From: Zhongshania aliphaticivorans | Lineage (GTDB): Bacteria; Pseudomonadota; Gammaproteobacteria; Pseudomonadales; Spongiibacteraceae | Direction: 5' to 3' | Length of the DNA stretch: 64,000 nt | Assembly (NCBI RefSeq): GCF_902705875.1 | Contig: NZ_CACSIK010000002.1 | Location: 231,121 to 295,120, forward strand | Shown: one piece after another, positions 1-64,000 of the stretch | How positions within the stretch are numbered: the first letter of the stretch is position 1 | Layout: each line of letters begins with the position of its first letter | The notes under the pieces: generated by a model | Seen by the model: only the letters and a program-made list of their open reading frames with translations | Databases searched by the model: none | Told to the model about the DNA's origin: nothing | Program-made: the position numbers and the translations under genes

Positions 1-1
1 C

Positions 2-374
<373 letters not shown>

Positions 375-604
375 AAACTGTTAACAAATCAAAGCAGTCG
401 ATGCGCGCTGCTGTTTGAGGCGTTGAGGCTTTAGAATTACTCCGCTCAGTGTCCGCTAACGATGGATTGTTTCCTTCAATTTACCTTGGCGATTGCCCGC
501 TAATTTACCTATGCCGTCGTTTATGGCGCACGATAAAAGCACCTTACTATAAGTTGGCCACGGACCATTTTACCGGTGGCCAAAGTGGACATCTTGAGGG
601 TGAA
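375..604. other. Intergenic stretch with possible insertion-sequence remnant
   Basis: No convincing gene. An open frame on the plus strand (449-715) runs antisense over the end of the next gene and has no protein-like features. Around 555-600 the sequence contains two copies of GGTGGCC/GTGGCC-type words next to TAAGTTGGCCACGGACC and AAGTGGACATCTTGAGGGTG, which resembles the terminal repeats of IS21-like elements. No transposase remains nearby, so this is only a suspected scar separating the accessory brnTA pair from the housekeeping operon. Confidence 0.3.
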
Positions 605-1249
605 TCAACACGTGTTGCGATTGAAATACACTATATAGCTTCCGGTGTCAGGGCTTTTTCGATAAGCAGCTTGAGCGGCTACTGCGCTCAAGTAGTTAAT
701 ATTGTCCCAGAGTAACAGTGTTTGTAGTGGTGTTTCACGCCATAAGGAATAACGTCCCTGATATTGCCGGTCAATCGTGATCATACTGAGTCCCGCTGCT
801 TGCTTGGCGAATTGTATTGGTTTTTGCAGGATGATATTTCGACCTTCTACCCTGACCGCCTCATTAATTTCGACGGTATCTTCATGCAGTAGTGCGCAGA
901 TGTCTCCCGCGTGGGGCGGGGTTTGTCTGCCGGCTGGCAGGCGCAGGTGTTGTGTTCCCTTTAATTGACAGCGCCAATATGACGGTTGCTGTATAAGCGG
1001 AATAGACTGGAATTGGACATTGCTGAGTGCATAGCTAATACACAGCGCTACGTTGGCAGTAGCTTGTACAATGTTGCCATTGGACAATTTTACTTGGCCG
1101 CTTAGCAGCTGACAGTCGCAGCGGCCACAATTGCCATTTCGACAGCTGCGAGTCACAGCTAGTCCCGCGGCAAGACATTGCTCAAGGAGTGTTTCGTCCT
1201 GATAAAGGGATAAGCTAAACGGCGGTGTTATGGTGCTGAGAGTGAGCAC
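605..1249 (-). CDS. 2Fe-2S ferredoxin-domain protein
   Basis: A 214-residue protein whose first 85 residues are a plant-type [2Fe-2S] ferredoxin domain: the cluster motif is CRNGNCGRC (three cysteines) with the fourth cysteine in ALCISYA. Such domains carry one-electron transfer for reductases and oxygenases. The rest, about 120 residues, is not recognised; it is not an obvious FAD/NAD reductase because no flavin or nucleotide motif is visible. The gene starts with GTG two bases after the rdgB stop codon, so it is probably translationally coupled as the last gene of the yggS-rdgB operon. In Pseudomonas this place is held by hemW (from memory), so the gene is a lineage-specific replacement. 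Electron partner unknown. Confidence 0.7.
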   Translation of the reverse strand: MLTLSTITPPFSLSLYQDETLLEQCLAAGLAVTRSCRNGNCGRCDCQLLSGQVKLSNGNIVQATANVALCISYALSNVQFQSIPLIQQPSYWRCQLKGTQHLRLPAGRQTPPHAGDICALLHEDTVEINEAVRVEGRNIILQKPIQFAKQAAGLSMITIDRQYQGRYSLWRETPLQTLLLWDNINYLSAVAAQAAYRKSPDTGSYIVYFNRNTC

Positions 1250-1251
1250 CG

Positions 1252-1866
1252 CTAAGCACCAAGATATTCAGCACGCAATCTGGGTAATAACTGTTTTAGC
1301 GCGAGCGCTCGGTGACTCATTTGATTCTTTTGCGCTTTATTGAGTTCTGCGGAGCTAAGATCTAGGTCGTTGACCAGAAAAAGTGGGTCGTAACCAAAGC
1401 CATTATTGCCGCGTGGCGAAGTAAGAATTGAGCCCTGCCAAAGGCCTTCGCATAGCAGGGGCGCGGGGTCGTCGGCATGGCGAACAAAGGCTAGAGCGCA
1501 GTGAAAGTGGGCGTTTCTATTTGTTTCACCGTCGAGCGCGGCTAATAATTTGGTATTGTTGTCGGCATCTTGGGCGTGCTCGCCAGCGTAACGGGCGGAG
1601 TAAATGCCCGGAGCTCCGCCGAGGGCGTCTACACAGAGTCCTGAATCATCAGCCAGCGCTGGGCAGCCGCTTTGCCGTGCGGCGTTGCGGGCTTTTAAAA
1701 TGGCATTTTCGATAAAACTCAGGCCGTTTTCCTCGGCCTCTACCACATCAAAATCGGCTTGGCTGCGCAGCGTGATGCCTAGCTGGCCGAGTAAATCATT
1801 TAGTTCTTGTAGCTTGCCGCGATTACCGCTGGCCAAGACCACGGTGTTAGTGTCTGAATGTGTCAT
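1252..1866 (-). CDS. rdgB: dITP/XTP pyrophosphatase (RdgB/HAM1 family)
   Basis: A 204-residue protein of normal family length. The N-terminal [12 protein letters not shown] is the HAM1 nucleotide-binding signature, followed by [20 protein letters not shown] and, near the C-terminus, the FGYDPLF motif. These match RdgB, which hydrolyses dITP, dHapTP and XTP to monophosphates and so keeps deaminated purines out of DNA. The gene lies four bases downstream of the DUF4426 gene in the same direction and directly ahead of the ferredoxin-domain gene. The same neighbour order (metW, DUF4426, rdgB) is known from Pseudomonas. Confidence 0.97.
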
Positions 1867-1869
1867 TGC

Positions 1870-2343
1870 TTATTCTTCTAAATACAGCATTTTGTTGAAT
1901 TGGATATCGTAGCTGGGGCGATTATCGACACTGACTGATAATCGAAAGTCTTGGCGTTCGTCATTATCAAGCTCAAATTGGGCGATATAATAAATGGCAT
2001 CCTGCTCGATGATTTCTTTAAATTCTAGCGGCGTGCGGTGAATGAGGTCGGAGCTGCTACCTTTGACATTGGCACGCACAGCAATATTGCTGGTGTCGAG
2101 CTGGCGGCGAACCGAAACATTGATAAGAAATTTATCGTCGCCACGAACAATGCCGTAACTTTTGGCAACCTGCGGGGTGAGAAAAGTGGTGTTCAATACA
2201 TTGTAATGAACTGTGTCTTTGCCAAAGCTCGAACTCGTTGCGGTGGCTGAGTGAGCCTCTTGGGCGTGACTAGCCACACTGAACATAGCACTAAAGATCA
2301 GTGCAATTGTGGCGACATAGTTTGGTCGTTTTTTGAAGAGCAT
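1870..2343 (-). CDS. DUF4426 family periplasmic protein
   Basis: A 157-residue protein with a clear signal peptide (hydrophobic TIALIFSAMFSVASHAQ, cleavage likely after SHA-Q). The mature part contains the HYNVLNTTFLTPQVAKSYGI block typical of DUF4426, a domain of unknown function found beside metW/rdgB in many gammaproteobacteria. It is predicted to be periplasmic with mainly beta structure. It sits between metW and rdgB, 13 and 3 bases away, so it is in the same operon. Its function is not known, and no catalytic residues can be named. Confidence 0.88.
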   Translation of the reverse strand: MLFKKRPNYVATIALIFSAMFSVASHAQEAHSATATSSSFGKDTVHYNVLNTTFLTPQVAKSYGIVRGDDKFLINVSVRRQLDTSNIAVRANVKGSSSDLIHRTPLEFKEIIEQDAIYYIAQFELDNDERQDFRLSVSVDNRPSYDIQFNKMLYLEE

Positions 2344-2356
2344 ATGCGTTCCGCCG

Positions 2357-2947
2357 TTATTTACTAATGTGATAAACCGCTGTTACACCCAGTAAATTGG
2401 GGAAGCGGTTGGCAATGGGAGACTGGTTATTATCGGCACCAATAACGCTACTGTGTAGTATGCGTATGTGTTTTTCACTGCACAGCGCTTCAAAATCTTT
2501 CACCGTACAAAAGTGGATGTTTGGCGTGTCATACCAGGTATAGGGTAAAAATTTAGAGACTGGCATTTTGCCTTGATGACCCAAATACCAGCGGCTACGC
2601 CAGTGACCAAAATTGGGAAAGGTCACAATGCATTCACGACCAACGCGCAGCATTTCGTCAATTACCAAATGCGGATAGCGCAAGGTTTGTAGGGCGAGGG
2701 TCATAACGACCATGTCAAAGCTGTCGTCGCGGAAGTTGCCTAGGCCAACATTGAGGTCGTGTTCAATGACATTAACACCGCGAGCCAGCGCTTGAGTAAT
2801 GTTTTTGGGGTCTATATCGAGACCAACGCCGGAGACATTTTTCTCTTTTGCCAGAGTTTCTAATAGCGTGCCGTCGCCACAGCCAAGGTCGAGCACGCGG
2901 CTGTCGGGTTTAATCCACGGCTGAATCAGGGTTAGGTCAAATCGCAT
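2357..2947 (-). CDS. metW: Methionine biosynthesis protein MetW
   Basis: A 196-residue class I methyltransferase-fold protein. It starts [12 protein letters not shown] and has the SAM-binding motif [13 protein letters not shown] at about residue 20, matching MetW. MetW works with MetX: it raises homoserine acyltransferase activity, and its start overlaps the metX stop by 11 bases, consistent with translational coupling. A TTG six bases upstream is in frame, but the family's conserved N-terminus begins at this ATG. The motif [16 protein letters not shown] in the second half is also characteristic. Confidence 0.95.
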
Positions 2948-4121
2948 GGCCAAGCTCCTGTTTGAGTCGTTTCATATAAGCGTGGAATACATCCATATAG
3001 CGGGGGATGGGAATCAGAAATGCGTCGTGACCGTGATCGGCTTTAATGACGCTGTAACTGACAGATTTGTTGGCGGCAACAAGGGCGTCGACGATCTCTC
3101 TAGAGCGCGCCGGTGCAAAGCGCCAATCGGTGGTGAAGGATACAACCATAAAGGCACACTTAGCGTGTTTAAAGGCTTCTACGGGATCGTCGTTATATTC
3201 TCGAGCTAAGTCGTAGTAGTCCAGCGCTTTTGTCATCAGCAAATAGGTGTTGGCATCAAAGCTACTGGAGAAGGCTTCGCCTTGATAGCGAAGATAACTT
3301 TCTACTTCAAATTCTATGGCGGTTTCGGCGCTGGCTCCAAGTGACAGATTGCCGGTTTTTAGTTCGCGGCCAAACTTTTGCTTCATGCCGTCTTCAGACA
3401 GGTAGGTGATATGACCAACCATTCTTGCCAGCCCCAATCCCTGTTTTGGCAGGGTGTTGTGCTCTAAATAGCGACCTTCGTGAAAGTTTGCATCGGAGGT
3501 GATGGCCTTTCTGGCAATTTCGTTAAACGCGATATTTTGCGCAGATAACTTCATGGCAGAGGCAATAACAATACAGTGGCGCAGGGCATCTGGGTATTCC
3601 AGCGCCCAGCGCATGGCCTGCATACCACCCAAGCTGCCGCCAATAATGGCTGCCCATTGGCTAATGCCAAAATGCTCCATCATTAGGTGTTGGCTTTCTA
3701 CCCAGTCGCGACAGCGCAGCGGGGGGAAGTCTGGCCCCCAAGGCTTGCCTGTGTCGGGGTTAATCGAGGTTGGCCCCGTTGAGCCATGGCAGCCGCCAAT
3801 ATTATTAATACTGAGTACAAAGAATACATTGGTGTCGATGGGCTTGCCCGGCCCTATGCAGCTGTCCCACCAACCGGCTTTGCGGTCAGTTTCACTGTGT
3901 TTACCCGCCGCGTGGTGATGCCCACTTAAAGCATGGCAGATTAAAATCCCGTTTGATTTGTCGGCATTTAGCTCGCCGTAGGTTTCATAAACAATATCGT
4001 GCTCAGGCAGCGAGCGGCCACAGGCTAGCTCTAAGGGCTGGTCGAAGTGCAGTGTTTGCGGGGTAACGATACCCACGCTATCCGTATCTGCATTTGCTGA
4101 ATTGGGTGGTGCTTGTTTCAT
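2937..4121 (-). CDS. metX: Homoserine O-acyltransferase MetX
   Basis: A 394-residue alpha/beta hydrolase-fold enzyme of full length. It shows the nucleophile elbow [10 protein letters not shown] (catalytic serine), [13 protein letters not shown] in the N-terminal part, and the C-terminal histidine in [11 protein letters not shown]. MetX transfers an acyl group from acyl-CoA to homoserine, the first committed step of methionine synthesis. Many gammaproteobacterial MetX proteins paired with MetW are succinyl- rather than acetyltransferases; this sequence alone does not settle the donor. The start is ATG with an AAGGAT box about 11 bases upstream. The 79 bases between yggU and metX hold no recognised SAM riboswitch. 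Confidence 0.96.
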
Positions 4122-4200
4122 TTGGACCGATATCCTTGTGAGCTGATGTTGTTGGAACCATCAGCGGCTTGAGCATGTGGTGCCGGCCGTTAAAACGGTC

Positions 4201-4509
4201 TTACATTGCTGATTTTATTACTGCCAGTGCCTTGGGTATTTTAAGTGGCGCTGAAATTTTAAGGGTTTTTTGCCGACTTTGCGCGCCGGCAGTGAGTTCA
4301 ACTGCGTTTTTGCTAAGCCCAAATTCTTTGGCAATAAAGGCGATCAAGCCGGCATTGGCCTTGCCGTCACTTGCCGCTGCGCGAACCCGTATTTTTAATC
4401 TGTCGCCGTGCTGACCTGAAAACTCATTGCTGCTGGCACCCGGTTGAATATGGCAGAACAAGGTTAAGTTACCATTATGCCAACGATAAAATGTCGGCGT
4501 TTCCGCCAT
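4201..4509 (-). CDS. yggU: DUF167/YggU family protein
   Basis: A 102-residue protein of the YggU/DUF167 family. It carries the typical core VQPGASSNEFSGQHGDRLKIRV-like strand and KANAGLIAFIAKEFGLSK helix, quoted here only in pieces: QPGASSNEF, LKIRVRAAASDGKANA and FGLSKNAVEL. The family is widespread and its molecular role is unknown. The gene is three bases downstream of yggT, a pairing found throughout gammaproteobacteria, and belongs to the same operon. Confidence 0.92.
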   Translation of the reverse strand: MAETPTFYRWHNGNLTLFCHIQPGASSNEFSGQHGDRLKIRVRAAASDGKANAGLIAFIAKEFGLSKNAVELTAGAQSRQKTLKISAPLKIPKALAVIKSAM

Positions 4510-4512
4510 GAC

Positions 4513-5100
4513 CTACAACCCCATAACGAGTACTGGGTGAAGGCCTGCGCTGGCAGCCACGTGGCGTAATAACACCTCGAGTACATTGATGCATAGAAAC
4601 ACTAAAATGGGAGACAGGTCTAGGCCACCCATTGATGGTAGTAATTTACGAAATGGCATCATCACCGGCTCGGTAATTTGATACAGAATTTGGGCGGCGG
4701 GATGGGCGCCGCCTTGGGCAATCCAGCTCATGATGATATTGCCGATGATGGCAAAGAAATATAAGTTTAATACCGCGCTACACAAACCAATGGCAGACCA
4801 AATAACAAGTTGTGCAGGATTGGGAAAGCCGCCGCTGTAAATTTTGAATAATAAGGCGATGCCAATACCTTGGGCGATAAAGGCTAGCAATAATGATGCG
4901 GTATCAATTTTGCCGACGCTGGGGATTATTTTACGTAGAGGAATAACCAGTGGGTTGGTTGCCTTAACCAAAAACTGGCAGATAGGGTTGTAAAAATCCG
5001 CGCGAACTAATTGAAGAATCAGCCGTAACAGGAACGCCATCATCGCTAAGCTAACGACGGTGTTTAATAGCATGGTAGTAATTTCAGCAGCAGCAGACAT
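4513..5100 (-). CDS. yggT: YggT family integral membrane protein
   Basis: A 195-residue, strongly hydrophobic protein with two tandem YGGT repeats. The first repeat covers roughly residues 5-75 (FLLRLILQLVRADFYNPICQ), the second roughly 105-180 (IMSWIAQGGAHPAAQIL followed by PVMMPFRKLLPSMGG). About four transmembrane helices are expected. YggT proteins have been linked to osmotic stress and, in other lineages, to division-site placement (Ylm proteins), but the role in gammaproteobacteria is unclear. The gene is four bases downstream of proC, the conserved position. Confidence 0.93.
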   Translation of the reverse strand: MSAAAEITTMLLNTVVSLAMMAFLLRLILQLVRADFYNPICQFLVKATNPLVIPLRKIIPSVGKIDTASLLLAFIAQGIGIALLFKIYSGGFPNPAQLVIWSAIGLCSAVLNLYFFAIIGNIIMSWIAQGGAHPAAQILYQITEPVMMPFRKLLPSMGGLDLSPILVFLCINVLEVLLRHVAASAGLHPVLVMGL

Positions 5101-5104
5101 GCGG

Positions 5105-5932
5105 CTATTCCCCTTCTAGTTCAATGGCGAGTTCTTCGGCGCGGACTCGGGCACCGTCCAGTGCTTGTGCAAATAATTGGCGTAAGCCGCCTTCTTCTAA
5201 TGTGTTGATGGCACGTTCGGTGGTGCCTTTTGGTGAGGTAACACGGCGTCTAAGCTCGGCGACGTCAACATCGCTAGCCATCGCCATTTGCGCGGCACCT
5301 AATGCGGTTTGCAAGGTGAGTTGTTTGGCAACATCATTGCTTAAACCCATGTCTCGCCCTGCGGCTTGCATGGCCTCCATAACTAAAAAGAAATAGGCTG
5401 GGCCACTGCCCGATACCGCGGTGACAGCGTCGAGTTGGCTTTCTTGCTCTACCCACAACGCGAGGCCGACGGCCTCTAAAATGGTGGTGGCTTGCTGGCG
5501 TTGTAGGTCGCTAACCTGGGTGTTGGCGTAGAGCGCGGTTGCGCCGCTGCGAACTAGGGCAGGCGTGTTGGGCATGCAGCGCACAATAGCGGGCGAGCCT
5601 CCTAGCCAATTGGCTAAGCTGTCACTCGTCACACCGGCAGCAATGGAGATGACCAAGGGCTGGTGTGTTTTAACCGCGTCAGCAATGTCGCTTGCGACCA
5701 GTTTCATAATTTGCGGTTTCACCGCCAGAATGACGACATTGACGTTGGCGATAAGCGCATTGTTGTCACTGCCCGTATTCACCGCAGCCACATCTTTAAG
5801 CTTAGCTAAGCTTTCGGTATTGGGATCGCTGGCCCATATTTTCTCAGCAGCGATGCCACTAGCTACCAGACCGCCGATAATACTGGACGCCATGTTTCCG
5901 CCGCCAATAAAACCAATTCGCATATCTTCCAC
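5105..5932 (-). CDS. proC: Pyrroline-5-carboxylate reductase ProC
   Basis: A 275-residue reductase. The NAD(P)-binding Rossmann motif IGFIGGGNMASSIIGGL lies at the N-terminus, and the C-terminal dimerisation signature SGSGPAYFFLVMEAM and VTSPKGTTERAI are both present. ProC catalyses the last step of proline synthesis. The listed start is a GTG preceded by a GGGG box at a 7-base spacing; the ATG nine bases further in (start 5923, MRIGFIGGG) is an equally reasonable start because family members begin with that sequence. Direction and spacing place it in the yggS-proC-yggT-yggU group. Confidence 0.96.
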   Translation of the reverse strand: MEDMRIGFIGGGNMASSIIGGLVASGIAAEKIWASDPNTESLAKLKDVAAVNTGSDNNALIANVNVVILAVKPQIMKLVASDIADAVKTHQPLVISIAAGVTSDSLANWLGGSPAIVRCMPNTPALVRSGATALYANTQVSDLQRQQATTILEAVGLALWVEQESQLDAVTAVSGSGPAYFFLVMEAMQAAGRDMGLSNDVAKQLTLQTALGAAQMAMASDVDVAELRRRVTSPKGTTERAINTLEEGGLRQLFAQALDGARVRAEELAIELEGE

Positions 5933-6043
5933 GTTATATCCCCGTTAACTCAATGCCAGATCCACGTTATTAGGCCGTGGCTGGAAATTCCGCCGGCAAG
6001 TATATCAGTCTCTTTTTACAACTGGCAGTCGAAGCGGCTGAGT

Positions 6044-6751
6044 TCATGGCTTTGCTGTGGGGCGAGGCCCGAATATATCGCTGCCAATGCGTACGATTGT
6101 TGCCCCTTCTGCAATGGCTGACTCCATATCGCCAGACATGCCCATAGATAGCGTGTCTAGTGATGCCTGCGGGAAGGCATTTTTGAGGTCGGTAAGGATG
6201 TTTTCCAGTGCCGCAAAATTTTGTCGTTGCTCTTGGGCGTTAGAGGTTTGCACCGGAATGGCCATGAGCCCACGCAAAATAAGCCGAGGTTGCTTGAGGG
6301 CAAGGGCAGCCAGCTCTATGACGTCTGTGGCTGGGATGCCGGCTTTGCTCGACTCGTCATTCAGGTTAATTTGCAGGCAAACGTTTAAAGGGGGTAATTC
6401 CGCTGGGCGCTGATCGTTGAGTCGAGTGATGATTTTGGCGCGGTCAACACTGTGAACCCAGTCAAAATGGCTGGCAATGGCGCGGGTTTTGTTGGTCTGA
6501 ATCGGGCCGATAAAGTGCCACTGTAATTCCGGAGATGTTAGCTGTCGTTGTTTGTCTAGGGCTTCTTGAAGGTAGTTTTCGCCTAGGTGGGTTAGCCCTG
6601 CGGCTATCGCTTCGGAAATTTCTGCCGCATTGCGGGTTTTGGTCACCGCCATGAGTATTGGTGGTGATTGGCGCTGATAAAGTTGGCAGGCAGCCTCTAT
6701 ACGTGCCTGAATTGCTGCTATATTGTTTTGTATATTGATTTGCGTGCTCAT
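6044..6751 (-). CDS. yggS: PLP-binding homeostasis protein YggS
   Basis: A 235-residue alanine-racemase-like single-domain protein. The pyridoxal-phosphate lysine lies in LMAVTKTRNAAEI near residue 36, followed by GENYLQEAL, WHFIGPIQTNK, and the C-terminal SMGMSGDMESAIAEGATIVRIG signature (quoted in parts: SMGMSGDME, VRIGSDIFG). The family (COG0325) keeps free PLP levels in balance and has no known enzymatic turnover. It is divergent from pilT with about 230 bases between them, which must hold the promoters for both directions, and is the first gene of the minus-strand operon. Confidence 0.95.
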   Translation of the reverse strand: MSTQINIQNNIAAIQARIEAACQLYQRQSPPILMAVTKTRNAAEISEAIAAGLTHLGENYLQEALDKQRQLTSPELQWHFIGPIQTNKTRAIASHFDWVHSVDRAKIITRLNDQRPAELPPLNVCLQINLNDESSKAGIPATDVIELAALALKQPRLILRGLMAIPVQTSNAQEQRQNFAALENILTDLKNAFPQASLDTLSMGMSGDMESAIAEGATIVRIGSDIFGPRPTAKP

Positions 6752-6981
6752 GATTAAAGTATGCCTTATGAGACCTTCTTGTCCATCGCCTTAGAATAAA
6801 ACCTAGATTAAGTGTGGCGCGGCCTATAGTAACAGGCAATTGGCATCATTTTATGCTGTACGACCCACTACTGCGCGGTATACAGTTTTAGTCTTAGAGT
6901 TAGCTTTGCCGCTTAATTTGGCATACAAAGAATGCAGAGCCCGTCCGCTGAAACTTGTTTTGATGCCGCTTGAGGACTTTC

Positions 6982-8016
6982 ATGGATATCACAGAATTAC
7001 TCGCTTTTAGTGCCAAACAGAATGCATCTGACCTGCATTTGTCTGCAGGCTTGCCGCCGATGATTCGTGTTGACGGTGATGTGCGGCGTATTAATTTGCC
7101 ACCGCTAGAGCATCGTGAAGTACACGCCTTAATTTATGAGATTATGAATGACCGCCAACGTCGCGATTACGAAGAGTTTTTAGAGACAGACTTTTCGTTT
7201 GAAGTGCCCGGCGTAGCCCGATTTAGGGTGAATGCCTTTAACCAGAACCGTGGCGCGGGTGCGGTTTTCCGTACCATTCCCTCTAAGGTATTGTCCTTGG
7301 AAGACCTTGGCATGGGGCAGGTTTTTAGAGATATTTCGATGATTCCGCGTGGTTTGGTGCTGGTCACAGGGCCAACGGGTTCGGGTAAATCAACAACCTT
7401 AGCGGCCATGATTGACTATATTAATGATAATAAATTTGATCATATATTGACGATTGAAGACCCTATTGAATTTGTTCACGAGTCCAAAAAATGCCTGCTG
7501 AACCAGCGCGAGGTTCACCGCGACACCCACGGTTTTAATGAGGCGCTGCGATCAGCCTTGCGTGAAGACCCCGATATTATCTTGGTTGGTGAATTGCGAG
7601 ACCTTGAAACGATTCGCTTAGCACTCACTGCGGCAGAAACAGGGCATTTGGTCTTTGGTACATTGCATACCACGTCAGCAGCTAAAACCATTGACCGGGT
7701 TGTGGATGTGTTTCCAGGTGAAGAAAAGGCCATGGTGCGCTCAATGCTGTCGGAATCGCTGCAAGCGGTTATTTCACAAACGTTATTGAAGAAGCCGGGC
7801 GGTGGACGGGTTGCAGCCCATGAAATCATGATCGGTACGCCAGCCATTCGGAATTTAATTCGCGAAGATAAGATCGCCCAGATGTATTCAGCCATTCAGT
7901 CTGGCGCTGCAGTTGGCATGCAGACCATCGATCAGTGTTTGAAAGACCTACTGCAAAAACATTTAATTAATCGAGATGCGGCGCGCAGTAAAGCCCGTTT
8001 CCCTGAAAATTTTTAA
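6982..8016 (+). CDS. pilT: Type IV pilus retraction ATPase PilT
   Basis: A 344-residue secretion/pilus ATPase. It begins MDITELLAFSAKQNASDLHL, carries Walker A GPTGSGKSTTLAAMI near residue 135, the aspartate box with EDPIEFVHESK, Walker B ILVGELRDLETI and the His box GTLHTTSAAKT. PilT powers pilus depolymerisation and therefore twitching motility. An in-frame TTG 12 bases upstream exists, but GAGGA (6972-6976) stands five bases before this ATG and the family N-terminus starts here. It is followed by pilU, as in Pseudomonas. Confidence 0.97.
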   Translation: MDITELLAFSAKQNASDLHLSAGLPPMIRVDGDVRRINLPPLEHREVHALIYEIMNDRQRRDYEEFLETDFSFEVPGVARFRVNAFNQNRGAGAVFRTIPSKVLSLEDLGMGQVFRDISMIPRGLVLVTGPTGSGKSTTLAAMIDYINDNKFDHILTIEDPIEFVHESKKCLLNQREVHRDTHGFNEALRSALREDPDIILVGELRDLETIRLALTAAETGHLVFGTLHTTSAAKTIDRVVDVFPGEEKAMVRSMLSESLQAVISQTLLKKPGGGRVAAHEIMIGTPAIRNLIREDKIAQMYSAIQSGAAVGMQTIDQCLKDLLQKHLINRDAARSKARFPENF

Positions 8017-8054
8017 TGCTTCTCTAGTAGAGGCGTCAGGTTGAGGGTAAGACC

Positions 8055-9212
8055 TTGGAAATTGAAAAGTTACTAAGAATTATGCAGGAAAAAGGCGCCT
8101 CGGATTTGTTTATCTCTGCGGGCGTTGCACCTTCAATCAAGGTAAACGGACAGATGGTGCCGATGAGCAGCAATACCCTCAGCCCGGAAAAGGCCCGGGA
8201 GGTGGTGCTGGGGGTGATGAATGATCAACAGCGCCGGGAATTTGTTAGGGATAAAGAGTGTAATTTCGCCATTAGTTTACGCGGGATTGGCCGCTTCCGG
8301 GTAAGTGCGTTTTATCAGCGGAATTTGGTTGGTATGGTGCTGCGTAGAATAGAGATGAATATTCCAACCTCGGACTCACTCGGGCTGCCAGAGATTATCA
8401 AAGAGTTGGCGATGACCAAACGCGGTCTGATTATTTTTGTTGGCGCCACGGGTACCGGTAAGTCGACCTCATTGGCGTCAATGATTGGTCATCGCAATGA
8501 GAACTCTCGCGGTCATATTATTACGGTCGAAGACCCTATTGAATTTGTCCATCAGCACCGAGGTTGTATTGTTACCCAGCGTGAGGTGGGTATCGATACC
8601 GAGTCGTTTGAAGTGGCCCTTAAAAATATGCTGCGGCAGGCCCCCGACGTTATCATGATCGGTGAGGTTCGTACCCGTGAAGCCATGGAACAAGCCATTA
8701 CGTTTGCGGAAACCGGCCATTTGTGTCTGTGTACCCTGCACGCGAATAACGCCAACCAAGCATTAGACCGCATTTTGCATTTCTTTCCGGGTGAGCGACA
8801 CCAGCAGTTATGGATGGACCTGTCCTTGAATTTAAAAGCGATGGTGGCTCAGCAGTTGGTGCCAACTCGCGACGGTGAGGGTCGGCGTGCATGTGTAGAG
8901 ATTTTATTGAATAGCCCGCTGGCCTCTGACCTAATTCGTAAAGGCGATGTGGCCGGTGTTAAAGATTTAATGAGGCAGTCTACCGAGCTGGGCATGCAAA
9001 CCTTTGATCAGGCGCTTTACGATTTATATGTGAGCGGCGATATTACTTACGAAGATGCCATAGCACACGCTGACTCAGCCAATGATTTACGCTTATTGAT
9101 TAAACTCGGTGCGGATAATAATCCAGAGCAAATGACGAAAATGGCGGGAGGCTTGACCATGGAGGACGAGGAGCCTGGTCACCCACCGTCGCGAGGCGGT
9201 TATTTGCGATAG
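8055..9212 (+). CDS. pilU: Type IV pilus retraction-associated ATPase PilU
   Basis: A 385-residue PilT paralogue. It has Walker A GATGTGKSTSLASMIG, the EDPIEFVHQH block, Walker B IMIGEVRTREAM and the His box CTLHANNANQALD. The longer C-terminal tail with acidic residues and GLTMEDEEPG is typical of PilU rather than PilT. PilU assists PilT under high retraction load. The start is a TTG giving MEIEKLLRIMQEKGASDLF, which matches the family N-terminus; a GAGGG box precedes it. The gene converges on ruvX with only 11 bases between stop codons. Confidence 0.95.
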   Translation: MEIEKLLRIMQEKGASDLFISAGVAPSIKVNGQMVPMSSNTLSPEKAREVVLGVMNDQQRREFVRDKECNFAISLRGIGRFRVSAFYQRNLVGMVLRRIEMNIPTSDSLGLPEIIKELAMTKRGLIIFVGATGTGKSTSLASMIGHRNENSRGHIITVEDPIEFVHQHRGCIVTQREVGIDTESFEVALKNMLRQAPDVIMIGEVRTREAMEQAITFAETGHLCLCTLHANNANQALDRILHFFPGERHQQLWMDLSLNLKAMVAQQLVPTRDGEGRRACVEILLNSPLASDLIRKGDVAGVKDLMRQSTELGMQTFDQALYDLYVSGDITYEDAIAHADSANDLRLLIKLGADNNPEQMTKMAGGLTMEDEEPGHPPSRGGYLR

Positions 9213-9223
9213 CAGGCGCAATT

Positions 9224-9646
9224 TTAGGGCTCACGCATCCAGCTTTCTAATATTATCGCGGCACTGCGGCTGTCTATTGATTGGTTTTTAAAATCCCGGG
9301 AACCGGTGTCATCGATAATGTCGCCGCGCGCTTCAAAGCTGCTAAGACGTTCATCTGCAAAATGCACAGTAATACCAAAGCGGCCATGTATTCGGTTGCC
9401 AAATTTACGCGCCCGCAGAGACATCTCAGAGGTGCTGCCATCCATATTTAATGGCAGACCCACAATGACCGCATCTGGCTTCCAGTTAAGTAGCAGTGCC
9501 TCGATATCTTCCCAGCGTGGAATGCCGTCTTTGGCTTGCAGTGAGGCTTGCGGGCTGGCGGTTCCTGTCAGGGTTTGGCCCACGGCGCAGCCAATCCAGC
9601 GTAAACCAAAGTCAAAGCTGAGAAGTGTTTTTTCTTTGTGAGTCAT
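9224..9646 (-). CDS. ruvX: RuvX/YqgF family pre-16S rRNA nuclease (Holliday-junction resolvase-like)
   Basis: A 140-residue RNase H-fold protein of normal size. The first acidic motif is LLSFDFGLRWIGCAVG, followed by DAVIVGLPLNMDGS and FADERLSSFEA, matching YqgF/RuvX. Members process the 5' end of 16S rRNA and have been proposed as resolvases. It is followed in direction by no gene on this strand and preceded by algH, 15 bases away; algH-ruvX is a widely conserved pair. Confidence 0.95.
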   Translation of the reverse strand: MTHKEKTLLSFDFGLRWIGCAVGQTLTGTASPQASLQAKDGIPRWEDIEALLLNWKPDAVIVGLPLNMDGSTSEMSLRARKFGNRIHGRFGITVHFADERLSSFEARGDIIDDTGSRDFKNQSIDSRSAAIILESWMREP

Positions 9647-9661
9647 TGCGTTGCGGGTTTC

Positions 9662-10231
9662 CTAAGCGTGGCCGCTATCCGGTGCAATTTGGGAAAAATG
9701 TATCCCAAGAATTGCCAGCGCGGCGTCAACTTTGTTTTCTGCCGATACGTCAAAGATAACATGTTCACTAGCGGGCACGGTTAACCATGTGCTCTCTTGC
9801 AGCTCTTCTTCGAGCTGGCCGGCATCCCAGCCGGCGTAGCCAAGAGCAATCAGGCTTTGACTCGGGCCGCGGTCGCGGGCGATGGCATCAAGAATGTCGA
9901 GTGAGGTTGTTAGGGTGACGCTGTCAGTGACGTTTACACTAGCTTCCCACTGCTGCTCATCACGGGGGTGTAAGACAAAGCCGCGATCGGTGTGAACCGG
10001 GCCGCCAGCGTATACAGGTTGGCGGTGGTTGTAGACATGGCCGTCAAAATCCAATTGTTCCAGAATTTCATCTACATCGATATCTAGGGGGCGATTGATA
10101 ATAATCCCCATCGCCCCCTGTGCGTCATGCTCGCAGAGATAGGTGATGCTATGGCTAAAAAAACCGTCTTTGAGCGCAGGGAGTGCGATCAAAAAGTGAT
10201 TTTTAAAGGATTGGAAGGAAGTGTCTGTCAT
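9662..10231 (-). CDS. algH: AlgH/YqgE family protein (DUF179)
   Basis: A 189-residue protein from an ATG giving MTDTSFQSFKNHFLIALPAL; the family motif DGFFSHSITYLCEHDAQGAMGIIINRPL is present in pieces (SITYLCEHD, GAMGIIINRPL), as are VYAGGPV and the C-terminal GYAGWDAGQLEEEL. In Pseudomonas the gene is named algH for a described effect on alginate; the biochemical function is unknown. A longer version beginning with GTG at 10264 adds 11 residues that do not resemble the family N-terminus, so the shorter form is preferred. It lies between tonB and ruvX in the same direction. Confidence 0.93.
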   Translation of the reverse strand: MTDTSFQSFKNHFLIALPALKDGFFSHSITYLCEHDAQGAMGIIINRPLDIDVDEILEQLDFDGHVYNHRQPVYAGGPVHTDRGFVLHPRDEQQWEASVNVTDSVTLTTSLDILDAIARDRGPSQSLIALGYAGWDAGQLEEELQESTWLTVPASEHVIFDVSAENKVDAALAILGIHFSQIAPDSGHA

Positions 10232-10292
10232 GGTGCTAAGTATCGGTGAATTTAGCGCAAACACAAGCCGCTTAGCTATTTAATCAGTAAGA

Positions 10293-11177
10293 TTAGCCTT
10301 GATCGGTTTTGAGTGACTGGCGCTCAAAGCGCCAAGTGCGAACAATCCCCAGGCGGTTCTTGCCGTCTAAAACGTCACTGGGAATGGCCTCGTAAGGGGC
10401 GGCTAAGCGCACAATACGGTGTGCTGCGCGGTCTAAAATGGCATTGCCAGAACTACTCAAAATACGAACTTCGTCAATGCTGCCGTCGGGCATTAACATC
10501 AATAATAAACGGAGCTCGCCTTCTATGCCTTGTGAGCGGGCATCATCGGGGTAATGCGCGTTACCAATGGCTTCGACTTTCTTTTCCCAGCGATTTAAAT
10601 ATAAGGCATCTGGGGAACCCTTGGTGGCAACAGAGGTAATAAATTTTGGCCGAGGCATGCGGGCGTAATTTTGATTCAGCTTTTCTAGTTGAGCTTCTAG
10701 TGCAGAAATATTGTCACTGAGTTGGCTGTTGGCGTCGCTGCCATCCCATTGTTGCTGCTGGTGAATCATCTGGGTTTGCTGTGGGGTTGTGCGGCGGTTT
10801 GCTGCAGTGGTGGTGCTGAGTAATGATGCCGCGGGTGTATCTGGGGCTGATTTAGCTAGCTTTAATACTTTATCGTTTTGAATGTCGTTGTTGTGAAAGG
10901 CGCTTTCGCTTGTGGTGCTGAGTTCGGCTTTTTCTTTTAAGAGACCGCTGCCAACTTGGTCGTATTGGGCTAAGTAATCGGCCTTGTCCGGCGCGGTATT
11001 ACTCTGATATTGGGCAAGGGTGATATCTAGGCTGGGTAATTTGATGCTCATCTCTGGCTGAGTAAAGGTAATACCCAAGATCAGCGCGAGATGCATTGCT
11101 GTTGCTACGATAATAATAAAGCCCAGCCTTTGCGGCTGGACTTGTTCTTCGGCAAAGGGAGGCGCCGTTGCTGTCAT
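10293..11177 (-). CDS. tonB: Energy transducer TonB (TonB3-like)
   Basis: A 294-residue protein with one N-terminal membrane anchor (LGFIIIVATAMHLALILGI, about residues 18-36), a long low-complexity periplasmic linker rich in Gln, Asn, Ser and Thr with a short coiled coil (SDNISALEAQLEKLNQNY), and a C-terminal TonB domain (about 205-290: IGNAHYPDDARSQGIEGELRLLL ending with RTWRFER, quoted in parts). TonB passes proton-motive energy from ExbB/ExbD to outer-membrane receptors. No exbBD genes are nearby. Its place between gshB and algH is the place of tonB3 in P. aeruginosa, a copy associated with twitching motility rather than iron uptake; whether this holds here is inference. It overlaps gshB by four bases. 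Confidence 0.88.
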   Translation of the reverse strand: MTATAPPFAEEQVQPQRLGFIIIVATAMHLALILGITFTQPEMSIKLPSLDITLAQYQSNTAPDKADYLAQYDQVGSGLLKEKAELSTTSESAFHNNDIQNDKVLKLAKSAPDTPAASLLSTTTAANRRTTPQQTQMIHQQQQWDGSDANSQLSDNISALEAQLEKLNQNYARMPRPKFITSVATKGSPDALYLNRWEKKVEAIGNAHYPDDARSQGIEGELRLLLMLMPDGSIDEVRILSSSGNAILDRAAHRIVRLAAPYEAIPSDVLDGKNRLGIVRTWRFERQSLKTDQG

Positions 11178-12142
11178 TGCATACTCGGGGTTGCATTGGC
11201 GAGTTTAGCGGCAATGCAATCCATAAGTTGGCCGGCTATGTCGGTGCCGAATTGGTTGTCAATTTCGCGAATGCAGGTTGGGCTGGTGACGTTAATTTCA
11301 GTCAAGGCGTCGCCTATAATATCTAAGCCGACAAACAATAAGCCTTTTTCTCGTGCGACAGGGCCAACGGCCGCGGCTATGCGCCGGTCTGAGTCGCTAA
11401 GGGCCTGAGCTCGACCGGTACCGCCTGCGGCGAGATTGCCCCTGGTTTCGCCTTTGGCTGGAATGCGGGCAAGACAGTAGGGAGCGGGCTCGCCGTCGAT
11501 GAGTAATATTCGTTTATCGCCGTCACGAATTTCAGGTAGGTATACCTGGGCCATAATGGTGGTTTGGCCGTGGTTGGTTAATGTCTCTAGGATTACGCCA
11601 ACATTTGGATCGTCGGGTTTCAGCCGGAAAATAGAGCTTCCCCCCATGCCGTCTAAGGGTTTCATAATGACATCGCCATGTTCGGCGTGGAAGGCCCGTA
11701 AACGCGTTTGATCGCGGCTGACAAGATGGGTGGGGCCACACTCTGGGAACTGCAGTGCAAATAACTTTTCATTGCAGTCACGTAAGCTGCTAGGCCTATT
11801 CACTACCCAAGCACCTTGACGATCAGCGAGCTCTAAAATATGCGTGGCATAGAGAAACTCATTATCGAACGGCGGATCTTTACGCATCAGAATGACATCG
11901 AGATCACCAAGACGAGTTTCACTTTTATCGCTAAGTTCGTAAAAGTGGTCGGGATTTCTGAATACGGCTAGGGATTGGGTTGATGCCCAAGCTTCACCTG
12001 CACTGACATAAAGGTCGGCTGGTGTCATATAGCTTATTTGCCAGTTGCGCTCTGCTGCTGCCCATAACATGGCCAATGTTGAATCTTTCTTGTAAGTGAT
12101 GCGTTCGATGGGGTCCATCACAACGCCAAGACGTATAGTCAT
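11174..12142 (-). CDS. gshB: Glutathione synthetase
   Basis: A 322-residue ATP-grasp enzyme of usual length. The N-terminal LGVVMDPIERITYKKDSTLAML is the prokaryotic GSH synthetase signature (cited in parts: VMDPIERI, KKDSTLAML); the ATP-grasp core includes VMKPLDGMGGSSIFRL and RILLIDGEPAP, and the C-terminus contains GLDIIGDALTEINVTSPT. The enzyme joins glycine to gamma-glutamylcysteine. It heads the minus-strand group gshB-tonB-algH-ruvX, divergent from pilG. Confidence 0.97.
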   Translation of the reverse strand: MTIRLGVVMDPIERITYKKDSTLAMLWAAAERNWQISYMTPADLYVSAGEAWASTQSLAVFRNPDHFYELSDKSETRLGDLDVILMRKDPPFDNEFLYATHILELADRQGAWVVNRPSSLRDCNEKLFALQFPECGPTHLVSRDQTRLRAFHAEHGDVIMKPLDGMGGSSIFRLKPDDPNVGVILETLTNHGQTTIMAQVYLPEIRDGDKRILLIDGEPAPYCLARIPAKGETRGNLAAGGTGRAQALSDSDRRIAAAVGPVAREKGLLFVGLDIIGDALTEINVTSPTCIREIDNQFGTDIAGQLMDCIAAKLANATPSMQ

Positions 12143-12524
12143 TTTGTTACCTGTGTCTAAAACTTGGCAAGCAGGCGTTGTTCTGTGCCTGTGCTGTGCT
12201 AATAATTGCTCGACTCTTATTTAACGACTCTGCCACTCTTTAGTGTGTTGTACGCGATGAATTTGGTCTTTTATATCTGTGCAAGCACATATATTAGCCA
12301 TTTCGCTTTGCCAGAGTGTGAATGTTAAGTTCGAGCAGCGGTTTTTGCTTGCCATAGAATAACGCAAAAACAGCAAAACTTTGCCTATTCGAGCAATTTT
12401 GCTTTACTGGCATCACTGGGTGATGGTGCCAGAGCGCGTTACGTGGTAAAAAAACCACCTCTGTGCGAGAAGACATTGGACGGTTGGCGCATCAAAACTA
12501 AGCATCACAAGGTTACCAATTCTT
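12143..12524. other. Divergent intergenic region between gshB and pilG
   Basis: These 382 bases have no supported gene; an open frame on the minus strand (12413-12700) overlaps pilG antisense and is a shadow. A hairpin is visible at 12408-12431, where TGGCATCAC pairs with GTGATGGTGCCA around a short loop with one three-base bulge, about 95 bases before the pilG start; it could lie in the pilG leader. The promoters of gshB and of the Pil-Chp operon must be here, but I cannot assign -10/-35 boxes with certainty. Confidence 0.5.
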
Positions 12525-12917
12525 ATGGAAGTTAATTTTTCCGACCTAAAAGTTATGATTATCGACGATAGCAAGACGATTCGTCGGACTACCGAAACAT
12601 TGCTGGCCAAAGAAGGCTGCACCGTGGTTACCGCGGTAGACGGCTTTGATGCCTTGGCAAAAATTGCGGACACTAAGCCGGATATTATTTTTGTCGACAT
12701 TATGATGCCGCGTTTAGACGGCTATCAGACGTGTGCCTTAATTAAAAATAATACTGAATTTAAGTCCACTCCCGTGATTATGTTGTCCAGTAAGGACGGC
12801 TTGTTCGATAAAGCGAAAGGCCGTATTGTTGGTTCAGATCAATACCTAACCAAGCCCTTTAGTAAGGCTGAGTTACTTGACGCCATTCAAAGCCATGTTC
12901 AGATCACGCAGGTCTAA
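12525..12917 (+). CDS. pilG: Type IV pilus response regulator PilG
   Basis: A 130-residue stand-alone receiver domain. It shows the acidic pair in VMIIDDSKTI, the phospho-acceptor aspartate in IIFVDIMMPRLDG, the conserved threonine/serine in IMLSSKDG and the lysine in YLTKPFSK. PilG is a CheY-like output of the Pil-Chp system; in Pseudomonas it promotes pilus extension and raises cAMP. The gene opens the pilG-pilH-pilI-pilJ-chpA-chpC operon. The first residues MEVNFSDLKV match PilG rather than CheY. Confidence 0.95.
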   Translation: MEVNFSDLKVMIIDDSKTIRRTTETLLAKEGCTVVTAVDGFDALAKIADTKPDIIFVDIMMPRLDGYQTCALIKNNTEFKSTPVIMLSSKDGLFDKAKGRIVGSDQYLTKPFSKAELLDAIQSHVQITQV

Positions 12918-13013
12918 ACAGCTACGTGTTAATTAAACGAAGAAGCCGGTTATGGAGACTGGTTAAGACCGCATTATAGATTGGCACTGCGGTACTTATG
13001 ATGAGGAAAAAAA

Positions 13014-13376
13014 ATGCCACGGGTTCTTATTATCGATGATTCACCAACAGAAATTTTTAAGATTTCAGAGATCCTTAGTAAAAATGGCTATGAAGTGTTG
13101 ACTGCAGAAAGTGGTGAGCAGGGCTTAGGTATTGCCAAGCAGGAAATGCCTGATGTGGTTCTGATGGATATCGTTATGCCGGGCCTGAATGGATTTCAGG
13201 CTACCCGACAACTAAGCCGTGACCCTGATACCAGTGGTATCCCCATTATTATTGTGACCACCAAAGATCAAGAAACGGATCGTTTGTGGGGGCAGCGCCA
13301 AGGTGCAAAGGGATATTTAACCAAGCCGGTAGACAGCAAAGGCCTGCTTAAGGCGATTGACGCCGTACTCAATTAA
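13014..13376 (+). CDS. pilH: Type IV pilus response regulator PilH
   Basis: A 120-residue stand-alone receiver domain with VLIIDDSPTE, the phospho-aspartate in VVLMDIVMPGLNG and the lysine in GYLTKPVDSKG. PilH acts as the second CheY-like protein of the Pil-Chp system, in Pseudomonas opposing PilG and favouring retraction. A strong GAGGAAAA box lies just before the ATG. The WGQRQGAKGYLTKP segment is typical of PilH. It is 96 bases downstream of pilG and 19 bases upstream of pilI. Confidence 0.95.
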   Translation: MPRVLIIDDSPTEIFKISEILSKNGYEVLTAESGEQGLGIAKQEMPDVVLMDIVMPGLNGFQATRQLSRDPDTSGIPIIIVTTKDQETDRLWGQRQGAKGYLTKPVDSKGLLKAIDAVLN

Positions 13377-13395
13377 GTGCGCTGCTGGGTAATTT

Positions 13396-13935
13396 ATGTC
13401 TGAATCATTGTCATTTGATTATTTGCAGGCTTTAGCGGCTCGGTGTCGTGAAGAGTTTACTGCGCTTCCCAGTGCCCGTGATAATCATGTGGTTACTTGG
13501 AGTGGCGTGGGTTTTCGCGTTGCTGGCCAGCACTGCGTCACGGCGATGGATGACATAGCAGAGGTGCTGACCGAGCCAGCGGTGACTCGCTTGCCCGGTG
13601 TAAAGCCCTGGGTACGAGGTGTGGCTAATGTGCGTGGTCGCTTATTGCCCTTGGTAGACTTAAGTGCGTATTTAAATCAAGCGGCTGCTACAGAGCAGCG
13701 TCAGCGGCGGGTATTGGTTATCGAAAAAGGCGAAATATACCTTGGTCTTATCGTGGATGAGGTGTTTGGTATGCAGCACTTTGATGCTGAAACGTTTCGT
13801 TTAGAGGGTGAGCTGCGGGTTGCTGCTTTAGCGCCTTATATTCAAGGGTGTTATCAATATGAACAGCATCAGTGGGTGGTATTTCGCCCTGTACAATTAA
13901 TAGAAGATAGTAATTTTTATACCGTGGCAGCATAA
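13396..13935 (+). CDS. pilI: CheW-like coupling protein PilI
   Basis: A 179-residue CheW-domain protein. The domain runs from about residue 35 to 175 and includes VTRLPGVKPWVRGVANVRGR (residues around 75) and LLPLVDLSAYL. PilI links the receptor PilJ to the kinase ChpA. Position between pilH and pilJ fixes the assignment. Confidence 0.93.
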   Translation: MSESLSFDYLQALAARCREEFTALPSARDNHVVTWSGVGFRVAGQHCVTAMDDIAEVLTEPAVTRLPGVKPWVRGVANVRGRLLPLVDLSAYLNQAAATEQRQRRVLVIEKGEIYLGLIVDEVFGMQHFDAETFRLEGELRVAALAPYIQGCYQYEQHQWVVFRPVQLIEDSNFYTVAA

Positions 13936-13983
13936 GCTCGGAATTTAACGTAAAAGCTAATATAGCACTGGGAGTTCGGGTAA

Positions 13984-16017
13984 ATGAAAGCAGGTAATCA
14001 AGGCGCTTTGGCACGATTGCGAGCCAGCCGTGTTGTTAGTGTGCTCGTTATAATTATTCTGGCGGGGTTTATCGGCGCTGGGTTAAATACTTTCATTATC
14101 TTGCGTGATGCAGATTATGATCAGCGTTATCTGGAATTGACCAGTGAAATGCGCTTATACGCCCAGCAGATAGCAAACACCTCGCGGGAGGCGGCGCTGG
14201 GTGATAAGGCAAGCTTTGATACGTTGGCTCGTGCCCAGCGAAATTTTGAGCAAGCTAGGGCAACATTAGTGAATGGCGGTAAAGGACTGCCCTCCCCAGC
14301 GGCGATGCTAGGCGATGATATAGACCGCTTAAATTCATTATGGGCTCAGGTGGACAGCGCCGTAGACACCATTACCGGTAACAGTGAGCGCATTGTTTTT
14401 TTGTATCAGGTTGCTGAAAACCTAAGCCAACAACTTCCTGAGTTACAGAGCAACAATAATAAAATTGTCGATATTTTATTAACAAGTGGCAGCTCAGCAA
14501 AACAAGTAGCAATTGCCCAGCGGCAGTCATGGTTGGCCGAGCGGATTGGGCGCCACGTTGACCTCATGATTGGTGGCGGTGATGCAGCGACCCAAGCAGC
14601 TGAGCAATTTACCAATGATGCTAATGAGTTTGCCGCGGTTTTAAATGGCATGATTAAAGGAGATAGCAGCAAAGGTATCGCGCGTGTCAGTCGTAGTAAC
14701 GCCCAAGCGGTTTTGGCGTCTATTGAGACTTCTTTTCAGCAGCTAAGCGGCTCAATGGAAAGTGTTTTTGAGGCATCTCCTGAATTATTAAAGTCATCTC
14801 AAGCTGCTATTTTGATTGCGGCAACAGTGCCGGACATCACTCAAGTAACCAGTAATCTGTCCTCAGCTATTGCAACGCTTTCTGATAAGCGACCTTTGTC
14901 GTTTGCGAGCGCATTGATTTTTGTTGGTGTCATTTTAATTGGCTTGGCAGTGTTGGCTTGGTTGTCTATGCGTACCACGCAGATGCGCTTGCGCGAGACA
15001 GCTGACGCTAACGAACGAAATCAAACGGCGATATTGCGTTTACTTGATGAGCTGGCTGACCTTGCAGATGGTGACCTCACGACGTCGGCAACGGTAACAG
15101 AAGATTTCACCGGTGCCATTGCGGACTCGATTAACTATACCATTGACCAATTACGGGTACTGGTATCACAGATTAATGAAACCGCCGTGGAAGTATCGTC
15201 GGCGGCACAGAACTCTCAGTCTACCGCCTTAACTCTGGCGCAGGCTTCAGAGAGTCAGGCTAAAGAAATAGCGGGTGCATCTGCGGCTATTTCAGAGATG
15301 GCACAAACCATCGACCGGGTATCTTCCAACGCTAGGGAGTCTGCGACAGTTGCACAGCGTTCGGTTGCTATCGCAAATACCGGTGCAGAGGTGGTGCAAA
15401 ATACCATCAAAGGTATGGATAACATCCGCGAGCAGATTCAGGAAACCTCGAAGCGAATTAAACGCCTAGGTGAATCCTCACAGGAAATCGGTGATATCGT
15501 TTCTTTGATTAATGATATTGCTGACCAAACCAATATTCTGGCATTGAATGCAGCGATTCAGGCATCGATGGCGGGTGATGCAGGCCGCGGTTTCGCCGTG
15601 GTTGCGGACGAAGTCCAGCGTTTGGCTGAGCGATCTTCCGGTGCGACAAAGCAGATTGAAGCCTTGGTAAAAGCGATTCAATCCGATACCAATGAGGCGG
15701 TTATCTCCATGGAGCAAACCACTTCTGAGGTGGTACGTGGTGCGCGGCTTGCCCAAGATGCGGGTACGGCCTTGACTGAAATCGAAGCGGTATCGCAGGA
15801 ATTGGCGGAGCTGATTCAGAACATATCTAGTGCGGCAGCGGATCAGGCCGTGTCTGCTGGACAAATATCTTCTACGATGCAAATTATTCAACAAATCACC
15901 TCGCAAACCTCGGCAGGCTCTACCGAAACGGCTAGATCAATTGGGGCGTTGGCAGAAATGACAAATGATCTGCGTAGCTCGGTAGCCGGTTTCACATTGC
16001 CAGAGCAGCAGCGCTGA
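13984..16017 (+). CDS. pilJ: Type IV pilus methyl-accepting chemotaxis protein PilJ
   Basis: A 677-residue transmembrane chemoreceptor. Membrane segments lie at about residues 17-39 ([17 protein letters not shown]) and 308-328 ([20 protein letters not shown]); between them is a periplasmic PilJ-type sensor region. A HAMP-like segment follows, then the cytoplasmic signalling helix pair with the hairpin tip around [20 protein letters not shown], here [20 protein letters not shown]. PilJ detects surface contact or pilin and controls ChpA. No pilK methyltransferase or chpB methylesterase gene follows, so adaptation by methylation may be absent or encoded elsewhere. Confidence 0.95.
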
Positions 16018-16128
16018 TTTGCTACCACGTCGTGCTAGGCATGGACGAGTGCTTATTACATCACGAGGTGTTTGCTGTCGATGGATCAGTAGGCATTGCG
16101 ATGGCAACCGAATACAGAGTTCTAGGAC

Positions 16129-19100
16129 ATGACTGATCGTCGAGACTACATTGCGCTTGAGTGGGTTGCCGGAGAGATTGCCGACGCCCTAGCTCAGTGT
16201 GGGCCACTGATTGATGACTACCTCAGTAATACCAACAATGCGTCCTTAGATCGCGTCAGCATGCTTTTGCATCAAGTGCAGGGCAGTTTACGGATGGTCG
16301 AATTTAGTGGCGCCGCCTTGTTGGTTGACGAAATGGAACGCAGCATTTTGGCGCTGAGCGAAGGCCAGATTGCCGTTGAGCGTCGCCGCGATGTCCTCTT
16401 GGTAGTCCAGACCAGTGCTGACGAGTTACCCGCTTATTTGCAACGTGTGAAAGACAAGCAGCATGAGCTGCCGGCATCGTTAGTCATGATATTTAATGAT
16501 CTCCGTGCCGCCTTAGATCAGCCGTTACTGTCGTCTTCACTGCTATTTAATCCCCCCGTCAATTTGTCGCCAGCGGCTTCGGCTCAAGCAGTACTTGCGG
16601 ACTCGTTTAATGAGCTTGCGAGTAAATTGCTCAAAATGTATCAAATTGCATTGCAGGCATACCTGCGCGGTGATGATGATAAGCAAAACCTGATGTACCT
16701 CGGCAAGGTCTCAGGTCGTGCCGCTAAATTATGCAGCGGAGAGTCACAACAAGTGCTCTGGTGGTCTGCATTAGCCTTAATCGAAGGCTTGCTAAATGAA
16801 TCTATTGCCAACCACTTTGCGGTGCGCAGTTTATTAACTCGCCTTGGCTCTGAGCTGCAAGCGCTTGTTGACGGTGGTCATGCGGCCACAAAAAATGTGG
16901 TTTCTCTGCCGTTAATTAAAGACATATTATTTTATATTTCGAGTAGCCCAGCATCATCGCGCTATATTCAAAGTGAGCGTGAAAAGCACGGTTTGGCTGG
17001 TATTTTTGATGGAGCTACCGGCAAACATGATGAGGTAGGCACCCGGTTTGCTGATCTTGCACGACCTTCGGTCACTGCTGAACTTTTACGTCTTGCGGCG
17101 GGGGTGGCTGATAATGACAGTTTGCTTAGCGACTGTCTTAATATCGCTGACGCTTTAGCGGTTCTGGGTTGGACTGAGACGCTATACCCGTTAAATGCGA
17201 TTATCGAGCAAGTTAAACAGGGGGTGCCGGGCAGCCAAGTTCAGGTTGTAGCGACGTCTTTGCAACGCTTAGCTGATCGTTTATCGGTGGTGAGTGACTC
17301 GATACAAACAAGTGAGTCGGAGCGTGATTCTGGTGTTGAGTCGAATGCTGAATCGGTTATTTTATATAGCCGATCCGTGTTATTTGACGCCCAAGAGGCC
17401 ATTATTGCCTACGTGTCTGAACAGTGGCAGACCGTGCATGTGGAGCAGCTTCCCGCGCAACTTTTTGCTGTAGCAGCTCAGATGGATGCTGCGGAATTTA
17501 CCGCGCCAGCGATGATTTTGGAACAGTGCGCCGAATACTTGGCTAATGAAATTATTTCCAAACAGTTAGTCCCTGATTGGCAAACGTTAGATGCCTTAGC
17601 GGATGCGCTAACCTCTGTCGATTATTACCTTGAGCGCAGCAGCCACGGTCGGCACTATGAAGACGATGCCTTATTAGCAGGAGCAGAAGCCTGTGTGGCA
17701 CGCCTTGGTTATCCGGTTAGGGCTAGTCAAAATGCAAATATCTTGCATTGGCCGGATAAGCCAAGCCAAGTTGAGCCTGCGCCTAGCGATCATGGCGAGC
17801 AGGTAGAACTAGACCCAGACATTGCTGAGGTGTTTCTTGAAGAATCCCACGATGTCATTGCCCTGTTAAATGAAACGCTGCCAGCATGGCAGGATAGATT
17901 AGAATCTGAGGAGTCATTAGCAGTAGTTCGGCGGGCGTTTCATACCCTTAAAGGTAGTGGTCGTATGGTCGGCGCCAAGCAAATTGGCGAGCTAGCTTGG
18001 TCAATAGAAGCGATGCTTAACAAAGTGGTAGAAAGCCATTTTGTGATGGATGATGCGCGTTTTCAGCTCATTGAAAAAGTCGCCGCCTTATTGCCAGAGA
18101 TGATTTCCGCACTGGCTGACGGCCATGAGTTACCCCATGCACCCGTTGCGAGTTTAATTAGCTTTGCGGATGCCTTGACCCAAGAGCAGCTTCCTCATTC
18201 CACGATGTCGGCAGGAGTGGATGAAGATGGCCTAACGGCTATTTTTATTGGCGAAGCGGATACCCATTTAGGAGTACTAGAAGCTTATATTGAAGGGGTA
18301 GACAGCTACCCTGTAGAGCTAAGTGATGAAGTGCAGCGGGCCCTGCATACCCTTAAAGGCTCGTCAAAAATGGCCGAAGTCTGGCCAGTTGCAAATATCA
18401 TTACACCGCTGGAGGGCTTGGTAAAAGAATTGCGTTCTATGCGAGTCGCGGCGGGTGAAAGTTTGATTGCTTTACTTTCTGATGTCGTGCGTCAGGTTCG
18501 TTCAATGGTTAGGCAGTTGGCTGACACTCCGGTTGCATCATTGCATACGCCTAATAGTTTATTATCTTCTATTAACGCTTTGTCTGTGCAATTAATTCAC
18601 GAGGCGGAATTTGCCGTTGATCGAGTCGCGAGGGGAGAGCTCCCTGCAGGTGCGATTGATAGCTTTTTAGCAAACCATAGCGACAGTATCTTAAATTTGC
18701 TGGATCTATTGAATGAGCAGGAAGACCTCAACGCAGACCTGCTTTTCTATCAAGCTAAGCTAGTGGGTGTCTTTGCTCAGCGTGCAGAAGAAGTTCATTG
18801 TGAGCCCGTTGCCGAGCTTGGGCAGGCGCTGCAAGTATTACTTAGCGGCGCGAAAGATCCTTTGCCGAAGCCGTTTTTGGCTTTGCTCGTTGAAGTCTTA
18901 GAGCAACTGATGGATTACCTAAATCAGTTGGCTGCAGAGCAAACGGTTGTTGAGAATAGTGATCTAATCGATCGCGTTCGCAATGCAGATTTTAGTGTTC
19001 AACATGACGGTGATGGTTCTCCTTTCGGAGATATTTCTCCTATTGAGCCAACAGATATTGTGGCGTCAGATGTTAGCCATAACCAAGATAGTGCTGAGCA

Positions 19101-21606
19101 AGCTGAGCAAGCTGAGCAAGCTGAGCAAGCTGAGCAAGCTGAGCAAGCTGAGCAAGCTGAGCAAGAGGCAATAAGTAAAGCGGTTATCGATGATAGCTTA
19201 TCTTCTCAAGACCAGCCTCGTGATATACAGCAAGACGAGTTTACGCCTGCTGAGTTGGAACCGTCCGAGAGTGACGACGTTGATGCTGAAATACTCGAGA
19301 TATTTTTAGAGGAAGCGGCAGATCTCTTAGAGAGCTTAGATGAATCGATTCACCACTGGGCTAGTGATCGTAGCGAGATGGTTCATCTCGATAATATTCA
19401 GCGCTATTTGCACACCTTAAAAGGTGGTGCACGACTGTCGGGACTCGCTGCGGTTGGTGATCTTAGTCATAATTTTGAAGCGGCGATTGCATCTGCGGTA
19501 GCGTATAAAAATACGGAAGATGATGCATTTTTTCACCAAGTTCAGCAGTTTCAAGATGAGCTTGTAAGCGGCATCGCGGCGATTGATGATCCCACCTCTG
19601 TCGCGCCAATAAACCAGCCTATTGATCTGACCGTCTCTGATGATAGTCAGGTGCCTGCTGTAGATCTATCAGAGGTCGAAGCTCCGCAAGGGTTGACGCC
19701 TTTTGTGTCTAGTGAATCACCGCCAGTTAATGAAAGCGCGTTGGTGTCGTCAATGTCGCGGGCGACGCCGCAGGAAATGATTAAAGTACCTTCGCCTTTG
19801 CTGGAGCGGTTAATCAATTTAGCGGGTGAAACGTCAATTGCCCGAGGCCGTGTAGAAGAGCAGGTGAGTGAAATTCACTTCTCTTTAGAAGAAATGGAAA
19901 TCACTGTAGAGCGTCTGCAAGGGCAGGTGCGACGCATGGATATAGAAACCGAAGCGCAAATTATTTTCCGCCAAGAGCAGGTAGAGAGTGAGGGTGCTGA
20001 TGGTTTTGATCCGCTTGAGTTTGACCGTTACTCGCAGTTACAGCAGTTGTCGAGATCGCTTTTAGAGTCCGCATCAGACTTGATTGATTTGCGCGGCACA
20101 TTGCTAGAAAAAAGCCGTGATATGGAAACGCTGTTAGTACAGCAGTCACGGGTAAACACCGAGCTTCAAGAAGGCTTGATGCGATCTCAATTAGTGCATT
20201 TCTCACGTATGGTACCGCGGTTGCGACGAGGTGTGCGGCAAATAGGAAGTGAGCTAAACAAACAAGTAGAGTTTAATGTTTACAATGCGCAGGGCGAGAT
20301 GGACCGCCGTGTGTTGGAAAGAATTATTCCCGCATTGGAGCATATGCTTCGCAATGCCATAGATCATGGTATTGAATCTTCGGGGGTGCGCGAGGCCGCG
20401 GGAAAATCGGCGGTTGGCGCAATCAATATGCGTTTTGATCGCCAAGGTGGTGACGTGGTGATCGTGATCAATGATGACGGTGGTGGTATTGATTTACACG
20501 CTGTGCGCCAGAGAGCTGAGGACATGGGCTTGATTGGCGAACATGCCGAACTCAGCGAGCGGCAGTTGTTGGAATATATATTCCACGCAGGCTTCAGCAC
20601 GGCTAAGAATGTAACCCAAATTTCTGGTCGTGGCGTTGGTATGGATGTGGTTCGCAGTGAAATTAAGCAACTTGGCGGTGCGATAGAGATACAGACAGAA
20701 GCCGGCCAGGGTTCACGCTTTGAAATTAGACTGCCTTTCACGGTGTCGGTAAACCGCGCTTTGATGGTGAGTGTGGGTGGCGAAGTATACGCCGTGCCAC
20801 TGAATAATATTGAAGGTATTGTGCGCGTTAGCCCTTACGAATTGGATGTGTATTATCAAGACGGTGGTCCTGAATTTGAATATGCGGGACAGCAATATAA
20901 TTTACGATATATGGGCAACTTGCTAGATGCCGGTCGAGTTGCACATTTAGAGGGGCAGGTTGACTCGCGCCCAGTGCTGTTGATTCGCAATGCAGAGCCG
21001 CCAACCGCAATTCAAGTTGACTCGCTATTGGGTTCCCGCGAGGTGGTGGTAAAAACCTTGGGGCCACAGTTTGCTGCAGTTCCTGGTTTATCGGGTGCAA
21101 CGGTGCTGGGCGATGGCAGTGTTGTTGTTATCTTGGATATGTTGGCAAGCATTCGCGCTGATGTGGCTAGGCGTTTGGCCGGTAAAGATCAGTCACTCCC
21201 TTCTGTTGCCAGTAAAACGCATCAGCGCTTGGTGATGGTAGTGGATGATTCGGTGACCGTGCGTAAAGTGACTTCGAGATTGTTGGCCCGCCAACATATG
21301 GAAGTAGCACTGGCTCGTGATGGTATGGACGCTGTTAATCAGTTAAATGATAGCGAGCGCCTACCCGATGTGATTTTACTTGATATTGAAATGCCACGTA
21401 TGGACGGTTTTGAGGTTGCAGCTAAGATACGCGGCAACCCGCGGATGAAAGATATTCCTATTATTATGATCAGTTCACGGACCGGCGAAAAACATCGTCA
21501 GCGGGCATTTGCGCTGGGCGTACATAACTTCCTCGGAAAGCCTTATCAAGAGATTCAATTGTTAAAAGCAATTGATGAACTAACTTCTAACTTGGTGAGC
21601 GCATGA
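16129..21606 (+). CDS. chpA: Hybrid chemotaxis kinase ChpA (multi-Hpt CheA)
   Basis: An 1825-residue hybrid kinase, shorter than the roughly 2470 residues of P. aeruginosa ChpA. Histidine-phosphotransfer motifs HTLKGS/G stand at residues 605, 740 and 1095, with a weaker N-terminal one (HQVQGSLRMV, residue 48). The kinase core follows: dimerisation and ATP-binding domain (EHMLRNAIDHGIE near 1405, GRGVGMDVV near 1505), a CheW-like domain (about 1535-1680) and a receiver domain whose phospho-aspartate is residue 1752 (LLDIEMPRMDG). It receives signals from PilJ through PilI/ChpC and phosphorylates PilG and PilH. A low-complexity linker near residues 989-1012 is encoded by a perfect nine-base tandem repeat. 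Fewer Hpt modules than in Pseudomonas is an observation, not a defect. Confidence 0.95.
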   Translation: MTDRRDYIALEWVAGEIADALAQCGPLIDDYLSNTNNASLDRVSMLLHQVQGSLRMVEFSGAALLVDEMERSILALSEGQIAVERRRDVLLVVQTSADELPAYLQRVKDKQHELPASLVMIFNDLRAALDQPLLSSSLLFNPPVNLSPAASAQAVLADSFNELASKLLKMYQIALQAYLRGDDDKQNLMYLGKVSGRAAKLCSGESQQVLWWSALALIEGLLNESIANHFAVRSLLTRLGSELQALVDGGHAATKNVVSLPLIKDILFYISSSPASSRYIQSEREKHGLAGIFDGATGKHDEVGTRFADLARPSVTAELLRLAAGVADNDSLLSDCLNIADALAVLGWTETLYPLNAIIEQVKQGVPGSQVQVVATSLQRLADRLSVVSDSIQTSESERDSGVESNAESVILYSRSVLFDAQEAIIAYVSEQWQTVHVEQLPAQLFAVAAQMDAAEFTAPAMILEQCAEYLANEIISKQLVPDWQTLDALADALTSVDYYLERSSHGRHYEDDALLAGAEACVARLGYPVRASQNANILHWPDKPSQVEPAPSDHGEQVELDPDIAEVFLEESHDVIALLNETLPAWQDRLESEESLAVVRRAFHTLKGSGRMVGAKQIGELAWSIEAMLNKVVESHFVMDDARFQLIEKVAALLPEMISALADGHELPHAPVASLISFADALTQEQLPHSTMSAGVDEDGLTAIFIGEADTHLGVLEAYIEGVDSYPVELSDEVQRALHTLKGSSKMAEVWPVANIITPLEGLVKELRSMRVAAGESLIALLSDVVRQVRSMVRQLADTPVASLHTPNSLLSSINALSVQLIHEAEFAVDRVARGELPAGAIDSFLANHSDSILNLLDLLNEQEDLNADLLFYQAKLVGVFAQRAEEVHCEPVAELGQALQVLLSGAKDPLPKPFLALLVEVLEQLMDYLNQLAAEQTVVENSDLIDRVRNADFSVQHDGDGSPFGDISPIEPTDIVASDVSHNQDSAEQAEQAEQAEQAEQAEQAEQAEQEAISKAVIDDSLSSQDQPRDIQQDEFTPAELEPSESDDVDAEILEIFLEEAADLLESLDESIHHWASDRSEMVHLDNIQRYLHTLKGGARLSGLAAVGDLSHNFEAAIASAVAYKNTEDDAFFHQVQQFQDELVSGIAAIDDPTSVAPINQPIDLTVSDDSQVPAVDLSEVEAPQGLTPFVSSESPPVNESALVSSMSRATPQEMIKVPSPLLERLINLAGETSIARGRVEEQVSEIHFSLEEMEITVERLQGQVRRMDIETEAQIIFRQEQVESEGADGFDPLEFDRYSQLQQLSRSLLESASDLIDLRGTLLEKSRDMETLLVQQSRVNTELQEGLMRSQLVHFSRMVPRLRRGVRQIGSELNKQVEFNVYNAQGEMDRRVLERIIPALEHMLRNAIDHGIESSGVREAAGKSAVGAINMRFDRQGGDVVIVINDDGGGIDLHAVRQRAEDMGLIGEHAELSERQLLEYIFHAGFSTAKNVTQISGRGVGMDVVRSEIKQLGGAIEIQTEAGQGSRFEIRLPFTVSVNRALMVSVGGEVYAVPLNNIEGIVRVSPYELDVYYQDGGPEFEYAGQQYNLRYMGNLLDAGRVAHLEGQVDSRPVLLIRNAEPPTAIQVDSLLGSREVVVKTLGPQFAAVPGLSGATVLGDGSVVVILDMLASIRADVARRLAGKDQSLPSVASKTHQRLVMVVDDSVTVRKVTSRLLARQHMEVALARDGMDAVNQLNDSERLPDVILLDIEMPRMDGFEVAAKIRGNPRMKDIPIIMISSRTGEKHRQRAFALGVHNFLGKPYQEIQLLKAIDELTSNLVSA
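19093..19164 (+). repeat. Eight perfect tandem copies of a 9-bp unit inside chpA
   Basis: The unit GCTGAGCAA is repeated eight times without any change and encodes (Ala-Glu-Gln)x8, residues 989-1012 of ChpA, in the linker before the third HTLKG phosphotransfer domain. Because the unit is a multiple of three, slippage changes linker length without a frameshift. The complete lack of synonymous drift between copies suggests recent expansion. Confidence 0.97.
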
Positions 21607-22064
21607 ATACAGTGGCAAAAACACAATCGTCAGTGCTAACAAACATTGTTCTGCCATTGCAGGGGCACAATTTGTTGATCCCCAATGCCGCGGTGGCTGA
21701 GGTGGTGTTGGCAGGTCAGCTTAGTTCGGCGGTGTCGTCCTCTTTTTTATTGGGCTATATGGCATGGCGTGAGCAGGAAATACCGGTGATTAGTTTTGAA
21801 GGGTTGCTTGACGGGTATTTACCACCGAGTTTGGAGCTGCGACAAATGGTTGTTTTACACGGCATTAGCAATCGTCAGAACATGCCATTTTTTGGTTTGG
21901 TGCTAAGTGGTGTGCCCCGCTTAGCACGATTGCGAGACAGTGATATTACTGAGGTAGATGCCGATGACAGTCCGCTTGTTTACAGTCATGTTAGCGCCTT
22001 AGGGATGGCGCTCAAAATCCCAAACTGGGATGCGCTTGAACAGGAAATTTTAGCGGGTTTGTAG
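21603..22064 (+). CDS. chpC: CheW-like coupling protein ChpC
   Basis: A 153-residue CheW-domain protein whose start overlaps the chpA stop by four bases (ATGA). The domain contains VLPLQGHNLLIPNAAVAEVV at the start and an FFGLVLSGVPRLARL segment. In Pseudomonas ChpC is the second CheW of the system, described as an alternative coupler to ChpA. It ends the operon; the convergent rsmE gene begins its stop 14 bases later. Confidence 0.9.
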   Translation: MNTVAKTQSSVLTNIVLPLQGHNLLIPNAAVAEVVLAGQLSSAVSSSFLLGYMAWREQEIPVISFEGLLDGYLPPSLELRQMVVLHGISNRQNMPFFGLVLSGVPRLARLRDSDITEVDADDSPLVYSHVSALGMALKIPNWDALEQEILAGL

Positions 22065-22078
22065 CGGACATTTAGCGA

Positions 22079-22819
22079 TTAAGTCCACGCCATATCGCCC
22101 CAGCGGTGCTGAATAATACTGATGGCTGCAATGGGTGCGGTTTCTGTACGCAACACTCTCGGTCCGAGTTGCAGAGGCTGAAAGCCTTGTTGAATACTGC
22201 TATTGATCTCCGTCTCACTTAGCCCACCCTCGGGCCCCACTAATAATATGGCACTGCTTGTCGTGCTATTACTTTCGGTCAGGGGTGAATGCAGGCTTGG
22301 ACACAAGACCAGCTTAATGGCGTTATGGGCGGTGTTATTCCATTCGTCTAGTCGTTGGGCCTGATGTATTTTTACCAAGTCATTGCGGCCACTTTGCTCA
22401 CAGGCACTGATCATGACTTGCTGCCAGTGGCGCTGCTTTTTTTCTAGACGCTCACCATTCAGTTTGACATCGCCGCGTTCGGTAAACAGCGGTGTAATCG
22501 TATTGACGCCAAGCTCCGTGGCTTTTTGAATAACCCAGTCAAAGCGGTCGCCCTTTGAGATACCAATGGCTAGCTCGATATTGAGTGGAGATACAGGGCA
22601 AGGGGCCATGGTTTCATGACCAAGCTGACACTGAACTAATTTCTTTCCGACTTCCACGATACTTGCGGGATAAGCCGAACCATCACCATTGAACAAGATG
22701 AGCTCGCGGCCAGTACGCATCCGTAGCACCTGAGAGACATAGTGTGCTGCCCGCTCATCAAGAATAAGTTCTTGGTTTACAGCTAGCGCTTGCTCTACAT
22801 AAATTCGTGGTACACGCAT
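22079..22819 (-). CDS. rsmE: 16S rRNA (uracil-1498-N3)-methyltransferase RsmE
   Basis: A 246-residue SPOUT-class methyltransferase. The N-terminal PUA-like domain carries ALAVNQELILDERAAHYVSQ (in part) and VLRMRTGRELILFNGDG; the trefoil-knot SAM site is LLVGPEGGLSETEI and QLGPRVLRTETAPIAAI. RsmE methylates U1498 of 16S rRNA. The gene is one base downstream of argA in the same direction. Confidence 0.95.
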   Translation of the reverse strand: MRVPRIYVEQALAVNQELILDERAAHYVSQVLRMRTGRELILFNGDGSAYPASIVEVGKKLVQCQLGHETMAPCPVSPLNIELAIGISKGDRFDWVIQKATELGVNTITPLFTERGDVKLNGERLEKKQRHWQQVMISACEQSGRNDLVKIHQAQRLDEWNNTAHNAIKLVLCPSLHSPLTESNSTTSSAILLVGPEGGLSETEINSSIQQGFQPLQLGPRVLRTETAPIAAISIIQHRWGDMAWT

Positions 22820-22820
22820 A

Positions 22821-24131
22821 TCAATTTAAGGTCTTTATAAAGGCTTTGGATTTACGCTGGAAGTTATAAAGCTGCTTTTTAGCCGGCGGTAAATCATCAA
22901 TTTGACACTCCACATAGCCCTGTTCTTGAAACCAGTGCGCGGTCTGTGTGGTGAGGACGAACACCGATTGTAAGCCTTTATTGTATGCCTCTCGTTCAAG
23001 TAGCTCTAAGAGCCGCTCAGCGCGATCAGCGCCCCGGTAATCTGGATGGGTGGCAACACAGGCAATTTCACCACTGCGTTGTTCTGGGTAGGGATACAGA
23101 GCGGCACAAGCGACCACCATGCCATCTCGCACTAAGATTTTAAAATGGTCAATTTCGTTTTCCAGCAGTTCACGGGAACGCTTTAAAAGAACGCCTTTAG
23201 CCTCTAGTGGTTCAATGATGGCTAGTAACCCACCGACATCATCGATACTGGCAGTCATAAATTGTTCGTAGTGCTCTTGGGTAATAAGCGTTCCGGCACC
23301 GTCGCGACTAAAGAGTTCTTGTAGCAAAGCGCCGTCTTGCTGGAATGACACCATGTGGCAGCGATTAATGCCTAAATCACCGGCATCGACAACCGCTTGC
23401 ACAATACTGTCGCTATGCAATGCACTCTGTTGCTCTAATTCAGCATCGACATCCCGGTATTCACATTGCCGTATCAGCTTGCCGTCACTATCTAGCAATC
23501 CGTCATCTGCTGTGTATAAAATCAGTTTGTCAGCTTTTAAGGCGGCAGCGGTATGCACCGCGACATCTTCAGCGGTGAGATTGAAAATTTCGCCCGTTGG
23601 GGAATAGCCAAGCGGCGACAACATCACCACATTCTGATTGTTGAGTTGCTGCTGCAATGCGTGGGCATCGACTTTTCTGACTAAACCGGTATGACGTAAA
23701 TCAACACCGTCTACCACGCCGATAGGTTTAGCGGTCACGTAATTGCCAGAGCATACCCGGATTGCAGCGCCGTGCATTGGCGAGTTTGCCACGCCCATGG
23801 ATAATAGTGCTTCTATTTGGGCGCGCAGTGAGCCTGCCGCATCGGTAACACAGCGTAATTCTATATCGTCGGTGATGCGCAAATCGTTGTGATAACGACT
23901 TTCAATGCCTACGTCATGCACTCGCTGTTCTATTTGTGGTCGTGCGCCATGAACGAGGACCAGCTTGACGCCTAGGCTATTGAGCAGCGCAATATCATGC
24001 ACAATATTGGCAAAGTTTGCGTGCGCTACCGCCTCGCCGCCGAACATAATGACGAAGGTTTTTCCGCGGTGAGCGTTAATATATGGCGCTGAGTTACGAA
24101 ACCATTTTACGTAATTGGTATGTTCTGGCAT
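22821..24131 (-). CDS. argA: Amino-acid N-acetyltransferase (N-acetylglutamate synthase) ArgA
   Basis: A 436-residue two-domain enzyme of usual length: an N-terminal amino-acid-kinase-like domain (FVIMFGGEAVAHANFANIVHDI; LVHGARPQIEQR; about residues 20-290) and a C-terminal GNAT acetyltransferase domain (about 295-436, with ACAALYPYPEQRSGEIACVA in part and ATHPDYRGADRAERLLELL as acetyl-CoA loop). It makes N-acetylglutamate, the first step of arginine synthesis, and is normally feedback inhibited by arginine through the kinase-like domain. It leads the pair argA-rsmE. Confidence 0.95.
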   Translation of the reverse strand: MPEHTNYVKWFRNSAPYINAHRGKTFVIMFGGEAVAHANFANIVHDIALLNSLGVKLVLVHGARPQIEQRVHDVGIESRYHNDLRITDDIELRCVTDAAGSLRAQIEALLSMGVANSPMHGAAIRVCSGNYVTAKPIGVVDGVDLRHTGLVRKVDAHALQQQLNNQNVVMLSPLGYSPTGEIFNLTAEDVAVHTAAALKADKLILYTADDGLLDSDGKLIRQCEYRDVDAELEQQSALHSDSIVQAVVDAGDLGINRCHMVSFQQDGALLQELFSRDGAGTLITQEHYEQFMTASIDDVGGLLAIIEPLEAKGVLLKRSRELLENEIDHFKILVRDGMVVACAALYPYPEQRSGEIACVATHPDYRGADRAERLLELLEREAYNKGLQSVFVLTTQTAHWFQEQGYVECQIDDLPPAKKQLYNFQRKSKAFIKTLN

Positions 24132-24228
24132 GGCTGACGGTATGAGTTATGAGTTTAAGCTTTCATTTTGTGTGTAATGTCATAGGCTTACAAGCCATTT
24201 TTTAGTGGATTCTGGTGTCAGGCTAGTG

Positions 24229-25122
24229 ATGAGTATTGATATAGACAATTCAGAGATGACAGCGGCAGAGGCTCATTGGCAGGCCGCTTTACTAGAAGCT
24301 ATTAGCGGTCACTTTAATACTGCGCATGCGCGTGTAGATAATGTCCACAGTCGGTATTTTCGATCTTTAGCCGTTGTGGCAAGAAGGCACTGGCAAAATA
24401 AGGCGGATGTGCCTGCGGATTTATTGAATATTCCTCGGGCGATTTGGCGTTTAGTGCATCGAGCTGGGCGAGGGGAGCCGGCAGAATTTCGTAAGTTGAC
24501 GGGCAAAGAGCAGGCAGTGGCAAAAATTTTGTCAGATGAGGTGATGGATCTTTCGGCTTTGCAGGCACTTCTTGTGGCACATTTACGTTCTCATCCTGAT
24601 TACCAGCATGGCGACGTCGCCCGCTTACAAGCTGCGTTAGCCCCCTATGATAGTGACGTGGCAGCCAAGAGGCTTAAGGCTGCGGTGGCTCAAATGGGCT
24701 TGCATCAAGATAGCAGCCGCGATTTATTGATGTTTGTGGGGGTGGGCCTACTCGGCCGAGGTATCAGCGACAAAATTGCCTTTGGCAGTGCGTCAATGAT
24801 TGGCATGTCGGCGGCAAGCAGTCTTTATCTTGGTCAGCAAAGCGCTTGGGGGGCTATGTGGGCGGGGTGGTTTGGTGTGCCTACGTGGGTGGCGGTAAGT
24901 GGTGCTATTGGCGGTTTTGCGGCAATGGTGGTGGCGACGCCAGTACTAGCGCCGCTTATTGAAGTTGGTGTTAATCGCGCCCAAGGGCGTCGTCGATTAC
25001 ATGAGTTAATCGACCAGGTAGAGCGGGAGTTACGGCCATCTATTTCTACCCAGCTCTGGCAGTACGGCAGTTATTTGCAGTTTATTCCGGATTTAGTGGC
25101 GGCGTTGCGACACCTTCGTTAG
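24229..25122 (+). CDS. Hypothetical membrane protein
   Basis: I do not recognise this 297-residue protein. The first 150 residues are soluble and helical. The middle (about 165-255) is glycine- and alanine-rich and hydrophobic (LLMFVGVGLLGRGISDKIAF, then WGAMWAGWFGVPTWVAVSG and GGFAAMVVATPVLAPLIEVG), consistent with two or three membrane segments. The C-terminus is basic and helical (VNRAQGRRRLHELIDQVERE). The ATG at 24229 is chosen; in-frame GTG codons at 24205 and between would add up to eight residues. It is flanked by the argA operon (divergent) and a 2OG-oxygenase gene. No function is suggested. Confidence 0.65.
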   Translation: MSIDIDNSEMTAAEAHWQAALLEAISGHFNTAHARVDNVHSRYFRSLAVVARRHWQNKADVPADLLNIPRAIWRLVHRAGRGEPAEFRKLTGKEQAVAKILSDEVMDLSALQALLVAHLRSHPDYQHGDVARLQAALAPYDSDVAAKRLKAAVAQMGLHQDSSRDLLMFVGVGLLGRGISDKIAFGSASMIGMSAASSLYLGQQSAWGAMWAGWFGVPTWVAVSGAIGGFAAMVVATPVLAPLIEVGVNRAQGRRRLHELIDQVERELRPSISTQLWQYGSYLQFIPDLVAALRHLR

Positions 25123-25220
25123 TTAATGGTTTATGGCTAGGTTTACGGTGATTAATTGTAAATAAAGAGTGACAGTGTGGCTGTTAAGGGTAAGTATGCT
25201 CTTTTCTTAGAGGTCATCCT

Positions 25221-25877
25221 GTGGAAGCTGAAATACTATTACCGACGCAGGATGCGGAGCGGGTTTTTGATCGTATCGCCGATGCACTGGTCTCTACGGG
25301 ATATATTGCTTTGCCAGCGGCATTGCCTAGGGGCATTGCCGAGTTACTTTTTGAGCGAATTGCCAGTTTTGAAGACGACGGCTTTCATTCTGCAGGAGTG
25401 GGGCGGGCTAACGAGTTTCAGGTAAACCCTTTTATTCGCAATGATGAAATTCGTTGGTTGAGCATTGATAACGATGTTGAAGCCAGCTATTTAAACTGGA
25501 TGGAACAGCTACGCACCGGTCTTAATCGTCGTTTGTTTATGGGGTTGTTTGATTACGAAAGCCATTTTGCTCGTTATGCGCCCGGCGCGTTTTATAAAAA
25601 GCATTTAGACGCATTCAAGGGCAGCACAAACCGCGTGTTATCAACGGTGTTTTATTTAAACCCTAATTGGGCTGTTGTTGATGGCGGCCATTTGCTGATG
25701 TATGAAGAAGGCCTTGAGCCCATAGCAAAGATATCGCCTTTGATTGGCACACTGGTGGTTTTTTTGAGCGATCGTTTCCCGCATGAAGTCTCCACGGCAA
25801 GCCGCCTGCGCTACAGTATTGCCGGCTGGTTTAGGGTGAACACCACCTTAGGTGCCCATATTGATCCCCCTCAATAA
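25221..25877 (+). CDS. 2OG-Fe(II) oxygenase (prolyl-4-hydroxylase-like)
   Basis: A 218-residue dioxygenase of the SM-20/prolyl-4-hydroxylase type. The Fe(II) ligands are His128 and Asp130 in KKHLDAF and His188 in FPHEVSTA; the 2-oxoglutarate-binding arginine lies about ten residues later in RLRYSIAGWF. The core strand STVFYLNPNW and the DGGHLLMY segment agree. These enzymes hydroxylate a protein or small substrate using O2 and 2-oxoglutarate; the substrate is unknown. The start is GTG 25221; a different-frame reading of the same region is a shadow. Confidence 0.85.
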   Translation: MEAEILLPTQDAERVFDRIADALVSTGYIALPAALPRGIAELLFERIASFEDDGFHSAGVGRANEFQVNPFIRNDEIRWLSIDNDVEASYLNWMEQLRTGLNRRLFMGLFDYESHFARYAPGAFYKKHLDAFKGSTNRVLSTVFYLNPNWAVVDGGHLLMYEEGLEPIAKISPLIGTLVVFLSDRFPHEVSTASRLRYSIAGWFRVNTTLGAHIDPPQ

Positions 25878-25897
25878 TTTTCTTACGCCTCCAAGCG

Positions 25898-26515
25898 TTA
25901 AAGGCGACGTAAGATTCCCAGTGTATTAATAATGGCAATGGGTTCAAACAAGCCTGACGCTAATGCCATTTTATAAATGGCGTAGGGCGCTTGGCCACCT
26001 TCTTCTGGAGCGGGAAATAAATCATGTATTGCCAATATGCCGCCTTTCATAATTTTGGTTGCCCAGCAACGGTAGTCACATAAGGCGGCATCAAGGCTGT
26101 GGCCACCGTCAATGAACACCATTGCCAGTGGCGTGTACCAGTGTTTGGCGCTGACCTCAGAGGTGGCGACAACGGGAATTACCACATCGTTTAAACCCGC
26201 ATTGCGAATATTGCGGCGAAACTCCTTAAAGGTGTCAAAGACACCTTCGCCACTATCAAAGAGCTCGGGGTCATGAAACATTTCGCCGAGTTGATGTTCT
26301 TCAGAGCCAATGTGGTGATCTATGGCGTAAACCACACTATTTTTTTGCTGGCAGGCTAAGCCTAAATATATTGTTGATTTTCCGCAGTAGCTTCCCACTT
26401 CTAAAATCGCACCTGATTCGGCGGCCGATAGTGCTTGCTGATATAGCGCTTGTGCCTCGTCGTCAGCCAAAAAGCCTTTTACGTTATTCATGTCGATGGG
26501 GAGCGCAATCTTCAT
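25898..26515 (-). CDS. Class I SAM-dependent methyltransferase
   Basis: A 205-residue methyltransferase of the Methyltransf_24 group. SAM motif I is ILEVGSYCGKSTIYLG near residue 38, followed by VVYAIDHHIGSEEHQ (motif II) and VFIDGGHSLDAALCDYRCW. Enzymes of this form often act in sugar or O-antigen modification, but no such genes are nearby, so the substrate is open. It converges on the oxygenase gene with 20 bases between. Confidence 0.85.
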   Translation of the reverse strand: MKIALPIDMNNVKGFLADDEAQALYQQALSAAESGAILEVGSYCGKSTIYLGLACQQKNSVVYAIDHHIGSEEHQLGEMFHDPELFDSGEGVFDTFKEFRRNIRNAGLNDVVIPVVATSEVSAKHWYTPLAMVFIDGGHSLDAALCDYRCWATKIMKGGILAIHDLFPAPEEGGQAPYAIYKMALASGLFEPIAIINTLGILRRL

Positions 26516-26713
26516 AGTTTTCTCGTGCGATTAATAAGATGTGGGAACAGTAGCCAACTTCGGCGGGGGCAGCAACTTACCAAATTGTCAGCTTTAGATG
26601 CTTGACTGAATTTTATTAAAAAGTCAGCTAGAACATAGCGCTGGTTTAAGGAATTAAATGCCGCGTATACTGAGGGTTGATCTTAACAATAACAGTATAA
26701 GGGGTAGCTCTGT

Positions 26714-27373
26714 ATGATGAAATTATATGGCTTTGCGGTGAGCAATTATTTCAATATGGTTAAACACGCCTTGCTTTACAAGGACATAGCGTTTGATGAA
26801 GTGCTGATGTTTCCAGGCATGGACCCAGCCTATAATGACAAAAGCCCAATGGGTAAAGTACCAAGTATTGATACTGAGCATGGGTGTTTGGCCGAAGCCA
26901 GCGTTATATTAAATTACCTTGAGAATACTTATACCGCGAAGCCGTTGATGCCTGCTGACGAATGGCAGCGAGCGAAGATCAACGAGTTAATGAAAATGGC
27001 TGAATTGTATTTTGAGTTACCTGCACGTCGTTTGTTTCCCGAGGTGCTTGCTGGGCAAAAAGTAAGTGACGATATTAAAAATGAAGTACGTGACACCATT
27101 ACTAAAGGGTGTCGTGCTTTAGCTATCTTGGCTAAACCCAGTCCCTATATGTTTGGTGAGACGATAACTTTGGCGGATATTGTGCTTCGCTATTGCATGG
27201 TGACATGCAAGCTGGTGGCCCAGTCTATTTATCAGTGGGATGTTTTGGCCGACGTGCCGGGGTTGCGTGAATGGGATGAATTGATGGCATCAGCAGATAT
27301 TTCTCAGCAATTAGAGCGCGACTCTCAAGCAGGGATGCCAGCATTTTTAGAGGCTATCAAAGGAAAGGTTTAA
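26714..27373 (+). CDS. Glutathione S-transferase family protein
   Basis: A 219-residue GST. The thioredoxin-like N-terminal domain starts LYGFAVSNYFNMVKHALL and includes GKVPSIDTEHGCLAEASVIL (glutathione-binding Pro and Glu-Ala-Ser); the helical C-terminal domain follows from about residue 90, with MFGETITLADIVLRYCM. The catalytic serine is probably Ser or Tyr in AVSNYF. GSTs conjugate glutathione or act as reductases; the substrate cannot be read from sequence. An AAGGGG box lies nine bases ahead of the first of two adjacent ATG codons. Confidence 0.9.
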   Translation: MMKLYGFAVSNYFNMVKHALLYKDIAFDEVLMFPGMDPAYNDKSPMGKVPSIDTEHGCLAEASVILNYLENTYTAKPLMPADEWQRAKINELMKMAELYFELPARRLFPEVLAGQKVSDDIKNEVRDTITKGCRALAILAKPSPYMFGETITLADIVLRYCMVTCKLVAQSIYQWDVLADVPGLREWDELMASADISQQLERDSQAGMPAFLEAIKGKV

Positions 27374-27379
27374 GTTCGA

Positions 27380-27408
27380 CATGTGATGGGCGGTATGCCC
27401 ATCACATG
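27380..27408. terminator. Bidirectional terminator between gst and the ABC-F gene
   Basis: A perfect 12-bp inverted repeat, CATGTGATGGGC and GCCCATCACATG, separated by five bases, lies in the short gap between two converging genes. The following T-run is weak (ATTTT), so efficiency is uncertain. Confidence 0.75.
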
Positions 27409-27413
27409 GCATT

Positions 27414-29303
27414 TTACAGCTCGCTTTCTAGCAGATCTAACTCTTCTTGTATGGTCAACCATTGCTCTTCGGTGTTGTTATTTTTTTCTAGCAGCGCAGC
27501 CTGTTCAGCAAGTAACTTTTTCAGTTTTTCTTTGTTGATTTCATCGTACAAACTGCTATCGCTAAGTTGATCCTCTATTTCTGCTTGTTGCTCAGATAGC
27601 GTTTGCATGGCCTGTTCTAATTTTTTCAGTTTTGACGTTAATGGTGCGAGTTGCGCGCGTCGTGCCGCCGCTTGTTGACGCGCTAATTTCTTGTCGACAA
27701 GTGGGGCATCATCATTGTTTGCTTGCTGACTGCTTGGTGCATTTTTATCTCTGTTTAGTAGCCAGTGGCGGTAATCTTCAAGGCTGCCATCAAAGGGTTG
27801 GGCTTGACCGTTGTCGACCAGTAAGAAATCGTCGACGGTATTGCGCAGCAAATGACGATCATGGCTGACTAAGATAACGGCGCCGTCGAAATTCTGTAAG
27901 GCGCTGGTCAGTGCGTGACACATCTCAAGATCAAGGTGGTTGGTTGGTTCGTCTAGCAGCAACATATTGGGGCGCTGCCAAACAATAATAGCTAGTGCGA
28001 GGCGCGCTTTTTCACCACCTGAAAAGTTTTCACAACTTTGTTCTGCGTGTTTTCCGTGGAAATTAAAGCCACCTATAAAATTGCGGATTTCTTGTTCGCG
28101 GGCATCTGGCCTTAAACGCTGAAGCTGGAGAATGGGGCTGGCACTTAAATCCAATGATTCCAATTGGTGTTGGTGGAAGTAACCCATGTGAAGGTGCTCG
28201 CCTTGCTGGCGTTCACCCGTTAAGGGCTGCAAACTACCAGCAAGGGTTTTCATTAAGGTTGACTTGCCTGCTCCATTGGCGCCAAGAAGCCCAAGCCGAG
28301 TGCCGGGGTGAATGCTGATGTTGAGTTTATGTAATATCGGGCTGCTATATCCCAGTGTCGCTTGAGATAGCGACAACAGTGGGTCTGAAAATTGTGTTGG
28401 CTCATAAAAGCGAAAATTAAAAGGTGAGTCGATATGAGCTGGAGCGATATCTGCCATTCGTTCCAGTGCTTTTAATCGGCTTTGAGCTTGTTTGGCTTTG
28501 GTTGCCTTGGCGCGAAAACGGCGGACAAAGTCTTCCATGTGGGCGCGAACAACTTGTTGTTTTTCAAAAGCTTGTTGCTGCTGTGCAAGGCGTTCGCCAC
28601 GTTGGCGCTCAAAGGCGGTGTAGTTACCGCGGTAGCGGGTTAGGGTTTGTCGTTCTAAGTGAACAACGTGATCACAGCAGGCATCGATGAAGTCGCGATC
28701 ATGGGAGATTAAAAATAATGTACCTTCATAGCGGTGTAACCACTGCTCAAGCCAAAGGCTGGCATCTAGGTCAAGGTGATTGGTTGGCTCGTCTAGCAGC
28801 ATTAAGTCTGATGGGCACATTAACGCTTGGGCTAGATTGAGACGGATTCGCCAGCCGCCGGAAAAATCGTTCACAGAACGCTTTAATTCCTCTAGCTTAA
28901 AACCTAGACCAGTGAGCAGGCGTTCGGCGTCGCTTCGTATTTGATAAGCATTGATTAAATCGAGTTCACCATGTAATTCAGCGAGCCGATGGTCATCCTT
29001 ACACTGAGCAATGAGTGCTTCTATTTCGCGAAAACGATGATGGCCATCAATTACATAGTCAATGGCGCGGCGGTCGCTGGCGTCAACTTCCTGCCGCATT
29101 TGGGCAATTTGCCATTGCGCGGGTATCTTTAAGTCACCACTGTCTTGTACTAGCTTGCCACACATAAGTTGGAATAGGCTGGATTTACCAGTGCCATTGG
29201 CGCCAACAAGGGCGATATGTTCGCCGGGATTAACGCGGAGATCAGCGGATTCGAGCAATGCTTTGCCGCCGCGTTGTAAACTAAGGTTCTGGAGTTCAAT
29301 CAT
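27414..29303 (-). CDS. ABC-F family ATPase (YheS-like)
   Basis: A 629-residue soluble protein with two ABC ATPase domains. The first has Walker A GANGTGKSSLF near residue 35 and signature FSGGWRIRLNLAQ; the second has GANGAGKSTLM near residue 345 and signature FSGGEKARLALAI; both have LLDEPTNHLDL. A charged linker and a C-terminal coiled coil (TSKLKKLEQAMQTLSEQQ) fit the YheS/Uup branch of ABC-F. ABC-F proteins bind the ribosome rather than transport. It is divergent from the TIGR02444 gene. Confidence 0.93.
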   Translation of the reverse strand: MIELQNLSLQRGGKALLESADLRVNPGEHIALVGANGTGKSSLFQLMCGKLVQDSGDLKIPAQWQIAQMRQEVDASDRRAIDYVIDGHHRFREIEALIAQCKDDHRLAELHGELDLINAYQIRSDAERLLTGLGFKLEELKRSVNDFSGGWRIRLNLAQALMCPSDLMLLDEPTNHLDLDASLWLEQWLHRYEGTLFLISHDRDFIDACCDHVVHLERQTLTRYRGNYTAFERQRGERLAQQQQAFEKQQVVRAHMEDFVRRFRAKATKAKQAQSRLKALERMADIAPAHIDSPFNFRFYEPTQFSDPLLSLSQATLGYSSPILHKLNISIHPGTRLGLLGANGAGKSTLMKTLAGSLQPLTGERQQGEHLHMGYFHQHQLESLDLSASPILQLQRLRPDAREQEIRNFIGGFNFHGKHAEQSCENFSGGEKARLALAIIVWQRPNMLLLDEPTNHLDLEMCHALTSALQNFDGAVILVSHDRHLLRNTVDDFLLVDNGQAQPFDGSLEDYRHWLLNRDKNAPSSQQANNDDAPLVDKKLARQQAAARRAQLAPLTSKLKKLEQAMQTLSEQQAEIEDQLSDSSLYDEINKEKLKKLLAEQAALLEKNNNTEEQWLTIQEELDLLESEL

Positions 29304-29334
29304 GATGGCGCGATTATAGCGTGAGTACCAAGTA

Positions 29335-29844
29335 ATGGATGAAAAAATTAATGCGGGTGGAAAGTCACCAAAGGCGCTGCCGAAATCATTGTGGCAGTTT
29401 GCTCTACTGGCCTATGCCGACCCCATAATACAGCGCCATTGTCTGCATTTGCAGGACCATTACAATTTAGATGTAAATATGTTGCTGGCGGCCGGATATT
29501 GTAGCTATCGGGGGCGAGTGTGGACACCCTTTATTTGTCGTGACTTGATGTGTCTTGTGGCTCCTATAAGGGAGGCTAACATTTTACCATTACGACGTAT
29601 TCGTCGTGACGCTAAAGGTGTGAAGGCGCTATATGACGCTTTAAAAAACGCAGAAATAGCGGCTGAAAAAATGGAAATCATGGCCTTACAGGAAGCAATT
29701 GAAACGAGGGTAACGGCGGTAGGTGGTAATACTCGATATTCGGACAATATCTTGCACTATGTTGGAATACACGCAGAGGTAGATTCGGAGCCGTTATGCA
29801 ACGTCTGTCGAGAATTGGCAGCAAAAATGGCTAAAATTCGCTAA
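29335..29844 (+). CDS. TIGR02444 family protein
   Basis: A 169-residue protein whose core SLWQFALLAYADPIIQRHCL and LQDHYNLDVNMLLAAGY (quoted separately) match the TIGR02444 family of proteobacterial proteins of unknown function. It has no signal peptide or membrane helix. It usually neighbours the ABC-F, AlgP-like and FKBP genes, as here. Its last four bases overlap the end of the converging AlgP-like gene. Confidence 0.85.
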   Translation: MDEKINAGGKSPKALPKSLWQFALLAYADPIIQRHCLHLQDHYNLDVNMLLAAGYCSYRGRVWTPFICRDLMCLVAPIREANILPLRRIRRDAKGVKALYDALKNAEIAAEKMEIMALQEAIETRVTAVGGNTRYSDNILHYVGIHAEVDSEPLCNVCRELAAKMAKIR

Positions 29845-30494
29845 AAATCATCAAATAGGCTGGCAAGCCTATCGCCAGCTTTGTCAGGGTGGCTGGGAAT
29901 GTCGCTCATGCGTCGAACTCGGCGTCGACTTGTTGAATAAATTTCTTGAGCAATTTGCGCGGCGGGTTTTTCCTGTGGGGTGGCAGCGGTGGCTTGGGGT
30001 ATTGGCGTGCTTTTTGATTCGGTAATATTTGCTGGCTTAGCATTACTTGATGATGCTTTGGGCCTTGAAGGCACGGTGATAGAGCCATCGGCTTTCTGAT
30101 TCGTTGAAGATGGGGTCTTATCAGATTTTTTCAGTGACTTTTCAGTGTCAATGATGGCTTTCAATACCGCCTTTTCTTTGCGAATAGCTAGCTTTTGCTC
30201 AATTATTTTACTGCGAAGCTGGGCCAGCTCGGCTTGGTAAAGGTCAAATTTGGCTTGAAGAGCGCTTAAGCTCGTTTGGCTGGCGCCCTGTTGCTCTTTT
30301 GCGCGGAGCTTAGCATTAGCAAGTTGCTCGCGGGTTTTATCAATTCTAGATTTTTGGGAAAGTTCTTCTTTATCAAGGCGCAACAGCGCTTGCTCTAGCG
30401 CGGCGATGTGTTTTTCTCTGAGTGAATGGAGCTCTGATTGAAGGTGTTGAAGCTCGCTAAGTGGGGTTTTGCTTTTGTTTTTATTGCCAGTCAT
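29841..30494 (-). CDS. AlgP-like coiled-coil protein
   Basis: A 217-residue protein. About residues 8-125 form a long coiled coil (ELQHLQSELHSLREKHIAAL, then LDKEELSQKSRIDKTREQL), followed by a Ser/Pro/Thr/Lys-rich tail and a C-terminal RRRVRRMSDIPSHPDKAG motif. The coiled-coil head and the position between TIGR02444 and an FKBP gene correspond to Pseudomonas algP, whose product has a lysine/alanine-rich histone-like tail. The tail here is different and much shorter, so a regulatory role like that reported for AlgP is only a guess. Confidence 0.65.
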   Translation of the reverse strand: MTGNKNKSKTPLSELQHLQSELHSLREKHIAALEQALLRLDKEELSQKSRIDKTREQLANAKLRAKEQQGASQTSLSALQAKFDLYQAELAQLRSKIIEQKLAIRKEKAVLKAIIDTEKSLKKSDKTPSSTNQKADGSITVPSRPKASSSNAKPANITESKSTPIPQATAATPQEKPAAQIAQEIYSTSRRRVRRMSDIPSHPDKAGDRLASLFDDF

Positions 30495-30688
30495 GAGATT
30501 TAACCCTACGAATGTTCAAAAAAACATCAATCTGCATTATACAAACTTGGCGCGGAGAATCTATATACCTATTCAACGGGGATTTATACCTTGGGGTGCT
30601 GTGTCTCTAGGAACGCTTGTGGCAGACTATGGTCTGAGTATGCATGTCGAATTCGCGGCAGTATTTTTTATCTATTAAAGGTAGTTAC

Positions 30689-31393
30689 ATGAAGAAGACA
30701 CTGGTTTGTGCGGTGGTAATGAGTGGTCTGCTTACGGCTTGTGGTAATGAAACAGAGTCGAAGCTTGACTTGACAGATAATATTTCAAAAGTGAGTTACG
30801 GAATCGGTGTCAATATTGGCGCACGATTTGGCAATGATCTTCCTTTAAATGTTGATGCTTTCAGCGCAGGTATGAGTGATGCTCTTGCTGGTGGTGAATT
30901 GCAGATGACAGAAGAAGAGATAATGAGCACGTTACAAGCGTATCAGCAGGAACAATTAGCTGCTCGTCAGGAAGAGGCTCAAGAAGTTGGCGCTAAGAAT
31001 CAAGAAGAAGCCGATGCATTTTTGGCAAAAAACAGTACCGAAGAGGGTGTGATAACCACAGAAAGTGGCCTTCAGTATCAAATTTTGACTGAGGGTGATG
31101 GTGCTAAGCCGAGTGCGAACGACAAAGTAGAGGTTCACTATCACGGTACTTTACTTGATGGTAGCGTGTTTGATAGCTCGTATGAGCGCGGTGAAACGGT
31201 GAGCTTTCCTGTGAACGGGGTAATTCCTGGTTGGACAGAAGCGCTGCAGTTAATGTCTGTTGGCTCTAAGTGGAAATTATATATTCCACCCGCTTTAGCC
31301 TACGGCCCAGGTGGTGCAGGCGATACGATTGGCCCCAATTCAGCATTAATTTTTGATGTGGAGTTAATTAGTATTGAGGGTGACGACAAATAG
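30689..31393 (+). CDS. FKBP-type peptidyl-prolyl isomerase lipoprotein
   Basis: A 234-residue lipoprotein. The signal peptide MKKTLVCAVVMSGLLTACGN ends in a lipobox (LTAC), so cysteine 18 should be lipidated. An N-terminal dimerisation domain (KVSYGIGVNIGARFGNDLPL) and a C-terminal FKBP domain follow, with VEVHYHGTLLDGSVFDSSYE (in part) and FPVNGVIPGWTEALQLM. It is of the FkpA/Mip type and assists folding at the outer or inner membrane. The ATG at 30689 with an AAAGGTAG box is chosen because it gives the lipoprotein signal; a 15-codon longer frame does not. Confidence 0.93.
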   Translation: MKKTLVCAVVMSGLLTACGNETESKLDLTDNISKVSYGIGVNIGARFGNDLPLNVDAFSAGMSDALAGGELQMTEEEIMSTLQAYQQEQLAARQEEAQEVGAKNQEEADAFLAKNSTEEGVITTESGLQYQILTEGDGAKPSANDKVEVHYHGTLLDGSVFDSSYERGETVSFPVNGVIPGWTEALQLMSVGSKWKLYIPPALAYGPGGAGDTIGPNSALIFDVELISIEGDDK

Positions 31394-31413
31394 TCGTTGC
31401 AGCTTAGCTAAAG

Positions 31414-31449
31414 AAATAAAAAAGGCCCAGATCAGGGCCTTTTTTATTT
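31414..31449 (+). terminator. Strong rho-independent terminator after the FKBP gene
   Basis: The sequence forms a perfect 15-bp stem, AAATAAAAAAGGCCC with GGGCCTTTTTTATTT, around the loop AGATCA, ending in a T-rich run. It begins 20 bases after the FKBP stop codon. The A-run/T-run symmetry also allows termination from the other strand. Confidence 0.95.
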
Positions 31450-31600
31450 GTCTGCAATTTAGCGGTGCCGTACATCCTTGTTGCACCGTAGTCATCCTTG
31501 ACCGTGATTAGTTTAGCTTTTGCGCAGCTAAAGAAAATTGGTTATTGCCGGCCTAATTTGTGGGATATTTCTTATAACCACCTGCGATATATCGATAGGT

Positions 31601-33007
31601 CTATCGCTTTATGTCTTTATATTGGGCTAAGGTTTCCGTCGTCCAGTGTATAAGTTGTTGTTGAACCGCAGTGCTGGCCTTGGTTTTGGGCAGTATGTCG
31701 CAGCGATGTGGGTGTCGGTCAAACCATAGTTGCGGTTCATTGCTGGGCCTTAGTCCCGGTGTGCTAGCGAGCCAAATGATGGTATCTGCCCCCATTCGAC
31801 TGTCACGCATAAAATTCGCTAATTTCTGATTAAAGCTAGGCAGTGATTTGGCCACCCCTGGCGTTGCTGCCCAGCCGGGATGGGTGGTGAAGTAACTGGT
31901 TTGCTCGGTATTGCCTTGGCTCATATAGACTAAGGCGCGTTTAGCGCGAGCGTAAGCTTTACTGCCGTCATATGGCTCATCCTGAAATTGTAAATCATTA
32001 ATATTCAGAGCTTGTAGGTATAGCCCGCCAGATACGACATTAATGACTCTACTGTTCTGATTGAAATGGTCGGTAAGTAATTGGCTGAGCAAAACAGGTG
32101 CTAAGAAATTAACGGCCAAGGACTTTTCAAACCCATCAACCGTTTCTTCTCGCTGAGGAAATAACGCACCGGCGTTATTAATCAGTACATCTATGCGTGG
32201 AAGGTTTTGAGCGATATACCGCGCTGCGGTGGCAGTAGCTTTTAGCGAGCTAAGATCGGCTTCTACTATGTGAAGGTTATTTGATTGGCAACCACTAAAT
32301 TCGCTAATCGTCTTAACAGTCTTTTCAAGTTTTTCGGTGTTTCTTCCAATTAATACTAGGCTTGCGCCAAGTCTGGCTAACTCGCAGGCGGTATCTAAAC
32401 CGATGCCTGCGGTGGGGCCCGTTATTGCGATGGTTTTGCCATCCATTCTGTTGGTATGTGATTTTCGGGCTTGTGAAAGATAGCCGCGCCGACCAAATGA
32501 GAGTGCGGCAGGTAAGATCAGTCGGTCGTAAATATCATCCTTTACTCTCTTTTTTAAAGGAACTGCGGGGTTGGTAAGCGCCAACTTTAATCCGTCTGCA
32601 GCCTTTTTTCCGAGGCGATTTAAAAAGGGTTTACTGAGCCAGGACAGGCTAGCCAGTAACCATTGCAATTCGAGCTCAGCTCGGTAGCTTATTTCAGTGT
32701 GAGTATCATCGATTGCGGAGAATGAAAGCGTATCAAGGGCGTGGAAGTTGCCGCCATTACCACTCAGAATAAGTTTATTGGGCTCGTCGATAGCGAGTTG
32801 CGTGTAAAGCATTGGGGCCTGCTTATTACCGGGTAATTTTAGTATTACCTCATATTCTGTGCCTACTGTGGGCGCTCCCGCAGACAATTTTCTTGATCGG
32901 TAAACGCCAGGGTCCCATTGTTCTATTGTTGAGAAGTCCCTTAAATACGCAAAGCACTCGCCAAGAGGGCGGTTGATCACAATTTTCTCTTGCAGGGTAT
33001 GCTTCAT
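31601..33007 (-). CDS. SRPBCC-SDR fusion protein
   Basis: A 468-residue two-domain protein. Residues 1-150 form an SRPBCC (START-like, polyketide-cyclase type) ligand-binding domain (FAYLRDFSTIEQWDPGVYRS). From about residue 190 comes a short-chain dehydrogenase: nucleotide motif TGPTAGIGLDTACELARLGA, LINNAGALFP, and a catalytic region with VVSGGLYL and KAYARAKRAL. In the SDR part a Tyr-x-x-x-Lys-type motif appears as YARAKRA, so Tyr and Lys are both present. The fold suggests reduction of a hydrophobic ligand held by the SRPBCC domain, but the substrate is unknown. ATG at 33007 is used; a GTG directly before it is possible. Confidence 0.85.
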   Translation of the reverse strand: MKHTLQEKIVINRPLGECFAYLRDFSTIEQWDPGVYRSRKLSAGAPTVGTEYEVILKLPGNKQAPMLYTQLAIDEPNKLILSGNGGNFHALDTLSFSAIDDTHTEISYRAELELQWLLASLSWLSKPFLNRLGKKAADGLKLALTNPAVPLKKRVKDDIYDRLILPAALSFGRRGYLSQARKSHTNRMDGKTIAITGPTAGIGLDTACELARLGASLVLIGRNTEKLEKTVKTISEFSGCQSNNLHIVEADLSSLKATATAARYIAQNLPRIDVLINNAGALFPQREETVDGFEKSLAVNFLAPVLLSQLLTDHFNQNSRVINVVSGGLYLQALNINDLQFQDEPYDGSKAYARAKRALVYMSQGNTEQTSYFTTHPGWAATPGVAKSLPSFNQKLANFMRDSRMGADTIIWLASTPGLRPSNEPQLWFDRHPHRCDILPKTKASTAVQQQLIHWTTETLAQYKDIKR

Positions 33008-33170
33008 CACAGTCGCCTTGATAATTGGGTGACACGGGATCGGTCAGCACCTCATTCGCTTTTGCTACGAGTTATTGCAGGCTACGGATCAGATGAAAGC
33101 GTGTGACGGTAGTAATAAATATGAAGTGAGCGGCGCAAACAGTGTTGATTACGCCGCCATTTTCGCCGAA

Positions 33171-33281
33171 TTAGCTGATATTGGGAATGAACAGTGCCAG
33201 TATAAACATGGCGCCAACTAAGATGGCCATGTGGGCATTTAGGGTGCTTTTAAGGTTAGCGTCTTCCTTGCTAATTGACAT
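33171..33281 (-). CDS. 36-residue single-span membrane peptide
   Basis: A short frame beginning MSISKEDANLKSTLNAHMAI, preceded at a suitable distance by AGGAGAG, one of the best ribosome-binding sites in the window. The N-terminal half is polar; the C-terminal half is a membrane helix (AILVGAMFILALFIPNIS). It has no recognised family. A strong Shine-Dalgarno box and clean helix make a real small protein likely. Confidence 0.6.
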   Translation of the reverse strand: MSISKEDANLKSTLNAHMAILVGAMFILALFIPNIS

Positions 33282-33699
33282 AATGATCTCTCCTGTTAAT
33301 CGTCTAAGCTATTATCCAAAACTTGTTGGGCTTCTTACTACCGATATACTTGGTATTAGTTTGCGATGTTTTCACTGATTTTGGCTTGATATAGCACAGC
33401 TGTATAAGCCAGTTAGCAGAGTTTGTTCTTAAGGAATATTACGTGCTTTATATGTGTGCGGATTTTCTTTGTAGTGGCATTTTGCGAATGTAGATAGGCG
33501 ATAAAAGTGGGCATAAGCCCAAGAAGTGGGTGCGTATGATCTATGCTATTCAAACGCTAAAATATAATACTGAAGGTTTTTCTACGTATTTTCGTTTCAT
33601 TTATATCAATTACACTAGCTGTTGGGTCGAGAAACTACCTTAAGCGATTTTTGGGGCCGGTAATAAGTTAGGGCCAAAAGAGTGTGCAGGGAGCTAATA
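33282..33699. other. Intergenic region before the FIST gene
   Basis: These 418 bases separate the small membrane-peptide gene (minus) from the FIST gene (plus) and must hold the promoters for both. The stretch is AT-rich; no open frame of gene quality, tRNA, terminator hairpin or repeat was found. A plus-strand frame at 33181-33378 is antisense to the peptide gene and is rejected. Confidence 0.6.
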
Positions 33700-34821
33700 A
33701 TGAAGACGGAGTTATTTTCGTGGCAAGATGGCTGGGATTCAGAAACAGGGATGGCTGATGCAGAGCTAATAATCTACTTTTCTGCCCCGCAAATCATTAG
33801 GGCTCACGATGTTTCGTCCATATTGCGGTCACGTTACCCTAATGCTCGTCAAATCGGCTGCTCCAGCGGCGGTGAGATTTATGGCGCTGAGGTGCTAGAT
33901 GGCAGTATATCCGGCGTTGCGCTATCTTTTGAGCATGCTGCATTCTCTATTGCCAATGCGCCTTTAGTGGAAACTGAAGAATATAAGATAGGAATAAAAC
34001 TTGGCTCTGAATTGCGGTGTGATGATTTAAAGTTGGTGTTTATCCTATCTGATGGCTTAAATGTAAACGGTAGTGAATTGGTGCGTGGGCTTAGTCAGGT
34101 TTTACCTGAGGGGGTATTGTTAACCGGTGGGCTGGCGGGGGATGGGCCTGACTTTGGCGAGACTTATGTAGGTGTAGACGAACAGCCAAAAGCTCGGCAA
34201 GTGTTGGCTTTAGGTGTTTCTGGGAGCAGGTTAAAGTGCCGCAGTGGTAATACGGGTGGATGGCAAGTGTTTGGTCCGCCTCGTCAAATTAGCCGATCAA
34301 AGGGCTCAGTGCTTTTTGAGTTAGACGGATCGCCTGCTTTAGATTTATATAAGAAATACTTGGGTAGTGAGGCTGATAATTTTCTAAGTACTGCACTGTT
34401 ATACCCTATAGCGATTCGCGCTCCGGGTCAGCGTGATCAAGATATTGTCCGTACGGTTATTGATATAGACGAAATAAATAAGAGTTTGATTTTTGCTGGT
34501 GATGTTCCTGAGGGCTATAGCGCCCAGCTAATGAGTGCGAGCTTTGGGCAGCTTGCAACAGGTGCAGAAATGTCGGCTGAGCAAGCCATAGTTGGAATGA
34601 ATAATACGAAACCATTGGCATTGTTAGTGAGTGGTATTGGCCGTAAATTACTGATGAGGCAAATGATTGCGGATGAAGTCGAGGCGGTAAAAGATGTCTT
34701 GCCGGTGGGGGCAAATATCGTGGGGCTTTATGCCTATGGTGAAATTGCCCCACATGAATTTACGGGTAACTGCCAGTTACACAATCAAACTATGACTATC
34801 ACCACCCTTTGGGAAGAATGA
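33700..34821 (+). CDS. FIST domain sensory protein
   Basis: A 373-residue protein with FIST N-terminal (about 25-215; GCSSGGEIYG, VLLTGGLAGDG) and FIST C-terminal (about 220-365; YLGSEADNF, LSGIGRKLLMRQMIADEV-like segment) domains. FIST proteins are cytoplasmic small-ligand sensors that often pair with kinases or cyclases. An AGGGAG box six bases ahead of the ATG at 33700 supports this start rather than the frame beginning 18 bases earlier. The hybrid kinase gene follows six bases after its stop, so the two form an operon and a sensor-kinase pair is likely. Confidence 0.92.
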   Translation: MKTELFSWQDGWDSETGMADAELIIYFSAPQIIRAHDVSSILRSRYPNARQIGCSSGGEIYGAEVLDGSISGVALSFEHAAFSIANAPLVETEEYKIGIKLGSELRCDDLKLVFILSDGLNVNGSELVRGLSQVLPEGVLLTGGLAGDGPDFGETYVGVDEQPKARQVLALGVSGSRLKCRSGNTGGWQVFGPPRQISRSKGSVLFELDGSPALDLYKKYLGSEADNFLSTALLYPIAIRAPGQRDQDIVRTVIDIDEINKSLIFAGDVPEGYSAQLMSASFGQLATGAEMSAEQAIVGMNNTKPLALLVSGIGRKLLMRQMIADEVEAVKDVLPVGANIVGLYAYGEIAPHEFTGNCQLHNQTMTITTLWEE

Positions 34822-34827
34822 TTCGTT

Positions 34828-37020
34828 ATGTCTAGACATCGATTATTACAGCGCCAATTACGATCTGCGAGTGCTGACGGGTCAATTGATGTAGAAAAAT
34901 TATTAGATCTCGTTGCAGCGGCTTATGCCGATTTCGACTCAGTCGTAGAGCGGAGTCAGCGATCATTGGCCATGGTGTCTGCGGAGCTTGGTGCCAGTAA
35001 TGAAGCGCTAAGAGCCGAAACAATTAGAATTCGAGAATTTTATGAATACGCGGTAGACAGTGCCGACCTTGGGCTTTGGGAGTGGCAGGTTGGTCAGGAG
35101 CTTGTGGATTGTAATCCAGGTTTTAAAGCTATTATTGATTATTCTCCGGAAGCCAACATCAGTGTTGCTGAGTTCATGTTAAAAAGCATTTCTGATGAGG
35201 AGCTCAAGGCGCTTGGTAAACGAATATTTAGTCATATTCGCACCGAAGACAGCTTGTTTGAGGCTCGAATAAATATGCGTAAACCTAGTGGTTCATCGTA
35301 CTGGGTGTTAATGCGCGGAAAAGTTATTGAGCGCGACGCGACGGGTGCGCCATTGCGAATGGCTGGTACCTTGGTCGATATAAATGATCAAGTTGAATAT
35401 GAATCAGCTCTTGCTAAGCTTGGCCGTTTGTCAGCGCAAATTGAGCTGAGCCTTGAGCAAAAGTGTGTTCAATTATTAGCGTTACTTAATAAAATAATTG
35501 GGACAAATTTTGGTCGAATAAATGCTTTAAAAGCAGAGACCATTGAGGTGCTATATGCTGTTGGAATCGGTGCACTGGAGGTGGGTGATCAAAATATTTT
35601 CCGCGACACGATATGCGCAAGATGTGTTGATTCAGAAAGTCGTGTGAGGATGATTCCCGATCTGCAAAAAACGGATTTAATCGATGGATCCAGTGAGATG
35701 TTTGCTGGCATCGGAAGTTATATCGGTGCAGCCGTATTTGTACAGGGCGAGTTATTTGGTACGGTTTGCTTAACCTCGCCAACACCAAGCCGTTTTAGCG
35801 ATATTCACAAGTACTTAATGCAGCTCGCTGCTCATTGGTTAGGTGGTGAGATTGAACGAGATCAAAATCAAAAGTCACTTAGTGATGCACATGTGGAATC
35901 GGTGAGTGCAAATTTAGCTAAGTCTGAGTTTTTAGCTACGATGAGCCATGAAATTCGCACGCCGTTAAATGGCATTATGAGCTTGGTTGAAATACTCCGC
36001 GAGTCGCCAGCAGATACATTACAGCGGCAGCGCTTAGATACTTTAAAGCGTTCATCAGAGACATTACTTTCTGTTATTAGTGATATTTTAGATTTCTCAA
36101 AAATTGAGGCGGGTAAATTAGAGCTTGAATATAAGGTGTTTGATCTGAATACCTCGATTCGAGACACCGTCGAAACCTTTCAGGCCGTGGCGAGTGATAA
36201 AGGTGTTGAGCTGACAGCTTATTGTGACAGCGATGTGCCAATTCATGTTAATGGCGATGAGGCCCGACTGAAGCAAATACTGAATAACTTGCTTAGCAAT
36301 GCATTGAAATTTACTAAAGTGGGCTATGTCACGTTATCGGTTCACGTAGAGAGTGATAGTGGTGCTATTAACTTTGTAGTGAAAGATTCCGGTGTGGGCA
36401 TGAGTGCCGAACACATTGCAAAGGTGTTTGAAAAATTTACTCAGGCAGATAGCACCACCACACGCAGATACGGCGGTAGTGGTTTAGGCTTAACCATTAG
36501 CCGGCAATTAGCGGAGCTAATGGGAGGAAGTATTCACGTCAGTAGTGTGCTGGGGCAAGGTTCTCAGTTTAGTGCGTGCTTGCCATTAACAAGGGCTGAC
36601 GCTGGTGAGTATTTGGCGGTTGAGTCTGCGGCTGAAAAGATAGTTTCTTCTGATTTTGATATGAGCATTCTTTTGGTTGAGGACAACCAAGTAAATCAGT
36701 ATGTCATTAACACGATGCTGCAAGGCTTGGGATGTAAAACAACAATTGCTGAAAATGGTCTCAAAGCTTTAGAGAGTATTAAGGCGCAGCCATTTGACTT
36801 GGTTTTTATGGACATGCAAATGCCGGAGATGGATGGCATTGTGGCAACGGAACATATTCGTAAAAATGCTGAGCTAAATGCAATGCCTATTATCGCAATG
36901 ACAGCAAATGCTTTGGCTAGTGATCGTGATCGCTGTTTGGCCGCGGGTATGAACGATTATTTGCTAAAGCCGTTTAGAAAAGAGCAGTTAGTGGCGATGC
37001 TGGGAAAATACCGAGTGTAA
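34828..37020 (+). CDS. Soluble hybrid histidine kinase (PAS-GAF-HisKA-HATPase-REC)
   Basis: A 730-residue protein without membrane segments. In order: an N-terminal helical segment, a PAS domain (about 65-195), a GAF domain (about 210-345), HisKA with phospho-histidine 374 (TMSHEIRTPLNG), HATPase (N-box NNLLSNALKF; G-boxes KDSGVGMS and GGSGLGLTIS) and a C-terminal receiver with phospho-aspartate 662 (VFMDMQMPEMDG) and lysine in YLLKPFRKEQ. Lack of a membrane anchor means it senses a cytosolic cue, probably given by the FIST protein encoded just upstream. There is no DNA-binding output domain or separate regulator beside it. Confidence 0.94.
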   Translation: MSRHRLLQRQLRSASADGSIDVEKLLDLVAAAYADFDSVVERSQRSLAMVSAELGASNEALRAETIRIREFYEYAVDSADLGLWEWQVGQELVDCNPGFKAIIDYSPEANISVAEFMLKSISDEELKALGKRIFSHIRTEDSLFEARINMRKPSGSSYWVLMRGKVIERDATGAPLRMAGTLVDINDQVEYESALAKLGRLSAQIELSLEQKCVQLLALLNKIIGTNFGRINALKAETIEVLYAVGIGALEVGDQNIFRDTICARCVDSESRVRMIPDLQKTDLIDGSSEMFAGIGSYIGAAVFVQGELFGTVCLTSPTPSRFSDIHKYLMQLAAHWLGGEIERDQNQKSLSDAHVESVSANLAKSEFLATMSHEIRTPLNGIMSLVEILRESPADTLQRQRLDTLKRSSETLLSVISDILDFSKIEAGKLELEYKVFDLNTSIRDTVETFQAVASDKGVELTAYCDSDVPIHVNGDEARLKQILNNLLSNALKFTKVGYVTLSVHVESDSGAINFVVKDSGVGMSAEHIAKVFEKFTQADSTTTRRYGGSGLGLTISRQLAELMGGSIHVSSVLGQGSQFSACLPLTRADAGEYLAVESAAEKIVSSDFDMSILLVEDNQVNQYVINTMLQGLGCKTTIAENGLKALESIKAQPFDLVFMDMQMPEMDGIVATEHIRKNAELNAMPIIAMTANALASDRDRCLAAGMNDYLLKPFRKEQLVAMLGKYRV

Positions 37021-37057
37021 CCGCCATAATAATGCGATTATTTTTCTCATCGTATGG

Positions 37058-37105
37058 TTAATTAACTTCACTTTTTTATTTTTATTATTTGATGAAGTTA
37101 ATTAA
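37058..37105. terminator. Bidirectional terminator between the hybrid kinase and the TonB-dependent receptor
   Basis: A perfect 13-bp inverted repeat, TTAATTAACTTCA and TGAAGTTAATTAA, is separated by 22 very AT-rich bases with T-runs. It sits in the 98-base gap between two converging genes. The large loop is unusual for a rho-independent terminator, so an operator or mere AT-rich palindrome is possible. Confidence 0.55.
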
Positions 37106-37118
37106 TTTCAGAAATTAT

Positions 37119-39509
37119 TTAGAAGCCAACTCTAAAATCAAGTTGATACGTTGTTTGGTCGGGGTGTGGCGTTTTTGTGTAGTTGCCAGGGATAAGTGGT
37201 TGATCCAAAATTAGCACCGCATCTTGTTCTTGAGTGACATTGCGCGCCTGGAAGTTAACCGACCAGCCGCTTACTTCTGATCGCAAACCAAGGCCTACGT
37301 CTGTGCGAGTAACGGCATCTTGTAATGTGTTTGGATCGATGTCTGAATCAAGGTAGCGTTCATCGGTATAAGAAATATTCATCCGAATGCTGCCTAATAT
37401 ATTTGCGCTGCCAAATACTGGGAATTCCCACCGAGGGGATAGTGAGCCTGACCAGCGTGGTGCGTAAGGTAATGGCCTACCACTCAGGTCTTGAGTTTGA
37501 TTTTGTTCAGAGGTGAACAATGGCGGACCTTCAGTAAAGCTATCGTACTTAGCGTCTAAATAGGCCAAGCTGCCTGCAAGGCTTACCCCGTCAATAGGCG
37601 GTAGCCAGAAGAAGTCCATTTCGGCGCCGCGACTTGATGACTCAGGTGCATTAAAGGTGGTGAGGGTAACACCGGAAAATGTGCGTATTTGCAGATTCTT
37701 AACTTCACTGTCGAACACCGCCATATTGAGTGTTAACGATCCGCCAAGAAGCCGAGACTTCATACCCGCTTCATAGGTAAGCGTTTCTTCGCCTTTGTAA
37801 GTTAGGTTGTCATCATTAAGGGGCGCGGGGTCAAACCCGCCAGCTTTAAATCCTTTTGCTGCGTTCACGTAAATATTAATATCGGGCAATACCTCATAAT
37901 TAAATGCGAGTTTTGGTGAGACATTACTTTCTTTGCTGCTTAAGTTGGGAGCGTCAAAGTCACTTTGATTTAATGAGCCACCTGAGATGCTAAGGCCCTC
38001 AGCTACTTGTGAATAAGAAGAACCTTCTGATTCATCTTGGCCATAACGAATACCGGCAGTTGCGGTTAGGCGGTCAGTTAAAATCCAATTAAATTGCGAA
38101 AAAATGGCAAAGGATTGGGTTTCTGATTGGGTTGCAGAAATATATCTTTCCCGCTCAATAAAGCCAGGGATTAAATCGGGTAATGAAATGGGCAGGTCAA
38201 TGAGCAAGGGGTCAAAGGGCAGTTGAATGTTCTGTACTATGGCCCCTGCGCGTGCAAAGGCTACTAGCCCATTTAAGCTAACATCAATGTCTTGAAATAC
38301 GTCGTTGGTAGATTCTTGGGCAAAAACCCCTACAACAAAATCCATACCCTCGCCCCAATCAAAGGGGGCGTTTAAGCCGCCGGCTAGTCGCATTTCAATC
38401 GCTTTTGCCGAATAGGGATTGCCTTTTGGCGGCTCGTTAAAAGCAACCAAAGGTACTGGTGAATAGTCTACATCAAGAGAGTAAGGCGTGATCACCTCGG
38501 ACCAGGAGGCAATGGTTGTGAGTTCTGGCGCTATAATGCCCATTAGCTCATCAGGCTGCCAAATTAAGCTCAAGGACGCGGCTTTTACTTCGCGGTCTGA
38601 TCTGGTTGGCGCGTCAGTGGATGTGTTTTGGTCGAAAGCGTCAGACTCTGTGTCGGGGTCGTATTCTTGGAATACTCGCATGCTGCGGTCACTGGCAATA
38701 AATAATGATTGCGTATAACCCTTGGTTAGCGACTCGGCATATAAGCCAGTGAACTTGGCGGTTAGCGTATCACTTAAGAACCAGCTTAGTTTTAGACGAA
38801 CGGCTTTGTCTTCCTGTGTCTGTTGTTCGTCTCGGGTACTATTGTATTCAAGTGTATCGGCGTCATTATAGCGGAATGCCAACCGACCTAAAAATTTCTC
38901 GCTAAAGATGGGGCCAGATATCGCGCCTTCAATACTATTACTTTCAATATCTTCGCCGTGGCCAAACTTAATAAAACCCTCTGGCTCTGGCGTTGGCTCC
39001 ATGGTGTGAAAATTAAGTACTCCGCCTAGTGTATTTTTACCGAAAAGGGTGCCCTGTGGGCCGCGTAACACTTCTAATCGATCAATATCAAATACCGCAT
39101 CTTGGGCAAAAGTAGAGCGCCCATAGGGAACGTCATCAATAACAAGTCCAATCGAAGGTTCAAAGCCAACGCCAAGTGGCGGTGTGCCGAAGCCACGGAT
39201 GGTAATGCTGGTATACAACGCCAAAGATGAATCAAAGCTTACATTGGGAATATAGCGGGTAATCTCCCCCACATCAGACAGACCAGATTCTTGGATGAAA
39301 TCTGCACCGACGACGGAAATCGAGAGTGGCACATCCTGGGTGCTTTCGGCTTTTTTATTGGCGGTTACAATGACCTCTTCAATAATACGAGGCGCTGCGG
39401 TTAAGGGGCTGCTTAACATGCTTGATCCAACGGTAAAAAGCGTGAAAGCGCCGATTTGTCTAGTGTTCTTGCTGAGTATGGTAAGTGCTGGGATATATTT
39501 TGAGGGCAT
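37119..39509 (-). CDS. TonB-dependent outer-membrane receptor
   Basis: A 796-residue receptor. An N-terminal signal sequence (about 1-38, ending SPLTA-AP) is followed by a TonB-box-like EEVIVTANKKAES, the plug domain (SGLSDVGEITRYIPNVSF; RGPQGTLFGKNTLGG) and a 22-strand barrel ending in the aromatic YQLDFRVGF. This plug type is typical of the large siderophore/sterol/carbohydrate receptor groups of marine proteobacteria. There is no fec-type sigma gene nearby and the ligand is unknown. It is divergent from the ABC-transporter gene that begins the resorcinol-like cluster. Confidence 0.93.
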   Translation of the reverse strand: MPSKYIPALTILSKNTRQIGAFTLFTVGSSMLSSPLTAAPRIIEEVIVTANKKAESTQDVPLSISVVGADFIQESGLSDVGEITRYIPNVSFDSSLALYTSITIRGFGTPPLGVGFEPSIGLVIDDVPYGRSTFAQDAVFDIDRLEVLRGPQGTLFGKNTLGGVLNFHTMEPTPEPEGFIKFGHGEDIESNSIEGAISGPIFSEKFLGRLAFRYNDADTLEYNSTRDEQQTQEDKAVRLKLSWFLSDTLTAKFTGLYAESLTKGYTQSLFIASDRSMRVFQEYDPDTESDAFDQNTSTDAPTRSDREVKAASLSLIWQPDELMGIIAPELTTIASWSEVITPYSLDVDYSPVPLVAFNEPPKGNPYSAKAIEMRLAGGLNAPFDWGEGMDFVVGVFAQESTNDVFQDIDVSLNGLVAFARAGAIVQNIQLPFDPLLIDLPISLPDLIPGFIERERYISATQSETQSFAIFSQFNWILTDRLTATAGIRYGQDESEGSSYSQVAEGLSISGGSLNQSDFDAPNLSSKESNVSPKLAFNYEVLPDINIYVNAAKGFKAGGFDPAPLNDDNLTYKGEETLTYEAGMKSRLLGGSLTLNMAVFDSEVKNLQIRTFSGVTLTTFNAPESSSRGAEMDFFWLPPIDGVSLAGSLAYLDAKYDSFTEGPPLFTSEQNQTQDLSGRPLPYAPRWSGSLSPRWEFPVFGSANILGSIRMNISYTDERYLDSDIDPNTLQDAVTRTDVGLGLRSEVSGWSVNFQARNVTQEQDAVLILDQPLIPGNYTKTPHPDQTTYQLDFRVGF

Positions 39510-39879
39510 TATTGGTTGTCCGTAATTATTATTTGCGCTAATCGACAGCTGTAGTTACAGGGTGTTAGCTTATTAGTAGTATTGAAGGTAGCACTGAAAG
39601 CGCGGGTTTGCATGGTCGCTGGTGCGAAATTATGACTTGCGACGACAGCTGCGTGACGTTAAGGGCTGAGCGTAGTCCATAGATACTGAATTCTGATGCT
39701 AGGTATCTAGATTTTGCATAATTGGAGATTTCGCCAGTTTTGTAGCCCCATGTTTATTATCAAGCACACGAAGTACGCAGTTTGGCTCGGTTTGTGTAGA
39801 AATATGACGTAATATAGTTGTTTCTGGCTCACTAATGCGATTAGTGGCAATAACGAGTATTTAAGGAAAAAAGCACTGC
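39510..39879. other. Divergent regulatory region between the receptor and the ABC-transporter gene
   Basis: A 370-base stretch with no gene. It must hold the promoters of the receptor (minus) and of the biosynthetic cluster (plus). A 7-bp inverted repeat at 39830-39846 is the only clear structure. AT-rich words are frequent but no convincing -35/-10 pair was assigned. Confidence 0.55.
39830..39846. promoter_or_regulatory. Possible operator (7-bp inverted repeat)
   Basis: CACTAAT and ATTAGTG form a perfect inverted repeat with a three-base centre, 33 bases before the start of the first cluster gene. The spacing and symmetry suit a dimeric repressor. No regulator gene of a recognised DNA-binding family is beside it, although the small HTH-like protein of the cluster is a candidate. 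Its use is inferred from position only. Confidence 0.35.
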
Positions 39880-40842
39880 ATGGAGCAGGACCACTCTCCC
39901 TCGCCGATAGTCATTTTAGAGGCGATCAATCACCGTTATTCTGGGGCCACAGAGGCCGCACTGAAAGATATAAATCTTACGGTTCCTGCGGGTAGTTGTT
40001 TTGGTTTACTTGGGCCTAACGGTGCTGGTAAAACTACCTTGATATCCCTGTTAACCGGAATTATTGCCCCTCAAAATAATAAGCAGTCGTTGCAGGGGCG
40101 TATTCAAATTTCAGGCTTTGATTATTTAAATGACGCGCAGCGTATCAAGACGATTTCGGGGTTAGTGCCACAGGACTACGCATTTTACCCAGCACTTACG
40201 GGGCGGGAAAATCTACAATTTTTTGCAGGGCTATATAACATAGCTGCGAGTCAGCTGCTGGATAGAATAGATTATTGTGTGGCTGTGTGCGGATTAGAAA
40301 AAGTGCTGGACCAACGCGCCGAAACATATTCAGGGGGTATTAAGCGCCGTCTAAACATAGCCTTAGGTTTGCTCAATAAGCCAAAAATTCTTTACTTAGA
40401 TGAACCAACAGTGGGTATTGATGCTCAGTCGCGCTATTTTATTTTACAGGCAATTAGGCAGTTAAAAGCCAGTGGTATGACCATTGTGTACACCTCACAT
40501 TATATGGAAGAGGTTGAGCAAATATGTGATGAAGTGGCGATCATCGATCATGGCGAAGTATTGTTGCAAGCCTCAATGGCAACTTTGTTGATGAATGAGC
40601 GCAAGTTGGTGCTTACCCCTGAGCAACCACTAACGCCGGCGACGCTAGCAATACTTCAAGCCAAAATTGCTGTTGATTGGGATGGAGCACACATGACCGT
40701 GGAGCTTGGCCTGAATCAGGTGATATCTGACGTGTTGCTGTTGATTGAGCAGGCGGGAATTGTGATTAATAAAATGCATTTTGGTAGCAGTAGTCTCGAA
40801 CAAATTTACCTGCAAGCCACCCACCGTAAGTTGAGGCAGTAA
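39880..40842 (+). CDS. ABC transporter ATP-binding protein
   Basis: A 320-residue ATPase of the multidrug/lipid ABC-2 type. Walker A is GPNGAGKTTLISLLTG near residue 45, the signature is YSGGIKRRLNIALGLL and Walker B ILYLDEPTVGIDAQS. The C-terminal 80 residues are a variable tail. It is followed two bases later by its membrane partner, and the pair opens the ACP/ketosynthase operon. Export or membrane placement of the pathway product is the natural inference. A long leader with AAGGA about 11 bases before the ATG is present. Confidence 0.92.
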   Translation: MEQDHSPSPIVILEAINHRYSGATEAALKDINLTVPAGSCFGLLGPNGAGKTTLISLLTGIIAPQNNKQSLQGRIQISGFDYLNDAQRIKTISGLVPQDYAFYPALTGRENLQFFAGLYNIAASQLLDRIDYCVAVCGLEKVLDQRAETYSGGIKRRLNIALGLLNKPKILYLDEPTVGIDAQSRYFILQAIRQLKASGMTIVYTSHYMEEVEQICDEVAIIDHGEVLLQASMATLLMNERKLVLTPEQPLTPATLAILQAKIAVDWDGAHMTVELGLNQVISDVLLLIEQAGIVINKMHFGSSSLEQIYLQATHRKLRQ

Positions 40843-40844
40843 AC

Positions 40845-42050
40845 TTGTTGCAGTTATTGGCTATTATCCGCAAGGAACTATTGCTTTTGTGTCGCGACCT
40901 TCACGGCTTATTGTTGCTTTTTGTAATGCCGTTAGTGTTCATTTTGATAATGTCGTTGGCTATGAAGGACGATTTTGATCGACGTTCAGGCGTGCAGCTA
41001 GATGTATTGGTTTCTGACTTAGAACATTCAGACATCACTCAGAACATGCTAAATAAATTGGCCCAGAATGAGCAGTTCAATTTAATTCGTTTGGCTGAAC
41101 TTGGCGGAGATATTGACGCTGAGCAGGCGATAAAAAGCGATCATTACAGCTTTCTTGTCACGATACCTGAACGCGCTTTTACTGAACAAGCTGAAGACAG
41201 GGTTGTTGCCGATGTATTGGTCGCTCCTGCAACAAGCCCGGTAATAACGCAGTTATTGGTTGCAGCTCTAATCTATGCTGCGGCTGAGCAGAATATGCAA
41301 TTGTCGTTAAAGGCTTTACAAGAATATTCCCCCGAGCTTGAAGGCTTGAGTTTAGTGCCCGATGAAGAACAGAACGAAGGCTTGGTGTCGACGCGTTATG
41401 CTTATAGTGCTAAGAAAACAGCCGAGGCGCCAACATCGGTACAGCAAAATGTTCCTGCGTGGTTAGTGTTTTCGATGTTCTTCGTGGTGATACCGTTAGC
41501 GAATACATTAATAAATGAACGCCAGTTAGGTACATTACGTCGGATTCAAACCATTCCAGTTGCCAGTTGGAAGTTGATAGCCGGAAAGATCATCCCATAT
41601 TTTTTCATCAATCAAATTCAAGTGTTGTTGATGCTGGCGGTAGGGGTGACGATTGTGCCGTTATTAGGTGGTGATCGTTTAACGCTGGGAAGCTCAATTG
41701 CCGGTTTGATGTTAATTTCTGCGGCATTAAGTGTCGCCGCCTTGGGTTATGCCATGTTGATTGCGGTGTTAAGCCGTACTACAGAACAGGCTACAACAAT
41801 GGGGGGCGCGGGAAATATTATTTTGGCGGCAATCGGCGGCATTATGGTGCCTGCTTTTGTTATGCCAGAGTTTATGCAGGCGTTTACGGTTGTGTCACCT
41901 ATGTCTTGGGGGTTGCAGGGACTTTTAGATATATTCTTGCGCGGTGGCGGCATTGCTGAGGTGTACCCAGAGGCTGGAGCACTGTTTTTACTGGGCATGA
42001 TTTTACTGGGTTTTGCCCTGTTATTACTGAGCCGGCATCGTAAATATTAA
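40845..42050 (+). CDS. ABC-2 type transporter permease
   Basis: A 401-residue permease. One membrane helix lies near the N-terminus (about 22-39, GLLLLFVMPLVFILIMSL), a periplasmic domain of about 170 residues follows, then five helices from about residue 200 to 395 (WLVFSMFFVVIPLANTLI; VLLMLAVGVTIVPLL; ALFLLGMILLGFALLLL). This is the ABC-2 permease layout. The start is TTG, two bases after the ATPase stop. Together with the upstream ATPase it forms a complete half-transporter pair. Confidence 0.92.
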   Translation: MLQLLAIIRKELLLLCRDLHGLLLLFVMPLVFILIMSLAMKDDFDRRSGVQLDVLVSDLEHSDITQNMLNKLAQNEQFNLIRLAELGGDIDAEQAIKSDHYSFLVTIPERAFTEQAEDRVVADVLVAPATSPVITQLLVAALIYAAAEQNMQLSLKALQEYSPELEGLSLVPDEEQNEGLVSTRYAYSAKKTAEAPTSVQQNVPAWLVFSMFFVVIPLANTLINERQLGTLRRIQTIPVASWKLIAGKIIPYFFINQIQVLLMLAVGVTIVPLLGGDRLTLGSSIAGLMLISAALSVAALGYAMLIAVLSRTTEQATTMGGAGNIILAAIGGIMVPAFVMPEFMQAFTVVSPMSWGLQGLLDIFLRGGGIAEVYPEAGALFLLGMILLGFALLLLSRHRKY

Positions 42051-42062
42051 GGATTAAATACC

Positions 42063-42332
42063 ATGGAAAACATCTTGCCTCTGGCGCAATTAAAACACGC
42101 ACTGAAGTTATTAATTATTGAAGAGTGCGATAAAGATGTCGAAGCCGAAGACATTGCTGACGATGAAATATTATTTGATTGTGACTTGGACTTAGACTCT
42201 CTTGATGCCTTGCAAATTTGTATGGCCGTTAAATCTAAATACGGCGTACGTATTGAGGGTGGCCCAGATGCGAGAAAGGCTTTACAGTCAATTACGACTT
42301 TAGCGCAAACTATTGTTGAGCATCAGGTTTGA
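42063..42332 (+). CDS. Acyl carrier protein
   Basis: An 89-residue carrier protein. The phosphopantetheine serine is Ser46 in CDLDLDSLDALQICMAV, the classic DSL motif. The helix 2-3 region is acidic as expected. It is the only carrier protein in the cluster. The next gene starts on the TTGA that contains its stop codon, so the two are translationally coupled. It should carry the growing acyl chain for the ketosynthase. Confidence 0.93.
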   Translation: MENILPLAQLKHALKLLIIEECDKDVEAEDIADDEILFDCDLDLDSLDALQICMAVKSKYGVRIEGGPDARKALQSITTLAQTIVEHQV

Positions 42333-43528
42333 TTAGGAAGCAGAGACGTGGCCCTGCGGTATTTTTGGGAGCGGGGATTCACAGTAGCCTCGGAAATGGT
42401 ATTGACGCTAATCTTGCGGCCCTCAAAACATCACCGCAAGTTCCTCGCCTACTTAAAAATACGCTAACAGATGACACACTAGAAATCCCCTATAAAATTC
42501 TGTCCGACTCCCCGTTAATAGACTCACAAGAAAGGTTGTTCCGAGTCGTTGATGATGTGGTGGAGCAGGCTTTGACCGAGGCTGGATTAAGCGAGTCACA
42601 ACGTCATAGCATGAATGTGTACTTGGGTTCTTCATCTTTTGATATTGGCGTAAGTGAAGCACATTTTCAGCAACAGTTGGCCGTTGAAAATGACGCTTGT
42701 AAGGCATTGGCATTGCCAGATCCAAGTATGGCTAACTTGGCTGATTACGTGCTTCAGTCGCTGGGTATTCGCGGTGAGGATATGAGTTTTAACACCGCTT
42801 GTACGGCTAGCGCCAACGCCTTAATGACGGCAGTTGCGCATGTAGAAGCTGGCATCGTAGAGCATGCCTTGGTGTTGGGTGTTGAGCTTTACAACAATGT
42901 GACGGCATTAGGATTTTACAGTTTAGATCTGCTTACCCAATCAGTGATGCGCCCCTTTGATAGCGAGCGGGACGGATTGGTGCTAGGAGAAGGCGTGTCC
43001 GCTTTGGTGATAGGCCGAGATCCAGAGGACGGAGGGACGCGATTTTATCTGCGTGGTGGCGCCAATCTTTGTGATACATACAGCATTACCATGTCTAATG
43101 TTGACGGTTCAGCTATTGCGGAGGTAATGACACAGGCGCTGGACAAGGCCGGTGTGAGCCCTGCAGAGATAGACCTAATAAAAGTGCATGGTACGGCGAG
43201 CCTAGCAAACGATGAAGCGGAGTCGGCGGGAATGCATGCAGTGTTTTCTACTTTACCTAATGTGTGCGCTTTAAAACCATTTATTGGTCACACCTTGGGG
43301 GCTTGTGGATTGAATGAGTTGATTTTATTTTATCGCGCTATCGAAGCTGGGTTTTTAATTGCAACGCCGGGTATTAGCGCTGATGCCGGTGACCTGAATG
43401 TAGTGTTGAACCAGGAGCTTCGCACTGTTGCGCCAGGTTGTTTTATGCTCAATTATTTTGGCTTTGGTGGTAATAATACATCGCTCATTATTAGTAATAA
43501 GCATGATTGCCAAGGAGCGATAGCGTAA
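42329..43528 (+). CDS. 3-oxoacyl-ACP synthase (KAS I/II type), active-site complete
   Basis: A 399-residue condensing enzyme. The catalytic triad is intact: Cys158 in FNTACTASANA, His287 in KVHGTASLANDEAE and His321 in KPFIGHTLGACG. It resembles the FabF/ApeO type ketosynthases of aryl-polyene loci rather than housekeeping FabF. It extends an acyl chain on the ACP by decarboxylative condensation with malonyl-ACP. The start is a TTG overlapping the ACP stop. The following gene encodes a shorter, degenerate homologue; together they look like a ketosynthase and chain-length-factor-like pair. Confidence 0.92.
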   Translation: MIRKQRRGPAVFLGAGIHSSLGNGIDANLAALKTSPQVPRLLKNTLTDDTLEIPYKILSDSPLIDSQERLFRVVDDVVEQALTEAGLSESQRHSMNVYLGSSSFDIGVSEAHFQQQLAVENDACKALALPDPSMANLADYVLQSLGIRGEDMSFNTACTASANALMTAVAHVEAGIVEHALVLGVELYNNVTALGFYSLDLLTQSVMRPFDSERDGLVLGEGVSALVIGRDPEDGGTRFYLRGGANLCDTYSITMSNVDGSAIAEVMTQALDKAGVSPAEIDLIKVHGTASLANDEAESAGMHAVFSTLPNVCALKPFIGHTLGACGLNELILFYRAIEAGFLIATPGISADAGDLNVVLNQELRTVAPGCFMLNYFGFGGNNTSLIISNKHDCQGAIA

Positions 43529-44397
43529 TGACAACCTATATTGTTGCCGTTGGCAGTTATTGCGAACAGGTTGATTGTGAGCTTCCACCTTTGAAAAAAG
43601 TGGTTCAAGAAACTGTGGGTGGGAATATACGAAGAGTCGGGCGTTTTATTCAGTTAGCCCTTATTGGTGCTGGCCGAACATCATCAAAAATATCAACTGA
43701 GACGGCGGTATATCTTACCTCCGGTAGCGGTGATGTTGAAATGACGGTTAATGTACTCAATACCATTTACCGGCAGGCGGAGCCACCACGCCCACTGAGT
43801 TTTATTAATACTGTTAGTAATGCCGCTTGTTTTTATATTGCTCAAACACTGCAATTAAATGGCGCTAGTAGCTTTGTCAGTAGCCGTTACTTTGCTGTGG
43901 AAACAAGCTTGAGAGTGGCGCTCTTGGCACTGGAACAAGGCCAGCAAAAAGCGGCACTAGTCGGTGCTGTTGACTCGGTGGTGCTACCACTTGATGAGCA
44001 CCGGCGACGACTTGGGCTTGATGAAAAAACCAGCGTCGCAGAGGGAAGCCACTGGCTTCAATTGGTAAGTGATCCGTCTGATAGAGATGTGTTGGCTACC
44101 TTAGATGAAGTGCGCCCTTTCTCAACTAGTGAGGCATTGTCGGAATATTTGGCCACATTAACTTTAAGTCCTACTGATTATTTGGCCCTAGGCCAGTCGA
44201 TGGCAATGGATGAGGCCTATTATTGGCAGGAGCTTTTAGGCTTGCCGGTGTTTAAACTTGGTGGCGAGCTTGGGTATTTTAAAAGCCAGGCTGGTGCAGT
44301 GTTTTGTGAGTTTATACGCCGTGGACCGGGCCGGCTTATTTATGTGAATCGTGATCCGCTGGGGCGATATATACTGGTAGTGATTAATAACTGCTGA
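43528..44397 (+). CDS. Degenerate ketosynthase-like protein (chain-length-factor-like)
   Basis: A 289-residue protein, about 110 residues shorter than a ketosynthase. Alignment by motif order gives SNAACFYIAQ (Cys101) at the nucleophile position, but the two catalytic histidines are missing: the HGT motif is absent and the GH-containing loop is replaced by KLGGELGYFKSQAGAV. It cannot be a normal condensing enzyme and is best viewed as a partner subunit, as CLF is for type II ketosynthases. The ATG overlaps the upstream stop (TAATG) and follows an AAGGAGCG box. The exact role is inference. Confidence 0.75.
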   Translation: MTTYIVAVGSYCEQVDCELPPLKKVVQETVGGNIRRVGRFIQLALIGAGRTSSKISTETAVYLTSGSGDVEMTVNVLNTIYRQAEPPRPLSFINTVSNAACFYIAQTLQLNGASSFVSSRYFAVETSLRVALLALEQGQQKAALVGAVDSVVLPLDEHRRRLGLDEKTSVAEGSHWLQLVSDPSDRDVLATLDEVRPFSTSEALSEYLATLTLSPTDYLALGQSMAMDEAYYWQELLGLPVFKLGGELGYFKSQAGAVFCEFIRRGPGRLIYVNRDPLGRYILVVINNC

Positions 44398-44478
44398 GGC
44401 TATGTTGTGTCAGCGTTGTTTCGCGCTATTGGGCTTCCATGGGGTCAACGAACTTCTGTCGACCTGATAAGGACTCGA

Positions 44479-45483
44479 TCAGCGATACTGTTTTAATAGC
44501 TGCCAAGCTTTAGCTTCTTGGTCTGCACAGACATTAAGCAGTGCAGCGAGCTCTTCACCGTTCATCTCCTTACGACCCTTGCACATTTTGCTGCTGACCA
44601 GTGCAAACTGACGCCACTCGTCACCAGCTTCGGCCATCATTTCGCCGGCTTCAGCCAGTAGTTCATTGTTAAGTGCTTTGGCGGTTTCTTTCAGAAATGA
44701 GGCGTAGATAAAGCGAAAGCCTGCGCCACCAGTGCCAATTTCTTCTTGCATACGCACGACGTGACTCAGATAGTGTGGCAAATATTTTTCGCGCTTACTG
44801 GCATTTTTCTCGAGTTTGATAATGCATTTTCCCATGTGTCTTATGCCCCGAAGACCGATGACTGGTAAGGGCGCGCCGGTCATTGTGCGGTGGTTTTTTT
44901 TGATTGCACTGATTGATGCTTTAGCTAAATCAAAACTTTGGGGTACTTGGGTGGGGTAATACATCATGCCTTTGGCGGCAAGTGCGCCTTTGGCAAACCG
45001 CGCTTTTTTAAGCGACGTCACATCACAGCGTACAACATCTTCAAACACGGGATCGCTAATTAGGTAGTCATTACCGTCGCGGCCATAGACCATTAAATTG
45101 TGTGCATTAAAGTGAAAGCGCATGGTTTCAGGAAAATATGGCAACCAGAAAACTGAGGTTTGCAGGCCGACAATTCGGCCTTGATCGAGTTGAAGATCAA
45201 GCTCATCCATTCCTTGTTGCGGGTTGTTGAATGTTTGATAGTGCATCTGCAGGCCAAGCTGTTTTTGAACGCCCTTTATAATACTGCGTGGGGGCATACG
45301 GTAAGCAATTAATGGCATTCCAGATAATTTAATGAACGGTATATAGGCAAAGGCTAGGGCGCTTGCTAAGCCAAAAGCCATTGGTTCTGACAAGCTAAGG
45401 CCGTTGTGACTAAGTAAGCTGGAGGCAACGCCACTTTCGCAATGTGCTGATTGTTGGTGTTTAAACATGTACTTGGCTGCCAT
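44479..45483 (-). CDS. BtrH N-terminal domain protein (putative acyltransferase)
   Basis: A 334-residue protein. The N-terminal half resembles the BtrH family, papain-like proteins that transfer acyl groups from a carrier protein: Cys15 in SAHCESGVASSLL, His124/His128 in FHFNAHNLMVYG and Asp144 in LISDP. A second, helical half (about 200-334) ends with LLKQYR. In butirosin synthesis BtrH transfers an ACP-bound side chain onto the aminoglycoside; by analogy this protein may move an acyl group from the cluster ACP to another molecule. It overlaps the upstream gene's stop by 23 bases, so the two are translated together. It has no signal peptide. Confidence 0.75.
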   Translation of the reverse strand: MAAKYMFKHQQSAHCESGVASSLLSHNGLSLSEPMAFGLASALAFAYIPFIKLSGMPLIAYRMPPRSIIKGVQKQLGLQMHYQTFNNPQQGMDELDLQLDQGRIVGLQTSVFWLPYFPETMRFHFNAHNLMVYGRDGNDYLISDPVFEDVVRCDVTSLKKARFAKGALAAKGMMYYPTQVPQSFDLAKASISAIKKNHRTMTGAPLPVIGLRGIRHMGKCIIKLEKNASKREKYLPHYLSHVVRMQEEIGTGGAGFRFIYASFLKETAKALNNELLAEAGEMMAEAGDEWRQFALVSSKMCKGRKEMNGEELAALLNVCADQEAKAWQLLKQYR

Positions 45484-45892
45484 GAAGTGGGTGGGCGGGC
45501 AATTGCTTTAGAAAATCAATCTCTAAGCCGAGTGCCTCGCTGTAGCGATGAAGAAGCTTTGGTGAAAGTTTTTTAAATATTTCGGGTTTGAAATGACGGC
45601 GAATCCGCCATTGATACAAGCCACTTACTTGAGCTAGTAGCGCTAAATCCATACGTCGAAAATACATAAAATATTCTAGGGCAGCTGTTTCGCCGTTGTA
45701 TGCTCTGCGCCATGCTTCATCGCATTGCTGCTCTATCAGTTTGAGAGCAGATTGCGTTGCTTCGGCTTCAACTATCCAGCCGCTAGATTTTACCCCAATA
45801 AAATCACCGTGTTCGTCCGCGGCATAGATCAACTTATGGGCATTGCCATAGGTGCTGTTTTCGCTGTCTTGGGGAACTTCATCGATTTTCAT
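45461..45892 (-). CDS. Small HTH-like protein in the resorcinol-type cluster
   Basis: A 143-residue protein starting MKIDEVPQDSEN. The C-terminal half (MDLALLAQVSGLYQWRIRRH, then EIFKKLSPKLLHRYSEALGL) reads like a Cro/CI-type helix-turn-helix with recognition helix. I do not recognise the N-terminal half. A longer frame begins 69 bases upstream inside darB but lacks a ribosome-binding site advantage. It lies between darB and the BtrH-like gene, so it may be a regulator or a structural partner; DNA binding is a guess. Confidence 0.6.
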   Translation of the reverse strand: MKIDEVPQDSENSTYGNAHKLIYAADEHGDFIGVKSSGWIVEAEATQSALKLIEQQCDEAWRRAYNGETAALEYFMYFRRMDLALLAQVSGLYQWRIRRHFKPEIFKKLSPKLLHRYSEALGLEIDFLKQLPAHPLHGSQVHV

Positions 45893-45900
45893 TACAGAGA

Positions 45901-47052
45901 TTAAACCACGGTTAAATGTAAAAAGGATGTTGAAAAGCGGCCACTTTCGGGGATGTAACACAAGATGTTTTGGCCCGCTTTTAGCTTGCCAGAACGAAAT
46001 AACTCTTCAAGCATAATGTATATCGAGGCGGCGCCGGTATTGCCTTTTGTTGCTAGATTGGTAAACCAGCGCGACATAGGTATGTCAAAGTCTACCGATT
46101 TTAAGCCGGCAAGGAGTTTTTTGCGGAAAAAAGCTGATGAATAGTGAGGGACAAACCAATCAATGCTATCTGGCTTTAATGAGTATTTGTCTTGTAGCTC
46201 TAAAAGTGGCTTTTTGACGGTGTATTCAATGATATTGTCGTTTAGTAATTTAACGTCTTGCTTCACCGCCATTATGGAATTTTCGGCGCATTGTTGCGGG
46301 CTAAAACTTTGCCAGCCTGTTAGTGTGCCATCTTCATTTTTAACCGCGCCAGCGTACATGCAAGACTCAACTTCTCCTGCATAAGAAATAATATCCAGCC
46401 AATTTATGCGTAGCGATAGGCCTTGGCTTGCAGGTTGGTTGCGAAGCAGCATTGCCCCGGCGCCATCAGATAGCATCCAGCGAAGAAAGTCTTTTTCAAA
46501 CGCTAGCTCGGGCTGCTTTTCTAGATTATCGACATTGGCCTCTATTTCATGGCTAAAATTATCCGCTTTCATACTGGCTGAGGATAAGTCTGAGCCTGTG
46601 GCGATAGCGTTTTGGTGTACGCCTGAGAGTACACCCATATAGGCATACTTCAGCGCGGTGATGCCGCTAAGACAAACCCCTGATGTAGCGATGACCTCGC
46701 AGCGGCGGAGTTTTAGTTGGCCCTGAACCATCACCGCGTGATTGGGCATTAATTGGTCCGGTATTGATGTTCCGCAGCTCAGGCAATTGAGCTCATCTAA
46801 GGTCCATTGCGGGTTAGTAATCGCGTCAATAGCTTTGGCCGTCATGTCAGCGTTGCTGTAATTATGGGCTAATGTTTCTGGGTCTATGGCATAGTGACGA
46901 CTACGAATACCATTGGCGCGTAATACTAAACGACGTGCACGAGAGGTTCGATTTCCGACCTGTCCTAGAATACGTTCCATTTGATCATTTGTGACAGGAG
47001 GGTTGGGAAGAAAAGCGGAAATATCGGTGATATAAACAGCATTATCACTCAT
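45901..47052 (-). CDS. darB: DarB-like KAS III ketosynthase
   Basis: A 383-residue KAS III-family enzyme. The triad is Cys127 (ATSGVCLSGITAL), His303 (VPHYSSAFF) and Asn338 (TKGNTGAAS). DarB enzymes join two 3-oxoacyl-type precursors and close the ring to give 2,5-dialkyl-1,3-cyclohexanediones; the downstream aromatase gives resorcinols. The assignment rests on the family type together with the adjacent darA-like gene. The gene is 23 bases after darA and is followed by the small HTH-like gene. Confidence 0.82.
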   Translation of the reverse strand: MSDNAVYITDISAFLPNPPVTNDQMERILGQVGNRTSRARRLVLRANGIRSRHYAIDPETLAHNYSNADMTAKAIDAITNPQWTLDELNCLSCGTSIPDQLMPNHAVMVQGQLKLRRCEVIATSGVCLSGITALKYAYMGVLSGVHQNAIATGSDLSSASMKADNFSHEIEANVDNLEKQPELAFEKDFLRWMLSDGAGAMLLRNQPASQGLSLRINWLDIISYAGEVESCMYAGAVKNEDGTLTGWQSFSPQQCAENSIMAVKQDVKLLNDNIIEYTVKKPLLELQDKYSLKPDSIDWFVPHYSSAFFRKKLLAGLKSVDFDIPMSRWFTNLATKGNTGAASIYIMLEELFRSGKLKAGQNILCYIPESGRFSTSFLHLTVV

Positions 47053-47075
47053 AACTTAGGGGTCCATTTAATAAA

Positions 47076-48002
47076 TTATTCGCCTGATGGGGCCGCAAAA
47101 TACTGGCGCTGGGCAGCGATGCGTTTTTTCATCAAAGGCGCTAACAGTGTCTTGAAAATAGCGGTTACAGGCACGACGGTTAGGATTAAAGTAATTAAAA
47201 ATAAAATATAAAGGACGAGCACAGCACGGCGAAGTAGTGTGCCGGGTTTACCTAGTGAACGTAGCAATGCACCCCATAAACGAAAGCTGCGAATGGCGAT
47301 TCGCTCAGAGGCTATCAGTCGTTCGTTAATAGTAACCGCGCCTAAGTTTTGCAATAAAGGGGCGTTGTCATTACTTGCTCTAACGGGGAGTTGTTGAGCG
47401 ATGGCTTCGCCAAAGCGTGATGCTGCCTTTATGGCTTTGGCATCGACGCCTGCTGCGGGAATAAGTCCGTTTAAAAAAGGGCCTTTTTTGCCGGTTAATA
47501 CCCATAGTGGTGTAGAGATGAATGTGGCGGCACTGTGGGATGGGTCGGTGAGTACAATATTGTCAATCAAACGAGCACTGAGAAGTGTTAGGTGCCGCTT
47601 TACTTTTTCCTGCGCCATTAACCACATATTACGACAAGCGATGACAGTGATAACAGGGGTGTTGTGCAGTAATTGTTTGGCCGCAGTCGATTGCAGGAAA
47701 GCTGTAATCGGTTGTGCTGGTGATAAAAACCATACTGTATAGGCTAGAATAACTAGGTCAAAGGGTTTCTCTGTCGCAGTGGATAGTGGTGCAATAGGTT
47801 GAGGCTTATCGTGGACAGTTTCTGGAAAATGGTCAAAAAAAGATAAAAAAGGCCAGGGGAAAGGGTAGGGTTTAATCGGCTGCAAGCACTCAAATACTAC
47901 TTCAATATCAGCAGCTTTTTGTAAGGGCTCGGTGATTGAGTTAATCACATTGGTGAGCTGGCCCGATTGGGAGTAATAAATTACAAGTATCCGTTTGTTC
48001 AC
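47076..48002 (-). CDS. darA: DarA-like protein (dialkylresorcinol pathway aromatase type)
   Basis: A 308-residue protein whose N-terminus, ILVIYYSQSGQLTNVINSI, is a flavodoxin-like phosphate-binding loop. The middle carries LAYTVWFLSPAQPITAF and a variable region, and there is a membrane segment near residues 258-282 (LLRRAVLVLYILFLITLILT) with a basic tail after it. DarA proteins of flexirubin and dialkylresorcinol loci have this layout and are reported to aromatise the DarB cyclohexanedione. The C-terminal helix suggests attachment to the inner face of the membrane, near the product's hydrophobic site. A BLAST check against DarA would settle it. Confidence 0.8.
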   Translation of the reverse strand: MNKRILVIYYSQSGQLTNVINSITEPLQKAADIEVVFECLQPIKPYPFPWPFLSFFDHFPETVHDKPQPIAPLSTATEKPFDLVILAYTVWFLSPAQPITAFLQSTAAKQLLHNTPVITVIACRNMWLMAQEKVKRHLTLLSARLIDNIVLTDPSHSAATFISTPLWVLTGKKGPFLNGLIPAAGVDAKAIKAASRFGEAIAQQLPVRASNDNAPLLQNLGAVTINERLIASERIAIRSFRLWGALLRSLGKPGTLLRRAVLVLYILFLITLILTVVPVTAIFKTLLAPLMKKRIAAQRQYFAAPSGE

Positions 48003-48062
48003 AGTCAGTGCGACCCTTCCTGATCTTCAATCATCGATCGGCATTATTGCACAAGGGTCACG

Positions 48063-48413
48063 TTAAACTCTAGCGGGTTTGAGTTTTAGGTGGCCTTCAG
48101 CCATCAAGGTTGAGGGCGTGGCGGCCTCAATTGGCATAGGGGTGGGATCCTCTATCCAGCACTTAAAGCGTAAACCGTTGTTTTTAATGTCGTCAAAGCT
48201 CACGGTAAATGCTTGGTTTGCTTGCAGTGGGAGTAGAAGTTTTAGCTTTTTTATACCGCAGAGCTGCCAGTTGGGATACTTGTCGGCCAATTCATTGAAG
48301 AGAGTACTGAGAATAACAACAGCTGGGACAATGGGTCTATTAGGGAAGTGTCCTGGTAGCGCGGGGTGTTGGTCACTAATTCGGTGACTAGCAGCATTGT
48401 TGGTGACAGTCAT
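48063..48413 (-). CDS. ApeI/FabZ-like hotdog dehydratase
   Basis: A 116-residue hotdog protein with the motif HPALPGHFPNRPIVPAVVIL near residue 17, the ApeI/FabZ-type active-site strand. The remainder is a single hotdog fold (NWQLCGIKKLKLLLPLQANQ). It would dehydrate 3-hydroxyacyl-ACP to the enoyl form. The ATG at 48413 is chosen; an upstream ATG at 48485 adds 24 residues lacking family character. It starts the minus-strand group that includes darA and darB. Confidence 0.8.
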   Translation of the reverse strand: MTVTNNAASHRISDQHPALPGHFPNRPIVPAVVILSTLFNELADKYPNWQLCGIKKLKLLLPLQANQAFTVSFDDIKNNGLRFKCWIEDPTPMPIEAATPSTLMAEGHLKLKPARV

Positions 48414-48510
48414 AGGCGATATCCATTTAGCAGTGCTTGGTATTATAGATCGCTGTAACTCAGTGTTTCCATTACAATTCTGCATATTATCTCAAGGGGC
48501 GAATAGGGTT

Positions 48511-48954
48511 GTGGCCGAACAAGAAGTGATTGATGGTGAGCGGCTTGCAAGTTTATTGCCTCACAGTGGTGCCATGTGTTTATTAGACAAGGTGCTTTCA
48601 TGGGATGAGCGCATTATTCATTGCCGAGCTGAATCTCATCGCAACGCTAATAACCCATTGAGGGATCGAGGCATTTTACCAATACATGCCGGTATTGAGT
48701 ACGCAGCGCAAGCGATGGCGATACATGGTCGCTTATGCCAAGGTCAGGAGGGTGGGCTAAAGATAGGCTACCTAGTGGTGCTAACCGGTGTTGATTGGTA
48801 TTGTCCCAGGTTGGATGATTTACCAGAAGCATTAATGATCGCGGCCGAACGAGTAGTGGCGGCCAATAATGGGTTTAATTATCGCTTTAGTCTTACCCAT
48901 CAGAGCAAGGTGTTATTGGAGGGACAGGCTGTGGTAGCTCTAGAGGAAAACTAA
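48511..48954 (+). CDS. ApeP-like 3-hydroxyacyl-ACP dehydratase
   Basis: A 147-residue hotdog-fold protein. It carries the ApeP family signature LLPHSGAMCLLDKVLSWDER near residue 14, SHRNANNPLRDRG and GIEYAAQAMAIHG. In aryl-polyene systems ApeP and ApeI form a dehydratase pair; here the two genes are also adjacent, but divergent with overlapping 5' regions (48414-48510). The start is GTG 48511 with AAGGGG ahead of it. It lies alone, with the island starting about 210 bases downstream. Confidence 0.85.
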   Translation: MAEQEVIDGERLASLLPHSGAMCLLDKVLSWDERIIHCRAESHRNANNPLRDRGILPIHAGIEYAAQAMAIHGRLCQGQEGGLKIGYLVVLTGVDWYCPRLDDLPEALMIAAERVVAANNGFNYRFSLTHQSKVLLEGQAVVALEEN

Positions 48955-49110
48955 GTTCTCGATTTGGTGACCCTAAATTGTAGTATTTTGGGTCAGCGGT
49001 TTAGCTGATATACGCTGAAAGTGACTTGTAAAGTAAGTGATGTGACATCTACAGATTTTCATCAGCAGGAAACCTGTGATGAAAATCGATGTGTTACTGA
49101 ATTGTGCAGA

Positions 49111-49139
49111 TTGAGGAGCGAGACCCTCTCTGTTATAGT
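49111..49139 (+). promoter_or_regulatory. Strong sigma-70 promoter for tRNA-Arg
   Basis: TTGAGG (49111-49116), a 17-base spacer and TATAGT (49134-49139) make a near-consensus promoter. It is followed by a GC-rich discriminator (GTCGCGCTGCGCG) typical of stable-RNA genes under stringent control, 27 bases before the tRNA 5' end. The tRNA downstream is broken, so the promoter now faces into the island. Confidence 0.8.
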
Positions 49140-49166
49140 GTCGCGCTGCGCGAAGTACCCCCTTCC

Positions 49167-49208
49167 GCGCCCGTAGCTCAGCTGGATAGAGCGCCGCCCT
49201 CCGGAGGC
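49167..49208 (+). tRNA. tRNA-Arg(CCG), 5' half only
   Basis: The acceptor strand GCGCCCG, D arm (GCTC...GAGC), anticodon stem CCGCC and loop CTCCGGA with anticodon CCG (49201-49203) are all present. Homology ends after the third base of the 3' anticodon-stem strand: GGC is followed by AA where GG is needed to pair. No T arm or acceptor 3' strand follows. The break is next to the palindrome CCTCCGGAGG (49198-49207), so integration of the neighbouring element into the anticodon stem-loop is the simplest explanation. The next 234 bases hold no gene. Confidence 0.85.
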
Positions 49209-49442
49209 AACTCCTGCATTGAATACCCCGTCATCTTAATCGTATATTAGTAGTAACTAATTGTATTTTATAGCAATTAAATTATATCTAAGCGATGGCC
49301 ATTAAGGCCTTTTAAAGTATATTTTCTAAAATCTATTTATTATGGCGCAAAAGCTAAAGTTATTTTGTGTCATATATAACACGATTTGACACCTGCATTA
49401 AAATTCATCAATCTATGTTGCATGTAAATCGGCCTGAATGGA

Positions 49443-50054
49443 TTGCCTGTGTTGGATAATTCTGTGGAGGCGTACGGAGCCACTTTAGAGTTGCACGTAT
49501 CTAAGGATACGCATCTAAAATGTCACGCTAAGGCAAGAAAGGCTTGGCGAAGTTGGCGTGACTTAGAGCGGCAATTTGCGCCCTTTGGCGACATGCCCTT
49601 GACGTTGATTGAGCAGCTGCAGTTGGTGAACCCTATTCATGTCAGACGAAGTACCGATAAAAACAATCCAGAGGTCTTCGAGTTTTTTGGCGGATTTGCT
49701 TCAGTTGCGTTTGTCATGGATGGGCGTCTAGATAGGGCGCTGTTTTGTGTGCATAACAAGCCAACGACGAAAGTCGTTCAGGATACGGCTACGTCGTCGT
49801 TGTTGACCCCTTTGCTGTATAGCTTGCATCGAAAAGATGGGTTATCGAGTCTATATAAGTCAGTAAATACTTACTTCTCTAAGTCTGAGTTGAAGAGCCT
49901 ATTTCCCGGGGGTGGGTTATCGCTATCCCGCATGGCAAAGCTTGCGGGAGTGGGTATTTCTCAGTGTCGCGCTAAGCCTGCTAGTAAGGACAAAATTGAA
50001 GCGCAAGGCACAATATTACAGGCCATCTTTGATGAAAATGATCTCGATTATTGA
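49443..50054 (+). CDS. Small protein of recombinase module, HTH-like C-terminus
   Basis: A 203-residue protein that I do not recognise. Its C-terminal part GGLSLSRMAKLAGVGISQCR reads like a helix-turn-helix, so it may bind DNA. The start is uncertain: TTG 49443, GTG 49449 or GTG 49464 are all possible. Its stop overlaps the start of the next recombinase gene by 23 bases. It resembles the small member of multi-gene recombinase modules such as Tn554 tnpC or gamma-mobile-trio genes in position only. Confidence 0.6.
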   Translation: MPVLDNSVEAYGATLELHVSKDTHLKCHAKARKAWRSWRDLERQFAPFGDMPLTLIEQLQLVNPIHVRRSTDKNNPEVFEFFGGFASVAFVMDGRLDRALFCVHNKPTTKVVQDTATSSLLTPLLYSLHRKDGLSSLYKSVNTYFSKSELKSLFPGGGLSLSRMAKLAGVGISQCRAKPASKDKIEAQGTILQAIFDENDLDY

Positions 50055-52407
50055 AGCGGAGTTGGCAGTGCTAAAAAATGCCGACGGGATAAAAGCGAGC
50101 GCTCAGAAAGACATCCTGGCATATGGCGCAAGTTTGCTAGCTAGATTGGCTGGTGGGGAGTTTGGGCCGCCGCCGGAGGATGAGATTGTCAACGTACTTT
50201 CCGAGTATGAAGCTGATTCAGTTCCGTGTGCTGAAGTTCTTGTTGCTCACTACGAGAGTATAAGGCGCGCTAGAAATGTTGAGGCGTGTATCGTGTCTTG
50301 CATGCTCTGTGCACAGCCTTCGCATAATTCCATTTATTTAGAAAAGCATGAGCGGATTACGGCGTGGGCGTTCCTAGCATGTCTTGCTCTTGATAAGGCC
50401 GATAAGGAGGCGAACCAAGGTGTAATTGAAGAAGGCGCACGTCGAATCCGGCTGATGACGACGCAGAAATATCAGTGGATGTACCAGGAACTGCCAGATT
50501 TCGATAAGTCAATTGAGGATACTCATAAAGCACTTACTGAGCTGATGGCGGGTCTGAGCGATGAGCTCAAAAAGGTCGAGGCTAACTCGGTTGGGTGTGA
50601 GTCCGTGAGTGGCAATGTATTTACTGCAGTTGAGGGCGCTAACCAGCTCCCGGCAATACCAAGATCTAGAAAGCAGTCCATTGGGCATGTCTGCTCTCTA
50701 GTGAAGCATTACTATAAGACGTTATGGCTTGAAGAGGAGGGGAGCGAGCCGGGAGAGTCGATAGATGACCGTAGCACAGTTGTTTCAGTTTCGTCGGCTG
50801 CTGGGCTCGACGATGGCGGTGTCAAGTTTCGCGAATGGCTCGAAAAAGGAACGCAGGCGCATGGAGCAATAGCTGGAGCGGAATTCGACCGTGACCGGCC
50901 CATAGGGGCAAAATATGTCGAACCAAGCTTAAATCATCCCGATAGTATAAATCGGTCGCGGGCTTTAATTCACTATAGAGCTAGTGCGATGGTGAATAGG
51001 ATTGCGATGAGAAATATGGCTAATCCAAGTGATTGGGGTGTTCTTACGTGGTTCGAGGCCACGATATTTGCGCGCGCCGTCACCAATAAGTTAAATACAA
51101 GTAAGTCAGCGGTCCTCGGGTTATTTATGCTTTTGGCAGGGCGGTCAGCCGATAGGGTCAAATTGCTAATTCTGAATACTGGAGCGTCGAGCGCAAAGAC
51201 GCAAAATGACCAGATTCTTTTTAGTGACGATCGCGTTGCTGTGGCGTTTTCGTTGAACCTGCCCGCTCCTGTCGGTGCAGTTGTAGCGAAGTCGTTATTG
51301 ATGCAAGTAAAGAATACGCTTTTCCTGCGCCTGCCACACAGCTTACTGGAGCCGCTTCGGGATCTAACAACGATTTTACCTGAAGATTATGGTTCCGTTG
51401 AGAAGGACCTTAAGGGGTTAATAAAGGAGCTGAATGATCAATATGATCTACGGCTAACTATTCCCCGTCTGTGTGGCTTTTTGCGTAGCCAAATGAGGCG
51501 TCGGCTAGATGATCCGGCCGATGCATCGTTAATCTGCGGAGAAACGCCAGATCAGTGCCCCGCCTTATATTATTATGCTGTCGCGCCAGAGCGTGTTGTT
51601 AGTGAATATCGGGTGTGGGCTGATGAACTGATGGGCGCGGCCGGCATCGCCGGGATATATCCTTCTTGTATACCAAGTCAGGATCAATTAATTGGGAGTA
51701 ATACCCAATTTGATCCAAAATATATTAAGAGTTTGTATAAGCATTTGGCTAGAGCAGTAACCCTCCTCAATAATATCAAAACAAAGGACTATAAGTTATT
51801 TCATAATAAATACATGCTATATGTCTATGAAGTTCTTAGCTTGGCGGTCGGGTATCGGGCTGTTGTTAGTCCGCTAGAAAACATAAAGGACTTTGACCTT
51901 TTTCGGCGTCTACTTTGGATAAGCGATAAAGAAAGCCACAACGGATTGGCCGCTAGAATAGTGCCCTTACCGGAAACCGCGGTAGAAGTAATAGGAGCTG
52001 CTATACGCCACATCGAAAGATTGGCTCAGTATTTAAGGCCCTATGAGCCTGAGATAGCCGCATACTTGTCTTTGTCAGTCTCCGGGGATAACCCATTTTT
52101 GTCGATGTTTGATCGTAGAGGGAAATTGGTGCCCCTTCGTCCGTCAATATTGACTAAGGTACTAAAGGACGCGTGGCCGTTCGCATTAAATTGGCAGCGC
52201 CATTTCATGCGGACACATCTACGAGACAAAAATGTGCCAGGGGACCTAGTAAATGCTTGGATGGGCCACTCGGAGTTTGGAGAAGAGGCGTTAGGTCCGT
52301 GGAGCGGCCTAAGTATCGCTGACTTAAGGCGATTAGAGTTGGTAATTCAAGAAATTCTGTCTGAATTAGATATTGAGGTCATTGAAGGCTGGCAGCGGTA
52401 CAACTAG
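50032..52407 (+). CDS. Large tyrosine-recombinase-like protein lacking the nucleophile Tyr
   Basis: A 791-residue protein. The C-terminal 200 residues resemble a tyrosine recombinase: first Arg (Arg609, SLAVGYRAVVSP), Arg/Lys region RIVPLPETA, His724-x-x-Arg727 (RHFMRTHLR) and His746 (AWMGHSEFGEE). The usual Tyr 8-12 residues after that His is missing; the segment reads GEEALGPWSGLSIADLRR without Tyr. A longer frame starts at 49912 inside the previous gene but the ATG 50032 fits a normal overlap. Function as a recombinase partner rather than a stand-alone enzyme is inferred. Confidence 0.75.
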   Translation: MKMISIIEAELAVLKNADGIKASAQKDILAYGASLLARLAGGEFGPPPEDEIVNVLSEYEADSVPCAEVLVAHYESIRRARNVEACIVSCMLCAQPSHNSIYLEKHERITAWAFLACLALDKADKEANQGVIEEGARRIRLMTTQKYQWMYQELPDFDKSIEDTHKALTELMAGLSDELKKVEANSVGCESVSGNVFTAVEGANQLPAIPRSRKQSIGHVCSLVKHYYKTLWLEEEGSEPGESIDDRSTVVSVSSAAGLDDGGVKFREWLEKGTQAHGAIAGAEFDRDRPIGAKYVEPSLNHPDSINRSRALIHYRASAMVNRIAMRNMANPSDWGVLTWFEATIFARAVTNKLNTSKSAVLGLFMLLAGRSADRVKLLILNTGASSAKTQNDQILFSDDRVAVAFSLNLPAPVGAVVAKSLLMQVKNTLFLRLPHSLLEPLRDLTTILPEDYGSVEKDLKGLIKELNDQYDLRLTIPRLCGFLRSQMRRRLDDPADASLICGETPDQCPALYYYAVAPERVVSEYRVWADELMGAAGIAGIYPSCIPSQDQLIGSNTQFDPKYIKSLYKHLARAVTLLNNIKTKDYKLFHNKYMLYVYEVLSLAVGYRAVVSPLENIKDFDLFRRLLWISDKESHNGLAARIVPLPETAVEVIGAAIRHIERLAQYLRPYEPEIAAYLSLSVSGDNPFLSMFDRRGKLVPLRPSILTKVLKDAWPFALNWQRHFMRTHLRDKNVPGDLVNAWMGHSEFGEEALGPWSGLSIADLRRLELVIQEILSELDIEVIEGWQRYN

Positions 52408-52439
52408 TCGTTGATTAATAATCTAGGCGAGGAATTTCA

Positions 52440-55400
52440 GTGTCTAAGATAAGTGGTCGAGAAATTAGATCCGATAACCGGCAAAAGCGAAAGGCAGGTA
52501 TCAACCAAAAGGCAGACGAGTTAATTCTATCCACATTAAAGTCTCTGCTCTCATGTCCTGTTAACGAGCTACGCTACAAAGATGAGCTAGGTGAGCTTTT
52601 TGTATTAATCGATCAAAAGTTCTCTCTGATGGCCCATCGATCGCAAGCAAGAAATCACGTTATCCGACATGTTGAAGCTGGGAATCGTGATGGTAGGTGG
52701 TCTCTCCCTTTACCCAACCCGACTATAAAACTTAGAAGGCATGTACAGTCTAGAACCTTGATACGTCATCGTTATAGTGCTGAGGCCGTAAAAATCTCCA
52801 GTGCGCTCTTGTCGGCGGCTCGTAATCCAGTATTGTTCAGTAATCTCAATAGTGAGGAGCGTCTGCACTTAGTGTTACTTTCCGCAATATTTTTTGGTGG
52901 TCTAAATAATTCGAACGCGGTTCGGGGGCTCAGTCGCTTTCTGAGAGCCGGCGGTCGATCGGAAAAACTTTTGATTGACGGACAAGTTCAGCATTTCGTT
53001 TGTTTTACAATGACGAGTGACAGCATAGCTAACGCCTACGTTGATGGGAAACCTGAGTTGTGGCATCGATGGTATTGCGATCCAGTGAGCATGTGCATGA
53101 TGTCCGGGTTCGATAAATGTGCGAAAGAACGCCCTGTTGGTCCGGGTGTCGGTAATATCCTACGTAATATCAATAAACTATTAAAGAAATTGGATGTTCC
53201 CGCGTGGTCAATAACGTCACTCGACGAGATGGTAATGTCTGGTGCCGCCGTTTCTGAGCAAATAGATAATGTAGATATGAGTGTTGCGCTCGTTGGCGTG
53301 GCATGCGGTAAAACGTTGACGACGAGTATACCGCCCGAGGCTTGGCTAGTAGCTATGCAGGCGCAATACTTCGTTAAAGATACCTATAATATTGGCTGTT
53401 CAACTCTCAAGATTGGTCGGGAACGAAAGCGCCAGGAATTCATAAGTCGGAAAAACATTTCCAATGAATTATACCTGCTTTCATCTGTTGTAAAGTTAAC
53501 TGGCAAAAATTTAAAAAAAAGGACTGCGGCGCAAGCATTAAAAGGTCTTATGGCACTTGATGTTAATGAGTGGAGCGTTGCAGGCGAAGCGCTACGTGAC
53601 TGGTACGTACATCATTTAACAGAAAGGTCGAACAGTCTGTCTACCGTCAGTCGATATCATAGCGAAATAGCAAAATACTGGTTTGATGGCAGCGCTAATA
53701 ATGATTACTCAGATTTTGACTCTAATGATTGGGAAGATTTCTACGAAAGTATTCTTGAAAATTTTACTAAACCACTTAATCGAAGTTATAGGGCGGGAAG
53801 ATTGCAAGATCTTCATGATTTTGGTGCGAAGCACTTTGGATTCAGTCCAGCAATAGTTGATGCTGCTGGGAGTGGCAATAAGCCAGCAAAATATGTGCAT
53901 GCATCGTATATAAGCCATGAGTTGTATTTGTCTGTAAGGAAAGCACTTCAACGCACTGTTAATTTAAATCGGGATGAAAAGTTAAACATTGAGCTAATGG
54001 TTGTTCTTGCATATCGTCTAGGGCTGCGTATCAGCGAAATTTGTAAGTTACGGCTCTGTGATGTTGATGTCTCAGAGGAATGTTGGATATTTGTGCGAGA
54101 AAATATCTATGGCGATAACAAATCAAGTTCGAGCTTACGAAAAATTCCGGCGAGGGTGCTGATGTCGGGTAGTGAATGGAATATGTTCAAGGCTTACTTG
54201 GAAAAGCGTCGGTTGTATTCAGAGAGTTCTAAGGAGCTACTTTTTCATCCTGGTTTGGATAAATATAGCCCGTGGGATAAACGATTTGTATCAGACGTTG
54301 TTGGTGCCATTCTTAAAGATATTTCTGGACTTTCTGATCTTGTGTTTCACAGCTTTCGTCATACTGCGCTTTCAAATTTACAACTAGTCATCGAACGAGA
54401 GTGGGAGGTTGCTGCTGGATTTATGTGTATTCAACCTGATCAACTTAAAGCAATATACGCAGCTATTGTCGGAAGTGATAATGAGAATTTGCGGCGATAC
54501 TGGGCATTGGCTTGTTTCGCAGGGCATAATTCTCCGTCGATTACCTTTCAATGCTATTTTCATTTTTCTGACTTGTTAATTGGGTTGAAGCTTTCTAAAG
54601 CTAATCATAGCCTTACTAAAGATCAACTCGTTTCATTCGCAGGCTTGAGTAGAAATACGATTACAAGGAAGATGAAGAAATTTTCCGAAGATATAAATAA
54701 AATATCCTCGGATATAGCTATGCCAGTGAGTAATGTTGGATCTAATCTTGTTAATAATGAAATACAACCTACGCTAAATGAGCGTGCTAAGTATTATAGC
54801 CTGTCTACTGCCGCGATTAGCCATGATATGGTCTACAAAATACTTGAAGAGTACCAAAACGGAGTGTCAGAGGCTGTTCTCTCGCACAAATATGGACTGG
54901 GCGAAGAACAATTAAGTCGTTGGATTGGTAATGGAAGATTGTTGGCTGATATTAAAACCCGTAAAGGTAAGCCCCGACTTATTTCTAAAGAACGAGCAAG
55001 CACACCGAGAAGTAATGCCGCAATACTTCCCTCTCGCCTAACGTCAAAATCTGAAATGGAGGATGCAAAATATGTAATTGAGCTACTACGTAAAGAATTT
55101 GTCAGTGATAAGAAAAGCTACTTAGCATTGATTGATTTTTACTTGCGTCATGTGAACACATCAAACTCAGGCATAAACATAACGAAGCCGAGGGCGTTAT
55201 TGAGATTCGTTAGACGTCTTGATACGGCCAACATAATTCCCTTGAGTCGGTGGGCTGTCACAATAAATTGCCCAGCACTAGCTGAATTGACGGATGGCTG
55301 GGATGAAGTCCAAAGATTGCCAGTGAAGTCAATATCCATAAATCCTATTGCGGCTACTCTTACAACTTCGTATCTACGATTAACACATCCTGATGAAGAT

Positions 55401-55505
55401 CAGCTTATTTCTGGTCCTAATAATTTCAGAAAGTTCTCAGCACGGACTTTACGGTATGTATTTCATATGATCGCGATAATGCAGTTTGATGAGTCTTTTT
55501 TCTAA
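52440..55505 (+). CDS. Large site-specific tyrosine recombinase
   Basis: A 1021-residue protein with a complete recombinase core in its middle: Arg530 (YRLGLRISEICK), Lys in SLRKIP, His637-x-x-Arg640 (FHSFRHTALS), His696 (CFAGHNSPS) and the nucleophile Tyr706 (TFQCYFHF). About 300 residues after the core are unusual and contain two helix-turn-helix-like stretches (LVSFAGLSRNTITRKMKK, and SHKYGLGEEQLSRWIGNGRL). The N-terminal 400 residues have no recognised domain. The GTG start follows a GAGGAA box. It is the likely integrase of the island. Confidence 0.85.
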   Translation: MSKISGREIRSDNRQKRKAGINQKADELILSTLKSLLSCPVNELRYKDELGELFVLIDQKFSLMAHRSQARNHVIRHVEAGNRDGRWSLPLPNPTIKLRRHVQSRTLIRHRYSAEAVKISSALLSAARNPVLFSNLNSEERLHLVLLSAIFFGGLNNSNAVRGLSRFLRAGGRSEKLLIDGQVQHFVCFTMTSDSIANAYVDGKPELWHRWYCDPVSMCMMSGFDKCAKERPVGPGVGNILRNINKLLKKLDVPAWSITSLDEMVMSGAAVSEQIDNVDMSVALVGVACGKTLTTSIPPEAWLVAMQAQYFVKDTYNIGCSTLKIGRERKRQEFISRKNISNELYLLSSVVKLTGKNLKKRTAAQALKGLMALDVNEWSVAGEALRDWYVHHLTERSNSLSTVSRYHSEIAKYWFDGSANNDYSDFDSNDWEDFYESILENFTKPLNRSYRAGRLQDLHDFGAKHFGFSPAIVDAAGSGNKPAKYVHASYISHELYLSVRKALQRTVNLNRDEKLNIELMVVLAYRLGLRISEICKLRLCDVDVSEECWIFVRENIYGDNKSSSSLRKIPARVLMSGSEWNMFKAYLEKRRLYSESSKELLFHPGLDKYSPWDKRFVSDVVGAILKDISGLSDLVFHSFRHTALSNLQLVIEREWEVAAGFMCIQPDQLKAIYAAIVGSDNENLRRYWALACFAGHNSPSITFQCYFHFSDLLIGLKLSKANHSLTKDQLVSFAGLSRNTITRKMKKFSEDINKISSDIAMPVSNVGSNLVNNEIQPTLNERAKYYSLSTAAISHDMVYKILEEYQNGVSEAVLSHKYGLGEEQLSRWIGNGRLLADIKTRKGKPRLISKERASTPRSNAAILPSRLTSKSEMEDAKYVIELLRKEFVSDKKSYLALIDFYLRHVNTSNSGINITKPRALLRFVRRLDTANIIPLSRWAVTINCPALAELTDGWDEVQRLPVKSISINPIAATLTTSYLRLTHPDEDQLISGPNNFRKFSARTLRYVFHMIAIMQFDESFF

Positions 55506-55683
55506 ATGATCCATGCTAGTGAATGCCATGCTAGGTGCGGCCATTGAGACCGTGGCGGAGGGCACTAAGAAGGGGGCAGTTTTAAGTGAAAATCAACAAA
55601 CCAACCCCAAATGAGGTTGGTCTTATGGCTTTCAAACTGCGGGGCAGCAGTGCCATTAAGATAGCTTTTATCAGGAGTCCATT
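55506..55683. other. Gap after the recombinase with a weak hairpin and a tiny frame
   Basis: A hairpin at 55600-55621 (ACCAACC and GGTTGGT around CCAAATGA) may terminate the recombinase operon, but no T-run follows. A 33-codon frame (55513-55614, MLVNAMLGAAIETVAEGTKK...) is protein-like in composition and ends inside the hairpin, yet it has no ribosome-binding site, so it is not called. Confidence 0.4.
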
Positions 55684-55812
55684 CTACTTTTTTGTGGATT
55701 TGCTAGGTTTTAATTCCGGAGTGTTTCCTGGTGTGGTCTTGTTGTCACGTCGACGTTGATCAGGTTTCCCTGTTGATTTGGCCTTTGGCTTAGGGCCTGG
55801 TTTAAGAGCCAT
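55684..55812 (-). CDS. 42-residue basic peptide next to the recombinase module
   Basis: A short frame, MALKPGPKPKAKSTGKPDQR at the start, with 17 Lys/Arg residues among 42. The GAAAGGAAAACC box gives a good ribosome-binding site about nine bases ahead of the ATG. Low-complexity, probably unfolded and nucleic-acid-binding. It is convergent with the recombinase operon and could be an accessory of the element. Too small for a family call. Confidence 0.5.
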   Translation of the reverse strand: MALKPGPKPKAKSTGKPDQRRRDNKTTPGNTPELKPSKSTKK

Positions 55813-56053
55813 AATGGTTTTCCTTTCGTGTTTAATGGTAAGTCGCACATGCATCAATATGTTGCATTGGTGTATCTGCTCAATAGATAAGGATAGCGTG
55901 GTATTTAAATACGTCTAGCTATCAGGTGCTAGTTCTCGACGATTTCTTTAAAAGTTACTGCTAATAAGAGTTTGGTGTCGCGGCATAACAAGCAAAGCAA
56001 CGAACGAGATGCTGCTTTGGGCGTTGAATCCGGAGAGCAGATTCCAAACTTCG
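55813..56053. other. Non-coding flank left of the IS21 element
   Basis: Nothing recognisable. Rejoining this flank across the insertion (at TCAGTT) gives short open frames in several directions but none with a start codon and ribosome-binding site, so I cannot say which gene, if any, was interrupted. Confidence 0.45.
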
Positions 56054-56059
56054 TCAGTT

Positions 56060-56085
56060 TGTTCGGCGACAATTAGGATGACCGG
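56060..56085. repeat. IS21 left terminal inverted repeat
   Basis: The left end starts TGTTCGGCGACAATTAGGAT and is preceded by the duplicated target TCAGTT. A second imperfect copy of the unit ending CTTGGCCGG lies just inside, before istA. Confidence 0.85.
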
Positions 56086-56152
56086 TTGACGACAACTATC
56101 TTGGCCGGTTGGGTGTAACGTTCGGTACTTTGATTTTCCCTTGGAGAACAGC

Positions 56153-57667
56153 GTGCCGGGATTACATATCACCCAACGACAAGAGGAGCTGTATATGCAG
56201 CATCGACAACGTGGTATCACCCAAGAAACCGCAGCCGCGAAGACAAATATTTCTGTTCGTTCAGGCCGTAGAATCGAGAAAGACCCAATCCACCATCCAC
56301 CTGGGCGCCATTGGCGCACCCGCGAAGATCCGCTGGAGGCGGTCTGGGAGCGTGAGCTTGTGGCGTTACTCGAACGCGAGCCGAGCCTTACTGGACTGAC
56401 GCTGTTGGAGTATTTGCAAGAGCACTACCCCGAGCACTACGATCAACGTGTATTGAGAACGTTGCAGCGACGGGTAAAGCAATGGCGTGCGCTGTCCGGC
56501 CCCGACAAAGAGGTGATGTTTCGCCAGCAAGCGGTGATAGGGCAGCAAGGGTTTTCCGATTTCACCCACCCCGATGACGCGGTTACCCTTGCGGGTCAGG
56601 CCTTTCCCCACTTGCTCTATCAGTTTCGTCTTGCTTATAGCGGCTGGCGCTCAGTCACAATTGTACAAGGCGGCGAAAGCTACGCAGCGTTAGCCTGTGG
56701 TTTACAGCGCGCACTGCAACAAGCAGGCGGCAGCCCGGTTGAGCATCGCACCGACAGCCTCAGTGCAGCACGCAACAATACCCAGAATATATGGACAGAT
56801 GCATACCGCGATTTGTGTGATCATTATCGTATGCAGCCCACCCGCAATAACCCTGGCCAGTCGCATGAAAACGGTGTTGTAGAATGCGCCAACGGTTCGT
56901 TGAAACATCGCTTGTCACAACAGTTTAAGCTGCGTGGCAGTCACGATTTCGAGTGCATTGCGGCGTACCAATACTGGATCGACAAAACTGTAGCCAAGCT
57001 CAATCAGCGGGTTCGTTCGCGGTTTGCCGATGAACAAGCTGCACTGAGTCCACTGCCAGATCAACCTTCTGTTGACTATCAAGTTTTGTCAGTTCGGGTC
57101 ACTCGCTCTGCTACGATTGAGGTTCGGCGGGTGGTTTACTCAGTACCCTCACGACTCGTCGGCGAGCGTCTGCAACTACGCTTGCATCACGACAAGCTCA
57201 TGCTCTATGTCGGACAAACCTACGCGCTCACTTTGCCGCGTGTTTATCCAAAACCGGGCGAGCAGCGTGCACGCCGCATTGATTACAAACATGTGATTCG
57301 GGCTTTAGCATCCAAGCCTCAAGCCTTCCGCTACTCAAGCTTACGAGACGATTTGCTGCCTAACGAGGCATACCGGCAGTTGTGGCGATGTGCGGATCAA
57401 CACTTGGAAAAACGCGAAGCGTGTAAATGGATGGTAACCGTTTTGCGCCTAGCCTTTGAATACGATTGTGAAACTGATTTGGGTGAGGGTTTACTGGCCG
57501 GCGCCTTGCTTGGCGAGTTCCCATCAATCCTCGCGATTCAAGACCGGTTCCTGAGTCACCAGACACGAGAGACTGAGACGAGGCAACCGGTACAGCATTC
57601 ACTGAAGGCATACGATGAGCTGCTGTGGGCCAACCCCCGCAATACGTTTGAGGCGGTGTACTCATGA
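56153..57667 (+). CDS. istA: IS21 family transposase IstA
   Basis: A 504-residue transposase. The N-terminal helix-turn-helix (VPGLHITQRQEELYM, then GITQETAAAKTNISVRSGRR) is followed by an RNase H-like DDE core: Asp in QQGFSDFTHPD, Asp in EHRTDSLSAA and Glu in SHENGVVECANGS. A C-terminal beta-barrel-like Mu-type domain lies around VPSRLVGERLQLRLH. GTG at 56153, seven bases after TTGGAG, gives the family N-terminus; the frame can be extended four codons upstream to TTG 56141. It is required with IstB for transposition. Confidence 0.96.
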   Translation: MPGLHITQRQEELYMQHRQRGITQETAAAKTNISVRSGRRIEKDPIHHPPGRHWRTREDPLEAVWERELVALLEREPSLTGLTLLEYLQEHYPEHYDQRVLRTLQRRVKQWRALSGPDKEVMFRQQAVIGQQGFSDFTHPDDAVTLAGQAFPHLLYQFRLAYSGWRSVTIVQGGESYAALACGLQRALQQAGGSPVEHRTDSLSAARNNTQNIWTDAYRDLCDHYRMQPTRNNPGQSHENGVVECANGSLKHRLSQQFKLRGSHDFECIAAYQYWIDKTVAKLNQRVRSRFADEQAALSPLPDQPSVDYQVLSVRVTRSATIEVRRVVYSVPSRLVGERLQLRLHHDKLMLYVGQTYALTLPRVYPKPGEQRARRIDYKHVIRALASKPQAFRYSSLRDDLLPNEAYRQLWRCADQHLEKREACKWMVTVLRLAFEYDCETDLGEGLLAGALLGEFPSILAIQDRFLSHQTRETETRQPVQHSLKAYDELLWANPRNTFEAVYS

Positions 57668-58431
57668 GTGACGCCGTACTGTTATTGCTTAAAGAATTGC
57701 GCCTACCGGGCTTCGCCCGGCATTACAAAACGCTGTGGCAAACGGCAGCGGATAGCGGCTGGTCTCACGCTGATTACCTGCTCGCGCTGTGCGAATATGA
57801 AATGGCGGATCGGCTCCAACGCCGTATACAAAAGTGGCGTCGAGAATCGCAGTTAACGACGACAAAAACGTTTGCCACGCTCGATAGAAAACCGTTTAGC
57901 GGTCAAAATCAGCGCAGCATCGCTAAGCTTGAGCAAGACGTAGAGTGGGCGCGCCGCAGTGACAACGTACTTTTGATTGGCCCGAGCGGCACAGGTAAAA
58001 CACACCTTGCCAGCGCCTTGGGGCACGCACTAATCGAACAGGGCATTCGCTGTAAATGCTTCCCAGCAATCGCCCTGGTGCAGCATCTCCAGCAAGCCAA
58101 GCGCGATCTTGACCTCATGACCGCGATGACGCGACTGGATAAATACGCGGTCATTATCCTTGACGATATTGGCTACGTGAAAAAGACGGATGCAGAAACA
58201 AATGTGCTGTTTGAATTTATCGCGCACCGATACGAAAGCGGTACGTTAATTGTGACAGCCAACCAACCCTTTAGCGCTTGGGACAGCATATTCACAGACG
58301 GAATGATGACCGTTGCCGCCATTGACCGCCTGATTCATCATGCGACCATCATTGAACTTGAGGGCGAAAGTTATCGTAAGCAACAATATGTTGAAAAGGC
58401 TAAATCAGCAGTGAAAAGAGAAACCACCTAA
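57664..58431 (+). CDS. istB: IS21 helper ATPase IstB
   Basis: A 255-residue AAA+ ATPase. Walker A is LLIGPSGTGKTHLASALGHA, Walker B VIILDDIGYV, with sensor residue in LIVTANQPFSAW and arginine-finger region RLIHHATII. IstB selects target DNA and stimulates IstA. Its ATG overlaps the istA stop codon by four bases. Confidence 0.97.
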   Translation: MSDAVLLLLKELRLPGFARHYKTLWQTAADSGWSHADYLLALCEYEMADRLQRRIQKWRRESQLTTTKTFATLDRKPFSGQNQRSIAKLEQDVEWARRSDNVLLIGPSGTGKTHLASALGHALIEQGIRCKCFPAIALVQHLQQAKRDLDLMTAMTRLDKYAVIILDDIGYVKKTDAETNVLFEFIAHRYESGTLIVTANQPFSAWDSIFTDGMMTVAAIDRLIHHATIIELEGESYRKQQYVEKAKSAVKRETT

Positions 58432-58454
58432 CCGGCCATCATAGTTGTCGCCGA

Positions 58455-58480
58455 CCGGCCAAGATAGTTGACGCCAGACA
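58455..58480. repeat. IS21 right terminal inverted repeat
   Basis: Read on the minus strand it begins TGTCTGGCGTCAACTATCTT, pairing with the left end. It is followed on the plus strand by the duplicated target TCAGTT. Confidence 0.85.
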
Positions 58481-58486
58481 TCAGTT

Positions 58487-58748
58487 TATGGCCAGTCCAG
58501 GAAATGGCCGATTAGATGCGCGGGGATTGACGGTGGCAGTAAGAAGGTTGCTACATACATAGTCAATCCTGTGTGTACCTAGATTCAGGGGGCGGCATTT
58601 CCGTTTTCGTGGGGTGGTATTCTATCAACATTGTGAGCCTATCCGTCTATAGAATGGTATAGCAGTGGAATATCGCTATGATTAAGGATTGGAAGATCAC
58701 AAAAATATAGCAATAACGATATTTACAGGTAAATTTAGCTGCTATGTG
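58487..58748. other. Gap between the IS21 element and the AbiE promoter
   Basis: 262 bases without a supported gene. It continues the flank broken by the IS; two short open frames cross the IS junction but neither has a start signal. Nothing else is recognised before the repeats at 58749. Confidence 0.5.
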
Positions 58749-58811
58749 AATGTCGTATGTTTGTAGTGTATAATTGTCGTATATTTGTATAAGATAATTG
58801 TCGTATCTTTG
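58749..58811 (+). promoter_or_regulatory. Three 24-bp-spaced direct repeats at the AbiE promoter
   Basis: The word TGTCGTATNTTTG occurs at 58751, 58775 and 58799, exactly 24 bases apart, with the spacer also partly repeated (GTATAAT / AGATAAT). A perfect -10 box TATAAT (58769-58774) lies between copies one and two. AbiEi antitoxins are known to repress their own promoter by binding repeats there; these copies are the natural operators. The third copy ends 11 bases before the start codon, with GGAGG between. Confidence 0.8.
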
Positions 58812-58822
58812 CGGAGGTTGCC

Positions 58823-59236
58823 ATGCGCGTCAAAACGTTGAAAAGTAGAGTCAGGCTCCGTATTAACAAGAGCAAGGGGGCGGTATTTACTCCTGGGGAT
58901 TTCTTTGACCTCTCGGGTCGTGATCAGGTGGGTCGCGCCTTGCGTGAGCTGGTGGCCGAGGACACGATAATTCGGTTTGGACAGGGTCTCTACGCTAAGG
59001 CTAAGCGGTCGTCAGTGACCGGCACCATTATTCCTATCAAACCGCTCCCCGATTTGGCGCGAGAGGCCCTTGAGGAAAAGTTAAAGGTGAAGTTGATGCC
59101 AAATGCCGATGTGGAGCGCTACAACAGCAGTGAATCAACACAAGTGCCCACCGGCCGTGTTATCACCGTGAAAGGCCGCGTTAATCGCAAGATGTCCTTT
59201 AATGGCAAATCGATAAAGCTTCGGAATGTATCCTGA
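58823..59236 (+). CDS. AbiEi-type antitoxin/transcriptional regulator (DUF6088 type)
   Basis: A 137-residue protein with an N-terminal winged helix (SKGAVFTPGDFFDLSGRDQV; ALRELVAEDTIIRFGQGLYA), the form of the DUF6088/AbiEi_4 antitoxins. In AbiE systems it represses its own operon and neutralises the AbiEii nucleotidyltransferase. It is preceded by GGAGG and by the 24-bp repeats. Its stop overlaps the start of the toxin gene. Reading is intact. Confidence 0.85.
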   Translation: MRVKTLKSRVRLRINKSKGAVFTPGDFFDLSGRDQVGRALRELVAEDTIIRFGQGLYAKAKRSSVTGTIIPIKPLPDLAREALEEKLKVKLMPNADVERYNSSESTQVPTGRVITVKGRVNRKMSFNGKSIKLRNVS

Positions 59237-60146
59237 TCCCCTAGTCATTGCAGAGATTGCGTCGGAACTGGTTATAGATCCGGCGTTTATCGAAAAGGAC
59301 TGGTATGCAGTCCAAGTCCTGCGTGCGGTCGCTGCCCACGAGAGTGATGAGATGGTAACGATCTTCTCGGGCGGCACGTCGCTCTCGAAGGGCCACTAGT
59401 TAATTGAGCGCTTTTCTGAAGATCTGGATTTTCGGTGCAAGTACAAGAACGAGGGTACGCAAGCGCACCACAAAAAAGTGAGACGCCGGTACCGAGAATC
59501 GATGCTGGCGACACTGAGTGGTGTTGAGCATATAGATTTAGATCCTGAGTCCGTAGGTAAGGGGAGCGAGCATTTTAAGGTCCCGCTGCTCTACCCAAAG
59601 AATTTTGAGATTTCTTCTGCGCTTAGGACGGATTTGTTGGTGGAGTTTAGCTTCACACAGCCTCATGAAGCGCCGGTACTAAAGCCCATTCAGTCGATTA
59701 TCGCTAAGTACACTGATGGCGAGCCTGAAGTGGAGATCCTTTGCCTGCCTCCGATAGAGATCGCTGGTGACAAAATCAATGCGCTGATGTGGAGGACACT
59801 AAATCTCGTGCGTGGTGATGAGAACTACGATCCGGCCACCATGCGCCACCTGCATGATTTAGCGGCATTGCATGGGGAGATCATGGCAAACCCCGCGCTG
59901 TTTGTTAGTCTTGCGCGCAGAGCCTTTGCCGCCGATCAGCTACGTGGGCCGCGGATGCTAGAAGACCCGCTCTATGAATCATTGGTGCGCGCACATAGAC
60001 AGATAGGCAACAAAAAATCGAGTAGCGCCGAGTACCGTACATTTGTCGACGCCATGTCTTATGCTGACGATGACAATACGATTCCGTTTGAGCTGGCGCT
60101 GGACAGCTTTGAGCGTCTCGTGGCGCTATTCGCGCCCGAAAGTTAA
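59226..60146 (+). pseudogene. AbiEii-type nucleotidyltransferase toxin with in-frame TAG
   Basis: The frame from ATG 59226 encodes the AbiEii motif IFSGGTSLSKGH (residues 47-57) and, after one TAG at 59397-59399 (codon 58), continues without another stop as LIERFSEDLDFR, PPIEIAGDKINALMWR and RHLHDLAALHGE, all conserved in AbiEii/DUF1814 enzymes, to 60146 (307 codons). AbiEii proteins add nucleotides to tRNA or other acceptors and stop growth after phage infection. As read, only 57 residues would be made. The frame is otherwise undamaged, so the stop is recent, or a sequencing error, or read through. Confidence 0.88.
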
Positions 60147-60170
60147 CTCACGTCAGCCGCTGGCTAAACT

Positions 60171-60371
60171 TTGATTCACTCCCATTTGGACCTGCATGTG
60201 ACTACCCACCCTGAACCGCCCGTTGCTCTCGTCAAAACATGGATTACGCTATTCACCTCGGACCAAGACCAAGAGGTTAAAGACCGCGCGTCTGAAATGC
60301 TGCTAAAAGCCTTTGGCGACATGAAGGCGGTTGCTGCCTTTGTCGAAAAGCACAAAATTCAACTGCGCTAG
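60171..60371 (+). CDS. Small hypothetical protein
   Basis: A frame of up to 66 residues beginning with TTG; GTG at 60198 is also a possible start. The C-terminal half MLLKAFGDMKAVAAFVEKHK is helical and well formed. It is 24 bases after the toxin pseudogene and may belong to the same transcript. No family or function recognised. Confidence 0.4.
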   Translation: MIHSHLDLHVTTHPEPPVALVKTWITLFTSDQDQEVKDRASEMLLKAFGDMKAVAAFVEKHKIQLR

Positions 60372-60441
60372 GTGCAATCCGCATTACAAGACCTTCTCTG
60401 ATCTTTGTTTCAGATGCATTATATTTAGGCGGTTCGTTGGA

Positions 60442-61365
60442 TTACGCTACTAATCTCCCTGCTACGTCGCCTAGCCGAATCTCAACTGTACATCCCGCAT
60501 TAAACGTTAAAAAGTCACTCTCAATTCCGTCTGAAAATATGACCCCATTCTCCGGCATAAATGACTCTATCCGCAGTGGGCTTAGTTCATTGACCTGGCC
60601 ACGTGTTAGCGTGGTCCCAGTTTGCTTGCTAGGGAAGGGCTCTCTTACCGTGAATATCAGCATCTTGGCATCCCATGCAAATCCGCTGCCGACATGTGGG
60701 TCCGTCATTGTGCCAGTAATACCCTGCGCCATGGCGAGTAGGCTTTGGTACCAGCCGGTGGAGCCTAAGCCAGTAGATATGATGATGCCTGATGAACTCT
60801 GTACTTCGCTGCGCTCTCCCCAGTGGAGTGCATAGCGGGCAGAGGTATGGCTTTTAGGGCCAATAAATAAATCGTTGACGGCCAGCATGGTTTGGCCGTC
60901 GTTGGTGCTCGCCCTGGCGAGGGTGATCTCCTTGTGGCTTCGCTTTCTGCGAAGCACTTCGTCGATAACTAGCGGTAGATCTGCGGGTAAAAAGGGCAGC
61001 AAAACACCATCCCAACGTTGTGGGTCAGGATTGATCGCGATCACAGGATTTCCATTCAGGTACTTCAACGTATTGGCGACTAAGCCGTCTTGGCCAATGA
61101 CAACTACCGTATCATCAGTATTAAACCTGTAGCTCGGCAGCATTGCGCGTTCAAGCACCTGAACTCGACCGCGCGCTTCTAGAGTACGACGGGCTTGTTC
61201 CAAAATGTGCCGGTAGTCTTGGTCTTCTTGCTGATAGTCCGCAAAGTCGGCCCCCGATTGTTCAAGGTAGAAGCGGGCTTGTTGGACGGTGTTAAACCGT
61301 TCGACAAGTTCTGCCAGCCGCGTTTTACGATGGATGAGGATAATCCGTGTGCTTTGTTCCATCAT
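60442..61365 (-). CDS. Divergent NAD kinase-like protein
   Basis: A 307-residue protein. The central GxDG loop reads VVVIGQDGLVANTLKYL, with Gln where NAD kinases have Gly; AVNDLFIGPKSHTSARY corresponds to the conserved NE/D-x-x-x block and IISTGLGSTGWYQSLLAM to the TPTGSTAY loop. The overall order agrees with NAD kinases, which phosphorylate NAD to NADP; the changes may alter donor or acceptor use. The ATG follows AAAGGAGCGGCA. It is ten bases downstream of the SPFH gene and so probably co-expressed. Confidence 0.75.
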   Translation of the reverse strand: MMEQSTRIILIHRKTRLAELVERFNTVQQARFYLEQSGADFADYQQEDQDYRHILEQARRTLEARGRVQVLERAMLPSYRFNTDDTVVVIGQDGLVANTLKYLNGNPVIAINPDPQRWDGVLLPFLPADLPLVIDEVLRRKRSHKEITLARASTNDGQTMLAVNDLFIGPKSHTSARYALHWGERSEVQSSSGIIISTGLGSTGWYQSLLAMAQGITGTMTDPHVGSGFAWDAKMLIFTVREPFPSKQTGTTLTRGQVNELSPLRIESFMPENGVIFSDGIESDFLTFNAGCTVEIRLGDVAGRLVA

Positions 61366-61375
61366 TGCCGCTCCT

Positions 61376-62395
61376 TTACCCGTTATAGTCTTTGAGTAAG
61401 CTGTTTAGGGTATCTGGGCCGATATGCAGGCTGCCAATCTTGTTTGCATTGACGGCGAAGTTGTCCATGGCTACAGCAAACAGTTGCTGGGGATCCATAC
61501 TGGCCATGGCCATCGCTTTGACGTACTCAACAGGTACCGAGCTGGCGGCTTTGGCCCGAATCTCAATGGCGTATGCCTCTGCATCGGCTTCAATTTTCTT
61601 GTTGGTTTGCGCCAGCTCTACTAGTGCCTTACGAGTCTCTTCTGCGCTGATATCCGCAGCCATCTGCTCCGCACGTGATTCGGCGCGCTTGCGGGTCAGA
61701 GTACGCTGATTATCTAACTCTGCCTCGGCGATTTCCTGCTGCTTATTGTTAATCGTCATTTCCGTTTGCAGCTCGGCTTCTTTGATAGTCCGCTCTTGCT
61801 CAACGGCTGATTTTCGGCGGTCGTAAATAGCGTCGTCAGCATCTTTAAGAATAGATTCGCGGGCTTCAGCCTCAAGTGCCTTGGCTGTTTCTGGTGTGGG
61901 GGTGAGTGCGACCAGCATGGCGTCTATCACGGTAATCCCCAGTTGCTGCAAAGGTGTGCTGCTTATAAGTGCGGTCTTAAGGCGTGTATCTAACTCCTTG
62001 AGACGCGTTAAGGCTTGACGCAGTGTGGTGGTTTGAATCTCTTCTTGTATCACCCCTTGCGCCACACGAACTACTCGATCACCTAAGGTGGTCGGATCCT
62101 CAGAGATGTATTCCTTGCCGTTTTCGTTCAAGGTGAAGTTCAACATGTCGGCCAGCTTCTGTGGATCGGCTGCTCTGTAGCTGAGTTGGCCCTGCACGCG
62201 CAGATGTTGGTAGTCGGCTGTTTGCAAGTTGAAGATGAAGGGTACGTCCTTCGCGCTCATTGGTATTGCGGTAAGCGACGTCTTGGGCGCGTAGTAGAAA
62301 AAGCTTAAGCCTTTCCCTTGGCGTTTGATTTGTCCACTGCTCGTTTGAATAACATGAACAGTGGGGTCTGCTTTGAAGTATTGAAAACCTAGCAT
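61376..62395 (-). CDS. SPFH/band-7 domain protein without membrane anchor
   Basis: A 339-residue protein. Residues about 10-170 form the SPFH domain (DVPFIFNLQTADYQHLRVQG; DRVVRVAQGVIQEEIQ), followed by a long helical, Glu/Arg-rich part (EQERTIKEAELQTEMTINN) and a short C-terminus. The ATG at 62395 is preceded by AAAGGAGCG, six to seven bases away. No transmembrane segment precedes the domain, which differs from flotillin/stomatin anchors. It is the first gene of the operon with the NAD kinase-like protein and has the large palindrome just upstream. Confidence 0.85.
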   Translation of the reverse strand: MLGFQYFKADPTVHVIQTSSGQIKRQGKGLSFFYYAPKTSLTAIPMSAKDVPFIFNLQTADYQHLRVQGQLSYRAADPQKLADMLNFTLNENGKEYISEDPTTLGDRVVRVAQGVIQEEIQTTTLRQALTRLKELDTRLKTALISSTPLQQLGITVIDAMLVALTPTPETAKALEAEARESILKDADDAIYDRRKSAVEQERTIKEAELQTEMTINNKQQEIAEAELDNQRTLTRKRAESRAEQMAADISAEETRKALVELAQTNKKIEADAEAYAIEIRAKAASSVPVEYVKAMAMASMDPQQLFAVAMDNFAVNANKIGSLHIGPDTLNSLLKDYNG

Positions 62396-62410
62396 GGTGG
62401 CGCTCCTTTT

Positions 62411-62455
62411 GTGGCTATAAGACACTATTTGGCTTAAATAGTGTCTTATCGCCAC
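62411..62455. promoter_or_regulatory. 45-bp near-perfect palindrome, likely operator
   Basis: The 20-base arms GTGGCTATAAGACACTATTT and (complement) GTGGCGATAAGACACTATTT differ at one position and flank GGCTT. The inner 14 bases match perfectly. It lies between two divergent genes, 16 bases from the SPFH start and about 100 from the NrtR-like start. Paired half-sites AAGACAC/GTGTCTT suit a dimeric regulator, and the NrtR-type protein encoded beside it is the obvious candidate. Confidence 0.75.
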
Positions 62456-62554
62456 TTATGCGTCAAGTGTTTTTAGTGGCTTTTGGACGATTAATTGTTA
62501 GAATTTAGCTAAGCGATTGAAGCTAATGCAAAAACGTTCGAGCTGAGGTGTGTC

Positions 62555-63262
62555 ATGGCCAAATCACCGGCCCCGTACAATATCCATGATTATGATGTGC
62601 CGCTAACCACGGTAGACAGTGTGCTATTCACGGTTCACGACGAGAAGCTTAAGGTTCTCCTCGTACAGCGTGGCAATGTCCCTTTTGCCGGCAAGTGGGG
62701 ATTGCCTGGTGGGTTTATTGAGCAAGGAGCTGATGCGGATTTGGAAATGTGCGCTATCCGCAAGCTCAAAGAAAAGACGGGAATTGCTCCACCTTATATT
62801 GAGCAATTGCTCTCCCAGGGCGGGGCAAACCGAGACCCTCGTGGTTGGAGCGTTACCATTGTTTTCTATGCACTAGTGGCCCATGTGAACTGTGAGCCAC
62901 ACATCGATTCGGTGACCGACGTACAGTGGCGGGAGGTTAGTTCACTGAGTGCTAAAGAGCTTGCTTTTGATCACGGTCAAATCATTCAGCTTGCACATGA
63001 GCGGCTCCAGCAAAAGGCCCTGTACTCGATTGTGCCAGCCTATGCGCTGCCGAATGAGTTTACTTTTACCGAGTTACAGGCCCTCCATGAAGTCATTATC
63101 GGGACGACCCTTGAGAAAAAATCATTTAGGCGCCGCATCGAAAAAGCAAAGCTATTGATCGACACCGGAAAGTCCACGGTCGCCCGAGGCAGGCCAGCCA
63201 AACTATATAAGGTGAAACCTGAAGGGCGGGCTTACCGCTTTGTACGAAATTTAGAATCGTAG
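62555..63262 (+). CDS. NrtR-type transcriptional regulator with degenerate Nudix domain
   Basis: A 235-residue protein: Nudix domain (about 15-145) followed by the NrtR-type winged helix (about 150-230; SIVPAYALPNEFTFTELQAL, then SFRRRIEKAKLLIDTGKS). The Nudix box GGFIEQGADADLEMCAIRKL continues KEKTG: the catalytic REUxEE reads RKLKEK, losing two key glutamates, so pyrophosphatase activity is unlikely. NrtR proteins bind ADP-ribose-type metabolites with this domain and repress NAD synthesis genes. The nearby palindrome and NAD kinase-like gene fit a role in NAD control. Confidence 0.88.
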   Translation: MAKSPAPYNIHDYDVPLTTVDSVLFTVHDEKLKVLLVQRGNVPFAGKWGLPGGFIEQGADADLEMCAIRKLKEKTGIAPPYIEQLLSQGGANRDPRGWSVTIVFYALVAHVNCEPHIDSVTDVQWREVSSLSAKELAFDHGQIIQLAHERLQQKALYSIVPAYALPNEFTFTELQALHEVIIGTTLEKKSFRRRIEKAKLLIDTGKSTVARGRPAKLYKVKPEGRAYRFVRNLES

Positions 63263-63301
63263 TACAACTAAAGGAAAGTTCTTATAGCTGTGGGGCGTGG
63301 A

Positions 63302-63769
63302 ATGACTGAGAAAAAAGCCATTGTGTACGTAGATATGGATCATGTTCTTTGCGACTACGCTACCGGCTTTGCGCGACATAAAGCCGAGTATCCAAACCTG
63401 GCTTTTCCGCAAAGCGTGCCAGGGCTATATGAAAGTCTTGATCCTATGCCCGATGCCATCGAATCGTATATGTGGTTGCATGAGCACTCAAAGTTGGATG
63501 TATATGTCTTAACGGCCCCATCGATAAAAAATCCCCATTGCTATGCTGAAAAGCGAATCTGGGTCGAAAACCATTTGGGAATGGCGGTTGTACAGAATCT
63601 GATAATCAGTCCGCATAAACATCTTAGCAAAGGCGATTATCTCATCGACGATATGCCGTCGGGAAAAGGGCAGGATCGTTTCGACGGAAAATTAATACTA
63701 TATGGTTCTGAGGAGTTTCCGAATTGGGTAAGTGTGACCAAGTACTTTAAATCGCAAATTGAATGTTAA
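63302..63769 (+). CDS. HAD-superfamily 5'-nucleotidase (NT5C-like)
   Basis: A 155-residue HAD protein. The catalytic DxD is in IVYVDMDHVLCDY, motif II the threonine in VYVLTAPSIKNP, motif III region EKRIWVENHLG and motif IV acidic pair in DYLIDDMPSGKGQ. This matches the small cytosolic 5'(3')-deoxyribonucleotidase family, which removes phosphate from nucleoside monophosphates. The ATG at 63302 is used; an in-frame GTG 12 bases upstream is possible. It follows the NrtR-type gene and may share its transcript. Confidence 0.85.
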   Translation: MTEKKAIVYVDMDHVLCDYATGFARHKAEYPNLAFPQSVPGLYESLDPMPDAIESYMWLHEHSKLDVYVLTAPSIKNPHCYAEKRIWVENHLGMAVVQNLIISPHKHLSKGDYLIDDMPSGKGQDRFDGKLILYGSEEFPNWVSVTKYFKSQIEC

Positions 63770-64000
63770 ACGAAATGATTTGTTTCGAAGGCGCTAAAGA
63801 AGTCGATCTTATACTGCTGTAAACATTGCGATGCTTTTTTTCGGCTTATAATTTCGCCAAACGAAATTCTATTATGACGGCATTTACGTGCACTATAAAC
63901 GCCCCTGACTATAAATACATACTTATGGCGAGGTAGAAGATGCTAATGTAGCGTAAAAAAGCTTGGTATATTTCTTGGTCTAGCTGCGTCGCATAAGCCG
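63770..64000. other. Gap at the right window edge
   Basis: 231 bases, AT-rich with short T runs, in which no gene, RNA or hairpin terminator with a clear stem is recognised. The right end of the genomic island is not visible here. Confidence 0.5.

What the first reader, a model, noticed from the sequence alone, without database searches (positions are those of the whole stretch)
39880..48954. Hybrid cluster for an exported dialkylresorcinol or cyclohexanedione lipid with a BtrH-type acyl transfer step
Seen: an ABC exporter, one ACP, a complete ketosynthase, a degenerate partner, two hotdog dehydratases (ApeI-like and ApeP-like), DarB- and DarA-like enzymes and a BtrH-family protein, in three adjacent transcription units. 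Known: DarB forms cyclohexanediones from two acyl precursors and DarA aromatises them; BtrH-type proteins move acyl groups off carrier proteins. No ketoreductase, AMP ligase or ammonia lyase is present, so precursors must come from fatty acid synthesis. Inference: the product is a resorcinolic lipid that is acyl-transferred to an acceptor and exported or placed in the membrane. This combination is not one I know as a described system.
Basis: partly seen in the sequence, partly recalled or inferred. Interest (0 to 1): 0.82.

Follow-up and report, generated by a model that had tools for sequence, protein, structure and literature searches.

The report
Resorcinol half of a polyene pigment
This marine bacterium seems to carry the resorcinol-making half of an arcuflavin- or flexirubin-like pigment pathway, with the polyene-making half elsewhere in its genome; the cluster type is known, but here it has an extra pair of dehydratase genes.

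Summary
The genes are really there: eleven genes in three apparent transcription units at 39880-48954. The block matches in content the dialkylresorcinol (dar) locus tabulated for the arcuflavin producer Azoarcus sp. BH72 (PMC3949708 Table 1). NCBIfam already names the BtrH-like protein DarH.

DarH genomes carry a polyene marker: 18 of 18 against 69 of 351 others in a class sample. In the genus only 2 of 18 genomes have DarH or the marker, and they have both.

Best reading: DarB/DarA make a dialkylresorcinol and DarH esterifies the polyene acid onto it, giving an arcuflavin/flexirubin-type pigment. The esterification is inferred; no product is known.

The new element is modest: in 5 of 78 surveyed loci the dar block carries its own ApeI:ApeP-like dehydratase pair. 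A variant of a known kind.

The parts
39880..40842 (+). ABC transporter ATPase (darF type in the Azoarcus table)
   Evidence: PF00005 94.6 bits; homologue in 74 of 78 DarH loci
40845..42050 (+). ABC-2 permease (darI type)
   Evidence: PF12698 113.4 bits; 70 of 78 loci
42063..42332 (+). acyl carrier protein (darC type)
   Evidence: PF00550 25.5 bits; 39% identical to an ACP of the host's polyene operon; 69 of 78 loci
42329..43528 (+). ketosynthase with Cys-His-His (darJ type)
   Evidence: PF00109/PF02801; PRK09185 200.4 bits, below its cut-off of 407; residues in the alignment; 53 of 78 loci
43507..44397 (+). degenerate ketosynthase-like partner, possible chain-length factor (darK position)
   Evidence: PF00109 25.2 bits; Cys and both His absent; 478 homologues at E 0.001
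44479..45483 (-). DarH (darE type), BtrH-type acyltransferase, candidate ester-forming enzyme
   Evidence: NF053550 489.7 bits; C15, H128, D144 invariant in 34 sequences
45461..45892 (-). DarG-family protein (darD type), function unknown
   Evidence: NF053536 157.5 bits; alignment of 30; 74 of 78 loci
45901..47052 (-). DarB/StlD-type ketosynthase-cyclase
   Evidence: NF005293 601.7 bits; StlD 5gk0 459 bits; 61 of 78 loci
47076..48002 (-). DarA, resorcinol-forming aromatase
   Evidence: homologues named dialkylrecorsinol condensing enzyme, 84% identical in Zhongshania aliphaticivorans; 38 of 78 loci
48063..48485 (-). hotdog dehydratase subunit, ApeI-like, brings the GHFP histidine
   Evidence: best PDB hit 6qsr_A, E 0.0092; profile 9.2e-7 to 6qsr_A, with several FabZ chains scoring as well or better; 5 of 78 loci
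48511..48954 (+). hotdog dehydratase subunit, ApeP-like, brings the glutamate
   Evidence: best PDB hit 6qsr_B, E 0.014, profile 1.1e-6; 32% identical to the host's ApeP over 113 residues; 5 of 78 loci

Best explanation
The locus is the dialkylresorcinol half of a two-locus pathway for an aryl-polyene/dialkylresorcinol ester pigment of the arcuflavin/flexirubin kind. A dedicated ACP, a KS with a KS-like partner and, in this lineage, an ApeI:ApeP-type dehydratase pair prepare acyl chains. DarB joins a beta-ketoacyl and a 2-enoyl chain into a cyclohexanedione and DarA aromatises it to a dialkylresorcinol. The aryl-polyene operon on another contig makes the polyene acid. DarH, through a Cys-His-Asp acyl-enzyme, esterifies the polyene from its ACP onto a phenolic OH of the resorcinol. 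The ABC exporter and the polyene operon's LolA/MMPL parts move the pigment to the envelope. Shown here: gene content, co-occurrence, residue conservation. Inferred: the chemistry in this host, DarH as the ester-forming enzyme, export.
For: Same kind of gene set as the dar locus of the arcuflavin producer. Polyene operon in the same genome. DarH over cut-off against the polyene marker PF13723: 18 of 18 versus 69 of 351; 40 of 41 searched genomes of the 78 DarH loci. In the genus, 2 of 18 genomes have both and none has one alone. Dar block beside or among polyene-type genes in L108, L107, L106 and L025. Invariant C15/H128/D144 in DarH, whose N-terminal domain family is classed with papain-like enzymes (PMC10318531 passages). 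No aromatic ammonia lyase found, which fits a hydroxybenzoate starter as in E. coli and Azoarcus.
Against: No product is known for this host. Three class-sample genomes have DarB over its cut-off plus the marker but no DarH (G239 96% complete, G262 82%, G145 85%). 40 of 78 DarH loci held no DarA in the DNA available, mostly records titled Desulfo- or Deltaproteobacteria, where the marker hits are weak and often in long frames. One of 41 DarH genomes lacks the marker. Only 4 of 78 loci show three or more of eight polyene-type genes in the held DNA, so linkage is the exception. Fisher tests ignore shared ancestry, and the marker stands in for a whole polyene cluster. The flexirubin paper proposed another enzyme, FlxW, for the joining step.
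Confidence: 0.8

Rival explanations
1. A free dialkylresorcinol (signal, radical scavenger or antibiotic), as recalled for Pseudomonas chlororaphis, is the product; the polyene operon is independent and DarH has another role, such as loading the ACP.
For: DarB-like genes without DarH or the polyene marker exist (4 sub-cut-off cases: G118, G343, G060, G265). darA and darB of Chitinophaga pinensis alone gave a dialkylresorcinol on heterologous expression, as the flexirubin paper reports.
Against: DarH over cut-off tracks the polyene marker even where the two are unlinked; [quoted passage not shown]
Confidence: 0.1
2. One reading: a resorcinolic lipid built only from fatty-acid precursors and acyl-transferred to an unknown acceptor, then exported.
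For: No KR, AMP ligase or lyase inside 39880-48954.
Against: KR and AMP ligase are in the genome's polyene operon, and this kind of gene set has a described product class.
Confidence: 0.05
3. The dar block makes its own unsaturated chain with its KS pair and dehydratase pair, so the resorcinol itself bears a polyene or dienyl arm, esterified or not. (This overlaps with the best explanation.)
For: Dedicated ACP, KS, KS-like partner and a complementary His/Glu hotdog pair besides the host's own ApeI and ApeP.
Against: DarB itself is thought to need a 2-enoyl chain (recalled), which would explain a dehydratase without any polyene; there is no dedicated KR in the block; DarJ is only 27% identical to the host's ApeO.
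Confidence: 0.2

Closest known systems
Azoarcus sp. BH72 dar locus, azo0283-0293 (arcuflavin; PMC3949708: abstract, Introduction, first part of Results with Table 1, Discussion seen)
   Same: ABC ATPase and permease, ACP, ketosynthase, darK, BtrH-like, conserved hypothetical, DarB, DarA; polyene clusters not linked to each other and numbered apart from the dar genes
   Different: Azoarcus has PilT/PHD genes within the locus and no dehydratase listed in it; here there are convergent operons with a hotdog pair added. Compared by annotation; the Azoarcus proteins themselves were not fetched
Flexirubin clusters of Chitinophaga pinensis and Flavobacterium johnsoniae (PMC3992019: abstract and first part of Results seen)
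   Same: DarA/DarB resorcinol joined to an aryl polyene by an ester
   Different: Tyrosine ammonia-lyase starter there; no aromatic ammonia lyase found in this genome. FlxW was proposed there for the joining step
Aryl-polyene (APE) clusters of E. coli, Xenorhabdus and Acinetobacter (PMC8253772, PMC8041823, PMC8358021: passages only)
   Same: KS with a degenerate partner, ACP, heterodimeric ApeI/ApeP dehydratase; the host's polyene operon has ApeI fused to the ligase, as in A. baumannii
   Different: The dar block lacks KR, ligase and lipid parts and adds DarA/DarB/DarH/DarG
Butirosin BtrH (PMC10318531: passages only)
   Same: BtrH_N domain; acyl transfer from a carrier protein
   Different: Aminoglycoside acceptor there; here a DUF4872 C-terminal domain and the DarH family

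Membership tests
dar locus of the arcuflavin/flexirubin kind | DarB/StlD-type ketosynthase | tested here: met
   NF005293 601.7 bits, cut-off 450; the narrower NF053539 DarB model scores 503.5, below its cut-off of 550
dar locus of the arcuflavin/flexirubin kind | DarA aromatase next to DarB | tested here: met
   homologue names; gap 23 nt
dar locus of the arcuflavin/flexirubin kind | BtrH-like acyltransferase, conserved hypothetical, ACP, KS and ABC pair in the block | tested here: met
   compared by annotation with Table 1
dar locus of the arcuflavin/flexirubin kind | aryl-polyene biosynthesis genes in the same genome | tested here: met
   C1:2354875-2369649
dar locus of the arcuflavin/flexirubin kind | polyene-dialkylresorcinol ester produced | not testable with these tools
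   needs extraction and mass spectrometry
flexirubin in the strict sense (coumaroyl-started) | aromatic ammonia lyase for the starter | tested here: not met
   PF00221: no match at E 0.001 in the genome, 100% complete
BtrH-type acyltransferase | BtrH_N domain with conserved Cys, His, Asp | tested here: met
   PF14399 167.7 bits; C15/H128/D144 invariant in 34; the catalytic role is inferred
ApeI:ApeP heterodimeric dehydratase | two hotdog subunits sharing one His/Glu active site | tested here: inconclusive
   GHFP His invariant in 6 hotdog 1 sequences, Glu63/Gln67 invariant in 6 hotdog 2 sequences; best single-sequence PDB hits are the two chains of 6qsr at weak E-values; neither passes a Pfam cut-off and FabZ chains score as well for hotdog 1

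The most novel reading that the evidence does not exclude
In this lineage the dar block carries a second, nearly complete polyene-type synthase (own ACP, KS with KS-like partner, ApeI:ApeP-type dehydratase pair) that builds an unsaturated arm for the resorcinol. The pigment would then be a polyene esterified to an alkenyl or polyenyl resorcinol: two polyene machines, one molecule, with the ketoreductase shared between loci.
Probability: 0.18. Interest if true: 0.6.

Novelty: new variant of a known kind. Interest (0 to 1): 0.35.

Why it matters
The enzyme that joins polyene and resorcinol in flexirubin-type pigments is, in the papers seen here, only proposed. The co-occurrence of DarH with a polyene marker, also in unlinked positions and within one genus, makes DarH a specific, testable candidate in a marine bacterium. 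The dehydratase pair suggests that resorcinol side chains in some lineages may not be plain fatty acids.

Tried and rejected
- 'Stand-alone cluster fed by fatty acid synthesis': rejected after finding the polyene operon in the same genome.
- 'The marker PF13723 might just be darK': checked in L106, L107 and L108, where the marker places fall beside ApeO-type or at ApeC-type genes, not at darK. The window's darK does not match PF13723 at E 0.01. Not checked in the other genomes; one listed distant darK homologue (P0222) does carry PF13723, so a few marker hits could be darK.
- Flexirubin in the strict sense: no aromatic ammonia lyase found.
PDB sequence and profile searches gave nothing useful for DarH, DarA or DarG (best E 0.27).
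- DarG looked by eye like a degenerate helix-turn-helix protein; no search supports it.
- Plasmid records: 52 match DarH, all below 60% identity; their surroundings were not examined.
- An empty dar site in the genus: the neighbouring histidine kinase was found in 1 of 8 genomes searched (G419); its region aligned with the window only up to 37010, short of the dar block. This does not show what stood there before.
- Literature: nine library searches, open PMC papers only, judged by listings, abstracts' beginnings and the passages and sections named elsewhere. 'darH' with 'flexirubin' gave only PMC3949708. I saw no report in them that tests the BtrH-like protein of a dar locus or describes hotdog genes in one; the supplementary tables of PMC3949708, which list further loci, were not read (no look-ups in supplements were allowed).
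Full report
What is there. The window is G000:C2:231121-295120 of a 3.98-Mb genome; its nearest named relative among the loci is Zhongshania aliphaticivorans (DarH 88-89% identical). At 39880-48954 lie eleven genes: a + operon (ABC ATPase, permease, ACP, KS, KS-like), a convergent - operon (hotdog 1, DarA, DarB, DarG, DarH) and a divergent + gene (hotdog 2); gaps inside the operons are -23 to +60 nt.

Known cluster type. Table 1 of PMC3949708 lists for Azoarcus sp. BH72 darA, darB, darD (conserved hypothetical), darE (BtrH-like peptidase), darF and darI (ABC), darC (ACP), darJ (KS) and darK (hypothetical), beside two polyene loci that are not physically linked to each other. The product is arcuflavin, described as a xanthomonadin-like polyene predicted to be ester-linked to a dialkylresorcinol. 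NCBIfam has models called 'BtrH-related acyltransferase DarH' and 'DarG family dialkylresorcinol biosynthesis protein', which the window proteins match above cut-off. Names clash: NCBIfam DarH/DarG correspond by type to darE/darD of the Azoarcus table, whose own darG/darH are a PHD/PilT pair.

The missing half. A whole-genome family search for ketosynthases led to C1:2354875-2369649 (L102:2875-17649). There lies a tight operon: PF13723 KS-like, acyltransferase, ACP, AMP ligase fused to ApeI (PF22818, 58.3 bits, cut-off 28.5), glycosyltransferase, lipid-A-type acyltransferase, thioesterase, LolA, MMPL, an FAD-dependent protein (best NCBIfam match a halogenase, far below cut-off), KS PRK09185 (476.5 bits, cut-off 407), ketoreductase (398.2 bits, cut-off 273), KS PRK09116 (717.3 bits, cut-off 470), DUF3261 and ApeP (53.8 bits, cut-off 27). 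A second ACP-like frame of about 80 codons lies between the ACP and the 186-aa gene, read by eye. No methyltransferase was seen among the genes scanned. So the KR and AMP ligase are not missing from the genome. PF00221 ammonia lyases were not found, which suits a hydroxybenzoate starter.

Co-occurrence. One search covered the genomes of 41 of the 78 DarH loci for PF13723: 40 of 41 match, 28 of them at E below 1e-20. Of the 12 weaker ones, 7 lie in frames of 731-795 codons and may be a different enzyme. In a class sample of 369 genomes, DarH over cut-off occurs in 18 (3 further sub-cut-off matches were left out, of which G142 has the marker and G054 and G179 do not). The marker occurs in 87. 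All 18 have it, against 69 of the other 351 (Fisher 1.2e-12). DarB over cut-off occurs in 21, all with the marker, 3 without DarH (two of these genomes are only 82-85% complete); 4 lower-scoring DarB-like genomes have neither DarH nor the marker. Among 57 relatives, DarH over cut-off is in 6, all with the marker, against 7 of 51; 3 sub-cut-off matches were left out (G455 with the marker, G452 and G432 without). In the genus (18 genomes) only G000 and G426 have DarH and only they have the marker, on different contigs. G426 is very probably the Z. aliphaticivorans genome of L024: the marker lies at the identical contig place as in G001. These may reflect one event in a shared ancestor, and the tests ignore ancestry. 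DarH genomes are thus tied to the marker; the marker is a proxy for a polyene cluster, confirmed as such only in the host, L106, L107 and L108.

Physical linkage. In L108 a polyene operon directly precedes the dar block; in L106 and L107 polyene-type genes flank it. In L025 the dar block with its hotdogs lies among polyene-type genes, and its contig appears to hold a second ApeP (equating the contig is my inference from coordinates). But only 4 of 78 loci show three or more of eight polyene-type genes in the held DNA, which reaches at most 10 kb on each side.

Survey of 78 DarH loci (tblastn E 1e-4; many loci are cut by contig ends, and diverged homologues are missed): ATPase 74, permease 70, ACP 69, KS 53, DarG 74, DarB 61, DarA 38 (38 also by profile), KS-like partner 13 (22 by profile, about half of them weak), hotdogs 5 and 5, in the same five loci L024-L028 (Zhongshania, a gammaproteobacterial MAG and three Caulobacteraceae by record title). 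In the loci titled Desulfo- or Deltaproteobacteria, DarB and KS hits are often not adjacent to DarH.

The dehydratase pair. Hotdog 1 keeps an invariant GHFP histidine in 6 sequences; hotdog 2 keeps an invariant Glu63/Gln67 in 6 and lacks GHFP. The complementary residues fit the heterodimeric ApeI/ApeP dehydratases 'with a single active site' (PMC8041823 passage); which residue does what is recalled from FabZ. Single-sequence PDB searches put the two chains of one entry, 6qsr, first for each, at weak E-values. Profiles give 6qsr_B 1.1e-6 for hotdog 2 and 6qsr_A 9.2e-7 for hotdog 1, where several FabZ chains score as well or better and repeat-protein chains score on a 21-residue stretch that looks spurious. 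That 6qsr is the Xenorhabdus ApeI:ApeP complex is recalled. The host also has its own ApeP and ApeI, so this is a second pair there.

Mechanism. DarB joins a beta-ketoacyl with a 2-enoyl chain (recalled; the paper says two fatty acid metabolism intermediates). The block's KS pair could supply the first and the dehydratase pair the second. DarJ keeps Cys-His-His; DarK has lost all three in the alignment, as a chain-length-factor-like partner would; the APE partner is described as about half the size of its KS (PMC8358021 passage). DarH: H14-C15-E16-S17-G18, H128 and D144-P145 are invariant in 34 sequences (the window and 33 of the 82 other DarH frames found). BtrH_N is placed near the papain-like C39 and C70 families and described as part of an ACP:aminoglycoside acyltransferase (PMC10318531 passages). 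A Cys-acyl ping-pong transfer of polyene from ACP to resorcinol is my proposal; not shown.

Surroundings. Hotdog 2 ends about 210 nt before a tRNA-Arg gene that is cut short, probably by an integrase-bearing element (see Noticed in passing). The patchy genus distribution fits gain or loss of both clusters together. Verdict: real and correctly spotted, but a known cluster type; the dehydratase pair is a modest variant.

Noticed in passing
window 49167-49208; L118:1501-1577; L024:247-323: A tRNA-Arg (ccg) gene is cut off after the anticodon region just downstream of hotdog 2; an intact copy lies 67.7 kb further on C2, and L024 has an intact one about 6 kb from its dar block. Looks like the edge of an integrated island.
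   Followed up: partly
window 49443-55505: Three + strand frames, the last (1021 aa) with a Phage_integrase domain, the other two without a Pfam or NCBIfam match; they begin inside the presumed island.
   Followed up: partly
window 56087-58476: IS21-type element (transposase and IstB) with 26-nt inverted ends, 88% complementary.
   Followed up: no
window 58823-60146: DUF6088 protein followed by an AbiEii-type nucleotidyltransferase, possibly a toxin-antitoxin pair.
   Followed up: no
window 45880-45897 and 49074-49091: 18-nt inverted repeat, 94% complementary; one arm covers the start of DarG, the other lies after hotdog 2. Unexplained, may be chance.
   Followed up: no
window 37119-39509: TonB-dependent receptor divergent from the exporter operon, kept next to the dar block in L024 (89%); no match in the held DNA of the other 77 loci.
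   Followed up: no
window 31601-33010: Short-chain dehydrogenase fused to a Polyketide_cyc2 domain, about 7 kb upstream.
   Followed up: no
L113, L112: Distant DarB/StlD-like genes with no other dar or polyene gene of the query set matched in the held DNA; product unclear.
   Followed up: no
L109, L110, L111: DarA and DarB without DarH, DarG, exporter, ACP or KS of this block, in genomes that carry the polyene marker: how their resorcinol would be esterified, if it is, is open.
   Followed up: no
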